From the NCBI RefSeq assembly GCF_001650025.1, contig NZ_LVVY01000062.1, positions 1 to 64,000 on the forward strand: a stretch of DNA of 64,000 nt, read 5' to 3'. Shown piece after piece: positions 1-64,000 of the stretch. The stretch comes from Devosia elaeis (GTDB taxonomy: Bacteria > Pseudomonadota > Alphaproteobacteria > Rhizobiales > Devosiaceae). How positions within the stretch are numbered: position 1 is the stretch's first letter; each line of letters opens with the position of its first letter. A program made the position numbers and the translations under genes. The notes under the pieces were generated by a model. That model worked only from the letters and a program-made list of their open reading frames with translations, had not been told where the DNA came from and made no database searches.

Positions 1-279
1 CGCCTAACCATCCACGGTTGCTCGACCCGAGGGTTCTTCCTTGCCGGCCTTTCCGCCCGCCGCGTTGCTCTCGGGCCTGACCCAAGGACCGGTGAACACA
101 GGCATCATGGCATCGGCTCAAGCCCTTTGAACGCCCTCGGGTGGAGCCCGAGGGTGACGAGCGGCGAATGGGGTGACGAGGGTGACGCGCGGTGGGGTGG
201 GGGCGGCCCGAGGATGACGAGCAGTGGTGGGTGACGAGCGGTGCGTGGGGTGCCGGAGCGCGTTGTCGGCGGCGTCGGT
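1..279. other. Intergenic leader of the window, no gene
   Basis: I see no convincing gene here. The sequence holds GC-rich intergenic repeat material, including a stem formed by CCCTCGGG and CCCGAGGG around 135-153. It is followed by several degenerate copies of a GGTGACGAGCGG-like motif up to about 240. The same stem plus motif recurs at 21281-21341, downstream of the chemoreceptor gene, so it is an interspersed repeat rather than a unique regulatory site. Confidence 0.6.
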
Positions 280-702
280 TCAGAGGTTGGTGAGGAGGGT
301 GTCGAGTTTGCCCAGAAATTCCTTCCAGCCGGCATGGGCGCCGCCATAGGCCTGTTTCTGATCGGGGCGGAAGCCGGATTGCTCGACGCGCAGGCGGGTG
401 CCGGTCGCACTGGGGGTCAGGGTGAAGGTGACGACGCTGTCGAGGGCATAGGCCGGGTCGTCATTGGCGAAGGTCCAGGTATAGGAGAGGCGGCGCTGGG
501 GCTCGATGGCGCGCACTTCGCAATCGAGCACGCCGCCCCATTCGCCGCGCAGCTGGAACTTGTGGCCAAGGGCCGGCACGAAATCGTTCTGCATCAGCCA
601 GTCGGCGATGAGATGGGGCTGGGTCAGGGCGCGCCAGAGCTTTTCGGGCTGGTGGGCAAAGTCGCGCTCGATGGTCATGGTGCGCAGGTCGGTGTCGGTC
701 AT
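280..702 (-). CDS. SRPBCC/AHSA1-family START-like protein
   Basis: The 140-residue protein has the usual length of the activator-of-Hsp90-ATPase-1-like group of the SRPBCC fold. It opens with a typical first strand and the helix segment HQPEKLWRALTQPHLIADWL. The central R-x-Y-T-W-T-F strand and the C-terminal helix (GWKEFLGKLDTLL) are also typical. These proteins form a hydrophobic pocket for small ligands; the ligand here is unknown. The start codon overlaps the stop of the upstream DUF1801 gene by 4 nt (699-702), so the two are translationally coupled. It is the last gene of an ArsR-led operon, a common context for this family. Confidence 0.85.
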   Translation of the reverse strand: MTDTDLRTMTIERDFAHQPEKLWRALTQPHLIADWLMQNDFVPALGHKFQLRGEWGGVLDCEVRAIEPQRRLSYTWTFANDDPAYALDSVVTFTLTPSATGTRLRVEQSGFRPDQKQAYGGAHAGWKEFLGKLDTLLTNL

Positions 703-1097
703 TTGGCTTTCCCGGCGCTGTTGGCGGCGATGGCGGCGCGGATCAGCGCGACGAAGGCCGCCTCATCGATGTTTTCGCCCTCGCGGAAATCGATGGCGCG
801 GCGGGCATTGCCCTCGAGGCTGGAATTGAACAGCCCGGCGGGGTCGGGCAGCGCGGCGCCCTTGGGAAAGGTGGTCTTGATGGCGGCCTTATAGGCCTCG
901 CCGGTGCAGATGATGCCGTCGCGCGACCAGACGGGCTGGTTCCACTTGAATTCCTCGACGATGTCCGGATCGGCCGAGAGGATCAGCCGGCGGAGGCGGG
1001 CCAGCATGTCGCCGCGCCAGCCGCCCAGCTCGGCGATGCGCTGGTCGATCATGGCGGGTGCCTGGGACTGGTCGAGATGGGCTGTGGCTTTGGGCAT
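699..1097 (-). CDS. DUF1801 (YdhG-like) protein, copy 1
   Basis: This 132-residue cytoplasmic protein matches the DUF1801 pattern. It has an N-terminal helix pair (IAELGGWRGDMLARLRRLIL), then the EEFKWNQPVWSRDGIICTG core, a Lys-Thr-Thr-Phe strand and a C-terminal helix. The biochemical role of DUF1801 is not established. It lies 7 bp downstream of a second DUF1801 gene and overlaps the AHSA1 gene by 4 nt, so it belongs to the ArsR operon. The two DUF1801 genes are clearly diverged in sequence, so they are not a recent duplication. Confidence 0.8.
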   Translation of the reverse strand: MPKATAHLDQSQAPAMIDQRIAELGGWRGDMLARLRRLILSADPDIVEEFKWNQPVWSRDGIICTGEAYKAAIKTTFPKGAALPDPAGLFNSSLEGNARRAIDFREGENIDEAAFVALIRAAIAANSAGKAK

Positions 1098-1104
1098 GGG
1101 GACC

Positions 1105-1527
1105 TCAGAATTTCTCGGGCGGCAGGAGACTGGCCTGCTTCACCCAATCGGCGAACTGGATGGGGTCGAAGCCCTTGTCCTCGTAGACGTCGAGATAGCG
1201 GACATTGGGCTGCTTGGAGGTGCCGGGGGGCAGGGGCTCCATCAGGGCGCCGGAGGGGAAGGCGACCTTGATATATCTGGTCATGCAATGGAAGGAGACG
1301 AACCAGTCCTTGTAGGAATGGCCATAAAAGGGGCTGTTCCACTTCACCATCTTGCAGAGGCCGGGGACGGCCTCGGTGATGACGGCATCGAGGCGGCGGC
1401 CCATATCCTGTTTCCAGCCGGGCATGGCGGAAAGATAAAGCTCCACCACTTCGGGGCCATCGCCCTTGGCGATCTGGGGATTGCCGCCCGAAAGCAGGAC
1501 GACGTCCTTTTGCTGCTTCTCTGCCAT
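1105..1527 (-). CDS. DUF1801 protein, copy 2
   Basis: The 140-residue protein starts at the ATG at 1527. The open frame continues upstream, but that part overlaps the membrane-protein gene and looks non-coding. The family core is seen in KMVKWNSPFYGHSYKDWFVS followed by an F-x-x-M-T-R-Y-I-K-V-A-F strand and a Gly/Pro-rich loop. The N-terminal LLSGGNPQIAKGDG segment is typical of the longer DUF1801 subgroup. The molecular function is unknown. It sits 8 bp after the small membrane protein gene in the ArsR operon. Confidence 0.78.
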   Translation of the reverse strand: MAEKQQKDVVLLSGGNPQIAKGDGPEVVELYLSAMPGWKQDMGRRLDAVITEAVPGLCKMVKWNSPFYGHSYKDWFVSFHCMTRYIKVAFPSGALMEPLPPGTSKQPNVRYLDVYEDKGFDPIQFADWVKQASLLPPEKF

Positions 1528-1535
1528 GAGGCGCC

Positions 1536-1745
1536 TCAACCTGCTGTGCGGCGGCGTGAAAAATAGGGCCGGAAGAACATATAAAGCCCGGTGAACATCA
1601 AAAGAAAGAGCGGCGGCAGGGGCAGGTAATAGAGCCATTCCACCGCAAGGCCCATGAAGATGGCCGCGAAATTGGCGATGACGGTGAGGGTGAAGACGAG
1701 CGAGAGCCAGCGGTGGCTCTGGCGCAGGAAAGCGTTCCAGTTCAT
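1536..1745 (-). CDS. Small two-helix membrane protein
   Basis: This 69-residue protein has two predicted transmembrane helices, about residues 14-36 and 40-60. A basic C-terminus (FSRRRTAG) suggests that the end stays in the cytoplasm. No enzymatic motif is visible and I do not recognise a named family. Its start overlaps the stop of the ArsR gene by 4 nt (1742-1745), so the two are almost certainly cotranscribed. Small proteins of this type are often found next to ArsR/AHSA1 pairs; the role is unknown. Confidence 0.7.
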   Translation of the reverse strand: MNWNAFLRQSHRWLSLVFTLTVIANFAAIFMGLAVEWLYYLPLPPLFLLMFTGLYMFFRPYFSRRRTAG

Positions 1746-2065
1746 TGGTCCATCCTTGTGAGCAGGTCGTCGAGCTGGTCCAGGCGCCGGTCCCAGAAGG
1801 CGCGCATGTCCTGGGTCCAGTCATCGAGCGGGGCGAGCGCCGCGAGATCGGCGCGATAATGGGTCTGGCGGCCGGCGGGGCGATCGCGCACGAGACCGGC
1901 CCGCCGCAGCACGGCCAGGTGCTTGGAGACGACGGGCTGGGAAACGCCCGAGCCGGCCGTGAGCGCGCCCACGCTGTGCTCGCCCTCCCGGCAGAGCCGT
2001 TCGAACAGGGCGCGCCGCGTGGGATCGGCCAGGGCGCGGAACAGAAGATCGGGCGCGGATTGCAT
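1742..2065 (-). CDS. ArsR-family transcriptional regulator
   Basis: The 107-residue winged-helix protein has the ArsR layout: LFRALADPTRRALFERL at the N-terminus, then the recognition helix region GVSQPVVSKHLAVLRRAGLV and a wing with DRPAGRQTHYR. The metal-binding ELCVCDL box of ArsR/SmtB sensors is absent. It therefore belongs to the metal-independent branch usually paired with AHSA1 proteins, as here. It leads a compact operon (ArsR, membrane protein, two DUF1801, AHSA1). A strong inverted repeat lies just upstream at 2072-2097 and is the likely autoregulatory operator. Confidence 0.88.
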   Translation of the reverse strand: MQSAPDLLFRALADPTRRALFERLCREGEHSVGALTAGSGVSQPVVSKHLAVLRRAGLVRDRPAGRQTHYRADLAALAPLDDWTQDMRAFWDRRLDQLDDLLTRMDQ

Positions 2066-2071
2066 TGCGAA

Positions 2072-2118
2072 AACCCATAGCTGTTTGGCTATGGGTTGAC
2101 TTATAGCTATCGAGCTAT
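2072..2118. promoter_or_regulatory. Probable ArsR operator, perfect 10-bp inverted repeat
   Basis: Arms AACCCATAGC (2072-2081) and GCTATGGGTT (2088-2097) are perfect reverse complements around a 6-nt spacer. A second palindromic stretch, ATAGCTAT-CG-AGCTAT, follows at 2103-2118. Together they begin 7 bp in front of the ArsR start codon. ArsR proteins bind such dyads at their own promoter. Assigning it to this regulator is inference. Confidence 0.55.
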
Positions 2119-2138
2119 GAATGAGTCAAGCGCAACGT

Positions 2139-2711
2139 TCAGCGGCGGCTGAGGGCCAGATGCTGGAGCAGGATGATGGTCTTGGCGTCGATGATGCGGC
2201 CGGTGGCGATCATGTCGAGGGCCTCGGCCAGGGGCAGTTCGACCAGCTCGATCTCTTCGCCCTCCTCGACCAGGCCGCCGCCGGCATGGCGCAGGGTGCC
2301 GGCATTGTAATGGCCGAGAAAGAGGCTGACTTTTTCGGTCAGCGAGCCGGGGCTGGCATAGCAATTGCAGACATGGGTGACGGAGACGGGCGCGTGCCCG
2401 GTTTCCTCCAGCGCCTCGCGGGCGGCGGCGATTTCGGGGGCCTCGCCATCGAGCAGGCCGGCGCAGACCTCGAGCAGGTCGGGATCGTCGCCATTGAGAT
2501 GGACGGGCACGCGGAACTGGCGGACCAGCAGCACCGTCTCGCGGGCCGGATCGAAGAGCAGCATGGCCGCAGCGCTGCCATGGTCGTAAATCTCGCGCTG
2601 CAGGCGCTGCACCTGGCCGTCGCGGCGGCGGTAATCCAGGGTGAAATTGGTGAGGCTGCCCCAGTTCTTGGCCAGGGTGTCGGCGGCGATGATGGTGATA
2701 CGTTCGGTCAT
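2139..2711 (-). CDS. nudK: NudK-type Nudix hydrolase (GDP-mannose pyrophosphatase-like)
   Basis: The 190-residue protein carries a Nudix box in the NudK spacing: GLLDGEAPE, then the catalytic helix REALEETG. The flanking segments YASPGSLTEK, AGGGLVEEGEEIEL and RIIDAKTIILLQHL also follow the Escherichia coli NudK pattern. The family hydrolyses GDP-mannose and related nucleoside diphosphate sugars in a Mg-dependent reaction. ADP-ribose pyrophosphatase activity is the main alternative. It is transcribed in the same direction as the ArsR operon but starts about 70 bp upstream of that operon's regulator, beyond the operator. Confidence 0.82.
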   Translation of the reverse strand: MTERITIIAADTLAKNWGSLTNFTLDYRRRDGQVQRLQREIYDHGSAAAMLLFDPARETVLLVRQFRVPVHLNGDDPDLLEVCAGLLDGEAPEIAAAREALEETGHAPVSVTHVCNCYASPGSLTEKVSLFLGHYNAGTLRHAGGGLVEEGEEIELVELPLAEALDMIATGRIIDAKTIILLQHLALSRR

Positions 2712-2791
2712 GGCGGTGCAATAGCGAGCGGCGGGGCCGGGGGGAAGGGGGAAGGCCGGGGCGTGGCGCTTGGTCCGTGACTTTTCACGAT

Positions 2792-2866
2792 GTCATCCCC
2801 GCGAAAGCGGGGACCTCCGTTATTCATACAGTCGCAAACAGAGGTTCCCGCTTTCGCGGGAATGAC
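2792..2866. repeat. REP-like inverted repeat with 25-nt arms
   Basis: A 25-nt arm at 2792-2816 matches the reverse complement of 2842-2866 at 23 of 25 positions. The two mismatches keep the inner CCCGCGAAAGCGGG dyad, so each arm is itself a hairpin. The type, 'ATTCCCGCGAAAGCGGGAA', is common in intergenic DNA of alphaproteobacteria. A diverged copy is at 6145-6212. It separates the convergent or divergent units nudK and sdhC. Confidence 0.8.
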
Positions 2867-2935
2867 GCCGTGGGTAAGAGGCGAGAATGACGCCGTGGGT
2901 GAGCCGCGGGAACGACGCCGTGGGTGAGGAAAGCG
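2860..2935. repeat. Short tandem repeat, about 20-22 bp period
   Basis: Three imperfect direct copies of a unit containing GAATGACGCCGTGGGTGAG run on from the right arm of the palindrome, near 2861, 2885 and 2910. The unit combines the tail of the palindrome (GGGAATGACG) with CCGTGGGT, so it probably arose by local duplication of the repeat end. No function is evident. Confidence 0.7.
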
Positions 2936-3136
2936 CGCCCAAGGCGAACATTCCGCCCGCAGCAAGCCGCAATCCGAACAGGTCGTGCGCTATGCGAACA
3001 AAGTGCGGAATGCGCCGAAAGTTGCAATTCGTGGCGGTTTCGGGGCTTTGATTTCGGACGGATTGGGCGTTAGAAACCTCGAACCATTCCAAACTGAGCG
3101 CGGTCTCATGTCGCGCCCGAGGCCCCGGATCGCCCC

Positions 3137-3523
3137 ATGTCTGTCAGAGCCCGCCCCACATCCCCGCATTTGCAGATCTACCGCTGGACCATCACCATGG
3201 CCATGTCGATCCTCCATCGCGCCACCGGCATCGCCAATTATGCCGGCATGGCGCTGTTCGCGATCTGGCTGGTCGCGGCGGCGATGGGGCAGGAGGCGCT
3301 GACCGCCGTCAATTTCATCTATGGCAGCTGGCTGGGCCAGGTGGCGCTGTTCGGCTTCACCTGGAGCCTGGTGCATCACATGCTGGGGGGCTTGCGCCAC
3401 TGGGTCTGGGATTTCGCGGTGATGATGGAGCCGGGGCAGCGCGAGGCCCTGGCCTGGGCGACGCTGGCCGGCTCGGTGATCCTCACCCTCCTCATCTGGA
3501 CCGTTTTCGTGTGGGCTGCCTGA
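3137..3523 (+). CDS. sdhC: Succinate dehydrogenase cytochrome b556 subunit SdhC
   Basis: The 128-residue membrane anchor has three predicted helices. It carries the family signature from RPTSPHLQIYRW and SILHRATGIANY to HHMLGGLRHWVWDF, which contains the heme-ligand histidine and the quinone-site serine/arginine region. With SdhD it anchors SdhAB in the inner membrane, binds heme b and passes electrons to ubiquinone (complex II). It starts the sdhCDAB operon, and sdhD follows after 1 bp. Confidence 0.95.
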   Translation: MSVRARPTSPHLQIYRWTITMAMSILHRATGIANYAGMALFAIWLVAAAMGQEALTAVNFIYGSWLGQVALFGFTWSLVHHMLGGLRHWVWDFAVMMEPGQREALAWATLAGSVILTLLIWTVFVWAA

Positions 3524-3524
3524 T

Positions 3525-3917
3525 ATGCGTGAAACCCCGATCACCAAGACCATCATCGCCGATCCGCGCAGCCATTACGGCAATGGCCCGGCCTCGACGC
3601 GCCATTTCATCACCCAGCGGGTCACCGGGCTGGTCAATGTCGTCTTCCTGGGGCTCCTGCTGTTCCTGGTGGTGCGGCTGGCCGGGCAGGACCGGACCGA
3701 TCTCGTGGCCGTCATCGGCAATATGGTCGTGGGCCTGCCGCTGATGGTGCTGATCGCCATCGTGGCGGTGCATATGCGCAATGGCATGCGCGATACGCTC
3801 GAGGATTATTTCGCCGGCCGCATGTATCGGCTGGTGATGGGCCTCAACACTTTCTTCTGTCTTGTCGTGGCGCTGGCCGGTATCGGCGCCGTCGCGAAAA
3901 TCGTCTTCTGGGGTTGA
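3525..3917 (+). CDS. sdhD: Succinate dehydrogenase membrane anchor SdhD
   Basis: The 130-residue protein has three predicted transmembrane helices. It shows the [10 protein letters not shown] segment and the [13 protein letters not shown] motif, whose histidine is the second axial heme ligand in the family and whose D-x-x-x-D-Y is the quinone-site region. It is the partner of SdhC in complex II. Spacing to sdhC is 1 bp and to sdhA 4 bp, so the three are tightly coupled. Confidence 0.94.
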
Positions 3918-3921
3918 TCTC

Positions 3922-5733
3922 ATGGCCGCTTACGAATTGATCGACCACGAATTCGACGTGGTGGTGGTCGGCGCCGGCGGCGCGGGTCTGCGCGCCACGC
4001 TCGGCATGGCCGAGCAGGGTTTCAATACCGCCTGCATCACCAAGGTGTTCCCGACGCGCTCGCATACGGTGGCGGCGCAGGGCGGCATCGCGGCCTCGCT
4101 GCAGAATATGGGCCCTGATAGCTGGCAATGGCACATGTACGACACCGTCAAGGGGTCGGACTGGCTGGGCGACAACGACGCCATGGAATATCTGGCGCGC
4201 GAGGCCCCGGCGGCGATCTATGAGCTGGAGCATTACGGCGTGCCCTTTTCGCGCACGACCGAGGGTAAGATCTACCAGCGGCCTTTCGGCGGGCACATGA
4301 CCGAATTCGGCGACGGCCCGCCGGTGCAGCGCACCTGCGCCGCCGCCGACCGCACCGGGCACGCGATCCTCCACACGCTCTATGGGCAATCGCTGCGCAA
4401 TGACGCGCAATTCTTCATCGAATATTTCGCGCTCGACCTGATCATGGGCGATGACGGCTCCTGCCAGGGCGTGATCGCCTGGAAGCTGGACGACGGCACG
4501 CTGCATCGCTTCCGCGCCAAGCTGGTCGTCTTGGCCACTGGCGGCTATGGCCGCTCCTATTTCTCGGCCACCTCGGCCCATACCTGCACCGGCGACGGCA
4601 ATGGCATGGTGGCGCGGGCCGGGCTTCCCTTGCAGGATATGGAATTCGTGCAATTCCACCCGACCGGCATTTATGGCGCGGGCGTTCTGATCACCGAAGG
4701 CGCGCGGGGCGAGGGCGGATATCTCACCAATTCGGAAGGCGAGCGCTTCATGGAGCGCTATGCGCCCAATGCCAAGGACCTGGCCAGCCGCGACGTGGTC
4801 TCGCGCTGCATGACGCTCGAAATCCGTGAAGGTCGTGGCGTGGGTCCGAAGAAGGACCACATTTACCTCCATCTCGACCATCTCGATCCCAAGGTGCTGC
4901 ATGAGCGGCTGCCGGGCATTACCGAGAGCGCCAAAATCTTCGCGGGTGTCGACCTGACGCGCGAGCCGATCCCGGTGCTGCCGACGGTGCATTACAATAT
5001 GGGCGGCATCCCGGCCAATTATCACGGCGAAGTGCTGAACCCGACGGCGGACGATCCCAACCGCATCGTACCAGGCCTGATGGCGGTGGGCGAAGCGGCC
5101 TGTGCCTCGGTCCACGGGGCGAACCGGCTGGGCTCGAATTCGCTGACCGACCTCGTGGTGTTCGGCCGCGCGGCGGCCTTGCGCGCCGGCAAGGTGCTGG
5201 ACAAGGCGGCGCCGGTGCCCGGCATCAACAAGGCGCAGGACGAAAAAATCCTCGCCCGCTTCGACCGGTTGCGCCATGCCGATGGCAGCCAGCCGACGGC
5301 CAAGCTGCGCGACGAGATGCAGCAGACCATGCAGAAGGATGCGGCGGTGTTCCGCACCGACGCCTCGCTGAAGCAGGGCGTGGCCGCGATGAGCGAAATC
5401 TACAAGCGCCTGCCGGACGTGAAGGTTTCGGACCGCTCGCTGATCTGGAATTCGGACCTGGTGGAAACGCTGGAACTCGAAAACCTGATGACCTGCGCCA
5501 TCGCCACGGTGGTGTCGGCCGAGGCGCGGCACGAAAGCCGCGGCGCCCATGCGCATGAGGATTTCCCCAATCGCGACGACGTGGAATGGCGCAAGCATAC
5601 GCTGGCCCATGTCGATGTCGAGAGCGGGGCGGTGACGCTGGGCTATCGGCCGGTGATCACCGAGCCGCTGACGCCAGAGGACCAGGGCGGGATCGATCTC
5701 AAGAAGATCGCCCCCAAGGCGCGGGTCTATTGA
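3922..5733 (+). CDS. sdhA: Succinate dehydrogenase flavoprotein subunit SdhA
   Basis: The 603-residue flavoprotein oxidises succinate to fumarate at the inner face of the inner membrane. The FAD dinucleotide fold [17 protein letters not shown] is near residue 15. [17 protein letters not shown] contains the histidine that carries covalent FAD. Substrate-site motifs QFHPTG and [13 protein letters not shown] are intact. I chose the ATG at 3922 because the family starts with this short [17 protein letters not shown] lead; the in-frame upstream extension overlaps sdhD. A small secreted protein gene separates it from sdhB. Confidence 0.97.
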
Positions 5734-5837
5734 TTTGTGCCATCTGTGCGAAGAGCGCAGCTATGACGATTTCCGGCCGGCGCCCTGCGCGGCGCCCGGC
5801 CAGGACAGGCAAGATGAACGGAAAGTCGGAGCCGACG

Positions 5838-6125
5838 ATGCGGAAAATTCTCCTGGCGCTGCCCCTGCTGGCACTGAGCAGCCTGCCGGTCCTGGCGGCC
5901 CCGACCGCCGCGCAGAAGGATGAATTCTATTCGGTCTGCATGGGCATTTCGCAGGATGCGGCCCTGTGTGGCTGCAAGGCCGATGCGGCGATGAGCCTGA
6001 TCGACGAGCGCTTCATGGGCGTGGTGATCGCCTCGATGAAGGGCGGATCGCCGGCGGCCGAGGATTTCCGGGCCTATAATGCCTATGTCGCCAAGTCGAA
6101 CCAGGTGTGCAAGCCGAATTACTAG
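5838..6125 (+). CDS. Small secreted four-cysteine protein inside the sdh operon
   Basis: A 95-residue protein starts with a signal peptide (MRKILLALPLLALSSLPVLA, cleavage after VLA-A). The mature part is about 75 residues and carries four cysteines (SVCMG, ALCGCKAD, QVCKP), an even number suited to two disulfides. CGCKA is followed by a helical segment. The ATG at 5838 has CGGAG seven bases upstream; an earlier in-frame ATG at 5814 would spoil the signal peptide. It sits 104 bp after sdhA and 148 bp before sdhB on the same strand. I recognise no named function. Confidence 0.75.
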   Translation: MRKILLALPLLALSSLPVLAAPTAAQKDEFYSVCMGISQDAALCGCKADAAMSLIDERFMGVVIASMKGGSPAAEDFRAYNAYVAKSNQVCKPNY

Positions 6126-6144
6126 GCGGCGCCGACGATATTCG

Positions 6145-6212
6145 GAGTGATTCCTGCGAAAGGGAATCTCCGGTCAAAGAACAACAGGGGTTCCCGCCTG
6201 CGCGGGAATGAC
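6145..6212. repeat. Diverged REP-like palindrome between the small ORF and sdhB
   Basis: Left arm GATTCCTGCGAAAGGGAATC and right arm GGTTCCCGCCTGCGCGGGAA resemble the 2792-2866 element in outline but are degenerate. The right half is still a good hairpin (TTCCCGC-CT-GCGCGGGAA). It lies inside the sdh transcription unit, where such hairpins can influence mRNA processing; that effect is not shown. Confidence 0.6.
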
Positions 6213-6273
6213 CCGGATGAAGAGACGAAATTCCTGAGCCGGCCCCGGCTTGTTGAGAAGGAAGAGCGAGAAA

Positions 6274-7059
6274 ATGGCCGAACTGACGTTGCGCAAGGCC
6301 GATCAGCCGCAAAAGGGCAAGACCTGGCCCAAGCCGGAGGGCGCGACGCGCCTGCGCGAATTCCATATCTATCGCTACGATCCGGACAAGGCGGACAACC
6401 CGCGCATCGATACCTATTTCGTCGACCTGGACGATTGCGGCCCGATGATCCTGGACGCGCTGCTCTATATCAAGAACAGAACCGACCCGACGCTGACGCT
6501 GCGCCGTTCCTGCCGCGAGGGCATTTGCGGCTCCTGCTCGATGAATATCAACGGGCTCAATACCCTGGCCTGTACCAAGGGCATGGATGACAGCTCGGGG
6601 CCGATCAAGATCTATCCCCTGCCGCATATGCCGGTGGTCAAGGACCTGGTGCCGGACCTCTCCAATTTCTACGCCCAGCACCGCGCCATCGAGCCCTGGC
6701 TCAAGACCACCTCGCCGACGCCGGAAAAGGAATGGACGCAATCGGTGGAGAATCGCGCCAAGCTGGACGGGCTCTATGAATGCATCCTGTGCGCCTGCTG
6801 CTCGACCTCCTGCCCGTCCTATTGGTGGAATGGCGAGAAATATCTGGGCCCGGCGGCCCTGCTGCAGGCCTATCGCTGGCTGATCGACAGCCGTGACGAG
6901 ACCCAGCCCGAGCGGCTCGACAATCTCGAAGACCCGTTCAAGCTCTATCGCTGCCACACGATCATGAACTGCGCCCAGGTCTGCCCCAAGGGGCTGAACC
7001 CGGCCAAGGCCATCGCGCAGATCAAGAAGATGATGGTGGATCGCAAGGTCGCGGCGTGA
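6274..7059 (+). CDS. sdhB: Succinate dehydrogenase iron-sulfur subunit SdhB
   Basis: This 261-residue subunit passes electrons from FAD to quinone through three Fe-S clusters. [12 protein letters not shown] plus a distal cysteine (LNTLAC) bind [2Fe-2S]. [12 protein letters not shown] binds [4Fe-4S], and [17 protein letters not shown] completes the [3Fe-4S] and [4Fe-4S] sites. The ATG at 6274 follows GAGAAGGAAGAGCGAG and gives the family length. The TTG at 6250 would add eight residues with no support. It is the last gene of sdhCDAB. Confidence 0.96.
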
Positions 7060-7134
7060 GTTCGCTTTTGAGCTGAAACGCCTTTAGAGCGCTTCAGTCC
7101 ATTGGCTGAAACAGCGGCCGCTCACGCTCGACGT

Positions 7135-7214
7135 TGTCGTCATTGCCGGGCTTGTCCCGGCAATCCATCTTGCCGCGAGCATGGACCACCGGGACAAGCC
7201 CGGTGGTGACGATG
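7135..7214. repeat. REP-like palindrome downstream of sdhB
   Basis: Two hairpins, TGCCGGGCTTGTCCCGGCA (7144-7162) and CACCGGGACAAGCCCGGTG, are arranged as an inverted pair. Their flanks GTCGTCA and TGACGA are also complementary. This is a third palindrome family in the window. It could act as the transcription end of the sdh operon, but there is no T-run. Confidence 0.7.
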
Positions 7215-7333
7215 GCGGGGTGGATTTTGGCATTCCCGGCCTCGTGGTTCGACAGGCTCACCATGAGGTCTTCAAGAATAGGGAAACGGCGGGGTCTGGC
7301 CCCGCCGTTCTGCATTTGGCGCTGTGGCCGGGC

Positions 7334-8650
7334 TCAGCTTTCGCCGTCGCGCAGGGTGATGGTGCCGGCCTCGAAGGCGGCGCGGCAATCGCTGGCATCT
7401 GCGCGGCGATCGCTTTCGAGCAGGGTCATGGCGACGCCGGGGCCTTCGAAGCGCGGATCGTCGCACTGATTGTCATTGGCATAGGTGGACGAATCGTCGC
7501 CGAAATCGATGGCCGAGCTGTCATAGGGCGCGCCCAGGACGTAATCGGGCGTATAGACCGGCCGGATCGAAATCTCGCCGGCTTCCTCGAGGGTCCGGCA
7601 ATCGGTGGCGTCGGCGCGCATGTCGTCGTAATCGAGCTTCTTGGCCATGCCGGCGCCGGTGAAGCGCATGTCGTCGCATTGGCCGTCATTGGCCCAGCGC
7701 GAGGTGTCGTTGCCGTAATCGAAGCCGCCGGGACTGGTGCCGTCGGGGGCGCGCAGGGTGACGGTGCCGGCGATGAAGGCGGCGCGGCAATCGGTGGCGT
7801 CGCCCAGGCGATTGGCATCATAGGGATCGGTCACGGCGCCGGGGCCGACGAAATCGGGATCGTCGCATTCCCCGTCCTTGGGCCAGTCGCCGCTGTCGTC
7901 GCCGAAATCGATGCGATTGGCGAGCACGGCCAGCCAGGCCGTCGAGGTGCTGGAGCCGGCCGGGGCATCCGCGCTGGCCAGGGTGATGGTGCCGTCCTCA
8001 TAGGCATTGCGGCAATCGGTGGCATCGCGGCGGATATCGCTGTCGCTGGGATTGGAGGCCATGCCCGGGCCGACGAAGCGCGGATCGTCGCATTCCTGGT
8101 CATTGGCCCATTCGCTGCTGTCGTCGCCGAAATCGATGGCGTCGCTATCGGCATCACCGGTGTCGGCCAGGGTGATGGTGCCGGCCTCGAAGGCGGTGCG
8201 GCAATCGGTGGCGTCGCGGCCGATATCGGCGTCTTCGAGCGTGGTGGCCATGGCCGAGCCCTGGAAGCGCGGGTCGTCGCATTCCCCGTCATTGGCCCAT
8301 TCGGAGCTGTCATCGCCGAAATCGATCTCGGCTTCGCGCTGCGGCGTGGGGGCGGGAGCCGCTTCGGCTTCTGTCGCCTCGGCGGGTGCGCGCAGGGTGA
8401 TCTCGCCGGCCTCGAAGGCGGTCTTGCAATCGGTGGCGTCGCGGGCAATGTCGACATCTTCGAGCTCGGCGGCCATGGCCGCGCCTTCGAAGCGCGGATC
8501 GTCGCATTCGCCGTCATTGGCCCATTCGGAACTGTCGTCGCCGAAGTCGATATCGGCGGCGCTGGCCTGGGCCAGGGCCGGCGCGGACAGGCCTGACAGC
8601 AAGGCCAGAGTCAGGACGGCGCCGGTGAGGCGCTTATTGGTGATCGGCAT
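7334..8650 (-). CDS. Secreted protein of six ~54-residue Cys/Asp-rich repeats
   Basis: The 438-residue protein has a signal peptide ending ALAQA near residue 29, then six copies of one repeat and almost nothing else. Each copy follows [IF]D[FY]G[ND]D[ST]S-x-W-A-N-D-G-x-C-D-D-x-R-F-x-G, a variable stretch, then D-A-[TS]-D-C-R-x-x-x-x-x-G-x-[IV]-[TS]-[IL]. Each repeat holds two cysteines and a dense set of aspartates, suggesting one disulfide and possible divalent-cation binding. Spacers are Ala/Pro-rich in the N-terminal half. A good ribosome site (AGGAGGGA) precedes the ATG. The function is unknown. The repeats are also visible in the DNA, so copy number could vary. Confidence 0.85.
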   Translation of the reverse strand: MPITNKRLTGAVLTLALLSGLSAPALAQASAADIDFGDDSSEWANDGECDDPRFEGAAMAAELEDVDIARDATDCKTAFEAGEITLRAPAEATEAEAAPAPTPQREAEIDFGDDSSEWANDGECDDPRFQGSAMATTLEDADIGRDATDCRTAFEAGTITLADTGDADSDAIDFGDDSSEWANDQECDDPRFVGPGMASNPSDSDIRRDATDCRNAYEDGTITLASADAPAGSSTSTAWLAVLANRIDFGDDSGDWPKDGECDDPDFVGPGAVTDPYDANRLGDATDCRAAFIAGTVTLRAPDGTSPGGFDYGNDTSRWANDGQCDDMRFTGAGMAKKLDYDDMRADATDCRTLEEAGEISIRPVYTPDYVLGAPYDSSAIDFGDDSSTYANDNQCDDPRFEGPGVAMTLLESDRRADASDCRAAFEAGTITLRDGES

Positions 8651-8780
8651 GAAGTGTCCCTCCTGGTTGGTGCCAGCATGCGGCCCGACAGAACGATGGT
8701 TCCGTCCCGGCGGCTCATGGCCCTCGGTCCTATTCCTGCGTTCCCTTTATAGCCGCATTGGGGCAGCCGGAAACGGCAAA

Positions 8781-9728
8781 CTATTTTCCACGCGCCGCCG
8801 CCCGGTTTTCGATCCGCGCGAAAAGCGAGGAGCCGAACAGGACCAGGGCGGTGCCGATGGCATGAAAGAGGGTGAAATCTTCGCCGAGAATGAAGACGGC
8901 GAGCACAATTGTGACGATCGGCCCGAACGAGGCGGTGGAGGAGGTGGCGCGGGCGCCGATGCGGGCAATGCCGGCATTGAGCAGGAAGGAGGGCAGGACC
9001 GTGCCGAAAATGCCCAGCATCAGGCCGAGCATCCAGACCCGGGCGTCGAAGCCGGCATAGGTGGCCGGGCCATCGACGAGGAGGCTCTGTCCGATGGCCA
9101 GCACGGCGGCGGTGGACATGCCGATACAGGTGAAGAGGCCGGCGCCGACCACCAGCATCTGCCGGCGCGCCAGGTGCTGGTAAAAGGCGAAGGTCAGGGC
9201 CGAGCCCAGCACCAGCAGCGTGCCGATGAGCAGGCCTTCGGGCTGCACCGCCAGGTTCCAGGCGAAGATGACCATGAGGCCCGCATAGGTGATCAGCATG
9301 GCGGGCAGCAATTTCCAGTTCATGCGGTCGCCGAAGAACCAGACGCCGAAGAGCAACACGAAAAAGGGATAGGTGAACAGGACCAGCCGCTCATATTGGG
9401 CGGAGACGAAGGCCAGGCCGGCGAAATCGAGATAGCTCGACACGTAATAGCCCAGCGCGCCGACGGCCATGCAGGCGAACAGGCGCCGCGGTGTCAGCAG
9501 GGCCATGGCGGCCGGATGGCGCCGGAGCAGGCCGAGCAGGATGACGAGATAGACCGGCAGGGCCACCAGCATGCGCAAGGCCAGGGTCGCCTCGGTGGAG
9601 ACGCCCTCGGCGAAAGCGAGCTTGATGAAGATGCCCTTGGTGGAGAACAGGGCGGCGCCGCCAATGGCCAGGCCATAGCCGATCATGTCGATGGCTGGCG
9701 GGGCGGGCTGGGTGGTGGGGGAGGCCAT
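8781..9728 (-). CDS. EamA-family (DMT) membrane transporter
   Basis: The 315-residue protein has about ten transmembrane helices arranged as two EamA repeats (roughly residues 17-150 and 165-305). The typical opening is YGLAIGGAALFSTKGIFIKLAF, and a second-repeat signature lies in SSTASFGPIVTIVLAVFILGE. Drug/metabolite transporters of this group export amino acids or other metabolites; the substrate cannot be told from sequence. It is a single gene between the repeat protein and xerC. Confidence 0.85.
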   Translation of the reverse strand: MASPTTQPAPPAIDMIGYGLAIGGAALFSTKGIFIKLAFAEGVSTEATLALRMLVALPVYLVILLGLLRRHPAAMALLTPRRLFACMAVGALGYYVSSYLDFAGLAFVSAQYERLVLFTYPFFVLLFGVWFFGDRMNWKLLPAMLITYAGLMVIFAWNLAVQPEGLLIGTLLVLGSALTFAFYQHLARRQMLVVGAGLFTCIGMSTAAVLAIGQSLLVDGPATYAGFDARVWMLGLMLGIFGTVLPSFLLNAGIARIGARATSSTASFGPIVTIVLAVFILGEDFTLFHAIGTALVLFGSSLFARIENRAAARGK

Positions 9729-9828
9729 GGATCGTCTTCTTTCGCGCCCAGCAATAGAGCGTCAGGGCGCGGGTTCAAAGGCCGATATGGGCAAATCCGT
9801 CCATCCCTGTCCGCAGGCGGAAACGCTT

Positions 9829-9875
9829 TCCCCTCACCCCGACCCTCTCCCCGGAGGGGCGAGGGGGCGATGGTG
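9829..9875. repeat. GC-rich intergenic repeat (CCCCTCACCC...TCTCCCCGGAGGGG type)
   Basis: The stretch CCCCTCACCC followed by CTCTCCCCGGAGGGGCGAGG recurs almost unchanged at 27465-27511 and in altered form at 28934-29083. The core CTCCCCGGAGGGG forms a hairpin. It lies between the convergent-facing ends of xerC and the EamA gene region and has no coding content. Confidence 0.65.
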
Positions 9876-9905
9876 CCGATGGCTCTGCGTGGGTGCAGCG
9901 ATGCG

Positions 9906-10835
9906 CTAGCCGCGGGGATGGGCCTTGGCGTAGCTTTCGAGGAGCCGCTCGGTATCGACCGCGGTATAGATCTGGGTGGTGGAGAGGCTGGCATGGCCCA
10001 GCAATTCCTGGATGGAGCGCAGGTCGCCGCCCCGGCCCAGCAGATGGGTGGCGAAGGAATGGCGCAGCGCATGGGGCGTGGCCGAGGGCGGCAGGCCGAG
10101 GGCGGAGCGCAATTGCTGCATGCGCAATTGAATGAGCCTTGGCGAGAGCACGCCGCCGCGCACGCCGCGGAACAGCGGCTCCTCGGGCCAGAGCTTGAAG
10201 GGGGAGAGGCCGAGATAGGTGTCGATGGCCTGCCGCACCGGGGCGATCAGCGGCACCATGCGGACCCGTCCGCCCTTGCCGGTGACGCGCAGGGTTTCCG
10301 CCTCGAGATCGGCGCGGGTCAGCGCCAGGGCTTCGGAAATACGCAGGCCGGCGCCGTAGCAGAGCGCGATCACCGCCATGTCGCGGGCGGCGACCCAGGG
10401 CCGGTCTTCCACTTCGTCGGTGCTGGAAATGGTCTGGCGCGCCTCGATGATCGTCAGCGCCTTGGGCAGGGCGCGCGGCACTTTGGGGGTGCGGATGACG
10501 TTGAGCGCTTCGCTGGCCAGGATGCCTTCGCGTTCGAGGAAGGCGAAAAAGCTCTTGAGGGCGGAGAGGACGCGGGCCAGCGAGCGGGAGCCCAGGCTTT
10601 CCGTGCGGCGCTGGGCCATGAAGGCGCGGATATCGGCGCCGCGCAATTGCCGCAGTGATTCGAGGCCGACCGGCCCGCCCATATGGCCGGCGAGGAAATT
10701 CATGAACTGGCCGAGATCGCGGCCATAGGCTTCTAGCGTCTTGGGCGCCAGGCGCTTGACCGAGCCCAGATCGCGCAGCCAGGCGGCGATGCGCTCGCGG
10801 ATGAAGTCGTCGGTGGCAAAGGCGCTGTCGGTCAT
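9906..10835 (-). CDS. xerC: Tyrosine recombinase XerC
   Basis: The 309-residue site-specific recombinase acts at dif to resolve chromosome dimers with its partner XerD. The N-terminal SAM-like DNA-binding domain spans about residues 10-105. The catalytic domain holds Arg in GAGLRISEAL, Lys in TGKGGRVR, HALRHSFATHLL, LGHASLSTTQIY and the nucleophile tyrosine in IYTAVD. The position next to priA is the usual one in Hyphomicrobiales. XerD-like naming is the only real alternative. Confidence 0.92.
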   Translation of the reverse strand: MTDSAFATDDFIRERIAAWLRDLGSVKRLAPKTLEAYGRDLGQFMNFLAGHMGGPVGLESLRQLRGADIRAFMAQRRTESLGSRSLARVLSALKSFFAFLEREGILASEALNVIRTPKVPRALPKALTIIEARQTISSTDEVEDRPWVAARDMAVIALCYGAGLRISEALALTRADLEAETLRVTGKGGRVRMVPLIAPVRQAIDTYLGLSPFKLWPEEPLFRGVRGGVLSPRLIQLRMQQLRSALGLPPSATPHALRHSFATHLLGRGGDLRSIQELLGHASLSTTQIYTAVDTERLLESYAKAHPRG

Positions 10836-10868
10836 GCGGGCAGCTTAGCGCGATTGGGTGAACAATCC

Positions 10869-11057
10869 CTAGCGCCAGTCGGGCCAGGCCTGGCGGCAGG
10901 ACGGCGGGGGCAGGCCCAGATCGGTGTGCAGATGCCGGGGCAGGCTCTGGGGATGGGCCCGGCGGCGGGTGAGGCCGATCAGCCAGTCATAGAGGCTGGC
11001 CTCGCGCGCAATGGCGACCAGATCGCCCCTCTCGTTGCGGCCATATTCCAGTTTCAT
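10869..11057 (-). CDS. Small hypothetical protein
   Basis: The 62-residue protein starts with MKLEYGRNERGDLVAIAREA. It is basic overall, with a Pro/Arg-rich C-terminus. A strong ribosome site (GAGGAGGT, about five bases before the ATG) argues that it is real despite its size. No transmembrane helix or known motif is visible. It is divergent from priA and lies 33 bp upstream of xerC on the same strand, so it may be cotranscribed with xerC. Confidence 0.6.
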   Translation of the reverse strand: MKLEYGRNERGDLVAIAREASLYDWLIGLTRRRAHPQSLPRHLHTDLGLPPPSCRQAWPDWR

Positions 11058-11183
11058 CGAAACCTCCTCTTCCCATGCGAGAAACAGAACATTAGATGAA
11101 CAGGCTGACAGGTCCTGTCAGGATGGAAGCGGTAGGGAATCGCTTGCAATGGTCCGGCGCGGATGCGAGCAGAACGGATAATC

Positions 11184-13352
11184 ATGCAGATCAGTCCGGA
11201 CATCGTGGCAGTGATGGTGGGGGTGGCCGTGGACGGCCCCTATTCCTATCGCGTGCCCGAAGGCATGACGGTCACGCGCGGCTCGATCGTGGCGGTGCCG
11301 CTGGGACCGCGGCTGATCCTGGGCGTGGTCTGGGGCGAGCCCAAGGACAATATCGCCCATAATCGTCTGCGCGACATCGCCCATGCCTATGAGGTGCCGG
11401 CGCTGTCGGAGGAATTGCTGGCGCTGGTGGAATGGGTGGCGCGTTATACGCTGGCGGCGCCGGGGCAGGTGTTGCGCGGCGTGCTGCGTTCGCCCGAGGC
11501 GCTGGATGCGCCCAAGCCCGTCATCGCCTATCGGCGCACCGGGCACGAACCGGAAAAGCTGACGCCGGCGCGGCTGCGGGTGCTCGATACGCTGATGGAC
11601 GACATGGCCTGGCCCCGGCCCGCCCTGATGGGGGCGGCGGGCGTGTCGGCTTCGGTGATCGAGGGGCTGGAACGGGCCGGGGCGCTGGAAAAGCTCGAAA
11701 CCGCGCCGCCCCCCGTGGTGCTGCCGCCCGATCCGGACGGCAATCCGGCGCAACTCAATGCGGAGCAGCAGCGGGCCCTGGCGCAAATCCTGGCGCTGGA
11801 CGTCAACGATTTCGGGGTGGCGCTGCTGGACGGCGTCACGGGCGGCGGCAAGACGGAAGTGTTCTTCGAGGCGGTGGCCGATACGCTGCGCGCCGGGCGG
11901 CAGGCCCTGGTGCTGCTGCCGGAAATCGCGCTGACCAATACGTTCATCGACCGGTTCACCAAAAGATTCGGCGCCCGGCCGGCCGAATGGCATTCGGACA
12001 TGACGCCGGCGCAGCGGGCCAAGGTGTGGCGCGGTGTGCTGGACGGCACGGTGCGGGCCGTGGTGGGGGCGCGCTCGGCGCTGTTCCTGCCCTTCCGCGA
12101 ACTGGGCCTCCTGGTGCTCGATGAGGAGCATGACGGAGCCTATAAGCAATCGGACGGCTTCACCTATCACGCGCGCGACATGGCCATCGTGCGGGCCAAC
12201 CTGGCCAGGGCGCGGGTGATCCTGTCCTCGGCCACGCCCTCGGTGGAATCGCGCAACAATGCCAATGTGGGGCGCTATGGCCATGTGCGGCTGGAAAGCC
12301 GTTTCGCCGAAGCGGCCATGCCCGACGTCACCGCCATCGACATGCGGGTGGACGGGCCGGAAAAAGGCGAATGGATCGCCCCAGCTCTGGCGCGGGAAAT
12401 CTTCGCGGCCCTGGACCGGGGCGAGCAGGCGCTCTTGTTCCTCAACCGGCGCGGCTATGCGCCGCTGACCTTGTGCCGCTCCTGCGGGCATCAATATCAA
12501 TGTCCCGATTGCTCGGCCTGGATGGTGGAGCATCGGTTCCGCGGCGTCTTGATGTGCCATCATTGCGGGCACGAGATGCGCACGCCCAAGGTGTGCGGGG
12601 AATGCGGGGAAGCCGAGAGCCTGGTTGCCGTGGGGCCGGGCGTGGAGCGGGTGGCCGAGGAAGCGGCGGCGCGCTTTCCCGATGCGCGGCGGGTGCTGCT
12701 CTCCACCGACATGGGCAGCCATGCCCAATTGCGCGAGCGCTTCGGCGAGATCGAACGGGGCGAATACGACCTGATCATCGGCACGCAATTGGTGTCCAAG
12801 GGCCACCATTTCGAAAAGCTCTCGGTGGTGGGCGTGCTCGATGCCGATCTAGGCCTGGCGCATGGCGATCCGCGCGCGGCCGAAAAGACCTTTCAAATCC
12901 TGACCCAGGTGGCGGGGCGGGCAGGGCGCGCCAGCCGGCATGGCAAGGCGTTCCTGCAGACCTATCATCCCGACCATCCGGTGATGAAGGCCATGGTGAG
13001 CGGGGACCGCGAAGCCTTCTATGCCCAGGAATTGCTGGCACGCGAGGCCGGCGGCATGCCGCCATTCGGGCGGCTGGCGGCGCTGATCATCTCGGCCAAT
13101 GAACAGCAGACGGCCATGACCTATGCGCGGCATCTCCTGTCGGCGGCGCCGATGGCGGAAGGGGTACGGCTCTATGGTCCGGCCGATGCGCCCATCGCCA
13201 TGATCCGCGGCCGGCATCGGGTGCGGCTCCTGGCGCAATCGGGCAAGGATTTCGACCTGTCGGGCTATATGCGCTTCTGGCTCGCCGGCGCCGAACGGCC
13301 CAAGGGCGACCTCAAGGTGCAGATCGACATCGATCCGATGACCTTCATGTAG
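11184..13352 (+). CDS. priA: Primosomal protein N' (replication restart helicase PriA)
   Basis: The 722-residue superfamily-2 helicase reloads the replisome at collapsed forks. In order it has the N-terminal 3'-end-binding domain (YSYRVPEGM), Walker A GVTGGGKTEVF, the DEEHD box and ILSSATPSVES motif III. Next comes a zinc-binding insertion with paired cysteines (CRSCGHQYQCPDC, CHHCGHE, CGECGE), then helicase C-terminal motifs ending VAGRAGR. The ATG at 11184 gives the family start; the ATG at 11163 adds seven residues. Confidence 0.96.
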   Translation: MQISPDIVAVMVGVAVDGPYSYRVPEGMTVTRGSIVAVPLGPRLILGVVWGEPKDNIAHNRLRDIAHAYEVPALSEELLALVEWVARYTLAAPGQVLRGVLRSPEALDAPKPVIAYRRTGHEPEKLTPARLRVLDTLMDDMAWPRPALMGAAGVSASVIEGLERAGALEKLETAPPPVVLPPDPDGNPAQLNAEQQRALAQILALDVNDFGVALLDGVTGGGKTEVFFEAVADTLRAGRQALVLLPEIALTNTFIDRFTKRFGARPAEWHSDMTPAQRAKVWRGVLDGTVRAVVGARSALFLPFRELGLLVLDEEHDGAYKQSDGFTYHARDMAIVRANLARARVILSSATPSVESRNNANVGRYGHVRLESRFAEAAMPDVTAIDMRVDGPEKGEWIAPALAREIFAALDRGEQALLFLNRRGYAPLTLCRSCGHQYQCPDCSAWMVEHRFRGVLMCHHCGHEMRTPKVCGECGEAESLVAVGPGVERVAEEAAARFPDARRVLLSTDMGSHAQLRERFGEIERGEYDLIIGTQLVSKGHHFEKLSVVGVLDADLGLAHGDPRAAEKTFQILTQVAGRAGRASRHGKAFLQTYHPDHPVMKAMVSGDREAFYAQELLAREAGGMPPFGRLAALIISANEQQTAMTYARHLLSAAPMAEGVRLYGPADAPIAMIRGRHRVRLLAQSGKDFDLSGYMRFWLAGAERPKGDLKVQIDIDPMTFM

Positions 13353-13361
13353 GGCGAGCGC

Positions 13362-13387
13362 GCGTTGCGGGCGCAACGCATTCTTTA
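13362..13387 (+). terminator. Candidate terminator of priA
   Basis: A 7-bp stem GCGTTGC/GCAACGC with a GGGC loop starts 10 bp after the priA stop and is followed by ATTCTTTA. The T-run is weak, so termination may be partial. Confidence 0.45.
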
Positions 13388-13629
13388 CCTTTAGGGCCCA
13401 ATCTCCGGGTCAGCCACGGAGTGATGACCGAGGCTAGCGGCGGGCGGTGTGCTTTACCCAGCCATCCCAACCGCCCGCTGCGCCCCCTACCCGGTCAGAA
13501 GACCGGCGGCGATCAGAAGATCACCCCGACATAATGCGAGCGTAAGTCTTAAGCCTTCGTAACGACGCGGGCCGCTTTGGCATGGGCGGGGTTTGGGGTG
13601 GGGGAAGGGATTCTCTCCTGGGGCCCGTG

Positions 13630-13707
13630 CCATTCGAGCGTAGCTCTCATGGCCTTCTCGCCTAAATTCGCTCCACTGGAGCGAATTTGCCTGCGGCACC
13701 GCTCGAA
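13630..13707. repeat. 78-bp palindromic element, copy 1
   Basis: The element is bounded by TTCGAGC near its left end and GCTCGAA at its right end, which are exact reverse complements. Inside, AATTCGCTCCA and TGGAGCGAATT form a perfect inverted repeat around one base. The second copy (27385-27462) has the same length and the same boundaries. Its inner arms differ by a matching pair of changes, so the dyad is preserved. Confidence 0.85.
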
Positions 13708-13902
13708 GTGCGACACTTTCGACATGGTTGAATCACGTCGCCAAGCCTTGCATGGCTGACTTTTCATGTGTTAGAGCAGCCCCGACTTTCAGGGGGTCCG
13801 GCTCGAACCCCGTTTCCGAGCACGTCCAAGCGTTCAAAACCCGCCCGGGTTCCGGCAGACGGAGCCATTGCAAGGGCCGGTCAATAAGAGGGTGAAGCGG
13901 CA

Positions 13903-14463
13903 TTGGCAGCGCAGAATTCAGTGCTTACCCAGATCGCGCGGCCATATGCGTCGGCGCTGTTTGATCTCGCCAAAAGCGAAAACCAGCTGGCCCAGGTGGA
14001 AACCGGGCTTTCCGACATCTCCCGGCTGATCGGGGAAAGCGAAGACTTCTCCCGCTATCTCCGGTCCCCGGTCATTCCCGCCGACGTCAAGGCCTCCGCG
14101 CTCGACGCCCTTCTGGGCAAGGCCAAGGTCAATCCGCTGGTCGGCAATTTCCTGCGCATCGTGGCCCGCAATGGACGCCTGTTCGCGCTGGACCAGATCA
14201 TCGTGGCCTTCCGCGAACTGGCCGCCGCCGATCGCGGCGAAACCACCGCCGATGTGACCTCGGCCGCCCCGCTCACCGATGCGCAGGCCAAGGCTCTCAG
14301 CGAGACGCTCAAGACCAAGCTGGGCAAGACCGTCACGCTCAATCAATTCGTTGATCCCTCGCTGATCGGCGGCCTTCAGGTGAAGGTCGGCAGCCAGATG
14401 ATCGACTCTTCGCTCAAGACAAAACTCGCTGCGATGAAAATCGCCATGAAAGAGGTCGGATAA
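13903..14463 (+). CDS. atpH: F1 ATP synthase subunit delta AtpH
   Basis: The 186-residue delta subunit (OSCP) joins the F1 head to the peripheral stalk. The N-terminal helical domain begins IARPYASALFDLAKSE and the C-terminal VTSAAPLTDAQ and VDPSLIGGLQVKVG motifs are diagnostic. I take the TTG at 13903 as start because AAGAGGG lies about ten bases upstream and the family has 8-10 residues before the RPYAxALF motif. A GTG at 13921 is the alternative. It is the first gene of atpHAGDC; the F0 genes lie elsewhere, as is usual in alphaproteobacteria. Confidence 0.94.
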   Translation: MAAQNSVLTQIARPYASALFDLAKSENQLAQVETGLSDISRLIGESEDFSRYLRSPVIPADVKASALDALLGKAKVNPLVGNFLRIVARNGRLFALDQIIVAFRELAAADRGETTADVTSAAPLTDAQAKALSETLKTKLGKTVTLNQFVDPSLIGGLQVKVGSQMIDSSLKTKLAAMKIAMKEVG

Positions 14464-15999
<1,536 letters not shown>

Positions 16000-16021
16000 G
16001 CCCTGAAGGAGACGACAGGCA

Positions 16022-16909
16022 ATGCCGTCGCTAAAGGACCTCAAGAACCGGATCGACTCGGTCAAATCGACCCAGAAGATCACCAAGGCCATGCAGATGG
16101 TCGCGGCGGCCAAGCTCCGTCGCGCCCAGGAAGCCGCCGAGGCCGCCCGTCCCTATGCCGAACGCATGGGCAAGGTGCTGGCCGCGCTCGGCGCGGTCTA
16201 TGACGGGCAGGAAAACGCCCCCGTGCTGCTCGGCGGCACGGGCAAGGACCAGGTGCATCTGCTGGTGGTCGCCACCGGCGAGCGCGGCCTGGCCGGCGGC
16301 TTCAATTCCTCGATCGCCCGCCTGGCGCGCGACCATGCCCAGAAGCTCATCAGCCAGGGCAAGACGGTCAAAATCCTGACGGTGGGCCGCAAGGGCCACG
16401 ATATCCTGCGCCGGCAATATCCGGAGCTGATCGTGGACACCTTCAATTTCCGCGATATCAAGCAGGTCGGGTTCACCCAGGCCCAGCTGGTCGCCGACAA
16501 GGTGCTCTCGATGTTCGCCGCCGGTGAATTCGACGTGGCCACGCTCTATTTCGCCAAGTTCGGCAGCGTGATCAGCCAGGTGCCGACGGCCCAGCAGATC
16601 ATCCCGGCCAAGCTGGACCGCGTCGAGGGCGAAGGCCAGGCCGCCGCTCCCGCCGTGCCCTATGAATACGAGCCGAGCGAGGAAGCGATCGTCGAGGACC
16701 TGCTGCCGCGCAATATCAGCGTGCAGATCCTGCGGGCGCTGCTCGAAAACTCCGCCTCGTTCTACGGTGCGCAGATGTCCGCCATGGACAATGCGACCCG
16801 CAATGCCGGCGAAATGATCAACAAGCTGCAGCTGAGCTTCAACCGCCAGCGCCAGGCCCAGATCACCAAAGAACTCATCGAAATCATCTCGGGCGCCGAA
16901 GCGCTCTAA
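16022..16909 (+). CDS. atpG: F1 ATP synthase subunit gamma AtpG
   Basis: The 295-residue central rotor shaft has the two conserved terminal helices that form the coiled coil. The N-terminal one is [24 protein letters not shown] and the C-terminal one contains [18 protein letters not shown], followed by [12 protein letters not shown]. The ATG follows GGAGACGACAGGCA, 22 bp after atpA. Between them is an alpha/beta domain with [15 protein letters not shown]. Confidence 0.97.
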
Positions 16910-18370
<1,461 letters not shown>

Positions 18371-18453
18371 GTCCGGTTGCGGGCCCCGCCCGCATCCCTC
18401 TCGTCATGGGGCCCGAATGAGCATTCGGGCCTCGTTGCCAAAGGACCAAGAGA

Positions 18454-18876
18454 ATGGCTGAAGGCCTCAAGATCGAGATCGTTTCGCCCGAGCGGCTGGT
18501 GCTGAGCGAAGTGGTGCAATCGGTGACCGTGCCCGGCACGGAAGGCTATTTCACCGTGATGGACGACCATGCGCCGTTCATGACGACGCTGCGGCCCGGC
18601 TTCATCACCGTGACCAAGGATGGCGGCGCCGACGTCTATTTCGTCAAGGGCGGCTTTGCCGACGTTTCCCCGGAAGGGCTGACCATTCTGGCCGAGCAAT
18701 CCGTGCCCTTCGCCGAATTCGACCACGGCGACCTGCAGACCCAGATCAAGGCGGCCGAGGAAGAGCTCAACCGCGCGGCGACGCCGGAAGACAAGTCCTA
18801 TGCGCAGGAAGTCGTGTCGGGCCTGCTCAACCTGGCCATCGAGGCCCAGCATATCGACGGCGCCCATATCCACTGA
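18454..18876 (+). CDS. atpC: F1 ATP synthase subunit epsilon AtpC
   Basis: The 140-residue rotor subunit has the N-terminal beta sandwich (KIEIVSPERLVLSEVVQSV, VPGTEGYFTVMDDHAPFMT). It is followed by a short C-terminal helical hairpin, here modest in size, which in alphaproteobacteria usually means weak self-inhibition. An 83-bp gap separates it from atpD. A clear intrinsic terminator follows at 18901-18930, so this is the operon's end. Confidence 0.96.
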   Translation: MAEGLKIEIVSPERLVLSEVVQSVTVPGTEGYFTVMDDHAPFMTTLRPGFITVTKDGGADVYFVKGGFADVSPEGLTILAEQSVPFAEFDHGDLQTQIKAAEEELNRAATPEDKSYAQEVVSGLLNLAIEAQHIDGAHIH

Positions 18877-18900
18877 TCGCCGGTACCGGCAAATAATGTC

Positions 18901-18930
18901 AGGCCGCTTCCCTCGGGAGGCGGCCTTTTT
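18901..18930 (+). terminator. Intrinsic terminator of the atp operon
   Basis: Stem arms AGGCCGC (18901-18907) and GCGGCCT, extended by an inner CCC/GGG pairing, are followed directly by a T5 run ending at 18930. It lies 25 bp after the atpC stop. Confidence 0.9.
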
Positions 18931-19082
18931 GCTTCCGGCGCGGGCAATATGCTCAATATTTGAGCAAACTATTGATGTTGCTGCAAAAATAGCGAAATTC
19001 AAGATCGCTTAAGACTTGCGGTTCACTCTTTGACCCCAGAGAAGCGCGTCCGGCCATGGCCGGACGAAGGGGGACTGAAAGC

Positions 19083-21242
19083 ATGGCCGCATTTCTGGGT
19101 AATCTGCGCCTGACCTTCGCCATCGCCGCCATGGCGATCGGCGCCATTTCCATCGCCATCCTGGCCGTGCTGGGCGGGCTCTTCGTGAGCCTCAGTTTTT
19201 CGGTGGAGCGGGACGGCGAAAAGGCGCTGAATGCCGGCACGCGGATCGCCGCGCAAATCCTGCAGGTCAACCTGCCCAGCCTGGAAGTGGCGGTCGACGA
19301 GAGCGGCAATGTGACGGCGCTGCAGGCCCGCTCCATGCCGCGCTTCCGCAGCCATGACGTGATCGACACGGTGAGCAATGTCGCTGGGGCGGAGGCGGCC
19401 ATCTATGTCTTCGACGCCGAGGCGGGCCCCGACTTCACCCTGGGCAGCACCAGTTTCGTCGCCGGCGAGGAGCGGCTCATGGACATGCCGATCCCGGCGG
19501 GGAGCGCCCTGTTCGAGACGCTGACGGCCAATGGAGCGGCGGAGGCGGAGATGACGATCCTGGGCGCCCGCTATGTGGTGCGCTACCAGCCGATCGCCAA
19601 TGCCGACGGGCGGGTGATCGGCGCCTTGATGGTGGCCGTCGACCGCGCGCCGCTCGAGGCGGTGCTGACACAGTCGATGGGCGTGTTGCTGGCCGTGGGG
19701 CTGGTCGTGCTCGTTCTCACGATCATCGTCGCCTTGGTGCTGTCGCGGCTGCTGACAAGACCGATTCCCAAGCTGGCCGGGGTGATGAGCGCCATAGCCG
19801 ATGGCGACCTGGATAGCGCCGTGCCCTATACGACGCGCGGCAACGAAATCGGCGCCATGGCGCGGGCGGTGGAAGTGTTCCGGGCCAATGGCGCGGAGAA
19901 GGCGGCGCTCGATGCCCAGGCCCGCCGGCACATGCAGGAGGCGGCCGACCACAAGGGGCAATTGCAGGCGATCTCGCGGGCGCAATTGGTGGCCGAGTTT
20001 AATCTCGACGGCACCCTGATCACGGCCAATGACAATTTTCTCACCCTGCTGGAGCGGCGGCTGGACGAGGTGGCGGGCCAGCCCAATGCGGTGCTGTTGT
20101 TCGATGCCGACCCGGCCGATCCGGCCTATCGGCAATTCTGGGCGGAGCTGGCGGCGGGTGCGTTCAAGAGCGGGGAATATCGCCGCCGCACCGGCAAGGG
20201 CGCGGAAGTGTGGATCCAGATCACCTTCACGCCGATCTGCGACGCGGACGGGGTCGCCTACAAGGTGGTGCAATTCGCCATCGACGTCACGGCGCGCCGG
20301 CAATCGGTGGCGGCGATCGGCAATGGTCTCAAGCATCTGGCCGAGGGCGACCTGACCGGCCGCATCGACAGCCCGTTCCCGCCCGAATTCGAGGATCTGC
20401 GCCTGGCGCTCAACGGCACGATGGCGCGCTTCGCCGACATGGTGGGGCAATTGCGCACGACCACGCGGGCCTTGCGCATTGCCAGCGGCGAATTGCTGTC
20501 GGGCGCCAATGACCTGTCCGAACGCACCACGCGACAGGCCGCCACGATCGAGGAAATCTCGGCGGCCATGGAGCAATTGGCGGGCACGGTGGCCAAAAAT
20601 GCCGGCATGGCGGGCGACGCCGCGGACAAGACCGCAACGGTCTCCCGGGCAGCGGCGGAAAGCGGCGCGGCGATGTCGGAAGCCAATGACGCCATGGCGC
20701 GCATCACCCAATCCTCGGGCAGGATCTCCAATATTATCGGGCTGATCGACGACATCGCCTTCCAGACCAACCTCCTGGCGCTGAACGCCTCGGTGGAGGC
20801 GGCGCGGGCGGGGGATGCCGGCAAGGGCTTCGCCGTCGTGGCGGTGGAAGTGCGGCGGCTGGCGCAGAGCGCCGCCGGAGCCTCGGCCGAGGTCAAGGCC
20901 CTGGTCGACCAGAGCGGGCTCGAGGTCAAGGCCGGGGCCGGGCTGGTCGGCGCGGCGGGAGAAAAGCTCGAGGCCATGCTGGAGGCGATGCGCGAGAGTG
21001 CGGAACTGGTCAATGCCATTGCGCGGGCCAGCCGCGACCAGGCCGGCTCGATCGAGGAGGTCAATGAAGCGATGCGGCAACTGGACCAGATGACCCAGCA
21101 CAATGCTGCCCTGGTGGAACAGACCAATGCGGTGATCGAACAGACCGAGGGCCAGACCCTGACCCTGGACCGGCTGGTCGATGTGTTCCGCGTCGATGGG
21201 GACATGGCCGGTGCCGGGCGCGGGGAAAGCCGGGCGGCTTAG
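19083..21242 (+). CDS. Methyl-accepting chemotaxis protein with HAMP and PAS domains
   Basis: The 719-residue chemoreceptor has an N-terminal membrane helix (about residues 9-38), a periplasmic sensor domain of about 150 residues and a second helix ([20 protein letters not shown]). Then come HAMP ([20 protein letters not shown]), a cytoplasmic PAS domain ([17 protein letters not shown] to [10 protein letters not shown]) and a second HAMP-like stretch. The signalling hairpin has a canonical tip ([20 protein letters not shown]). No CheR-tethering pentapeptide is seen at the C-terminus. The ATG at 19083 is preceded by AAGGGGG; an ATG at 19056 has no such site. No che genes are nearby. Confidence 0.92.
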
Positions 21243-21261
21243 CCCGTCCGGACGGGTCTTT
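21243..21261 (+). terminator. Candidate terminator of the chemoreceptor gene
   Basis: The perfect 14-nt palindrome CCCGTCCGGACGGG is followed by TCTTT and begins directly after the stop codon. The short T-run makes the strength uncertain. Confidence 0.55.
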
Positions 21262-21280
21262 GGACGTCCTGATCCGTGCT

Positions 21281-21425
21281 GCCCTCGGGCTCGCCCCCTG
21301 CCGCTGCAGGCTATCGGGTCGAGCCCGAGGGTGACGAGCGGTGGGTGAGGGTGGTGCAGTGATCCGCTGATGGACCCCCACCCTCATTGCTTCCCCTCAA
21401 GGGGGAGGGAGGCGATGGAGCCGCG
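21281..21425. repeat. Two adjacent GC-rich intergenic repeats
   Basis: The first part (21281-21341) repeats the CCCTCGGG.../GAGCCCGAGGGTGACGAGCGG unit of 133-165. The second (about 21373-21425) is a half copy of the CCCCTCAAGGGGGAGGG family found at 28786, 31555 and 50385. They fill the space between the convergent chemoreceptor and racemase genes. Confidence 0.7.
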
Positions 21426-21448
21426 AGTCCAGGCAAATGTGGACTGCT

Positions 21449-22150
21449 CTAGTTTATGGCCGCGTCGACCAGGGCGCGGGCGTGGAGATCGGTGGTGTCG
21501 TAGCAGGGCAGGGGGCTGGTGCTGTCGTCGACCAGCATGCCGATCTCGGTGCAGCCCAGGATGACCGCCTGGGCGCCGCGGGCGGCGAGGCGTTCGATGG
21601 CCTCGATATAGATAAGGCGGGACGGCTCACGAACGATGCCCTTGCACAATTCTTCATAAATGATGCCGTTGAGATTGGTGCGGTCCACCTCGGGCACGAG
21701 GACATCGAGGCCGCGCGCGGTCAGCCGGTCCTTGTAGAAGCTCATTTCCATGGTGAAGCGGGTGCCCAGAAGGCCGATTCTGTCATAGCCGTCGGCCAGG
21801 AGGGCGTCCGCGGTGGGGTCGGCGATGTGGATGAAGGGGATGGCGATGTCCTGGGTGACCTGGTCGGCCACGACATGCATGGTGTTGGTGGCAAGGCCCA
21901 GGACCTGGGCGCCGGCCTGCTGGAGGCCGCGCGCCGCGGCGTTGAGCGCCGCGCCGGCCTCGTCCCATTGGCCGGCCGATTGCATGGCCGCGATGGGGGC
22001 AAAGTCCAGCGAATGAACGATCAGCGGCGCCGAATGCAGGCCGCCACGCCGGGTCGCGGTCTCCTGGTTGAGGATGCGGTAATAATGGGCGGTGGATTCC
22101 CAGCTCATGCCGCCGATGAGGCCGATGGCCTTCATCGCCGTCTCAGCCAT
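21449..22150 (-). CDS. Aspartate/glutamate racemase-family protein
   Basis: The 233-residue protein has the family's GLIGGMSWESTAHYYRI opening. Its two catalytic positions lie in LATNTMHVV and VILGCTEIGML. The first usually holds a cysteine. Here it is threonine, the arrangement reported for the E. coli L-Asp/Glu-specific racemase YgeA, while the second cysteine is present. It probably racemises L-Asp or L-Glu to supply D-amino acids. The ATG at 22150 overlaps the rppH stop (ATGGCTGA), implying coupling; MKAIGLIGG at 22135 is the alternative start. Confidence 0.82.
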   Translation of the reverse strand: MAETAMKAIGLIGGMSWESTAHYYRILNQETATRRGGLHSAPLIVHSLDFAPIAAMQSAGQWDEAGAALNAAARGLQQAGAQVLGLATNTMHVVADQVTQDIAIPFIHIADPTADALLADGYDRIGLLGTRFTMEMSFYKDRLTARGLDVLVPEVDRTNLNGIIYEELCKGIVREPSRLIYIEAIERLAARGAQAVILGCTEIGMLVDDSTSPLPCYDTTDLHARALVDAAIN

Positions 22151-22679
22151 GGGAGAAACGCTCGGGGATATCGGCGAAGGCGGCGACGACCTTTTCATAG
22201 GCCTGGCGCTTGAAGGGGACGATCAGGGACGGGGTGCGGCTGAGCTTTTCCCAGCGCCAGGCGTCGAATTCGGCCTCGAACTTGCCACCACCCGGCGCGA
22301 CCACGTCGATCTCGCCCTCTGCGCCGGTAAAGGCGAAGGCGAACCAGCGCTGGCGCTGGCCGCGATATTTGCCCTTGAGCGCGATGCCCAGGGCATCGTC
22401 GGGGAGATCGTAGTAGATCCATTCGGGCGCTTCGGCGAGCAGGCTCACCGAGGCGACATTGGTTTCCTCGTGCAATTCGCGCAGGGCGGCGCGCAGCGGG
22501 TCCTCGCCCCGGTCGATCCCGCCCTGCGGCATCTGCCAGGGCGCGCCGCGCTCTTCGGATTGTTCGGGATCGCTATCGGCCTTGCGGCGGCCGATAAAGA
22601 CCTTGCCCTGGGCGTTGAACAGGGCAATGCCGACGCAGTCGCGATAGGGCATGGCTTCACGGTCGGGCCGGCTGGTCAT
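22143..22679 (-). CDS. rppH: RNA pyrophosphohydrolase RppH
   Basis: The 178-residue Nudix enzyme removes pyrophosphate from the 5' triphosphate of mRNA and triggers decay; older names are NudH and invasion protein IalA. It begins PYRDCVGIALFNAQGKVFIG. It has the Nudix box GGIDRGEDP-x6-LRELHEETNV and the WQMPQGG and YRGQRQRWFAF motifs diagnostic of RppH. It ends inside the racemase start and lies 10 bp downstream of the deacetylase gene, completing the envelope cluster. Confidence 0.92.
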   Translation of the reverse strand: MTSRPDREAMPYRDCVGIALFNAQGKVFIGRRKADSDPEQSEERGAPWQMPQGGIDRGEDPLRAALRELHEETNVASVSLLAEAPEWIYYDLPDDALGIALKGKYRGQRQRWFAFAFTGAEGEIDVVAPGGGKFEAEFDAWRWEKLSRTPSLIVPFKRQAYEKVVAAFADIPERFSHG

Positions 22680-22689
22680 GGCAAATTCT

Positions 22690-23814
22690 CTAATTCATCA
22701 GGGCGCTGGCGGGCACCAATGCGATGCCCTTGGCGTCAAGTTCGCGCGTCCAGTCGGACACGGCCTGCACCGATATGGGCAGGGCGCTGACTATACCAAT
22801 GGCGCTGCCCGATTCCAGCGCCCGGGCTTCAAGGCTGGCAAGCGCGGCGAGAATGGATGCGCGTGCCGGATTGGCATCGACCATGAGGCTGGCGCGGGCG
22901 AAGGGCACCTTGTTGGCCTCGGCCAGTTGCGCGGCGACCGAGCGGTTGGAGCCGCCATCGTCGATATAGCCCAGGCCGCGGGCGCCGAACTCTTCCAGGA
23001 TGGGGCCCATATCGGCGGCCGAGGCGGTGAAGCGGGCGCCCATATTGTTGATCACCCCGAAATAGCCGCCGAAACGGGCCATGAGCCAGAACAGCTTGTC
23101 GAGATTGGCGCGCGGGCTGTCGCCGGTGAGGATGGTGTGCGGGCCCGGATCGTTCTGCGGGTAGTCGAAGGGCTCCATGGGCACTTCGAGCATGACCTCG
23201 TGGCCGGCGGCGCGGGCGGCGGCGACGCCGTTGGCGAGCGAGCGGCCATAGGGGGCAAAGGCCAGGGTCACGTCCGCGGGCAGGGCATCGACGGCATCGA
23301 GCGAGCCCTGCTCGTTGATGCCGAGCCCGGTGACGATGAGGGCGATGCGCGGGGCGTTCCCGCCCAGGGGCGGCGCCGGCCGGCGATAGGCCAGATAAGG
23401 CGTCAGGCCGGTGCTGGACATGCGGGGAATGGGGCCGTTGGCGGTTTCCTCGCTGAGATCGGGCAATATGGCCGGGCGACCGGCATCGCTGGTATCGGCG
23501 AACGCCGCGGGGTCCATGCCCACTTCCGGCGTGGCGCCGGCGGGGAATTGCTGGGGATCGGCAATGATGGTGGCGGGGCGGCTGGCGACCGCATTGGCGA
23601 CGCTGTTGCCGTCGCGGGTCGAGGTGATGGCGACTTCCGCGCTGGGCCGGCCGCCATCGGGATCGTCGACCAGGACGACCCGCAGCACGACGCCGCCCAG
23701 GACCAGGACGATGAGGGCAAAGAGCAGCCGGGCCAGCGGAAAGTGAAACGGTCCGCTGCGTTCCCTCGTCCGGCGCTTGCGCCCGGTCAGGGGCGTCGAG
23801 AGGTCATTGGCCAT
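22690..23814 (-). CDS. Divergent polysaccharide deacetylase family protein (YibQ/DUF610)
   Basis: The 374-residue protein has a cytoplasmic basic N-terminus, one membrane helix (LARLLFALIVLVLGGVVLRV) and an acidic/Ala-rich linker. A C-terminal domain of about 230 residues follows, with PRIALIVTGLGINEQGS, LAFAPYGRSL, HEVMLEVPMEPFDYP and GLGYIDDGGSNRS, typical of the divergent deacetylase family. Family members sit next to CtpA and EnvC genes in many proteobacteria and act in the periplasm on an unproven substrate. The spacing here fits an operon with ctpA and the EnvC-like gene. Confidence 0.85.
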   Translation of the reverse strand: MANDLSTPLTGRKRRTRERSGPFHFPLARLLFALIVLVLGGVVLRVVLVDDPDGGRPSAEVAITSTRDGNSVANAVASRPATIIADPQQFPAGATPEVGMDPAAFADTSDAGRPAILPDLSEETANGPIPRMSSTGLTPYLAYRRPAPPLGGNAPRIALIVTGLGINEQGSLDAVDALPADVTLAFAPYGRSLANGVAAARAAGHEVMLEVPMEPFDYPQNDPGPHTILTGDSPRANLDKLFWLMARFGGYFGVINNMGARFTASAADMGPILEEFGARGLGYIDDGGSNRSVAAQLAEANKVPFARASLMVDANPARASILAALASLEARALESGSAIGIVSALPISVQAVSDWTRELDAKGIALVPASALMN

Positions 23815-23899
23815 GGGCGTTCCGCGCGTGCCCTTGCGAGGCGGTTCGACAGGAGCCGGGGGCCGGTCGGTCCCCGGGCAGGATCAGCGGCCCGGCGGC

Positions 23900-25330
23900 T
23901 CATTCCGCGACGGGCGGAAAGGCCGGGTTGGTTTCCTCGCCATTGATCAGGCGGATGGCATATTGCAATTGCGCGTCCTCTGCCTTTTCCAGCGGGACAT
24001 AGACGGAGGAGCCCACCGTGGATTCTTCCTGGCCATCGATGGTGATGTGGCCTTCCAGGCCCGCCTCGCCGATGATCTCGTCGCGGCCCTGGAATTCCTC
24101 GGGCACGACCTGCTTGATCTCGATGTCGGGGGTGATGCCCAGGGCCTGGATCGAGCGGTTGTTGGGCGTGTAATAGCGCGCCGTGGTCAACCGCATGGCG
24201 CCGTCCGGCCCCAGCGAGATGATGGACTGCACCGAGCCCTTGCCGAAGGAACGGGTGCCCACCAGGGTGGCCCGCTTGTGGTCCTGCAGGGCGCCGGCCA
24301 CGATTTCGGAGGCCGAGGCCGAGCCGCCATTGATGAGGACCACCATGGGCACGTCGGCCAGCTTTTCGTCCAGCGCGTCGGGCATGGCGTCGTAGCGGGC
24401 GCTCTCGCCTTCAGTGCGGCCCCGGGTCAGCACCACGGCGCCGCGATTGAGGAAAGCGTCGGCGACATAGACGGACTGGTCCACCAGCCCGCCCGGATTG
24501 TTGCGCAGGTCGAGGATGATGCCCTTGGGCGCCACGTCGTCGCGCTCGGCATAGATGGCCTCGATGGCCCGTTCGATGCCGACAAAGGCCTGTTCGGAGA
24601 AGCGGGAAAGCCGCAGCAGGGCGACATCGCCTTCCATGGACCAGCGCACGGCGCGCAGCGAAATGATGCCGCGGGTCAGCTCGAATTCGAGCGGATCGGC
24701 CACGCCTTCGCGCACGATGGTGATGGTCACCTTGGTGCCGACCGGGCCGCGCATCTTCTCGACGGCCTCGTCCTGGGTCATGCCCTGGACCTGCTGACCA
24801 TCGATCTCAACGATCAGGTCGTTGGACAGGATGCCGGCGCGGGCCGCGGGGGTGTCGTCGATGGGCGAGACCACCTTGATCAGCTGGTCTTCCATGATGA
24901 TCTCGACGCCCAGGCCGCCGAACTGGCCGGAAATGTCTTCGCGCGTCTCGTCGTAATCGGTGGGCGGCAGATAGCCCGAATGGGGATCGAGCGAGGTCAG
25001 CATGCCCTGGATGGCGGCGCGGATCAGCTCCTTCTCGTCGGGCGGATCGACATATTCGGCGCGGATGCGGTCGAAAATCTCGCCGAAGAGATTGAGATCG
25101 GCATAGACCTCCATGGGGTCGCGCGGGGCGGCGGCCTTCTCGGCCTCGGTCGGCTCGGGCTGCTCGCCCATGGGATTGGGCGCAGGCGATTCCTGCTCGG
25201 ACGGGGCTTCGTCCAGCGGCATTTCTTCACTGGGGGCCGGAGCGGGCGCCTGGTCCTGGGCGATCAGCACAGAGGCCGGCACCAGCAATGCCGCGCAAAT
25301 GGCGGCGGCACCAAGGATTGGGAAACGCAT
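23900..25330 (-). CDS. ctpA: S41-family carboxyl-terminal processing peptidase CtpA
   Basis: The 476-residue periplasmic serine protease has a signal peptide (MRFPILGAAAICAALLVPAS) and an acidic Pro/Glu-rich linker. A PDZ domain follows (GLGVEIIMEDQLIKVVSPID to ITIVREG). The S41 core has catalytic serine in GGSASASEIVAGAL and lysine in SFGKGSVQ. I chose the ATG at 25330; the open frame upstream overlaps the EnvC-like gene and reads as non-coding. It starts 7 bp after the EnvC-like stop. Confidence 0.93.
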   Translation of the reverse strand: MRFPILGAAAICAALLVPASVLIAQDQAPAPAPSEEMPLDEAPSEQESPAPNPMGEQPEPTEAEKAAAPRDPMEVYADLNLFGEIFDRIRAEYVDPPDEKELIRAAIQGMLTSLDPHSGYLPPTDYDETREDISGQFGGLGVEIIMEDQLIKVVSPIDDTPAARAGILSNDLIVEIDGQQVQGMTQDEAVEKMRGPVGTKVTITIVREGVADPLEFELTRGIISLRAVRWSMEGDVALLRLSRFSEQAFVGIERAIEAIYAERDDVAPKGIILDLRNNPGGLVDQSVYVADAFLNRGAVVLTRGRTEGESARYDAMPDALDEKLADVPMVVLINGGSASASEIVAGALQDHKRATLVGTRSFGKGSVQSIISLGPDGAMRLTTARYYTPNNRSIQALGITPDIEIKQVVPEEFQGRDEIIGEAGLEGHITIDGQEESTVGSSVYVPLEKAEDAQLQYAIRLINGEETNPAFPPVAE

Positions 25331-25337
25331 GAAGAGA

Positions 25338-26732
25338 TTATCCCGTCTGTTCGTTGGCGGCCCACCAACCCGCGGGGTCGAAGGGCTCGTTGTTCTGTCG
25401 AAGTTCAATATAGAGGGTTGGCTGGGCGTTACCAGCACTGGTGGTTACGGTCCGTCCAATTGTCCGTGATCCCATAAGGCCCAGCGGCTCACCCATCTGC
25501 ACGAACTGGCCGATCTCGACCATGATCGAATCGAGGCCCGCCAGCAGGGCCGTATAGCCCCCGCCGGTATTGAGAATGACGATCTGGCCATAATTGAGGT
25601 AAGGGCCCTTATAGAGTACCCAGCCATCGGCCGGCGCCAGCACCTGGGCCTCCGGGCGGGTGAGGACGGACTGGCCCTGGGCGATGCCGCCCCTCCCGTC
25701 ATTGGCGCCGAAAGCCATGGCCAGGGTGCCGTTGGCGGGCTGGACCAGATAGCCGCGCGCCAGCGGGAAGGGCACGGCCGGCTGGGTGCGCGCGGCATCG
25801 GCAAAGGCCAGCTGAATGGCTTCGGGCGACAGCCGGGGCAGGTCCGGATCGGTGGCGGGCCCGGCATTGGCACCGGACGCGGCGCGTTCGGACAGGGCGC
25901 CGATCAATTCGCGCAGGGTCGCGGCGCGCTCGGCCAGTTCGATGGCGGCTTGTTCCTCGGCTTCGAGCTCGGCGCCCATATGGGCAATGCCCTGCTTGCG
26001 GGCGGCGATCAGGGTGGCGATGCGAAGCTGTTCTTCTTCAAGGACTTCGTGATTGGCCTTGAGCATGGCCTCCTCGGCGAGGGCGGCGGCCTTGATCTCG
26101 TTGAGGCTCTTGAGATCGGCGGCGACGCTGTCGGCCTTGGCGCGCAATTGCGGGACGATGGCGGCGATCAGCATGGCGCCGCGGGCCGAGCCCAAGGCAT
26201 CGTCCGGATCGACGATGAGGGCGGGCGGCGGATTGAGGGAAATCCGCTGCAAGGCCGCGAGAACATTGGCGATTTCGGCGTCGGCGCCATCGAGGCGGCC
26301 CCGGACTTCGAACTCGCGGACGATGAGATCGGAGAGCCGTTCCTCGATATCGGTGACCTCGATCTCGGCGAGCTTGACGCGCTGGCCGGCGGCGATGAGG
26401 GCGGCGTTCTGCTGGACATTGTCGCCTTCCATGGCGGCGATTTCGGCCTTGAGCTCGTCGATGCGCTCGCGGCTGAGCGAGAGGGAGGCCTCGACCTCGG
26501 CAAGGTCGGTGGCGCTGGCCGCCTCGGGACCGGGCTCTTCCTCGTCCCCGGTAATTTCCTCTGGATTTTCAGGGCTTTGATTGGTGTCGAGCGAAAGGCC
26601 GGGCCGCAATTGGGTCTCCAGCGTTTCGGCCGGCGCGGGCTCGGTCTGGCCAAGGGACGGCGCGCCGGCGAGCCCGCAAAGCAGCAGGCTGGCCAGCAGA
26701 ATCTTGGTCACGCTTGCCGGCGGCAAGGGCAT
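25338..26732 (-). CDS. EnvC-like murein hydrolase activator with degenerate LytM domain
   Basis: The 464-residue protein has a signal peptide (LLASLLLCGLAGAPSLG), a coiled coil over about residues 70-300 (ELKAEIAAMEGDNVQQNAAL and similar) and a C-terminal LytM/M23 domain. The usual zinc-binding His in the H-x-H strand is replaced (GGYTALLAGLDS). This matches EnvC-type proteins, which activate amidases instead of cutting peptidoglycan themselves. GGGGAG precedes the ATG at 26732. Neighbours ctpA and the deacetylase follow the conserved order. Confidence 0.88.
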   Translation of the reverse strand: MPLPPASVTKILLASLLLCGLAGAPSLGQTEPAPAETLETQLRPGLSLDTNQSPENPEEITGDEEEPGPEAASATDLAEVEASLSLSRERIDELKAEIAAMEGDNVQQNAALIAAGQRVKLAEIEVTDIEERLSDLIVREFEVRGRLDGADAEIANVLAALQRISLNPPPALIVDPDDALGSARGAMLIAAIVPQLRAKADSVAADLKSLNEIKAAALAEEAMLKANHEVLEEEQLRIATLIAARKQGIAHMGAELEAEEQAAIELAERAATLRELIGALSERAASGANAGPATDPDLPRLSPEAIQLAFADAARTQPAVPFPLARGYLVQPANGTLAMAFGANDGRGGIAQGQSVLTRPEAQVLAPADGWVLYKGPYLNYGQIVILNTGGGYTALLAGLDSIMVEIGQFVQMGEPLGLMGSRTIGRTVTTSAGNAQPTLYIELRQNNEPFDPAGWWAANEQTG

Positions 26733-26878
26733 GGGCTCTCCCCGAATCAGTGGCCGCACCTTAGCAAGCCGGCGGCAAAGAGCCGGTTAACATTGCTTAA
26801 CCATAGGCGGGATCGGGGTAACAGACTGTTGACGTCGAGCGCCGCGAAAATCGGATCTTTCCTGGCAAAGGACAGCGT

Positions 26879-27361
26879 TCAGTCACCGCGATGATAGGGA
26901 TGGCCCGAGAGGATGGTGGTGGCGCGGTAAAGCTGCTCGGCGAGCATGATGCGCACGAGCTGATGCGGCCAGACCATGGGGGAGAAACTGAGCGTGAGAT
27001 CGGCGGCCCGGACCAGGTCCGGATCGATGCCGTCGGCGCCGCCGATGACGAAGCCGATGGCGGCGCGCCCATCGTCGCGCCAGCGGGCGAGCTGATTGGC
27101 GAAGGCTTCCGAGGCGAGGCTCTTGCCGCGTTCGTCCAAGGCCACGACCAGGCCATCGGGCAGGGCGGCGCGGATGGCTTTGGCTTCCTCGGTCTTGCGG
27201 GCGGCAGCGGAGCCGGCGCGGGATTCGGAGAGTTCGAAGACGTCGAAGCCGGTGAGCGCCAGGGGCTTGCCGGCGCCCTGCGCGCGCTCGAGATAGCGGG
27301 CCACGAGCTCGCGCTCCGGCCCGGTCTTCATGCGGCCGATGGCGGCGATGGAAATGCGCAT
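26879..27361 (-). CDS. rlmH: 23S rRNA (pseudouridine-1915-N3) methyltransferase RlmH
   Basis: The 160-residue SPOUT-class enzyme methylates pseudouridine 1915 in helix 69 of 23S rRNA. The start MRISIAAIGRMK, the SAM-binding knot IGFVIGGADGID and the C-terminal LTLSFSPMVWPHQLVRIMLA with QLYRATTILSGHPYHR are diagnostic. The ATG at 27361 gives the family start; the longer frame has no ribosome site. Next upstream is rsfS, separated by a repeat element. Confidence 0.94.
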   Translation of the reverse strand: MRISIAAIGRMKTGPERELVARYLERAQGAGKPLALTGFDVFELSESRAGSAAARKTEEAKAIRAALPDGLVVALDERGKSLASEAFANQLARWRDDGRAAIGFVIGGADGIDPDLVRAADLTLSFSPMVWPHQLVRIMLAEQLYRATTILSGHPYHRGD

Positions 27362-27384
27362 GGATCGGTCCTTAAGTGGCCCGG

Positions 27385-27462
27385 CCATTCGAGCTTAGCT
27401 CTCATGACCTTCTCGCCTCAATTCGGTCCACTGGACCGAATTGCCCTTCGGGATGGCTCGAA
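27385..27462. repeat. 78-bp palindromic element, copy 2
   Basis: This has the same length and same TTCGAGC/GCTCGAA ends as 13630-13707. Inner arms are AATTCGGTCCA and TGGACCGAATT. Compared with copy 1, one C is G and the partner G is C, so the palindrome is kept. It sits between rsfS and rlmH and runs straight into the GC-rich repeat at 27465. Confidence 0.85.
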
Positions 27463-27464
27463 GC

Positions 27465-27511
27465 CCCTCACCCCAGCCCTCTCCCCGGAGGGGCAAGGGG
27501 GCGACCGCCGA
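27465..27511. repeat. GC-rich intergenic repeat, second copy of the 9829 type
   Basis: CCCCTCACCCCAGCCCTCTC and CCCGGAGGGGCAAGGGGGCGA repeat the 9829-9875 sequence with few changes. It directly follows the 78-bp palindromic element and ends next to the rsfS stop codon. Confidence 0.65.
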
Positions 27512-27515
27512 TGCT

Positions 27516-27908
27516 TCAGTGCTGGTCGGCGGCGAAATCGGCCTGCCACATCTTTTCGATGTTGTAGAATTCGCGCACTTCGGGGCGGAAGACGTGGAGG
27601 ATGACGTCGCCGGCATCGACCAGGACCCAATCGGCATGGGTCAGACCCTCGACGCGCGGCTTGCCATAGCCGTTTTCGCGCAGGGCGGTGATGACCTGAT
27701 CGGCGACAGCGGCGACATGGCGGTGCGAGCGGCCGGAGGTGACCACCATATGATCGGCCAGCGAGGATTTGCCGGTGATATCGACCGCGACCGTCTCTTC
27801 GGCCTTGGCGTCGTCGAGCGTGTCGAGGATGAGGTCGATGAGGGGCTTCTGGGTCGCGGCGGCGGGCGCCGGAGCGGCGGAAGCGGTGTTTTCGGGCAGC
27901 GCGGCCAT
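27516..27908 (-). CDS. rsfS: Ribosome silencing factor RsfS
   Basis: The 130-residue RsfS/Iojap protein binds L14 and blocks subunit joining when nutrients are short. The core LIDLILDTLDDAKAEETVAV, then DITGKSSLADHMVVTSGRSH and ADWVLVDAGDVILHVFRPEV are family hallmarks. I place the start at the ATG at 27908 (MAALPENTASA), with AAGG about ten bases upstream. The earlier ATG at 27929 adds seven residues. Confidence 0.94.
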   Translation of the reverse strand: MAALPENTASAAPAPAAATQKPLIDLILDTLDDAKAEETVAVDITGKSSLADHMVVTSGRSHRHVAAVADQVITALRENGYGKPRVEGLTHADWVLVDAGDVILHVFRPEVREFYNIEKMWQADFAADQH

Positions 27909-28091
27909 CAGAAACGGCCTTCCGCCCATGCGCGGGCATGGGTCATGCGTAAGTCAAGCATCCTTGGTTGTTGATCGGAATATAGCGGCGTCGTGACAAC
28001 GGCAAGCCGTCTGTTCCTGTTCCGGTGACAATGATCACACTTGAGCACCAATATGCGCTTTCGGGGCCGATTTCGCAAGATGAGGCCGCGA

Positions 28092-28730
28092 TCACGCTTG
28101 CCTGGGGGGGGCGCCGTTGCGGATGGAGGAGGAGGAAAGGGTCGATTGGCGGCCCTGGAGATAAATCCAGGCGGGCGGCCGGGCATAGGCGAGCAGGGGC
28201 GCGGTCCGCTCGTCGTGCTGGGCGTGATCGAGCGTGGCGGCGGCGCGGGAGGCCAGGGCCCGGCGGCCGGCGCCGGGGCGGACATAGACGGCGATGGGCA
28301 CCATGGCGGCGATATCGCGCCAGCGCTCCCAGCGATGGAAATCGGCCAGGCTGTCGGCGCCCATGATCCAGACGAAGCGCCGGTCGGGCAGGGTCCGGGT
28401 GAGAAAACGGATGGTCTGCCAGGTATAGGCGAAGCCCTTTTCCGCCTCGAAACCGGTGACGCGGACGCGCGGATGGCGAATGCGGGCCCGGGCGGCGCGC
28501 ACGCGCTCGGCCAGCGGCGGCAGGCCGGAATTGTTCTTGAGCGGATTGCCGGGCGTGACCAGGACCCAGAGCGCATCGAGTTCCAGCCGGCGCATGGTTT
28601 CCTCCATGACCAGCAGATGCCCGTCATGAATGGGATTGAAGGAGCCGCCGAAAAGGCCGATGCGCATGCCGGGAGCGGAAGGCGGCAAGGTGGTGATGCC
28701 GGGTATGCGCAGGGGTGGGCGCAGGGTCAT
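28092..28730 (-). CDS. nadD: Nicotinate-nucleotide adenylyltransferase NadD
   Basis: The 212-residue enzyme adenylates nicotinate mononucleotide in NAD synthesis. GLFGGSFNPIHDGHL is the nucleotidyltransferase signature, FVWIMGADSLADFHRWERW the substrate-binding segment and SSSSIRNG the C-terminal phosphate-binding motif. The frame gives 212 residues from the ATG at 28730. MRIGLFGGSF at 28667 would be the shorter classical start, and both are possible. The order nadD-rsfS-rlmH is conserved in the order. Confidence 0.93.
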   Translation of the reverse strand: MTLRPPLRIPGITTLPPSAPGMRIGLFGGSFNPIHDGHLLVMEETMRRLELDALWVLVTPGNPLKNNSGLPPLAERVRAARARIRHPRVRVTGFEAEKGFAYTWQTIRFLTRTLPDRRFVWIMGADSLADFHRWERWRDIAAMVPIAVYVRPGAGRRALASRAAATLDHAQHDERTAPLLAYARPPAWIYLQGRQSTLSSSSIRNGAPPRQA

Positions 28731-29106
28731 GGGCGGCCTTCCCTTGGGGAAGCGGTCGGCGCGACTCTATCGGTTCTTGTGCATCCCTCCCCCTTGAGGG
28801 GAGGGAACGAGGGAGGGGGTCCATCAGTGGAAAACAGAGGGACCCCCACCCCAGCTTTGCTAAGCCTGCGGCTAAGCTGCGCTACCCTCCCCTCAAGGGG
28901 GAGGGTGGGAAGGGGCCGATGGTGTTGGGTCTCGTCCTTCTCCCCTGGTGGGAGAAGGTGCCCCGGAGGGGCGGATGAGGGGGGCGGCGTTACACACAGG
29001 CCCCGAACGTGTGGAGAGAACCCCTCACCCTGGATTTTTGCTGAACGCAAAAATCCTGTCCCTCTCCCACAAGGGGCGAGGGGAGGAACTGAGTTTGTGG
29101 CGAACA
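28731..29106. other. 376-bp gap filled by GC-rich repeats
   Basis: No gene is supported. It contains a paired CCCTCCCCCTTGAGGGGAGG-type repeat at 28786-28912 (two inverted copies around a 70-bp centre). A second type with CTTCTCCC...GGGAGAAGG and CCCTCACC...GGGGAGG spans about 28937-29083. Hairpins at both ends could act as transcription stops between proA and nadD. Confidence 0.6.
28786..28912. repeat. Inverted pair of CCCTCCCCTTGAGGGG-type repeats
   Basis: Left copy CCCTCCCCCTTGAGGGGAGG begins at 28786 and right copy CCCTCCCCTCAAGGGGGAGG ends at 28908. They face each other and flank GGGGGTCC and GGACCCCC arms, so the whole block can fold back on itself. Equivalent blocks lie at 31555-31672 and 50385-50480. 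Confidence 0.75.
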
Positions 29107-30387
29107 TCAAGGCCTTGTCTGCCCGTTGCCGCGGACGCGGTATTTGAAGCTGGTGAGCTGTTCGACGCCGACCGGGCCGCGGGCATGCATCTTGCCGGTG
29201 GCGATGCCGATTTCGCCGCCGAAGCCGAATTCGCCGCCATCGGCGAATTGGGTGGAGGCGTTGTGGACCAGGATGGCGCTGTCGATGCCATTGAAGAATT
29301 TTTCGACCGCCTCGGCATCCTCGGCGATGATGGCTTCGGTGTGGTGGCTCGAATAATGCTCGATATGGGCAATGGCCGCTTCGAGGCTCTCGACGATCTT
29401 CACCGAGATGATGGCGTCTTCGTATTCGGTGCGCCAATCCTGTTCGGTGGCCGCGACGGCCTCGGGCACCAGGCCCATGACGGTGGCGTCGCCGCGAATC
29501 TCGCAGCCTTTGGCCACGAGGGCCGCGATGATGGGCTGGAGATGGGTGCCGGCCACGTCCTGGTGGACGAGCAGGGTTTCGGCCGCGCCGCAAATGCCGG
29601 TGCGGCGCATCTTGGCATTGAGGGTGACGGCGACGGCCTTGTCGAGATCGGCGCTCCTGTCGATATAGACATGGACCAGGCCCTCGAGATGGGCGAAGAC
29701 CGGCACGCGGGCCTCGGACTGGACCCGGGCGACCAGCGACTTGCCGCCCCGGGGCACGATGACGTCGATATTGCCGTCGAGACCCTTGAGCATTTCGCCC
29801 ACCGCTTCCCGGTCGGTCGTGGGCACGAGCTGGACGCATTCCACCGGCAGGCCGGCCAGATGCAGGCCATCGAGCAGGCAATCGACAATGGCGCGGGAGG
29901 AATGGAAGCTGTCGCTGCCGCCGCGCAGGATGACGGCATTGCCCGATTTGATGCAGAGCGCGCCGGCATCGGCGGTGACATTGGGGCGGCTCTCGAAAAT
30001 GACGCCGATGACGCCGAGCGGGGTGCGGACGCGCTCGATATGAAGGCCATTGGGCCGGTCCCATTCGGCAATGACGGTGCCGACGGGATCGGGCAATTCG
30101 GCAATGGTCTTCACCGCCTCGATAATGCCGTCGATCCGGGCATCGGTGAGGAGGAGCCGGTCGAGAAAGGCGCCGGATATGCCCTTTTCCCGCGCGGCGG
30201 CCATGTCGAGCGCATTGGCGGCGAGAATCTGCTTGCGGTGCGCGTTGAGGGCGCCGGCGGCGGTGAGCAAAGCGGTGCGCTTCTGTTCCGGCGTGGCGAC
30301 CTTGAGGGCGTTGGCGCCGATCCGGGCATTGCGGCCGATCTCGCGCATGGTCTCGGCGATGGTTTGCTTGGCTTGAACGGCGCTCAT
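29107..30387 (-). CDS. proA: Gamma-glutamyl phosphate reductase ProA
   Basis: The 426-residue NADPH-dependent enzyme makes glutamate semialdehyde in proline synthesis. The aldehyde-dehydrogenase fold shows [19 protein letters not shown] and the VPRGGKSLV segment. The catalytic cysteine is in [13 protein letters not shown]. The ATG at 30387 overlaps the proB stop by 4 nt, so the pair is translationally coupled. Confidence 0.96.
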
Positions 30388-31517
30388 GCGGTCGTTTCCT
30401 CCTTGGAGCCGGTGAGGACCAGATTGTCGCGGTGCACCATTTCAGCGCGATTGCCGGCGCCGAGCAATTCGACGATGGCATCGGTTTTCTTGCCCATGAC
30501 CAGGCGCGCATCGTCGCTGTCGAGGCCGGACAGGCCCCGGGCGATTTCGCGGCCGTCCGGATCGAGCACGGCAATGGTGTCGCCGCGTTCGAAGGCGCCG
30601 GTGATCCGGGTGACGCCGACCGGGAGCAGGGAGCGGCCCTGCTTGAGCGCGCCGGCGGCGCCGGCATCGACCTGCACGCTGCCGGCGACGGCCAAAGTGC
30701 CCATGATCCAGCGTTTTCTGGACTGGGCGCGCGAGGTGGCGGCAAGGAAGAGGGTGTGGAGGCCGCCTGAAGCCAGCTTCCGCAGCGGATGGGCTTCGGT
30801 GCCCTTGGCGATGATCATGGCGGTGCCGGCCAGGGTGGCGATCTTGCCGGCCTCGATCTTGGTGGTCATGCCGCCGCGCGAGAGATGGCTGGCCGCGCCC
30901 CCGGCCATGGCCTCGATGGCGGGTGTGATGGTTTCGACCAGCGGAATATGGGCGGCGCCGGGATCCCTGGCGGGGGGCGCGGTATAGAGCCCGTCGATAT
31001 CGGAGAGCAGGACCAAAAGGTCAGCCTCGATCATGGTGGCGACGCGGGCCGAGAGCCGGTCATTGTCGCCATAGCGGATTTCGGCGGTGGCGACGCTGTC
31101 GTTCTCGTTGATGATGGGCACGGCGCCCAGGCCCAGCAGGGTCTGGATCGTGGTGCGGGCATTGAGGAAATAACGGCGTTCCTCGGTGATATTGGGGGTG
31201 ATGAGGATCTGCCCGGTGACGATGCCATGGCGGCCCAGCGCCTCGGCCCAGGCCTGGCTGAGCGCGATCTGCCCGGCGCTGGCGGCGGCCTGGCTCTGTT
31301 CGAGCGTGAGGGCGGGCGCGGCCAGGCCAAGCAGGCCCCGGCCCAGCGCAATGGCCCCGGAGGAGACGATGACGATATCGCGGCTTTCCGCCTTGAGGGC
31401 GGCGATGTCCTCGGCCAGATCGGCGAGCCAATCGGCGCGCAGCCTGCCGGCCTTGTCGACGAGCAGGGCCGAGCCGATCTTGATGGTGATGCGGCGATAG
31501 GGGGCGAGGGGGGTCAT
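30384..31517 (-). CDS. proB: Glutamate 5-kinase ProB
   Basis: The 377-residue kinase phosphorylates glutamate in the first proline step and is the usual target of proline feedback. The amino-acid-kinase domain begins [11 protein letters not shown] and contains [14 protein letters not shown] and [16 protein letters not shown]. The last 80 residues form a PUA domain ([20 protein letters not shown]). It heads the proBA operon. Obg lies upstream across a repeat block. Confidence 0.96.
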
Positions 31518-31554
31518 TTTGCGATCTCGAGCTGACGCATCGGCTCCGGCGCTT

Positions 31555-31672
31555 CCCTCCCCCTTGAGGGGAGGGATCGAGGGAGGGGGTTCGGGACTGT
31601 CAAAGCACTCCGAGGTGGGTGAGAGGCCGGAACCCCCACCCCAACCCCTCCCCTCAAGGGGGAGGGGCCAGA
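31555..31672. repeat. Inverted pair of CCCTCCCCTTGAGGGG-type repeats, second block
   Basis: Left copy CCCTCCCCCTTGAGGGGAGG and right copy CCCCTCCCCTCAAGGGGGAG face each other around a short centre, as at 28786. It separates obgE from proB (gap 31518-31686) and has no coding potential on either strand that I trust. Confidence 0.75.
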
Positions 31673-31686
31673 GAGCATCGAGAAGC

Positions 31687-32730
31687 TCACGGCGTCCATT
31701 TTGTTTCCGTGGCTCGCTTTTCCAGTTCCGCCGCCTCGGCTTTTTCGGCGTCGAGGAAATTGAGCACGTCCCAGAGCACCTGCTCGACGCCGGCGCCGGT
31801 GACGCCGGAGACGAGGCGCACTTCGGCCTTGGACGCCTTTTTCAGCGCCTTGACCTTGTCCTCGATCTCCTCGTCGGTCAGCGCATCGACCTTGTTGAGG
31901 ACGACGATCTCGGCCTTGTCGGCCAGCACGTCGGCATAGGCGGCCAGCTCGTGGCGGACGGCCTTATAGACATGGACCACGTCTTCATTGGTGCCGTCGA
32001 TCAGATGGATCAGGATATTGCAGCGCTCGATATGACCCAGGAACCGGTCGCCGATGCCCACGCCCTCGCTGGCGCCCTCGATGAGGCCGGGAATGTCGGC
32101 CAGGACGAATTCGCGCTCGCCGATGCGCACCACGCCCAGATTGGGATGGAGCGTGGTGAAGGGATAATCGGCGATCTTGGGCTTGGCGGCCGATACGGCG
32201 GCCAGGAAAGTGGACTTGCCGGCATTGGGCTGGCCGACCAGGCCGGCATCGGCGATGAGCTTGAGGCGCAGCCAGATGCCCTTTTCCACGCCCTCCTGGC
32301 CGGGATTGGCGCGGCGGGGGGCCTGGTTGGACGAGGTCTTGAAATAGGCATTGCCGAAGCCGCCATTGCCGCCCTTGAGCAGCACGACGCGCTGGCCCAC
32401 TTCGGTGAAATCGGCGATCAGGGTTTCCTGGTCTTCCTCGAAGATCTGCGTGCCCTTGGGCACGCGCAGCACGATATCCTCGCCATCGGCGCCGGTGCGG
32501 TTCTTGCCCATGCCATGCACGCCCGTGCCGGCGCGGAAATGCTGCTGGTAGCGGAAATCGATCAGCGTGTTGAGCCCTTCGGCGCAGATTGCGATCACAT
32601 CGCCGCCGCGGCCGCCATTGCCGCCATCGGGACCGCCGAATTCGATGAATTTCTCGCGGTGGAAGCTGACGGCGCCGCCGCCGCCGGAACCGGACTTGAT
32701 ATAGACCTTGGCCTGGTCGAGGAATTTCAT
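31687..32730 (-). CDS. obgE: GTPase Obg/CgtA
   Basis: The 347-residue essential GTPase is involved in late 50S assembly and stress signalling. The N-terminal Gly-rich Obg fold ([33 protein letters not shown]) is followed by a G domain with [13 protein letters not shown], the DIPGLIEGA switch II and NKVD. The ATG at 32730 is the family start; the frame upstream overlaps a GNAT gene. The start overlaps that gene's stop (ATGA), so translation is coupled. Confidence 0.96.
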
Positions 32731-33323
32731 TGTTTTCGGTCTTTCCAGGTGTCCATCGCGTCGCGTTCGCCAAGCCGGGCGCCGGAAGGGCGGCTCTGCT
32801 GGAAACGCGCGCGCGTCAATTGAGTGTCGATATGCTCCACCTCGGCCCCGCGCGCAAGGCAGAGCAGGGTGGAACGGCCGGTCTCGGTGAATCCGAGCTT
32901 GCGCTGGATGGCGAGCGAGGCGGCGTTGAAATGGAAGACGCCGGAATAAAGGATGGGCGCGGCGCTGGCGGCGAAGAACCAGCCCAGGCTCGCCGCCAGG
33001 GCCTCGCTCATGATGCCGCGGCCCCAGAAAGGCCGGCCCAGCCAATAGCCGACGATCGGGCCCTGGGCCCCGGAATGGAAGCCCACCTGGCCGATATAGG
33101 CGCCATCCATCTCGATGGCGAAATTGGTCTGTTCGGGGGGATGGACCGGGCGGCGGCTGCGCAGCCAGGCCTGGGCATCGGCCAGCCGATAGGGATGGGG
33201 CACGCGGGCGAGATTGCCGGCCACGGCGAAATCGTCGAGATAGAGCGCGATGGCTTCGGCATCGCCCCATTGCGGCGGGCGCAGCAGCAGGCGCGGCGTC
33301 AGAAGCGTGTTCTTCAGGCGCAT
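32727..33323 (-). CDS. GNAT N-acetyltransferase, RimJ/RimL type (third of three)
   Basis: The 198-residue protein opens [20 protein letters not shown]. It has the acetyl-CoA loop region [19 protein letters not shown] and the C-terminal [12 protein letters not shown] motif of the RimJ/RimL branch. The target is unknown. The ATG at 33323 is near the second GNAT gene's stop (10-nt overlap). The C-terminal 50 residues extend past the usual fold. Coupled to obgE by a 4-nt overlap. Confidence 0.85.
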
Positions 33324-33841
33324 TGGCGGCCTTCCCGCGCCAGCCATTGGCTGCGCGCCAGGCTGGTGACGACATGGGGCACATTGTGCTGCAAGGCCTG
33401 GGAAAAGCGCATTTCGCGGCCCTGTTCGCGGAAGCCCAGCTTGGCCTGGACGCGCAGGGAGGGCCTGTTGTCGTGCTGGGCGCTGCAGGTGACGGCATCG
33501 CGTCCGCATCCGGCGAAGTGCCAATCGAGCAGGGCGATGGCCGCCTCGCTGAGATAGCCGCGACCCCAATGGGGGCGAGCGATCCAGAAGCCGAGCTCGC
33601 CGATCAGCGAGATGCAGCCGATCAGCCCCTTGCCGGGCAGGTCGATGATGAACAGGCATTGCTCGGGGCAATTTTCGGGCGCCTGGCGCAGCCAGTCGCT
33701 GGCCATGGAGAGCGTATAGGGCCAGGGCAGATGGGTGAGCCAGCGGGCCACGGCGAATTCGCCGATGCCCAGGGCATAGCAGGGCGCGTCGTCGGGACGG
33801 GGCGGCCGCAGCAGCAGGCGGGGGGTGCGCAGCTCGGTCAT
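33314..33841 (-). CDS. GNAT N-acetyltransferase, RimJ/RimL type (second of three)
   Basis: The 175-residue protein starts [20 protein letters not shown] and carries [20 protein letters not shown] and [12 protein letters not shown], the acetyl-CoA and product-end motifs. It differs strongly from its neighbours outside these motifs. The start overlaps the first GNAT gene by 4 nt and the end overlaps the third by 10 nt. Three overlapping acetyltransferase genes in a row ahead of obgE suggest tandem duplication followed by divergence. Confidence 0.85.
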
Positions 33842-34365
33842 GATTCGAAATCCAGCGCCATGAGCACCATTTCCCGCCCGGCGAGATTGCCGTCCGCCTC
33901 GATCCTGGTGCCGGTTTCGCGGAAGCCGGCCTTGCGCAGCACATTGCGGGAGCCGGCATTGTCGACCAGCGCGCGCGAGCGCAGGGCCCTTGCCCCCGCC
34001 GCCCGGGCCGCCGCCACCAGGGCCAGGGCCGCCTCGGTGGCATAGCCATGGCCCCAATAGGGCTCGCCCAGCCAATAGCCGAGCTCGGGCGCCTGGCCCT
34101 CGGCGAAATGCAGGCCAACCACGCCGATCAGTTCGCCCTCGTGCAAGAGGCCATAGCAGGCCTCTTCCGCGCTGGGCACGATCTGCTCGATGAAGAAGCG
34201 GGCATCGTCTTCCGTATAGGGGAAGGGCAGCCGCGCCATCCATTTGTGGACATTGATATTGTTGCAGAGCCGGGCGATGGCCGAAGCATGGGCCAGGGTC
34301 GGCGCGGCCAGCACGAGGCGCGCGGTGGACAGCGTGGCGGGCAGGCGATGCTTCAGGGCGATCAT
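33838..34365 (-). CDS. GNAT N-acetyltransferase, RimJ/RimL type (first of three)
   Basis: The 175-residue protein begins STARLVLAAPTLAHASAIAR. It has the core ELGYWLGEPYWGHGYATEAA and SRNVLRKAGFRETGTRIEAD. It is the promoter-proximal member of the GNAT trio. It starts about 20 bp downstream of the rpmA terminator, so the GNAT-obg unit probably has its own promoter or depends on readthrough. The substrate cannot be inferred. Confidence 0.86.
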   Translation of the reverse strand: MIALKHRLPATLSTARLVLAAPTLAHASAIARLCNNINVHKWMARLPFPYTEDDARFFIEQIVPSAEEACYGLLHEGELIGVVGLHFAEGQAPELGYWLGEPYWGHGYATEAALALVAAARAAGARALRSRALVDNAGSRNVLRKAGFRETGTRIEADGNLAGREMVLMALDFES

Positions 34366-34386
34366 GGCACGAAACTCCGAAATGCG

Positions 34387-34417
34387 AAAAGGGGAACCGG
34401 CGGACCGGTTCCCCTTT
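34387..34417 (-). terminator. Intrinsic terminator of rplU-rpmA
   Basis: On the minus strand AAAGGGGAACCGG pairs perfectly with CCGGTTCCCCTTT around a 5-nt loop, and the 3' arm ends in TTTT. It lies about 70 bp after the rpmA stop and just before the first GNAT start. Confidence 0.88.
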
Positions 34418-34485
34418 GCTTTGCATTGTTTCTGCCAAACAGCGCCGGGGAACAGGTCTCCGGCGGGTTGGTCAGGCCTGCCGGG

Positions 34486-34752
34486 TTATTCGGCGGCCTC
34501 TGCCGGGATGACAGACACGTGTACTTTGGAGTTCGCGCGGGTGCGGAACGACACGGTGCCGTCCACCAGCGCATAGATGGTGTGGTCCTTGCCCAGGCCG
34601 ACGCCGGTGCCCGGCGCCCACTTGGTGCCGCGCTGACGCACGAGGATGTTGCCGGCGATGACAGCTTCGCCACCGAACTTCTTCACGCCAAGACGACGGC
34701 CAGCGGTATCACGACCGTTGCGGGACGAGCCGCCTGCTTTCTTATGTGCCAT
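34486..34752 (-). CDS. rpmA: 50S ribosomal protein L27
   Basis: The 88-residue protein carries the N-terminal [15 protein letters not shown] that reaches into the peptidyl transferase centre, plus [15 protein letters not shown]. It is standard length for alphaproteobacteria and has no N-terminal cleavage extension. It lies 12 bp downstream of rplU. Confidence 0.97.
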
Positions 34753-34764
34753 GGTCCTGTCTCC

Positions 34765-35304
34765 TTATTCCTTGTCGGCCTTATCGGCCTTCTTGGCCGG
34801 GGCCTTCTTCGCCGGCTTTTCAGCGGCGGATTCGTCCTTGGCGGCAGCGGCCTTCTTGGTGGCCGGCTTCTTGGCCGGAGCCTCGGCCTTTTCGGCCTTG
34901 GGCGCGGCAGCCTTGGTCTCAGTCTTCTTGGCCGGAGCCTTCTCGGTCACCGCTTCGGTCTTTTTGGCCTTGGCCGCGGCCTTGATCGTCGGCTTGGCGC
35001 CGCCGGTCAGGATCTCGGTGATGCGGACCGTGGAGAGCAGCTGGCGGTGGCCGTTGCGGCGACGCGAATTGTGGCGGCGACGCTTCTTGAAGATGATGAC
35101 GGTCTTCTGCTTCTTGGTCTCGACCAGTTCGGCAGCAACCAGGGCGCCTTCCACCAGCGGAGCGCCGATGGTGTCGCCAACCATGAGAACCTGGTCGAAG
35201 GTGACGATGTCACCGGCCTCGGCCTCGAGCTTCTCGATCTTGATGACGTCGTTGGCAGCAACCTTGTACTGCTTCCCGCCCGTCTTGATAACGGCGAAAG
35301 TCAT
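34765..35304 (-). CDS. rplU: 50S ribosomal protein L21 with Lys/Ala-rich C-terminal tail
   Basis: The first 100 residues are canonical L21 ([51 protein letters not shown]). The remaining ~75 residues are an AKK/APAKK-rich, low-complexity tail, making 179 residues against the usual ~103. Such basic tails occur in several Hyphomicrobiales L21 proteins and probably contact rRNA or stay disordered. It is the first gene of rplU-rpmA. Confidence 0.95.
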
Positions 35305-35439
35305 ATGTCAGCCGGCTGGTTTGTCCAACCGGTCCCTATCTGTCGCGCTCTGTGGCGCCGCGGCTTTCGTGCCTGTCCGCGGGCTTTTCGAAGAGATGGG
35401 GCCGAAGAATTCAGCCGGCAGCCTCGAGCAGCGTTTTCA

Positions 35440-35472
35440 AACAAAACCAGCGCACCGGACGGACCAGTGCGC
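35440..35472 (-). terminator. Candidate terminator of the metallo-hydrolase gene
   Basis: Reading minus, GCGCAC and GTGCGC form a stem around an 11-nt loop and are followed by TGGTTTTGTTT. It lies about 80 bp after the stop of the MBL-fold gene and upstream of rplU. Confidence 0.6.
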
Positions 35473-35552
35473 AGGATGGATGGGCTTATCGGGGGAAAAG
35501 CCCCAAGAGTCAAGGGCGGAAGCGCAGGCATCCGCCCCCTGGCGCAGGCCTC

Positions 35553-36329
35553 TCAGCCGCCATTGGGATACCAATTGCGCAGCCGCACCTCGATGCCCTC
35601 GTCGACATCGGTTTCGAGCGGGGCGAGGTCGCTGTCCCCGTAATGGTAGGGATAGATTATGGCGGGCCTGAAGGTGTTGATCGCTTCCACGGCCTGGTCG
35701 GGGGTCATGGTATAGGGCAGGTTCATCGGCAGGAAGGCGACATCGATATCGATGAGGGCCAGCATGTCGTCAGTGGGCTCGGTATCGCCGGCGACATAGA
35801 CCTGCACATCGCCGAAGGTGAGGACATAGCCATTGCCCACGCCCACGGGGTGATATTGCATGCGGTCTTCGGTGGTGTTGTGGGCGGCGATGGCGCGCAG
35901 CGGGATATCGGCCAGGGTGCCGTCCTCGCCATTGGCCAGAGCCGTCGCATTGGCCTTGAGCGCTTCGGGCAGCTTGTCGAAGACATCCCTATTGACGATC
36001 AGCGGCACGTCGCCGGCAATGGCCTCGAGCGTGGGCACATCGAAATGGTCGCCATGGCCGTGGGTGATGAGGATCGCCGAAGGCGCGGGCAGGGCCGCAT
36101 AGAGATCGGCGCCGCCGACCGGATCGACATAGATGGCCTTGCCGTCCCATTCCAGCACGAGGCTGGCATGATCCACCGGATGGATGACGAGGTCGCCGGC
36201 CTGGGTGGGAATGGTATCGGACATGGCATCGGACATGGGGGCTTCCTGGGCGCGGATGAAGGGGCCGGCGGCCAGGCCGGCCAATGGCAGGCTCGCCATG
36301 CCGGCAACGATAGTGCGACGGGTGACCAT
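35553..36329 (-). CDS. Exported MBL-fold metallo-hydrolase
   Basis: The 258-residue protein begins [20 protein letters not shown], a twin-arginine-like signal ending in AAGPFIRAQ. The metallo-beta-lactamase fold has the metal site [11 protein letters not shown], a later ligand in [11 protein letters not shown] and a histidine in YPYHYGDSD, as in UPF0173-type hydrolases. GAGGGAGA precedes the ATG at 36329. It probably hydrolyses an ester or phosphodiester in the periplasm; the substrate is unknown. It stands alone between rplU and tRNA-Ser. Confidence 0.85.
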
Positions 36330-36686
36330 GGTGCAATTCTCCCTCGAATGCTGCTGCTCTGCATCAATGCGCCGGACCCCGGGCGGGATCGGGCCCGCAC
36401 GCGATTGTGACCATGCGCCGGGCGCGGAACGGCGGGACCAGGGGCCGGCCATAATGTTCTCCGGCACAATGGCAGGCTTGTGACGGCGGCGAAAGAGCGG
36501 CCGCGCTGTCCGCCGCCGGCCCGGCAAGGCGGTTTTGCCCCGGCGCGACCCGGGGCCGGGCATGGCGCCGCCGGAGAATTTTCCCCCGGTCGGGGCGCAG
36601 AAGGGGAGTTGCAGCCGCCCCGATGCTATGTCATAAGCCGCCCCGTATCGACCAGCCGCGTCCCCATCGGACGCTTTCGATCTCGC
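36330..36686. other. 357-bp gap before tRNA-Ser, no gene
   Basis: The sequence is very GC-rich and contains short self-complementary blocks (for example GGGGCCGGGC near 36550). I see no ORF with a plausible start and no RNA motif. The promoter of the tRNA gene should lie at the right end but I cannot locate it with confidence. Confidence 0.4.
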
Positions 36687-36776
36687 GGAGAGATGGCAGA
36701 GCGGTTGAATGCACCGCACTCGAAATGCGGCATAGGGGCAACTCTATCGGGGGTTCGAATCCCTCTCTCTCCGCCA
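36687..36776 (+). tRNA. tRNA-Ser(CGA)
   Basis: The 90-nt class II tRNA has a 7-bp acceptor stem (GGAGAGA/TCTCTCC), D arm, anticodon stem CCGCA/TGCGG with loop CTCGAAA (anticodon CGA, reads UCG), a long variable arm and T loop TTCGAAT. It ends with encoded CCA. Its last 17 nt, with four more, form the left attachment repeat of an integrated element, and the tRNA is kept intact. Confidence 0.96.
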
Positions 36777-36780
36777 TTCT
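36760..36780 (+). repeat. Left attachment repeat of the integrated element
   Basis: A 21-bp sequence spans the last base of the T loop, the T-stem 3' arm, the acceptor 3' arm, CCA and TTCT. An identical copy is at 46402-46422. Identical end repeats at a tRNA 3' end next to a tyrosine integrase gene are the mark of site-specific integration. The host gene is restored at this end. Confidence 0.93.
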
Positions 36781-36825
36781 TAACCTACTGATTTCATTGA
36801 ATATTTGACGTCTCGGGCGGGCTTT

Positions 36826-36844
36826 GTACCCAGCAATGTACCCG
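36826..36844 (+). repeat. Left terminal 19-bp repeat (possible integrase arm site)
   Basis: GTACCCAGCAATGTACCCG contains the hexamer GTACCC twice. It matches 46329-46347 at 17 of 19 positions in the same orientation. It lies 46 bp inside the left attachment repeat, just before the integrase start. Arm-type sites of tyrosine integrases are placed in this way. Confidence 0.7.
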
Positions 36845-36854
36845 AGGCGGTCGT

Positions 36855-38447
36855 ATGCACCTCACAGCGCGTTCCAGCGGCTGGCGATTCCAGATCAGAA
36901 TTCCGCGTTCCCTTGAGCCCTGTTTCGGCACCGTGCCGGTCAGGCTCAACCTCGGACCATTACCAAAACGCCCGGCATTGCGTGTGGCGCGTTTACTGGC
37001 CGGTCATGCCGAGCGGCTATTCCGTGCCGCCGAAACGGGGAACACCATGACCGATATGAGCCGCGACGAACTGGTCGAAGAATTGCAGGAACTGCTGGTG
37101 CAGGTGCTGGCCGATGCCGAAGCCACCATCGAGAGCCTTCGTCGGCAACGCGAGATGGAGGTAAGGACCGTCACCTTGCGCTTGCAGACGGAACGATACC
37201 GCGACCAGTTGGATATGCAGGACCGGTTGAAGCTGCTGGGCGGCGCTATCGACGGCCTCGCCAAGACTGCGGAAAGCCTCCCGAAGAGCCAGCGCGACGA
37301 TATTGCTGCCCAGATCGCGGCATTGTCGGCACAGGTTCAGCAGGTCTTGGCCGGTGGCCCCGACAAGCCCATGCTATTGGACCAGCTTGAGGTTTGGACC
37401 GGTCTTCGCAAGGACCACGCGCAGGACAAGAAGGTAAAGACCGACGCGAACCGCATTCGCGATTTCGTCGAATATGCCGGCGATAAGCCGGTCAACCGCT
37501 ATCGGTTCTCTGATTTCCAGAGCTTCACCAACGTGCTGGCGAGATCACCGGCCAACATGACTAAGGAACGGACGTTTCGCGGCATGACGCGTGCTCAGGC
37601 TGCTGATCATAATGACACCCTGAAAGAACGCTTTCCCACGCTCACCGGCAAGGCCATCGAAACAAACTATCTCAGCCCGCTTCGCATGTTCTTCAAGACG
37701 ATGGCGGCAGAACATGACTTCCGCTCCCCATTGGCAGACATGAGTCCGACCATTCCGAATACGGCCCGAGATTCCGTGGTCCGTGTGCCCTTCACCGTCG
37801 AGGAACTGAACATCTGGTTCAAGGCGGCGGCGCAGGAGAAACGGCCGGACCTCAAGTGGCTGCCTCTCTTGGCGACGCTGACGGGTGCCCGCGTGGGCGA
37901 ACTGATCTATTTGCAGGGCAAGGACGTTCGCAAGATCACGGACACGCTCTGGGTGGCAGACTTGACCACAGACCTCATCATCGAGGGTGAAGAGACGGAG
38001 CGGCAGATCAAGAACGAAACCAGCCGCCGCCTGTTCGCGCTGCATGAGGTGCTGGAGCAGACCGCATTCTATGACCACTGTGCCAAGCGTAGAGCCGACG
38101 ATTGGCTCTTCCCCCATGCCTTCAAGCACGGCAAGGAACTGGTGAAAGACCCCGCCGATGCCGCCTCCAAGCGTCTCAATGGCCGGTTAGAGAAGCTGGG
38201 CATCCATCGACCCTATGAAACCACCTTCCATTCGAGCCGACACACCGCCAAGGACATCATGCGGGTCGCCAAGATTGACCCCCGCACCGCTGATCGCCAG
38301 ACCGGTCATGCCATGAAATCAGCAGGCGATAACTATGGCAAGAAGACCTTGCTAGTCGAGGAGGTCGAGGTGCTGGTTGCATTGAAGCTGCCGGAGGGGC
38401 TGGACCTGTCGCCCTATATCACCAAGCCGAAGCCCAGACTGACATAA
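36855..38447 (+). CDS. int: Element tyrosine integrase
   Basis: The 530-residue recombinase integrates the element at tRNA-Ser. An N-terminal DUF6538-like segment (SGWRFQIRIPRSLEPCFG) is followed by a coiled-coil insertion (about residues 70-150) and a core-binding domain. The catalytic domain has Arg in TLTGARVGELIYLQG, HSSRHTAKDI, the GHAMKS histidine and tyrosine in NYGKKTL. GAGGCG precedes the ATG. It is unusually long for the class and starts 78 bp from the tRNA end. No recognisable excisionase is adjacent. Confidence 0.93.
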   Translation: MHLTARSSGWRFQIRIPRSLEPCFGTVPVRLNLGPLPKRPALRVARLLAGHAERLFRAAETGNTMTDMSRDELVEELQELLVQVLADAEATIESLRRQREMEVRTVTLRLQTERYRDQLDMQDRLKLLGGAIDGLAKTAESLPKSQRDDIAAQIAALSAQVQQVLAGGPDKPMLLDQLEVWTGLRKDHAQDKKVKTDANRIRDFVEYAGDKPVNRYRFSDFQSFTNVLARSPANMTKERTFRGMTRAQAADHNDTLKERFPTLTGKAIETNYLSPLRMFFKTMAAEHDFRSPLADMSPTIPNTARDSVVRVPFTVEELNIWFKAAAQEKRPDLKWLPLLATLTGARVGELIYLQGKDVRKITDTLWVADLTTDLIIEGEETERQIKNETSRRLFALHEVLEQTAFYDHCAKRRADDWLFPHAFKHGKELVKDPADAASKRLNGRLEKLGIHRPYETTFHSSRHTAKDIMRVAKIDPRTADRQTGHAMKSAGDNYGKKTLLVEEVEVLVALKLPEGLDLSPYITKPKPRLT

Positions 38448-38492
38448 GGTGCAGGAGCGGTCGTATCTTAGGACGGTGGAGTCGGCGTGGGC

Positions 38493-39236
38493 TCATAACC
38501 TTCCCGGCTCCGCACGCACCTCTACGGGTCGTTCCGCTACCGTGTCGTAATCGCATTCATAGATATGCCGCTGCATGGCACCGAACCCGTTCTGGAACTG
38601 AATCTGATCACCGATGTAAGTGACGATGCCGCTGTCCTGATTTCGCCAGCGGTAGTGGGTGAACTTCATACCCAGGAACCCATCGGTCCATTCGAAGTCA
38701 TATCGTGCAAGACGTTCCACCTCGCTGTCGCAGGCGAATGACGCGGCCAGAAGGTGCTCCTCTGCCCAGCACGATAATTCCTCTCGACATTCTGCCTGTT
38801 CGGCCTCCTTGGCCGCTGCTTCTGCTGCGGCGACGCGTTCTGCTTCTGCGGCGGCGGCGAGACGCTGCTCCTCTTCCACCCTTGCCTTTTCTTCAGCAGC
38901 CGCAGCTTGTGCGGCAGCTTGGACTTCAGCCGCCTGTGCGGCAGCCGCTGCGCGCTCCCGTTCAACTGCGTCCTGCTCTTGGTACCAGATTGCGGCGCTG
39001 GTTACGCCCGCCTCAGCGGCTAAGCGCTTGTCGGTTGAAGAACGCCACCCCAAGGCCGCATCCTCCTGGCCCTGGAAGATGACCCCGACAATGGGCGCGA
39101 CCACCACGGCGATCATTGCGAAGCCGAAATTACGAAACGCCCGCCGACGCTTGGCCTTCGAGAAGATGGCGACAGCGAGCGACCAGAGCGCAAAAACGGA
39201 CGCCGCGAGAAACGCGAACATGGCAGCAGTAGACAT
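38493..39236 (-). CDS. Membrane protein with Ala/Glu-rich coiled coil, unknown function
   Basis: The 247-residue protein has two N-terminal membrane helices (about residues 4-24 and 37-56) and a helical stretch with a long Ala/Glu/Arg-rich coiled coil (about residues 85-145). A C-terminal domain of ~90 residues includes CREELSCWAEEHLLAASFAC and aromatic-rich strands (FEWTDGFLGMKFTHYRWR). GGGGGT precedes the ATG at 39236; the ATG at 39248 is less likely. It is the only large minus-strand gene of the element, convergent with the integrase. I do not recognise a family. Confidence 0.75.
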   Translation of the reverse strand: MSTAAMFAFLAASVFALWSLAVAIFSKAKRRRAFRNFGFAMIAVVVAPIVGVIFQGQEDAALGWRSSTDKRLAAEAGVTSAAIWYQEQDAVERERAAAAAQAAEVQAAAQAAAAEEKARVEEEQRLAAAAEAERVAAAEAAAKEAEQAECREELSCWAEEHLLAASFACDSEVERLARYDFEWTDGFLGMKFTHYRWRNQDSGIVTYIGDQIQFQNGFGAMQRHIYECDYDTVAERPVEVRAEPGRL

Positions 39237-39442
39237 GAATACCCCCAAACAATGCGGGCATTATGCTGTCGACGGCCTGACCGTCAATCTTAAGGGGCGA
39301 CTTCCATGATCGTCGCCACATCCAGCGGGCCGCTGTCCGTCCGCTTGATGGCTGCTCCCGGCCCTCGTCCCGCCGGCAGACGATCTGCCGCAAGGCGTGC
39401 TGGCGCACAGGTCATGTCGATTTGTCCGTACAGCCCTATTGC

Positions 39443-39456
39443 GGTAATATAATACC
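39443..39456 (+). promoter_or_regulatory. Candidate promoter/operator of the mobilization genes
   Basis: The stretch contains TATAAT inside GGTA-ATATAA-TACC, a dyad. TTGTCC lies about 20 bp upstream at 39422. RHH proteins encoded next to relaxases often repress their own promoter at such dyads. The spacing is slightly long, so this is tentative. Confidence 0.4.
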
Positions 39457-39522
39457 ACATCCAATATAGGGTCTACCCGATGGAGAGGGAGCCAGCCATG
39501 TCCGCTGCACGGACAACTGGCA

Positions 39523-39548
39523 GGGGGCTTAGCCCCCGTGCACCCCCC
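39523..39548. other. Candidate origin of transfer (oriT)
   Basis: A perfect inverted repeat GGGGGCT-T-AGCCCCC is followed directly by GTGCACCCCCC, reminiscent of the nic region of IncQ-type oriT sites (core GTGCGCCCT). It sits immediately upstream of the RHH and relaxase genes, the normal place. The nick site is an inference from pattern and position only. Confidence 0.45.
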
Positions 39549-39565
39549 GAGAAAAGAGGCAGATC

Positions 39566-39859
39566 ATGCGCAGGTGCGACAAACGGCTTGAGATGCGGCT
39601 TCCCGAACAGGAGAAGTATGCCGCTGAGACCATGGCCGAAAGCCGAGGTGTCACGGTTTCCGAACTCATTCGCAGAGCCTTGCGTGCCTACGGTGGCCTC
39701 CCCCAGCCCTTGAATGAGGAAAACCGCTCTTGCGTTGCCGCCTTGCGCCACCGCGTGAATGCGCTGGAGGCCCAGCTGGAGAGTGGCGACCTTATGGGTG
39801 TCGCTGCTGGTCTCCGGCAAGCCCACGAGGACGCCCAGGCATTGTTGGGGCGGCAATAA
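39566..39859 (+). CDS. Ribbon-helix-helix DNA-binding protein, MobC-like
   Basis: The 97-residue protein has a CopG-type ribbon-helix-helix in its first half (KRLEMRLPEQEKYAAETMAE then SRGVTVSELIRRALRAYGG). A C-terminal helix (RVNALEAQLESGDLMGVAAG) follows. An AAAAGAGGCAG ribosome site precedes the ATG. Next to a relaxase gene (3-bp gap) the likely role is relaxosome accessory factor and repressor of the mob promoter. Confidence 0.8.
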   Translation: MRRCDKRLEMRLPEQEKYAAETMAESRGVTVSELIRRALRAYGGLPQPLNEENRSCVAALRHRVNALEAQLESGDLMGVAAGLRQAHEDAQALLGRQ

Positions 39860-39861
39860 GC

Positions 39862-41634
39862 ATGCTCATCAAGGCAACCCGCATCAGAGCAACGACAGGG
39901 GCCAAGGCTTTGGCCCTACACCTCACGCAGGGCGAGGACAATGAGAGCATTACGGTGCTGCGTGGCACCATTGCGGACCTGCACGACGCCGTTTCCGACG
40001 CGAAGCGATTCAACCGGGTATACGCTTTGCGCCATTTCGTCATCGCGCCCCAGGTGGCGATGAACCGCCAGCAATTCGAACGGGCCTCACGGGCGCTGGG
40101 CAATGAATTCGGATTCGACCCGACCATGGCACTGGTGGTGGAGCATCAGAAGGCCCGCGCCGTCGAAGGGGCGACTGACCGGCATTGGCATATCGTTGTG
40201 CCCGAGACCGACCCGGCCACCGGGCATGTCTTATCATCCCGTTTCGACCGTGCACGGCATGAGAAAATTGCCCGACTGCTCGAACTCGAGTTCGGCCATC
40301 CCATCGTCGCTGGCGCACATGACATGGCCGTTCTCGCCGCTTTGAGAGGCGAGGGCCACGACGAACTTGCGGGCCGTTTGGCAGGCGCTCTTGGGCACGG
40401 GTCGAAGCCCGTTGCGGCCTATAGCGTTGAGGCTCACCAAGCTGGGAAACGCAACGGCATCGATCTGGCTTTGGCCCGCCAACATATCCGGTTGGCATGG
40501 GCGTCCAGCGCCAATGGTGACGACTTCCGCGCCCGCCTCGCCGGTCATGGCCTTGAACTGGCGGCAGGTTACAAGGCCGGTGTCGCCATCATCCGTGACA
40601 CCGCAACTGGCAGCGTTCTCGGTGCCGCCAATCGCTTGGCCGGAGTTCGTCGCGCCGAGCTCAACACTCTCCTCGAAAGGAAACATCATGACCACCAGCA
40701 GCCTGCCGACCGCACCGAATGCCGCCCAGATGATCCTGCAGGACACGGCCATCCTCAAGCGCGACCTGACCATCATTCTGGAGTTGGCGAAGGCCACGGC
40801 ATTGCCAATGGAGGGAGAGCAGGCGTCGGTACTCACCTCAATGGTGAACCTGTTGCAGATGATCGTGAACGGGGTCGAGCAGAACCGGCAGGCCATCGAG
40901 GTTCTGCACCAGCGTCTGGACGAGCCGGGGATCGCCCAGACCTTGCGGCGCATGATCGACGCGGACTGATCGCTGCTGTGGCCGAGGCGGGTGCGGCGGT
41001 CTTGGCCCTGTCGAAGACCAGCATCGGCCAATCCCAGACCGAGCGAACAGTGCAGCATCTGGCAGCGTTGGAAACGCAGGCGCGGGCAAAGATCGCCGCC
41101 ACCGACGCCAAGCCAGAAGCCTCAGTGTCGAACCGGCTGCATGCGGCCCGCCTCTATCGAGACGGTACGCATGCCCGCCATGCCGAAATACTCAAAGGCT
41201 ACCGCATCGCACAGGAGAGGCTTGCCGCCCAGCCCGACCCGCGCCGCACCCTTACGGATCGGTTATTGGGGCGGCAGCCGGTTAGTACCGGCATGGAGGC
41301 ATTGGAGCGAGATGTGGCTGCCGCCCGCGCCGACCTGATCGCTGCCGAGAAGGCAGCGGCAGGTGCTGACGGGCATCTGGCGAGGGTGGAGAGGACAGAA
41401 AAGGCCGAGCGCTCCCAGCATATGGCACAGATGGAAACGCAACGCCGGGCGGCCATGGAAATGCTTGCCGAAGTTGTCATGGCCCAGAGGATGGTGCGGG
41501 CATTTCCCGCCCTTGCCTATACCGGCCCGAGCTTCACGGCGTGGTCTGCTGGTAAGATCGAGCGGAAACGTAGGCGGGGATTGAGGGACCCGTGGGCGCG
41601 GAACATCTGGGGTTTGCCTCTAGATTTCGGCTGA
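39862..41634 (+). CDS. Relaxase/mobilization nuclease (HUH-type)
   Basis: The 590-residue open frame starts with ATG 3 bp after the RHH gene. The N-terminal ~190 residues form a relaxase domain: ALALHLTQGEDNESITVLRG, a middle helix-rich part and the metal-binding HxH in DRHWHIVVPETDP. No catalytic tyrosine is visible in the first motif. From about residue 275 to 370 the frame loses normal codon bias and reads HHDHQQPADRTECRP-like, while another frame is clearly coding. After that it regains a helical, coiled-coil C-terminus (residues 370-590). A separate C-terminal product could start at GTG 40978. Confidence 0.82.
   Translation: MLIKATRIRATTGAKALALHLTQGEDNESITVLRGTIADLHDAVSDAKRFNRVYALRHFVIAPQVAMNRQQFERASRALGNEFGFDPTMALVVEHQKARAVEGATDRHWHIVVPETDPATGHVLSSRFDRARHEKIARLLELEFGHPIVAGAHDMAVLAALRGEGHDELAGRLAGALGHGSKPVAAYSVEAHQAGKRNGIDLALARQHIRLAWASSANGDDFRARLAGHGLELAAGYKAGVAIIRDTATGSVLGAANRLAGVRRAELNTLLERKHHDHQQPADRTECRPDDPAGHGHPQARPDHHSGVGEGHGIANGGRAGVGTHLNGEPVADDRERGRAEPAGHRGSAPASGRAGDRPDLAAHDRRGLIAAVAEAGAAVLALSKTSIGQSQTERTVQHLAALETQARAKIAATDAKPEASVSNRLHAARLYRDGTHARHAEILKGYRIAQERLAAQPDPRRTLTDRLLGRQPVSTGMEALERDVAAARADLIAAEKAAAGADGHLARVERTEKAERSQHMAQMETQRRAAMEMLAEVVMAQRMVRAFPALAYTGPSFTAWSAGKIERKRRRGLRDPWARNIWGLPLDFG
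40688..40969 (+). CDS. Nested +1-frame gene inside the relaxase ORF
   Basis: The 93-residue frame (MTTSSLPTAPNAAQMILQDT...) has an AAAGGA ribosome site seven bases before its ATG and nearly all codons ending in G or C. The relaxase frame over the same bases has many A/T-ending codons and an unnatural Arg/His/Pro-rich product. The protein is predicted helical (DLTIILELAKATAL, VLTSMVNLLQMIV) without a membrane helix. The arrangement recalls mobB nested within mobA of RSF1010. Its stop TGA is at 40967-40969, where the relaxase frame resumes good coding signal. Confidence 0.75.
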   Translation: MTTSSLPTAPNAAQMILQDTAILKRDLTIILELAKATALPMEGEQASVLTSMVNLLQMIVNGVEQNRQAIEVLHQRLDEPGIAQTLRRMIDAD

Positions 41635-41741
41635 CAACTCAGGAACAAACTCCAAAACAAACGTTGATTCAGGAATAAATGTCATTTAGACAGGTTGTCA
41701 GTGAGGACAAACCCTTGATGGAGGACTAAATGACAAACGTT
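41635..41741. repeat. Iteron-like direct repeats in a low-GC stretch
   Basis: Four AGGA-N2-AAA copies occur at about 41641, 41671, 41703 and 41722, spaced roughly 30, 32 and 19 bp. ACAAACGTT is repeated at 41657 and 41733. The last copies overlap the ribosome site and start codon of the next gene. The block may be a replication origin, a binding site of the downstream protein or an operator. Confidence 0.6.
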
Positions 41742-42398
41742 TACGCAACACCCGAGAAAATCACCATGAAGGCCTACCTGTTCAAGATTGCCGTGGAGGC
41801 CTTGGAATCGGACGGTTGGCGCGTCGAGCGCGTGCCCGGCAGTGGCAAGTCCAGCGTGCGTCGCATCACCCGTGGTCAGGAAAGCAAGGTAGTTTCGATC
41901 CGAACGACTCAGGACACGTGGATTGCGTTTCCACGTCTCGATGGTGACACCGGTTGGCGCACGCTGGATGAGGTGGACGCAGTGGTGCCTGTGTCGGTGG
42001 ATGATCGGGACAATCCCCGCTTCGCCAAGGTGCATCTGGTCGATGGCGATGAAATGCGCGACCGCTTCAACCGGGCCTATGACGCCAGGAAGAAGGCAGG
42101 GCATTCCATCCCCGTGGGGCGCGGTGTTTGGGTGTCGCTCTATCTCGAAGACGCCATTGACCCACCAACCCATGTTGGGGCAGGTGCAGGCCTCAAACAC
42201 AAGCCCATAGCCACAGTCGCCCTTTCGCCCGACATGCTGTCATCGGTCGATGAGCAGGACGATGACTCGCAGGCGTCAGCGCCGAGCAGTGGCAACGTTG
42301 ACGGTGAGGCGCCGTTGACCATTGCTGAGGCCAAGCGCCGCCTTGCCCAGACGTTCGGCGTTTCCGAAGCCAGTATCAAGATTACCGTGGAAGCGTGA
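41730..42398 (+). CDS. Protein of unknown function between relaxase and Rep
   Basis: The 222-residue protein has a basic N-terminal region (FKIAVEALESDGWRVERVPG, SSVRRITRGQESKVV) and a mid domain (AVVPVSVDDRDNPRFAKVHL, GVWVSLYLEDAIDPPTH). An acidic linker leads to a helical C-terminus (LTIAEAKRRLAQTFGVSEAS). A strong ribosome site (GGAGGA) precedes the ATG. The fold suggests a DNA-associated regulator, but no family is recognised. It overlaps an iteron-like repeat block at its start. Confidence 0.7.
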   Translation: MTNVYATPEKITMKAYLFKIAVEALESDGWRVERVPGSGKSSVRRITRGQESKVVSIRTTQDTWIAFPRLDGDTGWRTLDEVDAVVPVSVDDRDNPRFAKVHLVDGDEMRDRFNRAYDARKKAGHSIPVGRGVWVSLYLEDAIDPPTHVGAGAGLKHKPIATVALSPDMLSSVDEQDDDSQASAPSSGNVDGEAPLTIAEAKRRLAQTFGVSEASIKITVEA

Positions 42399-42810
42399 TG
42401 GGCCGTGCCCAAGCGTTGGGTTGGTGTCACTTTCGATTCGTGCGAGATGCGTTTCCAGCCGGTCACCAAGCTGGAAACGCACCTTACGCACCCGGCAGAT
42501 ACGGATTCCGCGCCTACTGTTGCGGTACGGACACATGGGGCTGAGAGGCGGCATGACGCCCGTACAACGCATCTTTGGTTTCTGCGTCCCCCTGTACGCC
42601 CACCCCTCCAAGGGTGGCACCCAAGTTCGTCCAGATCGGCGTCACGGTCGATTACGTCGGGTGGTGTCCCTCTCGTTCTGGAAAATGTCGATACCGGATC
42701 GGACCGGCAGCCGAACCCGCTCTTAACCTCAACGCATTGAACTTGCAGGCAATTCTGCGACCCTCGTTGGCGTCGGAGGCACGTCCTCCAGTCCCCAACG
42801 AGGTTTCGCT
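42399..42810. other. 412-bp gap before the rep gene, possible origin region
   Basis: No ORF here looks coding; frames at 42405-42740 have atypical composition. It lies directly upstream of the HUH rep gene, where double-strand origins of rolling-circle replicons are often placed. I see no clear nick-site hairpin. Confidence 0.4.
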
Positions 42811-44553
42811 ATGGACGAACTACCACCCCTTCTGGCCTTCATCCGTGAGGCCGAATTGGCCGACAAGGAGGCTATTGAGCCGCACCAGCCTGCTCCGGTC
42901 ACGGTTCCGGATTTTCCCCCTATCGACGTGCCTGCCACCCCCCTGCCTAGCCAAGAGGATCAGGGTGACCAGTCGGTTGCCGGACTGAGCCATGTCGATG
43001 GTCATGACCCTTCCACGACCGACGAGAGCAGCGACCCCGTGGATCGGGTCGATGAAGCCCTCTCTCTATCCTTGGGTTCAAAGACCGTAGATTTCCAAAA
43101 AGAAGATGCCGCCCCCGCCTCGGCTCCATCGGTCTTGCGGACGGTGCAAGCCCTTCACGAACCCGGCGACGGAACCAAGAGGCCGCCAATCTGCTACTGC
43201 GGGGCTCCTCGGTTGAAGGAGGTCGATGTTCACCTGCGTGAAGACGGCACCGGCAAAAAGAAGGCCGGGGTGTCTGGTATTTGGCGGTGCCGGAACGGGG
43301 AGACCTGCCCTCTTTGCGTTGAGGCCGCCACGGCCCGCCGCCGGAGCGCTTATGCCCGCGTTGGCGATGCCACCATCGAGAAGGGCGGCATTCTGGTGAG
43401 CGTTGTCTTGTCGGTCTCGCATGGCCTTGAAGACCGGTTGGCCGACTTGATGACTGCGGTGAAGAAAGCGTCTACCGGCGCACGGGCCGGAGGACCTTGG
43501 CATCGCAAGATCAAGGCCGCGCTGGGAGCTCTCGGCGTCCTGGTCGATCATCACGTTCGTTACGGTGAGCGGTACGGATGGCACTATCACCAGCACCTCA
43601 CGATTTTCTGCCTCAACCGCGACGAGCAGGCCGTCATGGCCGCCATCGATGCGCTGGTCCAACGCTACCTGCGGCTCTTAGCCCGCCAGGGGTATCGCGC
43701 CACCGCCGACCGGCAGCATGTGAAGGTGCTGCGTGAACACCCCGAGGGGGAAGCATATACATATCCCGCCGACCACAATCCTGCCGATGGCGACGACGAC
43801 ATGGAGATCACGGCTGCCGATCACGGCGAAGACGAAAGCTTGTCGCCCATGCAATTGGCCGAAATGGCGGCCCAAGGCGACGAACAGGCCGCTGCCCTGT
43901 TCATGGAGTTTTCGGCGGCCATCAGGAAGACCCGTAGCGTCGTCGTCACCCCGGCCATGGCAACGGCTCTCGATATCGAGAGCCAGGGTGAAGAGCCACC
44001 AGCCTATACCGAGCAGACTCGCCTTGGCTCCATTCCCGGCAAAGTCTGGACCAAACTCCTTGACGAGAACCTTGCCACGACCTTCCTGAGCCGGGTGGAA
44101 TCGGCTGGGCGTGAACATTGGCTCGCCGTCCGCTGGTGGGCCTTGGAACAGACCGGTGAGGCTCCAGAGTATTCCGTCGAACTGGCGAATGAGATTGCCC
44201 AACTCATTCGCGCCCAGAATTGCCTGGACGACCCCACCGCGAAGGAACTGGCACAGAACCAGCTGGGCATCCTCCAGTGCGACTGGACCGAGAGTCACGG
44301 GGCCGACCTCGTCGCCGCCACCATGGAATACGTTGCCGCCAACCAACGCCACATGACGGTCAACGAGAAGGACGTGGACTGGTGGACCTCGGTGCTGGAG
44401 GTCAACGCCAGCAAGATCGCTCGCCGTCGCCGCGATGCCGCGTCTCACACGACCCTGCCCGAGTGCGCCAACCCGCCTGCGGCCGCAGGCGTCCCACACG
44501 GGTCCGTTCCCGACCATGTGGGACAAAAGTCACCGATTTCTCAACATGCCTAG
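42811..44553 (+). CDS. Rolling-circle (HUH) replication initiator-like protein
   Basis: The 580-residue protein has an acidic, disordered N-terminus (1-125) and a zinc-finger-like cysteine set (C128, C130, C160, C166, C169, with RNGETCPLC). The segment VVLSVSHGLEDRLADLM follows. The metal-binding motif GWHYHQHL (H258, H260, H262) matches the W-H-x-H-x-H motif of plasmid Rep proteins. Candidate tyrosines lie at 316 and 318. The rest is helical, of unknown role. It suggests the element can replicate as a circle after excision. Confidence 0.78.
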   Translation: MDELPPLLAFIREAELADKEAIEPHQPAPVTVPDFPPIDVPATPLPSQEDQGDQSVAGLSHVDGHDPSTTDESSDPVDRVDEALSLSLGSKTVDFQKEDAAPASAPSVLRTVQALHEPGDGTKRPPICYCGAPRLKEVDVHLREDGTGKKKAGVSGIWRCRNGETCPLCVEAATARRRSAYARVGDATIEKGGILVSVVLSVSHGLEDRLADLMTAVKKASTGARAGGPWHRKIKAALGALGVLVDHHVRYGERYGWHYHQHLTIFCLNRDEQAVMAAIDALVQRYLRLLARQGYRATADRQHVKVLREHPEGEAYTYPADHNPADGDDDMEITAADHGEDESLSPMQLAEMAAQGDEQAAALFMEFSAAIRKTRSVVVTPAMATALDIESQGEEPPAYTEQTRLGSIPGKVWTKLLDENLATTFLSRVESAGREHWLAVRWWALEQTGEAPEYSVELANEIAQLIRAQNCLDDPTAKELAQNQLGILQCDWTESHGADLVAATMEYVAANQRHMTVNEKDVDWWTSVLEVNASKIARRRRDAASHTTLPECANPPAAAGVPHGSVPDHVGQKSPISQHA

Positions 44554-44581
44554 ACCCTAGTGCGAACCAAGGACCTTACCC

Positions 44582-45160
44582 ATGACCAAGACCGCCACCG
44601 GCCAGACCATTGGCTACGCCCGCACCTCGACCGTCGATCAGATTGCCGGTCTCGAAGCCCAGGTAACCGAACTGACTGCCGCAGGCGTTGACCGGCTCTT
44701 CACCGAACAGGTGAGCAGCGTTGCCGAGCGCGCCCAGCTTGACGCCGCCATGGCCTATGCCCGCGAAGGCGACAGCTTCGTCGTCACGAAGCTGGACAGG
44801 CTGGCGCGTTCCGTTTCCGATCTCGTCGCCATCGCTGACGTCCTGAGGGCCAAGGGCGTGGCGCTCCGTATCCTGTCCCCCGATATCGATACCTCGACGC
44901 CGATGGGGCAACTCATGCTGAACCTGTTGGCCGCAATCGCACAGTTCGAAAGGCAGATCATGTTGGAACGCCAGCGGGAAGGCATCGCGAAGGCGAAGCG
45001 TGAAGGTCGATATGCCGGGAGACAGAAAACCGCCCAACGCCATGCTGCGAAGGTCAAGGAGCTTGCCGCCGCTGGTGCCAAACCGGCCAATATCGCACAG
45101 GAACTGCGTATCAGCCGGTCCAGCGTCTACCGTCTGCTTGATCGCGGCACCGGCTCATGA
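44582..45160 (+). CDS. Serine recombinase (resolvase/invertase family)
   Basis: The 192-residue protein has the catalytic serine in IGYARTSTVDQ, the conserved Arg-bearing TKLDRLARSVSDLV helix and MGQLMLNLLAAIAQFERQIMLER. A C-terminal helix-turn-helix (ANIAQELRISRSSVYRLL) is the DNA-binding part. It probably resolves multimers of the circular form or acts at a res site; no site is recognised. It starts 28 bp after rep. Confidence 0.93.
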   Translation: MTKTATGQTIGYARTSTVDQIAGLEAQVTELTAAGVDRLFTEQVSSVAERAQLDAAMAYAREGDSFVVTKLDRLARSVSDLVAIADVLRAKGVALRILSPDIDTSTPMGQLMLNLLAAIAQFERQIMLERQREGIAKAKREGRYAGRQKTAQRHAAKVKELAAAGAKPANIAQELRISRSSVYRLLDRGTGS

Positions 45161-45196
45161 GAGAGGATGAGCAGCCATTCCGAAGGGGGACAGGTC

Positions 45197-45523
45197 GTGA
45201 GGTTGCTGTTGATCGCAATGAGTATGGTGGCCATCACGGCCAACGAGGCACACGCGTTGTCCTACTCTACCTATGTCGCAAGCCGCGAGGATGAATTAGG
45301 CAAAGTCGTTCTGCGCTCCATAGGCAGCGGGATTGAGTGGGCGAATGTCCAGGCGGGTGTAACGCTCGGCAAGCAGCTTTACTGCCCCCCTGAGAATGTG
45401 GTCCTCAACGAGTCCAACTACGATCAGATCATGACAGATTTCGTACATGACAACACTGACTACGGCGATGGAGAGGTTGAGCTCGCGCTGCTGCACGCCC
45501 TGATGGAGACCTTCCCTTGTTAA
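45197..45523 (+). CDS. Rap1a/Tai-family secreted protein
   Basis: The 108-residue protein has a signal peptide ending NEAHA and a short mature domain. The C-terminal pattern (YCPPENVVLNESNYDQIMTD then helix to LALLHALMETFPC) matches the Rap1a/Tai family, known as periplasmic immunity proteins of type VI amidase effectors. I use the GTG at 45197 because AAGGGGGA lies six bases upstream; the ATG at 45167 lacks a site. No effector gene is recognisable nearby, and the next gene overlaps its end. Confidence 0.72.
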   Translation: MRLLLIAMSMVAITANEAHALSYSTYVASREDELGKVVLRSIGSGIEWANVQAGVTLGKQLYCPPENVVLNESNYDQIMTDFVHDNTDYGDGEVELALLHALMETFPC

Positions 45524-45972
45524 TCGAGAATACGTTCAGCAGCATTCGCTGCAAGGCGGGCGCGACAGTGGTCATTGCTGCCATGGCGTCGGCGCTCTGG
45601 CTGGCACCGGCCAACGCCGAGGGCATTCGCTGCCACTTTGGCACTATCGATGCCAAGCCACAGCGAACCATCCTGTATGAGCGGACGGAAGCAGGTCGAG
45701 AAATTTCGATCTGGACCGTTCGAGGTGAGGGAAAACAGGAATTGGACGACAGGTTTTTGATTCCCGAAGCCCAGGTTAGCCCATTCTATTCTGTTCGCGC
45801 TCTGGAGGCGGTGCCGACGAAAGAGGTGGTTTCGACCATCGAAACGTTCCGCGGCGTTCCCTACACCTATTGGGTGGACTGGAAGGACCAGACATTTACC
45901 TATGCGACTTTTGACCCCTTCGAAATGAAGGTATGGCAGAGCATGCCCGACCTTTGCGTTTCTGAGCCCTGA
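45517..45972 (+). CDS. Small secreted protein, unknown function
   Basis: The 151-residue frame has an N-terminal signal-type segment (AGATVVIAAMASALWLAPAN, cleavage about ANA-EG). A mature domain with two cysteines (IRCHFG, DLCVSEP) and strands WTVRGEGKQELDD and VPYTYWVDWKDQTFTYATF follows. The TTG at 45517 overlaps the preceding stop; GTG 45568 or ATG 45583 could be alternative starts. It resembles lipocalin-like or hypothetical periplasmic proteins only in outline. Coupling to the Rap1a-like gene suggests a pair. Confidence 0.62.
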   Translation: MLIENTFSSIRCKAGATVVIAAMASALWLAPANAEGIRCHFGTIDAKPQRTILYERTEAGREISIWTVRGEGKQELDDRFLIPEAQVSPFYSVRALEAVPTKEVVSTIETFRGVPYTYWVDWKDQTFTYATFDPFEMKVWQSMPDLCVSEP

Positions 45973-45984
45973 AGCGCGCCCAAG

Positions 45985-46215
45985 CTATTTTGGGTGGGGT
46001 CGCGTCCTCTTGTGCCTCTTCATGGCCGCCATCGCCTCCTTCGTTATCAATCGAGGGGCAGGAAGCTTCAGGAGATCGGCACGGATGCGGTCTGTCTCGG
46101 CCTGTTCTTCTGCCGACATTGGTGGTGGAAGCCGGTCCCTCTCAAGCTTAGGGCCCTTGCTTTTCAGCCTGATAATGGTTGATCCACCATTGTAGTCGCC
46201 ACGTCTCCTGCCCAA
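45985..46215 (-). CDS. Small basic protein at the right end of the element
   Basis: The 76-residue, Arg/Lys-rich protein (GPKLERDRLPPP, MKRHKRTRPHPK) starts at TTG 46215 with GGAGGTGG about six bases upstream. There is no transmembrane helix or recognised domain. It is opposite to the secreted-protein genes and 114 bp from the right 19-bp repeat. It could be an excision or mobilization factor, but this is a guess from position. Confidence 0.55.
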   Translation of the reverse strand: MGRRRGDYNGGSTIIRLKSKGPKLERDRLPPPMSAEEQAETDRIRADLLKLPAPRLITKEAMAAMKRHKRTRPHPK

Positions 46216-46328
46216 CTTCCACCTCCGTGTAGATGGTGCATCCTACGCGCTGATCCCCGAAGCGCCAACGTCAGGTCCCGTTCCGAATCGGCATGCCCCC
46301 GTCCTGTTGACTCATACGATCAGGCGGC

Positions 46329-46347
46329 GTACCCAGCAGTATACCCG
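46329..46347 (+). repeat. Right terminal 19-bp repeat (possible integrase arm site)
   Basis: GTACCCAGCAGTATACCCG is the right-end counterpart of 36826-36844, differing at two positions. It lies 55 bp inside the right attachment repeat and keeps the double GTACCC/TACCC structure. Confidence 0.7.
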
Positions 46348-46401
46348 CCTAGTCGTCTATCTTACGTGATTTCAAAGGTTTACACGGAGTTTCGGGGAGA
46401 G

Positions 46402-46422
46402 TCCCTCTCTCTCCGCCATTCT
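46402..46422 (+). repeat. Right attachment repeat of the integrated element
   Basis: Exact 21-bp copy of 36760-36780, the 3' end of tRNA-Ser plus TTCT. No tRNA precedes it, as expected for the attR side after integration into the tRNA 3' end. Confidence 0.93.
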
Positions 46423-46616
46423 CGCAGATTGGCCTCTAGGGCTCGTTATTGCCGCCGATCGCCGCACGTTCACCAAGCGGCACAGCCAAGTTCTACGCTA
46501 TCGCCCGATATGTCGTGAAAGCCAGAGATGGCTGGAACCGACGCCATTTCGGACGTTGCTGATCCAAGTTGCATTCCCGGAAGCGGCCGGTAGGATCATC
46601 GCTTTAGGGGGGCCTA

Positions 46617-47774
46617 ATGCGTGCTGTCGATCCGAGATACGCTGACGTAGTTGAATGGCGGCGAGACATTCATGCGCATCCCGAACTTCAGTTCGAGGTT
46701 GATAGAACTGCTTCACTGGTGGCCTCCAAGCTTCGGGAGTTTGGCTGCGATGAGGTGGTGACTGGTATCGGTCGAACAGGTGTTGTTGACGTCATCCACG
46801 GCAATGCTAACGGCAGCGGCAAAGTTATCGGCCTACGCGCCGATATGGACGCTTTACCCATCGAAGAAGAGACTGGAATGCCTTGGGCGTCGAGGACAAA
46901 AGGCGTGATGCACGCCTGTGGTCATGATGGCCACACCGCGATGTTGCTGGGGGCGGCCCGAGAACTGGCGCAGGGACGCGCGTTCAACGGAACGGTGGCT
47001 GTTGTTTTCCAACCCGCCGAGGAGGGCGGGGGCGGCGGAAAGGCGATGGTAGATGATGGCCTGATGGATCGGTTCGGGATTAACGAAATCTACGCCATGC
47101 ACACAGAGCCGGCTCTGGCGATTGGACGTTTCGCAACCACATATGGCCCGTTTGGCGCATCGGCAGACGCGTTCAGGATTAGGATCGACGGCAAGGGCGC
47201 CCATGGTGCGGAACCACAGGATGGAATTGACCCTCTTGTGGTGGGCGCAAACATTCTACTGGCGCTGCAAACAATCGTGTCGCGTAACATTCATCCTCGC
47301 CAAAGTGCCGTGGTGACCGTCGGGTGGCTGAACGCGGGGAAAGCTGGCAATGTCATCCCGCAATTTGCCGAGATGGGCGGCACGACCAGGACTTTTGATC
47401 CTGCTGTTCGAGATGTGATCGAAGAGCGCGTGCTGGCTATCGCTGAGAAGATGGCGGAAGCATATGGAGCCAAAGCGACTGTCAGTTACAAGCGCATGTT
47501 CCCGCCGTTGGTCAATCCTGCTCTGGAGACGGCCTTTGCCGTTCGAACCGCCCGATTACTGGTCGGCGAAAACAACGTCAACGATGCTGTTGAACCGGTC
47601 ATGGGATCGGAGGACTTCGCATTCATGCTTGAAGCGCGGCCGGGCAACATGATGCAAATCGGCAATGGGGGCGGCGCAGGTCTTCATGAGGCCACGTTTG
47701 ACTTCAACGACCAGGCTATCCCATTTGGAATCGCGTATTTTCGAAAGCTCGTTGAGGGCCGAATGCCTCTCTGA
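46617..47774 (+). CDS. M20-family amidohydrolase (hippurate hydrolase type)
   Basis: The 385-residue zinc peptidase-like enzyme has WRRDIHAHPELQFEVDRTA, HACGHDGHTAMLLGAA and FQPAEEGGGGGKAM in the metal-binding core. The dimer/lid domain has RIDGKGAHGAEP. EDFAFM and a C-terminal ligand histidine are present. Such enzymes deacylate N-acyl amino acids or indole-acetyl conjugates. AGGGGGGCCTA precedes the ATG. It is the first chromosomal gene after the element. Confidence 0.9.
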   Translation: MRAVDPRYADVVEWRRDIHAHPELQFEVDRTASLVASKLREFGCDEVVTGIGRTGVVDVIHGNANGSGKVIGLRADMDALPIEEETGMPWASRTKGVMHACGHDGHTAMLLGAARELAQGRAFNGTVAVVFQPAEEGGGGGKAMVDDGLMDRFGINEIYAMHTEPALAIGRFATTYGPFGASADAFRIRIDGKGAHGAEPQDGIDPLVVGANILLALQTIVSRNIHPRQSAVVTVGWLNAGKAGNVIPQFAEMGGTTRTFDPAVRDVIEERVLAIAEKMAEAYGAKATVSYKRMFPPLVNPALETAFAVRTARLLVGENNVNDAVEPVMGSEDFAFMLEARPGNMMQIGNGGGAGLHEATFDFNDQAIPFGIAYFRKLVEGRMPL

Positions 47775-48104
47775 TTGGAAAGTCAGATCGCACCCCTTGC
47801 CGGTCCGCGGGGACCCTTCATTGCTGCCGCCGATTACGCGCTACGGCGCGTTCACCCGGTTCTGAGCCGGTATTTGCCGGCTTGCTGGGTCTTGCTCATC
47901 CGTGAACTTTTCGGCGCATGCATTCGCGCGCGAAATCGTCGTCGTTTCGTTGAACAGGGTTCCGAAATTCCGGGCGACGATTCCTCAAATCATTTCGGGA
48001 TGAATCCGGTGCGGACTGAAAAATGTATTTAAGGGCTGGGTTGACAAAATTTTTCAAATTGCCCTTCTTGTTCCGCCTCTCGACTATTGAAGGGGTTTTA
48101 ATTC
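47775..48104. other. 330-bp gap with lower GC and a promoter-like box
   Basis: No gene is supported. From about 47900 the base composition shifts to lower GC. TTGACA (48041-48046) is followed by an A/T-rich stretch in front of the next gene, a plausible -35 box. The -10 box is not clear. The shift in composition is confined to this gap and the first codons downstream. Confidence 0.45.
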
Positions 48105-49034
48105 ATGAAGCATTTCAATTACATTGGCGCAGGCCCTTATTGTTATTCAAATTCATTTTCCATGATGTTTGGCCGGGATGCTCCCGATATTGCGGTCATC
48201 GAATTCGCGACGGGCAGCCCGTTCGGCATGCAACTCGTCGGCGGCACCTTGCCCTTTTTCGATCCTTATGGGTGGACGCCCGAGGCCGGTTTCGACGGCG
48301 CACTCGAGGCCATGGGCTGGCTTTCAACCTCGGAAAGTGGGGGGACGCCGCAAGAGGCGCTGGACCGGCTCAAGGCCGCTCTTGCCACAGGTCCGGTCTG
48401 GGTCGGCCCGGTGGAGATGGGGTGGCTGAGGCACCAGCCCGGGAAGGACGGCCCCATGGCTGCGGACCATTATATCGTTGTGCTCGCGGTCGAGAATGGC
48501 CGGGTGACGATGCATGATCCCGAAGGACACCCCTTCGCGTCCCTGCCGCTCGACGATTTCATGGCCGCCTGGCAGGCGGAAACCCTGGACCATGGCCAGC
48601 CCTATACGATGCGGACCGGTTTCCGGGGTGTGCGAGAGGTCGCCGAGGAGGACATCATCAGGGCCTCATTGCCCGAGGCGGTCCGGTTGTTGTCCATGCA
48701 GTGTACGCAACACCTGCCCGATGGCACGCTCGGCAATGCCGAGGCGGCCGAGGCTCTTGCAGCCATGATTGAGGGCGGGTGCGGCGATAATCTTCGCGGC
48801 CACCTGATCCATTTCGCGATACGCGTCGGCGCCAGGCGGCTTGCCGATGCTGCAACCTGCCTGGCGCGGATCGGCCATGCCGACGCCGCGCAGATCGCTT
48901 CAAAACAGGCCCAACTCGTCGGGTCGCTGCAATATCCCCTGACTCTGGGGCTGGATGACGAGGCGGCCACCACGCTCAGGCAGCTTGGCCCTACATATGA
49001 CGCCCTGCTCGCTGCGCTACGGAACGCAGGGTAG
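48105..49034 (+). CDS. C39/BtrH-like cysteine-fold protein
   Basis: The 309-residue protein has a papain-like arrangement in its first half. Cys13 lies in AGPYCYSNSFSMMFG. His122 and Asp138 lie in AADHYIVVLAVENGRVTMHDP, spaced like C39 peptidases and the BtrH N-terminal acyltransferase domain. The second half is helical (AEAAEALAAMIEGGCGDNLR) without a known domain. GAAGGGG precedes the ATG. It may be a cysteine peptidase or acyl transferase. No biosynthetic cluster is nearby to favour either. Confidence 0.65.
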   Translation: MKHFNYIGAGPYCYSNSFSMMFGRDAPDIAVIEFATGSPFGMQLVGGTLPFFDPYGWTPEAGFDGALEAMGWLSTSESGGTPQEALDRLKAALATGPVWVGPVEMGWLRHQPGKDGPMAADHYIVVLAVENGRVTMHDPEGHPFASLPLDDFMAAWQAETLDHGQPYTMRTGFRGVREVAEEDIIRASLPEAVRLLSMQCTQHLPDGTLGNAEAAEALAAMIEGGCGDNLRGHLIHFAIRVGARRLADAATCLARIGHADAAQIASKQAQLVGSLQYPLTLGLDDEAATTLRQLGPTYDALLAALRNAG

Positions 49035-49201
49035 CACGTTGCGGAGGGCCATGGCTCGGACATGGTCCTCCGCTGCATCGCTCTCGGCCCGACGAGGCTA
49101 GGCCAGCCGGAAGAGCGAGATCGTCACGCCGCCGGCGCCATGGGCTGGTGTCGTACCCGAGAGGCGCAGCCCACGGGAGGGTGGGCTGCTGGGGGTAAGG
49201 A

Positions 49202-50155
49202 TCAGTGTGGCGTGGGCCAGTGGTGCGATCCGAAGGGGTAGCCGTTGATCGCGATGCGCGTCGAGGGCGTGTCCCCATGGAAGGCGGCCCGATGGAACCG
49301 GCCGGGCGGCACATAGACCACATCGCCGGCATCGGCGACGAAGAAATCCGCGCCTTCGATCAGGTAGCTGATCTGGCCTTCCATCACGAACCAGAACTCG
49401 GCGTAGTCCACGTGGAAATGGCCGATATTGGTCGGAGAGGGGACGCCATTGGCGGTGCCGCGTATGATGTTGACGAAGCTGCGATCGTCCCTGGTGAGGG
49501 GGCCGTTCGGTCCCTTTTCGGTGTTCTCGACTTCCCAGAAGAAGTCCAGATAGGGCTTGCTGTCCTGGCGCTCATAGGTATCGGGCTTGTCCAGGCGGCT
49601 CAGATACCATTCGTGCCCCTCCGGAGCTTCCGGCAGGTCGGCCTCGGCCGCTTCGGGATAGAGCAGGGTGGCATTGGCGTTGAAGATCTCGAAATGCAAT
49701 GAGGGACCGTCGCCCACATTGGCCAGGGTGAAGGGCGTGCGGAACGGTACCTGAACCATGAAGCCCTTGGTGGCGACGAAGGGGTCCTGGTCGCCAATGG
49801 TGACCTCGACTTCGCCGTCCCAGACGATGAAGCTGGTCCGGTGATCGGCGAGCAGCAGGGTGGGGGATGTTTCCCCCGCCGCCATTTGCACATAGGCGGC
49901 CCTCAAATGCTTGTCGTCAACGACCTGGTGATGCCAGCTGTCCTCGCCTTCATGGCTGGCCAGGACCTCGGAAAGCCTGGTGTGCATCTGGTGCACGCCG
50001 GTATAGGGCGCAGGCTCGACCGGCTTCGGAGTCCAGGCGAGCACGGGGGGCGGGGCGTCGGCGCTCTGGGCCATGGCAATGCCGCCCAGGCCCATATTCA
50101 ACGACAGGGCGCCCAGAACGGCGATCCCAAGCCCTGCTAACCTTGATCTACTCAC
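49202..50155 (-). CDS. Secreted double-cupin protein
   Basis: The 317-residue protein starts at GTG 50155 with a strong AAGGAGGAGG site. A signal peptide ends GGIAMAQS. Two cupin domains follow: the first with DHRTSFIVWDGEVEVTIGD, the second with classic metal ligands GHFHVDYAEFWFVMEG and a closing VVYVPPGRFHRAAFHG. It probably binds a metal ion in the periplasm; the enzyme type is unknown. A palindrome resembling the proposed IclR operator lies about 105 bp upstream (50259-50273). Confidence 0.83.
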   Translation of the reverse strand: MSRSRLAGLGIAVLGALSLNMGLGGIAMAQSADAPPPVLAWTPKPVEPAPYTGVHQMHTRLSEVLASHEGEDSWHHQVVDDKHLRAAYVQMAAGETSPTLLLADHRTSFIVWDGEVEVTIGDQDPFVATKGFMVQVPFRTPFTLANVGDGPSLHFEIFNANATLLYPEAAEADLPEAPEGHEWYLSRLDKPDTYERQDSKPYLDFFWEVENTEKGPNGPLTRDDRSFVNIIRGTANGVPSPTNIGHFHVDYAEFWFVMEGQISYLIEGADFFVADAGDVVYVPPGRFHRAAFHGDTPSTRIAINGYPFGSHHWPTPH

Positions 50156-50258
50156 GGCCTCCTCCTTTTTCTTCCGCAAGAACAAAGATGTATGCGTGCG
50201 CGGCAACAGCGGAACCACAAGCCGGTCCAGCCGCTGCGAACACTGACTGTCCACGATA

Positions 50259-50273
50259 TGGGCGAACTGTCCA
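50259..50273. promoter_or_regulatory. IclR-type operator candidate upstream of the cupin gene
   Basis: On the minus strand the site reads TGGACA-GTT-CGCCCA, one position off the TGGACA-N3-TGCCCA dyad found at three other places in the cluster. It lies about 105 bp before the cupin start. Confidence 0.55.
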
Positions 50274-50384
50274 TAGAATGGTGAGGGATGGCGGCGCAGG
50301 TTGTCAAGCCCGCGGGGGGCCAGAAGTCGTTCCGTGCAGCAGCGCATTGGAGCGGTTCAGGTTCTGACGGAAGCGGCTCCATCG

Positions 50385-50480
50385 CCCCCTCCCCCTTGCG
50401 GGGAGGGACGGGGAGGGGGTGGTTTGGCTGCCAACGATGGGACCCCCACCCCCAACCCCTCCCCTCAAGGGGGAGGGAGC
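50385..50480. repeat. Inverted pair of CCCTCCCCTTGAGGGG-type repeats, third block
   Basis: CCCCCTCCCCCTTGCGGGGA at 50389 faces CCCCTCCCCTCAAGGGGGAG near 50457-50476 across a short centre with GGGGG/CCCCC arms. It lies in the gap between iclR and the cupin gene. Confidence 0.7.
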
Positions 50481-50594
50481 AAAAGGCCACGATTTCAGCC
50501 AAGAGCGAGCCGATCTAGCGGGCGCGCGCGATCACGCCCCGTCCAGGTCGAAGACCGCAATGGCGGGAAACGCGCGAGAATGGGCCGGTCTGGC

Positions 50595-51389
50595 CTAGAT
50601 GATCACGGCGAGCTTTGCGGTGATGTCTTTTGCGGTCTTGAACACCAGGCTGGCGATCTTCGCATGACGTTCGGGATCATGGCGATAGACCGGCATGCTG
50701 ACGCTGATGGCGCCAACCGGCTCCCCCGATCGATCGAAGATCGGGCTGCCGACGCAGCGGATATCGGGCTCGTTTTCCTCGTCATCGAAGGCATAGCCGC
50801 GCTCGCGTGACTTGATCAGTTCCTTCCGCAGCCTGTCGGGATCGGTATAGGTTTTCTCCGTATGCCGGCGGAGCGTGAGCTGGCCGAGCACCTCGTTCAG
50901 ACGGTCGTCGGACAGGCCGGAGAGCCAGGCCTTGCCCACCGAGGTCGAGTGCAGTTCCACCTGTCCGCCGATGCTGGTCTTCATCTGGACCGTGTTCGAG
51001 CCCTCGATCTTGTCGATATAGACCATGCGATTGGAGCTCGGGACCGCCAGATGCACCACCTCGTCGGTGGCATCGCGCAGCGAGACGAGGAATTCGCGCG
51101 CAACGGTGCGCAAATCCGAGCTTTCCCAGGTCTTGGCGGCGAGTTGCAGCAAGCGGGGGCCCAGCCGATAGGTGCCGTCCTCGCGGTGATGCACGACGAG
51201 TTGCTCGGCCACCAGGGCCGCGACCAGCCGGTATACGGTGCCGCGCGGGAAGGGGACGCTCTTGGTGAGCTGTCCAATGTCCAGGCCTCGCGGCGCGTCG
51301 GCAATGGACTGCAGGACCGTCATAAACTTGGAAAAGGACGCCGCACCCTGCACCTGGTTGCCGGTCCGGGCGTTCTCGTCATCCTGCAT
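50595..51389 (-). CDS. IclR-family transcriptional regulator
   Basis: The 264-residue protein has an N-terminal winged helix-turn-helix (MTVLQSIADAPRGLDIGQLT, RGTVYRLVAALVAEQL) and a C-terminal ligand-binding domain (VHLAVPSSNRMVYIDKIEGS, GKAWLSGLSD, GYAFDDEENEPDIRCVGSPI). I chose the ATG at 51389 because GGAGGA lies seven bases upstream; the ATG at 51419 adds ten residues. Divergent from the TRAP operon, with a palindrome at 51446-51460 between them. The effector is unknown. Confidence 0.9.
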   Translation of the reverse strand: MQDDENARTGNQVQGAASFSKFMTVLQSIADAPRGLDIGQLTKSVPFPRGTVYRLVAALVAEQLVVHHREDGTYRLGPRLLQLAAKTWESSDLRTVAREFLVSLRDATDEVVHLAVPSSNRMVYIDKIEGSNTVQMKTSIGGQVELHSTSVGKAWLSGLSDDRLNEVLGQLTLRRHTEKTYTDPDRLRKELIKSRERGYAFDDEENEPDIRCVGSPIFDRSGEPVGAISVSMPVYRHDPERHAKIASLVFKTAKDITAKLAVII

Positions 51390-51445
51390 TGCGCGGTCCT
51401 CCATATCGGAACTTGACATCCCCGATGCTCATCGGTACTCAATTA

Positions 51446-51460
51446 TGGGCACTATGTCCA
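51446..51460. promoter_or_regulatory. IclR-type operator between iclR and the TRAP operon
   Basis: On the minus strand the site is TGGACA-TAG-TGCCCA. It shares both half-sites with 57903-57917. It lies 57 bp upstream of iclR and 160 bp upstream of the DUF1330 gene, a typical divergent control position. Confidence 0.65.
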
Positions 51461-51620
51461 CAATATAGACATCGCCTTCTCGTGTCGTCCTGGGGGGAGA
51501 CAGGCCGACTACTGCATATCAGCCGCCAGGCCCGCTGGTAGCAAGCCGTAGTCGCGGAGATCCTGTGCGTAACCTGACGCGTCCAGACACTTGAACCGCG
51601 AATTGCCGGAGGAGGAAATC

Positions 51621-51911
51621 ATGAGCAAGAAGGGCTATTGGGTCGCGATGGTCGATATCGCGGACCAGGAGGGCTACAAGGAATATATCGCACTCAACAA
51701 GGCGGCCTTCGACAAGTTCGGCGCCAAGTTCATCGTGCGGGCCGGCAAGAGCGAAATCATGGAAGGCGCTTCCGCCAATCGCTTGGCGGTCATTGAGTTC
51801 GCCGACTTCGATACGGCCCTGGCATGCTACAATTCTCCCGAATACCAGACGGCGCTGCGCGTCCGCGAGAAATATTCCAAGGCTCATTTCGCCGTCGTGG
51901 AAGGTGTGTGA
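51621..51911 (+). CDS. DUF1330 protein
   Basis: The 96-residue protein matches the DUF1330 ferredoxin-like alpha-beta fold: KKGYWVAMVDIADQEGYKEY, FIVRAGKSEIMEGASANRLA and YNSPEYQTALRVREKYSKA. Members occur next to catabolic genes. The molecular role is unproven. A strong site (GGAGGAGGAAATC) precedes the ATG. It opens the operon that continues with the TRAP transporter. Confidence 0.88.
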   Translation: MSKKGYWVAMVDIADQEGYKEYIALNKAAFDKFGAKFIVRAGKSEIMEGASANRLAVIEFADFDTALACYNSPEYQTALRVREKYSKAHFAVVEGV

Positions 51912-52016
51912 TGAGCCGGGAATGCGCTGACCGCCCCGCGGCAAAACACGGCCGAACGCTCTCCTCTGCGCCAAGCGCCCGCCCGGCGGGGACGGCCCTG
52001 ACGTCCGGGAGCCGAA

Positions 52017-52568
52017 ATGCCTAGGCCATTGCAAAGTCTCAACAAGATCATCGACATCCTGGTCGTGGCCGGAATGGCCGTAATGAGCGCGATGGTCTTC
52101 CTGAACGTCGTGCTCCGCTATGGCTTCAATTCCGGCATCCCCATCTCCGTCGAGCTGTCCCGGATCATCTTCGTCTGGGTCGTCATGCTCGGATCGATCG
52201 TCGCGCTGGCCAATGGCGCGCATCTGGCGGTCGATGCATTCGTGGCCAGGCTGCCGCCCAAGGGGCGATATATCTGCTTCCTCGTCGCCCACGCGCTGAT
52301 GCTCTGGTGCTGCTGGCTCCTGTGGCAGGGCAGCTGGACCCAGACGATGCTGAACTGGAACAACCACGCCGCGCTTTCGGGGCTCTCGGTCGGCTACGTC
52401 TATGCGTCGGGCCTGGTGGCGGCATTGCTGATGGGCATGCTGCTGGTGATCAATCTTTATAAGTCGCTGCGCGGAGAACTGCCGCCCACCTGGTCGGGCG
52501 TCACCGAAAACAGCCCGCCTGCCGAGGCCATCGCTGCCGCGGCCGCCATCAAGGAGCAGGCCAAATGA
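52017..52568 (+). CDS. TRAP transporter small permease (DctQ-type)
   Basis: The 183-residue protein has four predicted membrane helices in the DctQ order (VVAGMAVMSAMVFLNVVLRY, SRIIFVWVVMLGSIVALANG and two more) and a Glu/Ala-rich cytoplasmic tail. The small subunit pairs with DctM for sodium-coupled uptake of an organic acid bound by the periplasmic DctP. The end overlaps the next gene start by 4 nt. Confidence 0.92.
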   Translation: MPRPLQSLNKIIDILVVAGMAVMSAMVFLNVVLRYGFNSGIPISVELSRIIFVWVVMLGSIVALANGAHLAVDAFVARLPPKGRYICFLVAHALMLWCCWLLWQGSWTQTMLNWNNHAALSGLSVGYVYASGLVAALLMGMLLVINLYKSLRGELPPTWSGVTENSPPAEAIAAAAAIKEQAK

Positions 52569-53842
52569 CGGTGGTCGTCTTTCTGGGCTCCCTGCTGGGC
52601 GCCATCGGCATCGGCGTGCCGATCAGCTTTGCCTTGATGGTCGCCGGCGTGGCGCTGATGCTGTTGTTCGGCAATCTCGACGCGCAAATCCTGGCGCAAA
52701 AGCTCATCGACGGCGCCGACTCCTATCCGCTGATGGCCATCCCGTTCTTCCTGATCGCCGGTGAACTGATGAACGCGGGCGGGCTTTCGCGCCGCATCGT
52801 GGCGTTCGCGCTGGCCCTGTTCGGGCACCTACGCGGCGGGCTCGGCTATGTCGTTATCGGCACCGGCCTCATCCTTGCCAGTTTGTCGGGTTCGGCCATT
52901 GCCGATACGGCGACCCTGGCCGTGATGCTGATCCCGCTCATGCGGCAGGCGGGCTATGACATTCCCCGCTCCAGCGGCCTCATGGCGGCCACGGGCATCA
53001 TCGCGCCCATCATTCCGCCGTCGGTGGGGTTCGTCATCCTTGGCGTTACCGCCAATATTTCCATCGTCAGCCTGTTCCTGGCCGGCATTGTGCCCGGCCT
53101 GCTGATGGCGGCCAGCCTGACAATTACCTGGTGGCTCCTGTCGCGCAAGGATACGGCAAATGTCCTGCCGCGCCAGCCGCTGTCGGAAGTGCTCAAGAGC
53201 CTGGTTTCGGCGGTATGGGCCCTGTTCCTGCCGGTGATCATCCTGGTCGGCCTGCGCTTCGGCGTGTTCACGCCAACCGAAGCCGGCGTGATCGCGGCGG
53301 CCTATGCGCTCTTTGTCGGTCTCTTCGTTTATCGCGAACTGACGCCGGCAAAGCTCTATGAGGCCTTGCTGGCGGCGGGGCGCATGACTGCGGTGATCAT
53401 GCTGCTGGTTGCGGCCTCGATGGTCACGGCCTTCATGATCGCGATCGCCAATCTGCCGGGCGCGCTCATTAGCATGCTCAGCCCGTTCATGGACTCGCCG
53501 ACCATGCTGATGGCAGCGATTGCGCTGATGGTGTTCATCATCGGCATGGTGCTCGATTTCGCGCCGGCGATCGCGATCCTGGTGCCGGTATTCATGCCTG
53601 TGGTGAAGACCGCCGGAATCGACCCGATCTATTTCGGCGTCATTTTCCTGATGGTCGCCGCAATAGGCATGATCACGCCGCCCGTGGGGGCGGTGCTCAA
53701 TACAGTATGCGGGATCAGCAAGATTTCCATGGCCGCAGTGGTCAAAGGGGTCTGGCCGTTCCTTTTGGCGGAAGTACTCGTCGTGGTCCTTCTGATCATT
53801 TTCCCGGACCTGGTCCTGGTCCCGATGTCCTGGTTCAGATAA
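52565..53842 (+). CDS. TRAP transporter large permease (DctM-type)
   Basis: The 425-residue integral membrane protein has about 12 helices with DctM signatures (GVPISFALMVAGVALMLLFG, SGSAIADTATLAVMLIPLM, TGIIAPIIPPSVGFVILGV, IGMITPPVGAVLNTVCGI). It is the ion-coupled channel of a tripartite TRAP importer. Start ATG overlaps the DctQ stop by 4 nt. Confidence 0.94.
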   Translation: MTVVVFLGSLLGAIGIGVPISFALMVAGVALMLLFGNLDAQILAQKLIDGADSYPLMAIPFFLIAGELMNAGGLSRRIVAFALALFGHLRGGLGYVVIGTGLILASLSGSAIADTATLAVMLIPLMRQAGYDIPRSSGLMAATGIIAPIIPPSVGFVILGVTANISIVSLFLAGIVPGLLMAASLTITWWLLSRKDTANVLPRQPLSEVLKSLVSAVWALFLPVIILVGLRFGVFTPTEAGVIAAAYALFVGLFVYRELTPAKLYEALLAAGRMTAVIMLLVAASMVTAFMIAIANLPGALISMLSPFMDSPTMLMAAIALMVFIIGMVLDFAPAIAILVPVFMPVVKTAGIDPIYFGVIFLMVAAIGMITPPVGAVLNTVCGISKISMAAVVKGVWPFLLAEVLVVVLLIIFPDLVLVPMSWFR

Positions 53843-53859
53843 TTAGAGGAGGAGTAGAA

Positions 53860-54852
53860 ATGAAGAATTTAGTGCCCCTTGCGGCGCTGGTCGGCCTGCT
53901 GGCCGTGTCAGTGCCGGCCCATGCCCAAACCGCCCGGCTCGGCTATGTGCCGACGGAAGACCATCCGGTCGGCATGGCATCCGTGTTCTTCGCCGAAAAG
54001 GTGAAGGAGAAGACGGATGGCCGGATCACTATCGAGACGTTCGGCAATGGCGTGCTCGGCAGCGAGCCGCAATTGCAATCGTCCATCCAGGGCGGTTTCC
54101 TGGACGTGATGGTGGGACCCACCTCCAACCTTGTGGGCACGGTCCCCGAATACCTGATCTTCGACCTTCCCTTCTTCTATCCGGACTTCGAGGCGGTTGA
54201 CGCCGTGATGGACGGCGATGTCGGCAAGTTCCTCTTCGAACGTCTCGACACGGAGATGGGCATTGTCGGCCTGGCCTATTGGGACAATGGCTTCCGCCAC
54301 ATCACCAATGCGGTTCGCCCGATCAACACTATCGAGGACCTGAGCGGGCTCAAGATCCGCGTGATCCCCAATCCGCTGTTCCTTTCCACGTTCGAGACGC
54401 TCGGTACCAATCCGGTGCCGTTGCCCTATCCCGAACTCTACAATGCCCTGGAAAGCGGGGCGGTGGAGGCCCAGGAGACCCCGGTGGGCCTGATCCATTC
54501 CAGCCGCTTCTATGAAGTGCAGGACCATCTGGCGCTGACGGGCCACGTCTATACCCCGTTCGTGCTGCTCGCCAGCAAGCGCTGGTTCGACGGCCTCAGC
54601 GACGAGGACCGCGCCGCGGTGCTCGAAGCGGCACAGGAAGCCGCCGTCTACCAGCGGGATCTCTCGCGGTCCGATGCCGACCGCCTGACGGGCCTGCTCG
54701 AGGAAGAGGGCATGCAGGTTACCCGCCTTACCGAGGAAGAGATGGCCAAGCTGCGCGAACGCGTTGCCCCGGTCGTCGAGCGGTTCAGCGAGGAGATCGG
54801 CACCGACCTCGTGCAACAGGCACGCGCCGCCATGGACGCGGTTGCCGACTAA
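53860..54852 (+). CDS. TRAP transporter substrate-binding protein (DctP-type)
   Basis: The 330-residue periplasmic protein has a signal peptide (LVPLAALVGLLAVSVPAHAQ). The conserved binding residues lie in the DctP-family segments: VKEKTDGRITIETFGNGVLG, FDLPFFYPDFEAVDAV, YWDNGFRHITNAVRPI and LSGLKIRVIPNPLF, with the usual arginine that binds a carboxylate. The ligand is unknown. GAGGAGGAGTAGAA precedes the ATG at 53860. The longer frame upstream overlaps dctM. A terminator follows at 54867-54902. Confidence 0.92.
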   Translation: MKNLVPLAALVGLLAVSVPAHAQTARLGYVPTEDHPVGMASVFFAEKVKEKTDGRITIETFGNGVLGSEPQLQSSIQGGFLDVMVGPTSNLVGTVPEYLIFDLPFFYPDFEAVDAVMDGDVGKFLFERLDTEMGIVGLAYWDNGFRHITNAVRPINTIEDLSGLKIRVIPNPLFLSTFETLGTNPVPLPYPELYNALESGAVEAQETPVGLIHSSRFYEVQDHLALTGHVYTPFVLLASKRWFDGLSDEDRAAVLEAAQEAAVYQRDLSRSDADRLTGLLEEEGMQVTRLTEEEMAKLRERVAPVVERFSEEIGTDLVQQARAAMDAVAD

Positions 54853-54866
54853 ATAGACAGGTCATG

Positions 54867-54902
54867 CTGTAGCCGGGCGCGCCTGGCTACAGCCATTTTT
54901 TA
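54867..54902 (+). terminator. Intrinsic terminator after the TRAP operon
   Basis: Arms CTGTAGCC (54867-54874) and GGCTACAG (54885-54892) flank a GC-rich loop and are followed by CCA and a run of six T. It ends the DUF1330-TRAP operon. The next gene has its own start 11 bp downstream. Confidence 0.88.
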
Positions 54903-54913
54903 AAGAGTTTCTC

Positions 54914-55912
54914 ATGCGGTTGATCCAGTTTAGCGCCCCCGGCGGGTCGCGCCATGTCGGCATCGTCGACGGTGACCAAATCCATCAGGTTCGGGAGGTG
55001 GAAAGCGTCCGGGAGGTGGCCCTGATGGCCGTGGCCCGGGGGACGAAGATCGAAGACGAAATCCTGCGCCTGGGATCGGGCCAAAGCCACGATTATGCGA
55101 CGCTGCTCGCGACGGGGAAGGTCTTGCCGCCGATCGACCATCCGGACGCCGCGCACACGATCATTGCCGGCACCGGCCTGACCCATATCGGCAGCGCGGC
55201 TTCCCGCTCGGCCATGCACGACACCGCCCAGAACGCGGCGGAGACGGACATGAACGACACCATGCGCATGTTCAAATGGGGCCTGGACGGCGGACGCCCT
55301 GCCGAGGGGCGCGCCGGGGTGCAGCCGGAATGGTTCTACAAGGGCGATGGATCGATGGTGGCCTCGCCGGGTGCCGATTTGCTGGCGCCGGACTTCAGCA
55401 TCGATGTGGGCGAGGAGCCCGAGATCGTCGGCCTCTACATGATCGGCAAGGACAATCGCCCCTATAGGCTGGGCTACGCGATCGGGAACGAAGTGACCGA
55501 CCACGTGATGGAGAAGCAGAACTATCTCTATCTGGCGCATGCCAAACTGCGCCAATGCTCATTCGGCCCCGAGCTCTTTCTCGGCGATTTGCCGGCCAGC
55601 GTGGAGGGGCGGGCGCGCATCCTCCGCGCGGGAGAAACGATCTGGGAAAAGCCCTTTCCCACCGGCGAAGAGAACATGTCCCACTCGATCGCCAATATCG
55701 AGTTCCACCATTTCAAGTACAATCATTTCCTGCGCGCCGGCGACGTGCATGTCATCTTCATGGGCACCTCGGTCGCGTCCTTCGCTGATGGCGTGAAGAC
55801 CCAGCCGGGGGATGTCTTCGAGATCGACATCCCGCTTTTCGGCCGGCCGCTGACAAACACGGTGCGATTGGTGGAAACCCGGACCAGCCCGGGCGGCATC
55901 CGGCAGCTCTGA
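54914..55912 (+). CDS. AraD1/GguC-family protein (FAH superfamily)
   Basis: The 332-residue protein has the MRLIQFSAPGGSRHVGIVDG start and an FAH-fold region with QPEWFYKGDGSMVASPGADL, a GEEPEIVGLYMIG metal-site segment and IVFMGTSVAS-like strand (VIFMGTSVASFADG). The Agrobacterium GguC and AraD1 proteins act on 2-keto-3-deoxy sugar acids; the substrate here is not known. It is separated from dctP by a terminator but on the same strand. It converges with the SDR gene. Confidence 0.85.
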   Translation: MRLIQFSAPGGSRHVGIVDGDQIHQVREVESVREVALMAVARGTKIEDEILRLGSGQSHDYATLLATGKVLPPIDHPDAAHTIIAGTGLTHIGSAASRSAMHDTAQNAAETDMNDTMRMFKWGLDGGRPAEGRAGVQPEWFYKGDGSMVASPGADLLAPDFSIDVGEEPEIVGLYMIGKDNRPYRLGYAIGNEVTDHVMEKQNYLYLAHAKLRQCSFGPELFLGDLPASVEGRARILRAGETIWEKPFPTGEENMSHSIANIEFHHFKYNHFLRAGDVHVIFMGTSVASFADGVKTQPGDVFEIDIPLFGRPLTNTVRLVETRTSPGGIRQL

Positions 55913-55924
55913 TCCTGCGGCCTC

Positions 55925-55961
55925 CTAAAAACCGCCCGGCTGGCATTGCCCGGCCGGGCGG
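55925..55961 (-). terminator. Terminator of the ADH-SDR unit
   Basis: Reading minus, CCGCCCGG and CCGGGCGG pair around a loop, then a T-run (TTTTT) and AGG. It lies 9 bp after the SDR stop and near the end of the convergent AraD1 gene, so it may serve both. Confidence 0.7.
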
Positions 55962-55969
55962 ATGATGCG

Positions 55970-56716
55970 CTAGAGACCGCCTGAAACGGTGAGCAATGTG
56001 CCCGTGACAAAGCCGGAGCCGGGCGAGGCCAGCCATAGGGCCGCCCTTGCGATGTCGTCCGGCTCGGCGATCCGCCCCATGGGGGTGATCGCCGCGATCC
56101 GGGCCGGGCGATCCGGATTGCCGCCTTGGCTATGTATGCGCGTATTGGTGGTGCCCACGCGAATGGCGTTGACCCGGATGCCTTCCGGCGCGAGCTCCTT
56201 GCCTGTGCCGAAGGTTATCGATTCAACGGCGCCCTTGGTGGCGGCGTAGTGAATATATTCGTTGGGGCTGCCGAGCGCGGCGGCCAGGGACGACATGTTC
56301 ACGATCGATCCGCCCGTACCACCACTCTTCGTGGACATCCTCACGGCCGCCTGCTGGATGCAATAGACCAGCCCGAAGACATTGACCTGGAATGTCTTTT
56401 CAAGCGTGGCGGGATCGAGATCGACCAGCTTGCCGGCCTTGCCGATCAGGCCGGCATTGTTGATCAGGCAGGACACGCGCCCAAGCCCGGTGTCGCATTG
56501 TTCAAACAATCCCTGCACGTCGGCGCGGTCGCCCACATCGCCCTGAACGGCGATGGCCCGGGCTCCATTGGCCTCACAGGCGGCGACGACCCCGGCGGCC
56601 GCCGCGTGATCGGACAGGTAATTGATGCATATGTCATAGCCTTGGGCCGAAAAGAGCCTGGCGGTTGCGGCGCCAATGCCGTGGCTGGCGCCGGTAACAA
56701 TGCAGATGGGCCTCAA
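55970..56716 (-). CDS. Short-chain dehydrogenase/reductase
   Basis: The 248-residue classical SDR has the NAD(P) loop TGASHGIGAATARLF, NNAG, the catalytic S-N...YxxxK (Ser in VNMSSLAAALG, YIHYAATKGAVE) and a C-terminal helix. The TTG at 56716 is the start: AGGGGA lies seven bases upstream and no ATG is near. It follows the iron-type alcohol dehydrogenase by 10 bp. It may oxidise a hydroxy acid or sugar alcohol in the same pathway. Confidence 0.9.
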   Translation of the reverse strand: MRPICIVTGASHGIGAATARLFSAQGYDICINYLSDHAAAAGVVAACEANGARAIAVQGDVGDRADVQGLFEQCDTGLGRVSCLINNAGLIGKAGKLVDLDPATLEKTFQVNVFGLVYCIQQAAVRMSTKSGGTGGSIVNMSSLAAALGSPNEYIHYAATKGAVESITFGTGKELAPEGIRVNAIRVGTTNTRIHSQGGNPDRPARIAAITPMGRIAEPDDIARAALWLASPGSGFVTGTLLTVSGGL

Positions 56717-56726
56717 TGCTCGTCCC

Positions 56727-57854
56727 CTAATAGACTGCTTCGATGATCTGGGCGTATTCGGCGGCCGATAGCGCCCGCGGATTGGTCGCGTGGCTGTGGT
56801 CCGCAATCGCCCGCTCGCAGATCCAGGGGATGATGTCCCGCGTCACGCCGAGCTCGGACAATCTGGCGCCGATGCCGAGCCTGGCGTTCAGGTTTTCGAG
56901 GTTGTCGGCCAGGGAGCCCCTGGGCAGGCCGACCAGATCCTCCAATTGCGCGACCTTGCGGGCGGCGGATTCTATCTCGCAGTTCCAGCGGAGCACTACC
57001 GGCATGAGAATGGCGTTCAGCATGCCGTGGTGGAGCTTCAGCTCCTTCAGGCCGCCAAGCGCGTGGCTGAGGGCGTGGACGGCACCCAATCCCTTCTGAA
57101 AGGTCATGCCGCCTTCCAGGGCGCCCATCATCAGTTCGGTTCTTGCCAGGAGGTTGGCGGGCTCCTCGAAAGCGACGGGCAATGCCGCCCAGATGCGCTG
57201 GAACCCGTCCCGGGCAATCGCCTCTGCCGGCGGATTGTAGCGCGGCGACAGCAGGCTCTCGATGCAATGCGACAGGGCATCGAGACCCGTTGCGGCGGTC
57301 AGGGCCGGCGGCAGGCCGGTCGTCAGCTCGGGGTCGCAGATCGCGCGCCTGGGAATGAGATGCGGACTGATGAAGCCAAGCTTGCGCCCATCTTCGAGGG
57401 TGAGCAGGGCCGCGCGGCCGACCTCCGAGCCCGTGCCCGCAGTGGTGGGGACGGCGACGAGAGGCGCCACGTTCTGCGTGATGCGGGCGATGCCGCCCTC
57501 TATGGCCGCATATTGCTCCAGCGGCCCGTCATGGGTGGCAAGAAGCGTAATCCCCTTGGCCAAATCCAGCGGCGAGCCGCCGCCAATGGCCACCACGCCG
57601 TCGCATCCATGCTGGCGATAGAGGCTCAAACCGGCCAATACGGCACTTTCGGTAGGGTTTGTCGGCACGTCGAGGAAGGTCGGCGCCCCGGCCAGGATTT
57701 CGAGGCCCGGCCGCTCCAGAAGGCCCGCCGCCTTGATGCCGTGATCGCTGACGAGCAGGGGGCGCGAAATGCCCAGTTGCGACAATATTTCCTTCAGAGA
57801 CCCGATGGCGCCTGCCCCAAAGTAAACCGTCGACAAGTAGCTGATTATATCCAT
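56727..57854 (-). CDS. Iron-containing alcohol dehydrogenase
   Basis: The 375-residue group III alcohol dehydrogenase has GGGSPLDLAKG, PTTAGTGSEVGRAALLT, the metal-ligand region GLDALSHCIESL and GAVHALSHALGGL with HHGMLNAILMP. The family uses Fe(II) and NAD(P) to oxidise short alcohols, lactaldehyde or maleylacetate-like compounds. The true substrate is unknown. Its promoter region contains two operator-like palindromes shared with the divergent dehydrogenase. Confidence 0.9.
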   Translation of the reverse strand: MDIISYLSTVYFGAGAIGSLKEILSQLGISRPLLVSDHGIKAAGLLERPGLEILAGAPTFLDVPTNPTESAVLAGLSLYRQHGCDGVVAIGGGSPLDLAKGITLLATHDGPLEQYAAIEGGIARITQNVAPLVAVPTTAGTGSEVGRAALLTLEDGRKLGFISPHLIPRRAICDPELTTGLPPALTAATGLDALSHCIESLLSPRYNPPAEAIARDGFQRIWAALPVAFEEPANLLARTELMMGALEGGMTFQKGLGAVHALSHALGGLKELKLHHGMLNAILMPVVLRWNCEIESAARKVAQLEDLVGLPRGSLADNLENLNARLGIGARLSELGVTRDIIPWICERAIADHSHATNPRALSAAEYAQIIEAVY

Positions 57855-57902
57855 CGGCTCCCCCTTCTAATGCCAGCTCCCACAAGCCGAATGCCCAAAT
57901 AG

Positions 57903-57917
57903 TGGACAATATGCCCA
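57903..57917. promoter_or_regulatory. IclR-type operator, left copy in the divergent region
   Basis: TGGACA-ATA-TGCCCA is a 6-3-6 dyad with the same half-sites as 51446-51460 (minus strand). It is 49 bp upstream of the alcohol dehydrogenase start. Confidence 0.65.
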
Positions 57918-58002
57918 AGTTTGGTGGAGCGTGTCAGCGTAGGCCATAGCTGTCAAGAGCGGGTTGACGCTGCCGGCCGTTCAAACTACGTTATCCACTA
58001 TA

Positions 58003-58017
58003 TAGGCAATATGCCCA
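58003..58017. promoter_or_regulatory. IclR-type operator, right copy in the divergent region
   Basis: TAGGCA-ATA-TGCCCA differs from the left copy by two bases, keeping the ATA spacer and the TGCCCA arm. It lies 76 bp upstream of the hydroxyacid dehydrogenase start. Confidence 0.62.
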
Positions 58018-58092
58018 TATGGTGGTCGATCGATCTCGATCATCGATCCACCGATGCGGCGTCGCTGTTCAATGATATAGGGGGAGGCGATT

Positions 58093-59025
58093 TTGAGCAC
58101 CATACTCATTCCCGGATGGATGCATGAGCACGCTCGCGATGTGCTCTCCCGCCGCTTCAAGCTGATCGAAATCGACCAGGCCGATGCCGTGCCGGCGCTT
58201 GCCGAAGACCAGAGGCGCGCCATCCTGGGCATTGCATGCCGGGCCGGCATCAGCGCGGAAACGATGCAGGCTTTGCCCAATCTGCAGATCATTGCGAGTT
58301 TCGGCGTCGGCTATGACATGATCGACATCGCAGGCGCGCGGGCGCGGGGTGTTGTTGTCACCAATACGCCGGACGTGCTGAACGAGGAAGTTGCCGACAC
58401 AAGCGTGGGCTTGCTGCTGAACGTCGTCCGGGACCTGTCCCGTGCGGAGGCCTATGTCCGCGCCGGCCAGTGGGAGCATGCGGACTATCCGCTGTCCCGC
58501 CTCACCCTGCGGGAGCGTGTGGTCGGCATTTACGGCATGGGCCGCATCGGCCAATGCATCGCCCGGCGGCTCGAGGCCTTTGGTGTGGGCATCTGCTATC
58601 ACAACAGACAAGAGGCCCCCGACCTGCCCTATCGCTATTTGGCCTCGCTGATGGAAATGGCGGCGCATGTGGATACGCTCATTTCCATCGTGCCCGGCAC
58701 GCCGTCCACCGCCTTGACCATCAACGGCGCGGTGCTCGCGGCGCTGGGCCCGGATGGGGTCTTCATCAATATGGGCCGCGGCAGCGTCGTGGACGAAGCG
58801 GCGCTGCTCGCCGCGCTCCGGTCCGGCACGATCGCGGCGGCCGGTCTCGACGTCTTCGCAAACGAACCTCATATCGACAAGGAACTGCTCGCGCTCCCGA
58901 ACCTCACCGTGCTGCCGCATGTCGGTTCGGCTTCGCAGCACACGCGCCGGGCGATGGGCGACCTGGTGGCCCGCAACCTCATCACCTGGTTCGAGACGGG
59001 GCGCGCCCTGACCCCGGTGTACTGA
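58093..59025 (+). CDS. D-2-hydroxyacid dehydrogenase
   Basis: The 310-residue enzyme has the NAD loop GIYGMGRIGQCIARRL, the catalytic Arg in INMGRGSVVDEAAL, a Glu in VFANEPHID and His in LPHVGSASQHTRR. These read as glyoxylate/hydroxypyruvate or phosphoglycerate-type reductases; specificity is unclear. The TTG start at 58093 has GGGGGAGGCGA upstream. It is divergent from the alcohol dehydrogenase gene with shared operators in between. Confidence 0.9.
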   Translation: MSTILIPGWMHEHARDVLSRRFKLIEIDQADAVPALAEDQRRAILGIACRAGISAETMQALPNLQIIASFGVGYDMIDIAGARARGVVVTNTPDVLNEEVADTSVGLLLNVVRDLSRAEAYVRAGQWEHADYPLSRLTLRERVVGIYGMGRIGQCIARRLEAFGVGICYHNRQEAPDLPYRYLASLMEMAAHVDTLISIVPGTPSTALTINGAVLAALGPDGVFINMGRGSVVDEAALLAALRSGTIAAAGLDVFANEPHIDKELLALPNLTVLPHVGSASQHTRRAMGDLVARNLITWFETGRALTPVY

Positions 59026-59060
59026 GGATGGTGGCGTCCGCCATGGCTCCCCTCGGCGGC

Positions 59061-59825
59061 CTATCCATGGCCCGGCCCTTGCGCGGCGCGGCGATTGAGC
59101 TCGAGCATATTGGTCATTTCGGCTTCCGCAGCCACGGGGTCGCGCCGCTTGATCGCCTCCGCCACGCCGATATGGCCGGCGCGGCTGACCGGCCCCTGAT
59201 TCTTGAACAGAACGCCGTATTCGTACGAAATCCTCAGCATGGTCAGGAATATCGGGCGCAATTGGCGCATCAACAGATTTCCGGTGGCGTCCAATATGGT
59301 GGCGTGGAAGGCGCAATCGGCTGCGAAAAGATCGTCCACCGCGCCATCTTCCGGATGCATGGCATAGGCCGCCTCCAGGATGGCCGCGACCTGTTCGCCG
59401 GTCGCCCGCTCCGCCGCCAGGGCGGCGGCTTTCGGCTCGATGATGCTGCGCAGTTCCGTGGTTTCGGCGAACATGAGCTGCAATCGGGGATGGCTCGGAT
59501 CGTGCCAGGCGGCGACATCCGCATCGAGCAGGTTCCATTCCTCCACCGGCCGCACCCGGGTCCCGTAGCGGCGGGCCGTGCGCACCATGCCCTTGCCCGA
59601 CAACACCTTGATGGCATCGCGAACCGTGGCCCGGCTGACCCCCAGGGAACAGGCCAGTTCCGGTTCCGTTGGCATCACCGTTTCGGGGCGATAGGTGTCA
59701 TTGGCGATGCGGCGGCCGAGAACGTCCACCGCGATCCTGGTGGCGCCTGCCGGCAGGGCGGCGCCGAGATTGGCCGGAAGCGCCAGAGCCGGCGTCCTGG
59801 GCCGCGATGGGCTCGCATCGTTCAT
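59061..59825 (-). CDS. FCD-domain GntR-family regulator (FadR subfamily)
   Basis: The 254-residue protein has an N-terminal GntR winged helix (PTEPELACSLGVSRATVRDA, KVLSGKGMVRTARRYGTRVR). An FCD domain follows, with the metal-binding DADCAFHATIL-type motif (AADCAFHATILDATGNLL) and a histidine near the C-terminus. The ligand is probably a small carboxylate. It is convergent with the hydroxyacid dehydrogenase gene (gap 35 bp) and divergent from the response regulator gene. Confidence 0.9.
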   Translation of the reverse strand: MNDASPSRPRTPALALPANLGAALPAGATRIAVDVLGRRIANDTYRPETVMPTEPELACSLGVSRATVRDAIKVLSGKGMVRTARRYGTRVRPVEEWNLLDADVAAWHDPSHPRLQLMFAETTELRSIIEPKAAALAAERATGEQVAAILEAAYAMHPEDGAVDDLFAADCAFHATILDATGNLLMRQLRPIFLTMLRISYEYGVLFKNQGPVSRAGHIGVAEAIKRRDPVAAEAEMTNMLELNRRAAQGPGHG

Positions 59826-59940
59826 TGTCGATCTTTACATCTGATCTAAGGGGCTGCACATTGTCCCATGTCCTCACCCTTTGTCCGTGGCGTCAACGGC
59901 AAAAGAGACCTCAGAGGCGACGCCTTGGTAAGCCGGTTCC

Positions 59941-60672
59941 ATGACGAACGTGTCTGACACCATACTTATCGCCGAGGATGATCCCGTCTATCGCTCCTTC
60001 ATCAGGCAGGCGATCGCGGAGAGCGACCTCTGCGGGCTCAATGTCGAAGAGGCGACCGATGGCGGTGCGGCGGTGCGGCTGGCCAAGCAATTGCGGGCCA
60101 AGTTCGTCGTCCTGGACCTGCAGATGCCGGTTCTGTCCGGCGTGGAGGCCGCCCGGCAAATCTGGTCCTTCGAGCCGCGCACCAGCATCCTGTTCTGGTC
60201 CAATTTCGCCGACGAATCCTATGTCCGGGGCCTGGCGCGGATCGTGCCGACCGAGGCGAGCTATGGTTACCTGCTCAAGTCGTCGTTTTCCTCGCGCCTT
60301 CGCGGAGCCCTGGAAGGCGTCTTTCTCGACGGCCAATGCATAATCGACCGGGAAATCCGGGGCATCCAGGCGCGGGCGGAGAAGTGGAACGAGACATTGA
60401 GCAATGCCGAATATGACATGCTCGTGGACATTTCGCTCGGCCTGACCGACCTGGCCATCGCCGGGCGGCACGGCCTTTCCACCCGAGGCGTCCAGAGCCG
60501 GCTGCAAAAGCTCTATACCAAGCTGGGCGTCAATATCCCGGAAACGGGGGGCGGGGACGCCATCTTCAATCCCAGGTCCAGGGCCGTCTGCGTGGCCGTG
60601 CTCCGCGGCATCATCAATGCCGAACTGATCGGCCGGCTGCGTCAGCAGGAAGCGGCTGGCGCCGAGCCATGA
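59941..60672 (+). CDS. NarL-type response regulator without a nearby kinase
   Basis: The 243-residue protein has a receiver domain with IAEDDPVYR, phosphoacceptor Asp59 (FVVLDLQMP) and Lys in GYLLKSSF. A C-terminal LuxR-type helix-turn-helix follows (LSNAEYDMLVDISLGLTDLA, LSTRGVQSRLQKLYTKLGV). No sensor kinase gene is visible in the window. It lies upstream of the tautomerase-lactonase-ABC operon and may regulate it. Confidence 0.87.
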   Translation: MTNVSDTILIAEDDPVYRSFIRQAIAESDLCGLNVEEATDGGAAVRLAKQLRAKFVVLDLQMPVLSGVEAARQIWSFEPRTSILFWSNFADESYVRGLARIVPTEASYGYLLKSSFSSRLRGALEGVFLDGQCIIDREIRGIQARAEKWNETLSNAEYDMLVDISLGLTDLAIAGRHGLSTRGVQSRLQKLYTKLGVNIPETGGGDAIFNPRSRAVCVAVLRGIINAELIGRLRQQEAAGAEP

Positions 60673-60771
60673 CCCATACTGTGGAAACCCGCACTTCCAG
60701 ACCGCGCCACTGCGCTTCTTTGCAGCGGGGGCGCCTGCCTATCCTCCCCTGTAACTGGAGGAAAGATCGAA

Positions 60772-60975
60772 ATGCCATACATACATATCGACTGGGTCTC
60801 GGGGCAGGGCGATGAGCGTCGCGACGAAGTGGCCAAGCGCGTGACCCACGCCGTCAATGAAATTACCGGTATCGCGCTGACGGACATCTGGGTGGTGTTC
60901 CGGGATATCGAAGCGAAGGAGTGGTATGTCGGTGACCGCTCCGTGGCCGACAGGCGCGCGGGGAAGACCGGATGA
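60772..60975 (+). CDS. 4-oxalocrotonate tautomerase-family protein
   Basis: The 67-residue protein begins MPYIHIDWVS. The proline after the initiator methionine is the catalytic base of the family, and an Arg follows in VFRDIEAKEW. It is a small cytosolic enol-keto tautomerase for an unidentified oxo-acid. TGGAGGAAAGATCGAA is the ribosome site. Its stop overlaps the next start by 4 nt (ATGA). Confidence 0.85.
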   Translation: MPYIHIDWVSGQGDERRDEVAKRVTHAVNEITGIALTDIWVVFRDIEAKEWYVGDRSVADRRAGKTG

Positions 60976-61862
60976 GCATTATCGTCCGCGATGCCGGCAT
61001 GGAGCGGATCGTTTCCGCAGAAGCGGAGGTGGTGCAAGTGGCCACCGGCTTTCTGTTCACCGAGGGTGCCCTCTGGCACCCTCGCGAGCAGTTCCTGTTG
61101 TTCTCGGACATGCCCGGGGATGTCATCCGCCGCTGGGACGAGAAAAACGGTGTCCAGGTGTTCCGCCGGCCCAGCCAGATGTCCAACGGCCTGACCTATG
61201 ATCGGCAGGGGCGCCTGCTGGCCTGCCATCACGCGACCTCAAGCGTCACGCGCACGGAAGCCGATGGCACCATCACGACGCTGGCCACCCATTACGGGGG
61301 GCGCGCGCTCAACAGCCCCAACGACATCGTCGTGAAGAGCGATGGCAGCATCTATTTTTCCGATCCCAGTTTCGGACGCATGGAATTCTATGGCGTCCCG
61401 CGCGAGCAGGAGCTGGATTTCCGCGGCGTGTTCCGCCTCGGTCCGGATGGCGAGCTGACGCTTCTGGCCGATGATTTCAGCCAGCCCAACGGCCTCTGCT
61501 TCTCGCTCGACGAGCAATTGCTCTATGTCAACGACACCGAGCGCGGGCACATTCGCGTCTTCGACGTGATGGCTGACGGCACGATGGGCAATGGCCGGCT
61601 CTTTGCCAGCACGCGCGGCGACGAGCCCGGCGCGCCAGACGGCATGAAGATCGACAGCCAGGGCAATCTCTATTCCTGCGGGCCAGGCGGCATACACGTC
61701 TTCGCCCCCGGCGGAGAATGGCTCGGCGTCATTCGCATACCGGAAGTCTGCGCGAATTTCACATGGGGAGGTCCCGCGCTGCAGACGCTTTTCGTCACTG
61801 CCAGCACTTCGCTCTATGCGGTCGAAGTGCGCGTGCCGGGGCGAGCCGTCTTCCAAGCTTAG
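60972..61862 (+). CDS. SMP-30/gluconolactonase-family lactonase
   Basis: The 296-residue six-bladed propeller has the metal ligands Glu in FTEGALWHP, Asn in NSPNDIVVKSDG and Asp in PDGMKIDSQG, with FSDPSFG typical of gluconolactonases. It hydrolyses a sugar or aldonolactone; substrate undetermined. No signal peptide is visible. Overlaps the tautomerase stop by 4 nt and is followed by the ABC binding protein gene after 24 bp. Confidence 0.9.
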   Translation: MSIIVRDAGMERIVSAEAEVVQVATGFLFTEGALWHPREQFLLFSDMPGDVIRRWDEKNGVQVFRRPSQMSNGLTYDRQGRLLACHHATSSVTRTEADGTITTLATHYGGRALNSPNDIVVKSDGSIYFSDPSFGRMEFYGVPREQELDFRGVFRLGPDGELTLLADDFSQPNGLCFSLDEQLLYVNDTERGHIRVFDVMADGTMGNGRLFASTRGDEPGAPDGMKIDSQGNLYSCGPGGIHVFAPGGEWLGVIRIPEVCANFTWGGPALQTLFVTASTSLYAVEVRVPGRAVFQA

Positions 61863-61886
61863 AACAGGTCATAGGGAGGATACATC

Positions 61887-63083
61887 GTGACCAAATCTTA
61901 TAATGCATTGCTGCTTTTGGGCGTGACGCTTCTGGCGAGCACCGTGGCCGGATCGGCCCTGGCGCAGGAGGGAGAGCCGATCAGGGTCGGCGTGGCCTTC
62001 CCGCAAACCGGCGCCGGCGCCTCCCAGGGCTCCGACACGGCGCTGGGCATCGAGATGGCCATCGACGAGATCAATGCCAATGGCGGCCTGCTCGGTCGTC
62101 CGGTGGAAATGTTCTGGCGTGATTCCAAGGGCACGCCGGCCGATGCGACCATCGCCGCGCGGGATCTGATCACGCTGGACAATGTCGACTTTTTCCTCGG
62201 CGGCTACAATTCCGGCGAGACGCTGGCCATGTCGGAAGTCGCGCTGCAGGAAGAGGTGATCTACGTCGCCCCGGTCGGCAAGACCATCCAGCTGACCGAC
62301 AATTATCACCCCTACCAGTTCCGGATCGCCGCCAATACGAATACCGAAGGCGGTTCGGCGGCTCTTATCCTCGAGGAATTGGGGGCGCAGAAAATCTGCA
62401 CCATCCTGTTCGACTATGCCTATGGGCACGACCTGCTCAAGGGCTTCGAGAAGGCGCTGGAAAGCGCTGGCTCCGACGCCGAGATCGTTACCCAGGTCTG
62501 GCCGGCGCTCGGCGTCTCCGACTACACGCCCTATATCGGGGAAGTGCTCAATTCCGATTGCGACGGGGTGTTCTCGGGCATCTGGAGCGGCGAGTTCCTG
62601 GCCTTCGCCAAGCAGGCCTCCTCGTTCGGCCTGTTCGACATGGGCAAGCATTGGGCGGCGGCCGGCGAGGTGGGCTCCCAGGACATCATGGAACAGCTTG
62701 GCGCCGACATGCCGAACGGCATTTGGACCAATTCCTACGAGGTCTGGTACTATCCCGATACGCCCGAGCACAATGCCTACCTCGAAAAGGTGCGCGAGCT
62801 GACCGGGAGCGAGCATCCCAATCCCTGGCCGAGCGTGGGCTATATCGGCATGCAGGCGCTGGCCGCCGGCATCGAGGCTGCCGGCAGCACCGAAACCGAC
62901 GCCGTGATCGCGGCGATGGAAGGGCTGTCCTTCGCCTCCCTGGTCGGAGAGCTGACGATCGGCGGCGAGGGCGACCACCAGGCCAATCGCGGCCAGTACT
63001 GGGGCGTCACCGCCGATAGCGAGCATCCGTTCAAGGTGCTTGACGAGGTGCGCTACGTCCCTGCCGACGACATCATGCATTGA
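61887..63083 (+). CDS. Branched-chain-type ABC transporter substrate-binding protein
   Basis: The 398-residue protein starts at GTG 61887 (GGGAGGATACATC upstream). It has a signal peptide ending SALAQ and a type I periplasmic binding fold (IRVGVAFPQTGAGASQGSDT, AIDEINANGGLLGRPVEMFW, FFLGGYNSGETLAMSEVALQ). It probably binds an amino acid, amide or short carboxylate. It is the third gene of the tautomerase-lactonase operon, followed by its permease gene. Confidence 0.92.
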   Translation: MTKSYNALLLLGVTLLASTVAGSALAQEGEPIRVGVAFPQTGAGASQGSDTALGIEMAIDEINANGGLLGRPVEMFWRDSKGTPADATIAARDLITLDNVDFFLGGYNSGETLAMSEVALQEEVIYVAPVGKTIQLTDNYHPYQFRIAANTNTEGGSAALILEELGAQKICTILFDYAYGHDLLKGFEKALESAGSDAEIVTQVWPALGVSDYTPYIGEVLNSDCDGVFSGIWSGEFLAFAKQASSFGLFDMGKHWAAAGEVGSQDIMEQLGADMPNGIWTNSYEVWYYPDTPEHNAYLEKVRELTGSEHPNPWPSVGYIGMQALAAGIEAAGSTETDAVIAAMEGLSFASLVGELTIGGEGDHQANRGQYWGVTADSEHPFKVLDEVRYVPADDIMH

Positions 63084-63163
63084 TCTGACCGCATGACGTC
63101 CGTGGCGCCCCGGGCCGTGGCGCCACGGGCTATTGTCCATGCAGGCCCAGCGAGGGAGCCACA

Positions 63164-64000
63164 TTGTTCGGCGCTATTCAATTCCTAAACGGCCTGTCCC
63201 ACGGGCTGAGCCTTTTTCTCGTGGCCGCCGGGTTGAGCATCATCTTCGGCGTGCTGCGGGTGCTCAATTTCGCCCATGGCGGCTTCTACATGCTGGGGGG
63301 CTATGTCGCCTATGAGGTGGTCCGGCGCATCGGCATGGAACATGGACTGTTCTGGGTGGCGGTGATCGTCGCCGGGCTGGTCCTGGCTCTCGTGGCGGCC
63401 GGCATCGAGCGGTTCATGCTGCGGCAGCTCTATAACCGCGACCAGATCTACCAATTGCTCTTCACCTTTGCGCTCGTGCTGCTGATCGGCGACGTGGTGC
63501 GCATCTTCTGGAGCACCACGGCCCTGTCCGTATCCTTTCCGCCCGAATTGCGCGGCGCGCAGAATCTCGGCTTCACCATCTATCCGCGCTATCGCCTGTT
63601 CCTGTGCGTCGTGGGTGTCGTGGCGGCCGTGGGCCTGTGGCTGCTGTTCCAGCGGACCCGCTGGGGCCGCATCATCCGCGCCGCGACCCAGGATCGCGAA
63701 ATGCTCTCCTCGCTCGGGGTCAATGTCCCCATGGTCTACCTCGCCGTCTTCGCGGGCGGCGGCGCCCTTGCCGGGATCAGCGGCGCCCTGGCGGCGCCGG
63801 CGCTGGCGCTGCGCGGAGGCATGGATGCCGAGATTATCGTGGAATGCTTCATCGTCGTGATCATCGGCGGCCTGGGCAGCCTGTGGGGCGCCTTTATCGG
63901 CGCGCTGCTCATCGGGCAGTTGCGCGCCATCGGCATCACCTTCGTACCGGAATGGGAAATCGTCCTGATCTACCTCTTGATGATCGTCGTGCTCGTTTTC
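63164..64000 (+). CDS. Branched-chain-type ABC permease (LivH-like), cut by window end
   Basis: The visible 279 residues have seven or eight membrane helices and the LivH signature (HGLSLFLVAAGLSIIFGVLR, VLNFAHGGFYMLGGY, FIVVIIGGLGSLWGAFIGAL). The start is TTG 63164 with GAGGGAGCC six bases upstream. The product reads MFGAIQFLNGLSHG. It belongs to the transporter with the binding protein directly upstream (80-bp gap). The frame has no stop before 64000. Confidence 0.9.
   Translation, partial: MFGAIQFLNGLSHGLSLFLVAAGLSIIFGVLRVLNFAHGGFYMLGGYVAYEVVRRIGMEHGLFWVAVIVAGLVLALVAAGIERFMLRQLYNRDQIYQLLFTFALVLLIGDVVRIFWSTTALSVSFPPELRGAQNLGFTIYPRYRLFLCVVGVVAAVGLWLLFQRTRWGRIIRAATQDREMLSSLGVNVPMVYLAVFAGGGALAGISGALAAPALALRGGMDAEIIVECFIVVIIGGLGSLWGAFIGALLIGQLRAIGITFVPEWEIVLIYLLMIVVLVF

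Follow-up and report, generated by a model that had tools for sequence, protein, structure and literature searches.

The 64,000-nucleotide stretch of Devosia elaeis DNA analysed here (the window) holds a catabolic gene cluster that includes a gene for an IclR-family protein. The question it raises is whether this one protein controls the cluster and, if so, through what sequence. An earlier note on this DNA had proposed an IclR regulon outlined by four copies of a 15-bp dyad, TGGACA-N3-TGCCCA, all in promoter gaps.

The cluster and its presumed regulator

The presumed regulator gene, iclR (50595..51419, minus strand), encodes a product that matches Pfam HTH_IclR at 26.8 bits (cut-off 22) and IclR_C at 171 bits (cut-off 24). 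Eight NCBIfam models of named subfamilies were also matched (BhcR, KdgR, PcaR/PcaU, IclR, AllR and others), all below their cut-offs, for example BhcR at 180 of 350 bits, and the protein is therefore filed only as IclR-family. Divergent from iclR, on the plus strand, are genes for a DUF1330 protein (51624..51911; Pfam PF07045), for the small permease DctQ (52017..52568; Pfam), the large permease DctM (52565..53842; Pfam and TIGR00786) and the solute-binding protein DctP (53854..54852) of a TRAP transporter, and for a FAH-superfamily protein of the GguC/AraD1 family (54914..55912; NCBIfam NF040903, 495 bits vs. a cut-off of 340). These are followed on the minus strand by genes for a short-chain dehydrogenase (SDR, 55970..56740; assigned by Pfam, the best 25 NCBIfam models listed being below their cut-offs) and a 4-hydroxybutyrate-dehydrogenase-like, iron-containing alcohol dehydrogenase (Fe-ADH, 56727..57854; NF058672, 528 bits vs. 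a cut-off of 500), and on the plus strand by that for a D-isomer specific 2-hydroxyacid dehydrogenase (58093..59025; Pfam, with all NCBIfam models below cut-off), which is adjoined by a gene for a GntR regulator with FCD and GntR domains (59061-59825). On the other side of iclR, a protein with two Cupin_2 stretches (Pfam) and a signal-peptide-like start is encoded on the minus strand at 49202..50155.

This catabolic cluster is common to nine named genera, and a literature search for its gene combination found no specific description. The nearest PDB chain to DctP by sequence, and thus its closest solved structure, is 7bbr (E 4e-81), which we take to be CxaP. In the parts of the literature used here, CxaP belongs to a sugar-acid TRAP system of Advenella mimigardefordensis (PMC11668362, PMC12076931). 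The window's DctP is related to it by sequence, and a shared ligand class would be putative; a sugar acid as the substrate of the cluster is a plausible guess, at slightly less than even odds.

A 26-bp element of three boxes

Dyads are present at all four places listed by the earlier note, with exact copies at 57903-57917 (TGGACAATATGCCCA, plus strand) and 51446-51460 (TGGACATAGTGCCCA, minus strand) and near copies at 50259-50273 (TGGACAGTTCGCCCA, minus strand, 1 mismatch) and 58003-58017 (TAGGCAATATGCCCA, plus strand, 2 mismatches). The 15-bp dyad alone is weak, non-specific evidence. It has 135 matches in the window at up to 3 mismatches, counting both strands (shuffle mean, 60), and its R/Y form, TGGRCANNNTGYCCA, has 7 exact places in the 3.88-Mb genome, 2 of them in the cluster, and 94 places at up to 1 mismatch, compared with 9 for a reversed-pattern control. 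The expectation that the motif would be rare genome-wide fails for the dyad alone, and its genome-wide significance was dropped as an argument because it is too common. The five exact places outside the cluster (C61, C80, C81, C86 and C90) lie inside stop-free, coding-like stretches of 1.2-2.7 kb, score no higher than 11.8 bits under the full matrix, and were rejected as sites.

Nor does the simple dyad make up the whole site. A third box, TGYCCA, missed in the earlier note, stands to the left of every dyad, separated from it by 5 bp, giving a full element of 26 bp, TGYCCA-N5-TGGRCA-N3-TGYCCA, of which the dyad is two thirds. Box 1, the N5 spacer and box 2 form a canonical IclR palindrome, only half of which is taken in by the 15-bp dyad.

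Elements were scored in bits with a matrix that excludes the window, and E values were obtained with a profile of 29 sites from other bacteria, none from the window (consensus, TGnCCACAATATGGACA). The consensus used to gather these training sites had been seeded by the dyad of the window itself, and selection therefore accounts in part for their three-box form. The best match in the genome, TGTCTA-tattg-TGGACA-tag-TGCCCA (51446..51471, minus strand; 1 mismatch, 36.3 bits, profile E=0.0014), is in the divergent gap between iclR and the DUF1330-TRAP genes, at a position that matches that in orthologue loci; its centre is ~39 bp from the iclR start and 165 bp from that of the DUF1330 gene. TGCCCA-aatag-TGGACA-ata-TGCCCA (57892..57917, plus strand; 0 mismatches, 30.9 bits, E=0.033) is upstream of the Fe-ADH/SDR genes, and TATCCA-ctata-TAGGCA-ata-TGCCCA (57992..58017, plus strand; 2 mismatches, 29.0 bits, E=0.085), which has a fourth box, TGGTCG, 5 bp downstream, precedes the 2-hydroxyacid dehydrogenase gene. 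The remaining element, TGTCCA-cgata-TGGGCG-aac-TGTCCA (50248..50273, plus strand; 1 mismatch, 29.5 bits, E=0.17, rank 5), is upstream of the cupin gene. For iclR and the Fe-ADH, hydroxyacid dehydrogenase and cupin genes, the site centre precedes the gene start by 39-105 bp.

The claim that all four sites occupy promoter gaps holds for three of them as the genes are called; the fourth is within the longest cupin ORF, which starts at 50347. By inspection, a GTG at 50155, with AAAGGAGGAGG before it and a signal-peptide-like stretch after it, is the likelier start, and would place the site at 50248-50273 ~93 bp upstream. The standing of the cupin site as an upstream operator depends on this corrected start codon. 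A consensus scan for sigma-70-like promoters found none at three of the four sites, and the single match over the 57892 site (9 of 12 positions, 57937-57908) is near chance and was set aside.

No other place in the window scores as high with the window-free matrix as the four elements, at 29.0-36.3 bits, and 14.0 bits was the best score among 30 simulated 64-kb sequences (first-order Markov). In the genome search with the profile, which scored 150 of the 1859 first-look candidates, they take ranks 1, 2, 3 and 5; the first alone has a whole-genome E<0.01, the other three being at 0.03, 0.09 and 0.17. At 0-1 mismatch, the genome's only three places with the three-box pattern are all in this cluster. 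Totals at up to 3 mismatches were discarded as evidence across relatives, because they come out much the same in genomes that lack the regulator. An unrelated place, C135:7400, has a profile score between those of the window sites; it is intergenic with no gene start nearby, and as a fifth target was rejected as probably due to chance. C65:33224 (14.7-18.3 bits) was also rejected, being absent from the profile matches. The element is found in front of the dehydratase gene in loci L054 and L056; the IlvD/Edd homologue of this genome (C2:25937, 79% identical to that of Nitratireductor) has no operator near it (best, 3.6 bits) and was not retained as a target.

The element and iclR in related bacteria

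All 13 of the other loci examined whose iclR is ≥51% identical (L046, L047, L054-L063 and L164) have the element immediately before the aligned iclR stretch, so that the layout of autoregulation, with a site before the regulator gene, is conserved among orthologues. In L047, L054, L057, L062 and L063 the longest iclR ORF runs into or over the site, and a later start must therefore be assumed. Orthologue loci also carry the element before TRAP, Fe-ADH and hydroxyacid dehydrogenase genes, and two sites 100-124 bp apart are present in all five loci with a divergent hydroxyacid dehydrogenase/Fe-ADH gap (the window, L055, L056, L057 and L191). In L047 and L061-L063 an NMT1/ABC-type transporter replaces TRAP, and the element is still present next to iclR.

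Among 41 related genomes, matches at E≤0.01 were detected in 3/3 with an iclR orthologue and 0/38 without; at E≤0.2, 7 of these 38 have one match, about the number expected by chance. In 27 relatives that lack the orthologue, the loci of iclR paralogues (one per relative) reach at most 17.3 bits, vs. 29-36 in the window. Because the element is linked to iclR across loci and E≤0.01 matches occur only in genomes with the orthologue, the assignment to IclR is well supported by comparison, and we consider the IclR-family protein to be the common binder of all four predicted sites with a probability of about 0.86. The earlier proposal of a single IclR regulator for all four gaps is the best-supported reading: the element follows iclR orthologues across genera and is at chance level in relatives that lack one.

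Of 7 loci with iclR at 40-47% identity, 4 lack a site close to the iclR start. In L165-L167 no score exceeds 8 bits over 1.5 kb, although the genome of L165 has 30-bit sites 2.9 kb away, and L168 has one site, 1.3 kb upstream. The other three have a weak group-1-like palindrome at the iclR start (8.7-12.5 bits), within the paralogue range.

Operator design and mode of regulation

In the parts of Suvorova & Gelfand 2021 used here (PMC8222616), three-box IclR sites appear as predicted motifs, tandem sites are spaced by 18-22 nt, and the group-1 consensus is TGTYCRYW3RYGRACA, of the TGT-11-ACA type. Operators in the window likewise consist of three alternating boxes, with a 20-bp period; a group-1 pair and a group-2-like pair can be recognized in 4/4 window sites and in 29/29 training sites, the latter partly selected. 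Box1-N5-box2 fits group 1 with 1-3 mismatches (3, 1, 2 and 3 of 17 positions in the window sites; 0-5 mismatches in the training sites). For boxes 2 and 3 the group-2 layout fits and the letters differ: the spacer is N3 rather than the N1-2 of the group-2 consensus given in that source, and box 3 is TGYCCA rather than TGTTYCA. The E. coli IclR operator (TGGAAATNATTTCCA, Table 1 of PMC8222616) is a 15-bp TGG...CCA dyad like box2-N3-box3, although its consensus as presented there is without a flanking third box and its target genes differ. Operators of PcaU, PobR and HmgR combine a palindrome with an external third half-site, as in the window (PMC8222616), but their half-site sequence is unlike the window's and their regulons are aromatic-acid. 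The operator design is a further case of predicted three-box IclR motifs, in otherwise ordinary catabolic regulation.

Further boxes were counted at 32 of 33 sites (L056:9-34, whose flank runs off the locus, was left out). None of the 32 has a box 0 (N3 before box 1) at up to 1 mismatch, so such a box is not a regular feature. A box 4, N5 downstream, was found at 5/32, vs. 0-1 at most other offsets and 4 at one other. The ABC-transporter subgroup (L047, L061, L062 and L063) has four to five alternating boxes.

Sequence comparison shows where the predicted sites are, that they have three boxes and that they are linked to iclR; direct binding, a tetramer, repression, an effector and a substrate we infer. 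The IclR-family protein would bind the 26-bp operator of three alternating boxes, with one dimer on boxes 1 and 2, the canonical 17-bp palindrome; box 3 would begin another palindrome at a distance of two helical turns (20 bp), or else pair with box 2. The target units would be iclR itself and the divergent DUF1330-TRAP-FAH genes, Fe-ADH/SDR, the 2-hydroxyacid dehydrogenase and the cupin. Bound IclR would most likely repress them all, iclR included, and would come off the DNA in the presence of an effector derived from what is imported, perhaps a sugar acid or a product of its breakdown.

That binding means repression is probable. IclR might instead bind all four sites and activate in response to an effector, or have a dual role there, which we consider possible but less likely. 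The family includes activators, among them PcaU and PobR, for which three-box sites have been reported, but the site centre precedes the iclR start by ~39 bp, which is most simply read as autorepression. It is improbable that IclR binds with the 15-bp group-2-like dyad of boxes 2 and 3 as its functional site, box 1 being decorative. Boxes 2 and 3 do carry more information per column than box 1, and some IclR proteins are described as having group-2 sites, but there is clear information in box 1 and the A/T-rich N5 as well (in training sites picked with box 1), and the more distant L169-L171 retain box1-N5-box2, at low scores, while box 3 is lost or shifted.

Binding of the four sites by the FCD/GntR regulator is very unlikely. 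Its gene adjoins that of the hydroxyacid dehydrogenase and GntR regulators also bind short palindromes, but neither it nor the cupin has a homologue (at least 38% identity, 60% of length) in any of the 12 orthologue loci, of 11-21 kb each, whose neighbours were compared and which have the same sites; furthermore, the sites remain upstream of iclR despite changed neighbours, and the box1-box2 palindrome has the published group-1 form of IclR. Least credible is the accidental clustering of four TGG-CCA palindromes, common as these are in a GC-rich genome, for although the 94 dyad places, the similar loose three-box counts in relatives without the regulator and the individual E values of 0.03-0.17 at three sites would fit it, it is contradicted by the confinement of 0-1-mismatch places to this cluster and by the element upstream of iclR in all 13 close loci.

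A more far-reaching reading, to which we give less than even odds, is that the orthologous group forms a natural series for how IclR proteins read their operators, with three-box sites in close orthologues, four to five boxes in the ABC-transporter subgroup and essentially the group-1 palindrome in the more distant L169-L171. Since the boxes repeat at a 20-bp period, what looks like a group-2 dyad might simply mark where two tandem palindromes held by a tetramer meet. If true, the group-2 dyad would be no evidence for the second dimerisation mode proposed for the IclR family. The ~30 conserved operators, with their varying box numbers, provide a direct test set for alternative dimerisation on three-box sites. 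For the catabolic cluster itself, assignment to IclR would name the regulator, the sequence of its operator and its targets.

A three-box element around iclR

The earlier note had proposed four exact or near copies of the dyad TGGACA-N3-TGCCCA as the mark of an IclR regulon, and a sequence check located all four (50259-50273, 51446-51460, 57903-57917 and 58003-58017). The 15-bp dyad alone proved unspecific: its R/Y form occurs exactly at 7 places in the 3,878,148-base genome, only two of them in the cluster, and with up to 1 mismatch at 94 places vs. 9 for the reversed pattern. The literal dyad matches 5 of the 7 exact places, two within the cluster. The five exact R/Y places outside the cluster lie inside stop-free stretches of 1.2-2.7 kb, and the full three-box matrix gives them 11.8 bits or less.

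Every dyad is preceded by an extra half-site 5 bp away in the same register, yielding TGYCCA-N5-TGGRCA-N3-TGYCCA (boxes 1, 2 and 3; the dyad is boxes 2 and 3). Sites of this form lie at 57892-57917 (+, 0 mismatches), 50248-50273 (+, 1 mismatch), 51446-51471 (-, 1 mismatch) and 57992-58017 (+, 2 mismatches). Genome-wide, the first three are the only sites with 0-1 mismatch, and a looser pattern returned the same top three. Frequencies at up to 3 mismatches are similar in relatives lacking the regulator, so that only the low-mismatch tail is informative.

A matrix was built from 29 sites of 12 loci, window sites excluded; because these sites were picked by likeness to a window-derived consensus, it is independent in sequence, not in the choice of pattern. 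With this matrix the window sites score 36.3 (51446), 30.9 (57892), 29.5 (50248) and 29.0 bits (57992), and nothing else in the window scores as high; the best score in 30 simulated 64-kb sequences (first-order Markov) was 14.0. A locus absent from the training set (L164, genome G270) scored 37.0 upstream of its own iclR, and iclR-paralogue loci, one from each of 27 orthologue-free genomes (L019-L045), reached at most 17.3 bits.

A sequence profile of the same 29 sites, with 150 of 1859 first-look candidates scored, placed the window sites at ranks 1, 2, 3 and 5 in the genome (E 0.0014, 0.033, 0.085 and 0.17). Rank 4 (G000:C135:7400-7423, L190; E 0.16) is a lone, intergenic operator-like sequence with no obvious target. 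Among 41 genomes searched with stricter filters, matches at E<=0.01 occurred in 3/3 with an iclR orthologue, one apiece, and in 0/38 without; at E<=0.2, 7/38 orthologue-free genomes had one match each, roughly as expected by chance, and the window's genome had five.

Conservation and predicted targets

The closest relatives of iclR (50595-51419, -) among the 41 genomes are in G016 (75%) and G036 (53%). Among the best 80 matches listed, relatives with 51-76% identity occur in Rhizobium terrae, Chelatococcus caeni, Nitratireductor aestuarii, Phyllobacterium sp., Aminobacter sp. J41, Bosea thiooxidans, Bosea robiniae, Aliihoeflea sp. 2WW, Chelativorans sp. ZYF759 and an Aquamicrobium MAG; G270, from 397 genomes sampled from the order, adds another (70%). 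A three-box site lies directly upstream of the iclR-aligned stretch in 13/13 of these loci. The longest iclR ORF runs into or over it in five (L047, L054, L057, L062 and L063), for which a later start is therefore assumed. Type II secretion genes (GspD, GspE-like) lie on both sides of the Nitratireductor iclR (L056, 4995-7208 and 14179-15870) and, judged by shared families, of the Phyllobacterium gene.

iclR and DUF1330 diverge from a common gap in all of nine DUF1330-TRAP loci, window counted, except L054, where the TRAP genes have a separate three-box site. At L047 and L061-L063, iclR instead has ABC-transporter and SDR genes as neighbours (by Pfam in L061, by shared family in the others), and the site before iclR is still kept; a Cupin_7 gene is present in L047, L061 and, by family, L063, and an Fe-ADH gene in L061-L063.

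Seven more distant loci, with iclR at 40-47% identity, weigh against this linkage. Four of them lack a site near iclR: at L165-L167 no score within 1.5 kb of the gene exceeds 8 bits, and at L168 a 23.1-bit site lies 1.3 kb upstream. In the L165 genome a pair of overlapping sites (30-31 bits) does occur 2.9 kb away from iclR. At L169-L171 what is left near iclR is roughly the IclR group-1 palindrome, and its 8.7-12.5 bits do not exceed the scores of the paralogues. The iclR relatives in L166 and L169 (G274 and G278) are each reported to contain one in-frame stop.

Where the 2-hydroxyacid dehydrogenase and Fe-ADH genes diverge from a common gap, a pair of sites spaced by 100-124 bp is present there in 5/5 loci so arranged (window, L055, L056, L057 and L191). 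One member of the pair lies inside an over-long ORF end in L055 and L057. Other sites lie up to ~320 bp before dctP (L055, L058, L059 and L060) and before an IlvD/Edd-type dehydratase gene (L054 and L056). A PilN-like gene behind an L057 site is a doubtful target. On a G270 contig other than that of iclR (C81, L201), strong predicted operators adjoin an FAD-binding protein gene (3428, 31.4 bits) and precede a PNT/alanine-dehydrogenase-type gene resembling that of a transhydrogenase alpha subunit (9381, 29.7 bits).

The longest cupin ORF (49202-50347) is probably over-extended. A GTG at 50155 is the likelier start than 50347, given the strong Shine-Dalgarno sequence before it (AAAGGAGGAGG) and the signal-peptide-like stretch after it, and with this start the site precedes the gene. 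Of the predicted targets the cupin is the least secure, since it needs this shift and has no counterpart at >=38% identity in the other loci compared. Between iclR and cupin, at 50380-50480, G/C-rich inverted repeats (ccctcccccttgcggggaggg and similar) resemble by eye a dispersed intergenic repeat.

Genes for an FCD/GntR regulator, a response regulator, an SMP-30/gluconolactonase-like protein and a periplasmic binding protein (59061-63083) adjoin the cluster without an operator, possibly as a second locus under separate control. Near the cluster, a 580-aa ORF without Pfam match followed by a resolvase (42811-45160) is perhaps a piece of a small mobile element.

Predicted binding mode and regulation

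Box1-N5-box2 differs from the IclR group-1 consensus TGTYCRYW3RYGRACA at 3 (50248), 1 (51446), 2 (57892) and 3 (57992) positions. PMC8222616 predicts three-box sites for 32/181 IclR orthologous groups and describes IclR proteins as dimers or tetramers on DNA, often on tandem palindromes spaced 18-22 nt from centre to centre. In the window element box 3 would start a second palindrome, its centre 20 bp from that of the first. At 5/32 sites, including those at 50248 and 57992, a fourth box occupies this position with at most 1 mismatch, and ABC-type loci have up to five alternating boxes. This spacing and the additional boxes favour an IclR tetramer on tandem palindromes, the dyad being their junction, over alternative dimerisation on the three-box site. 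Repression with autoregulation would be the simplest reading, because the site centre lies ~39 bp before iclR; activation by IclR is less probable.

Function and probable substrate

No description of this regulon was found in the literature searched; the supplement of PMC8222616, outside that search, may list it. The FAH protein scores above the cut-off of the GguC/AraD1 model, as the Fe-ADH does with a domain model for 4-hydroxybutyrate dehydrogenase. The L056 dehydratase behind the predicted operator, to which that of L054 is 89% identical, passes NCBIfam subfamily models for dihydroxy-acid dehydratase; the L-arabinonate dehydratase model matches it below the cut-off. An IlvD/Edd dehydratase of the window's genome (G000:C2:25937-27721, L199), 79% identical to the Nitratireductor one, has no operator; it is possibly a regulon member lost or gained. 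By sequence, the nearest solved structure to DctP is 7bbr, which we take to be CxaP. According to PMC11668362 and PMC12076931, CxaP is a sugar-acid binder. A sugar acid is the likeliest candidate substrate, at slightly less than even odds.
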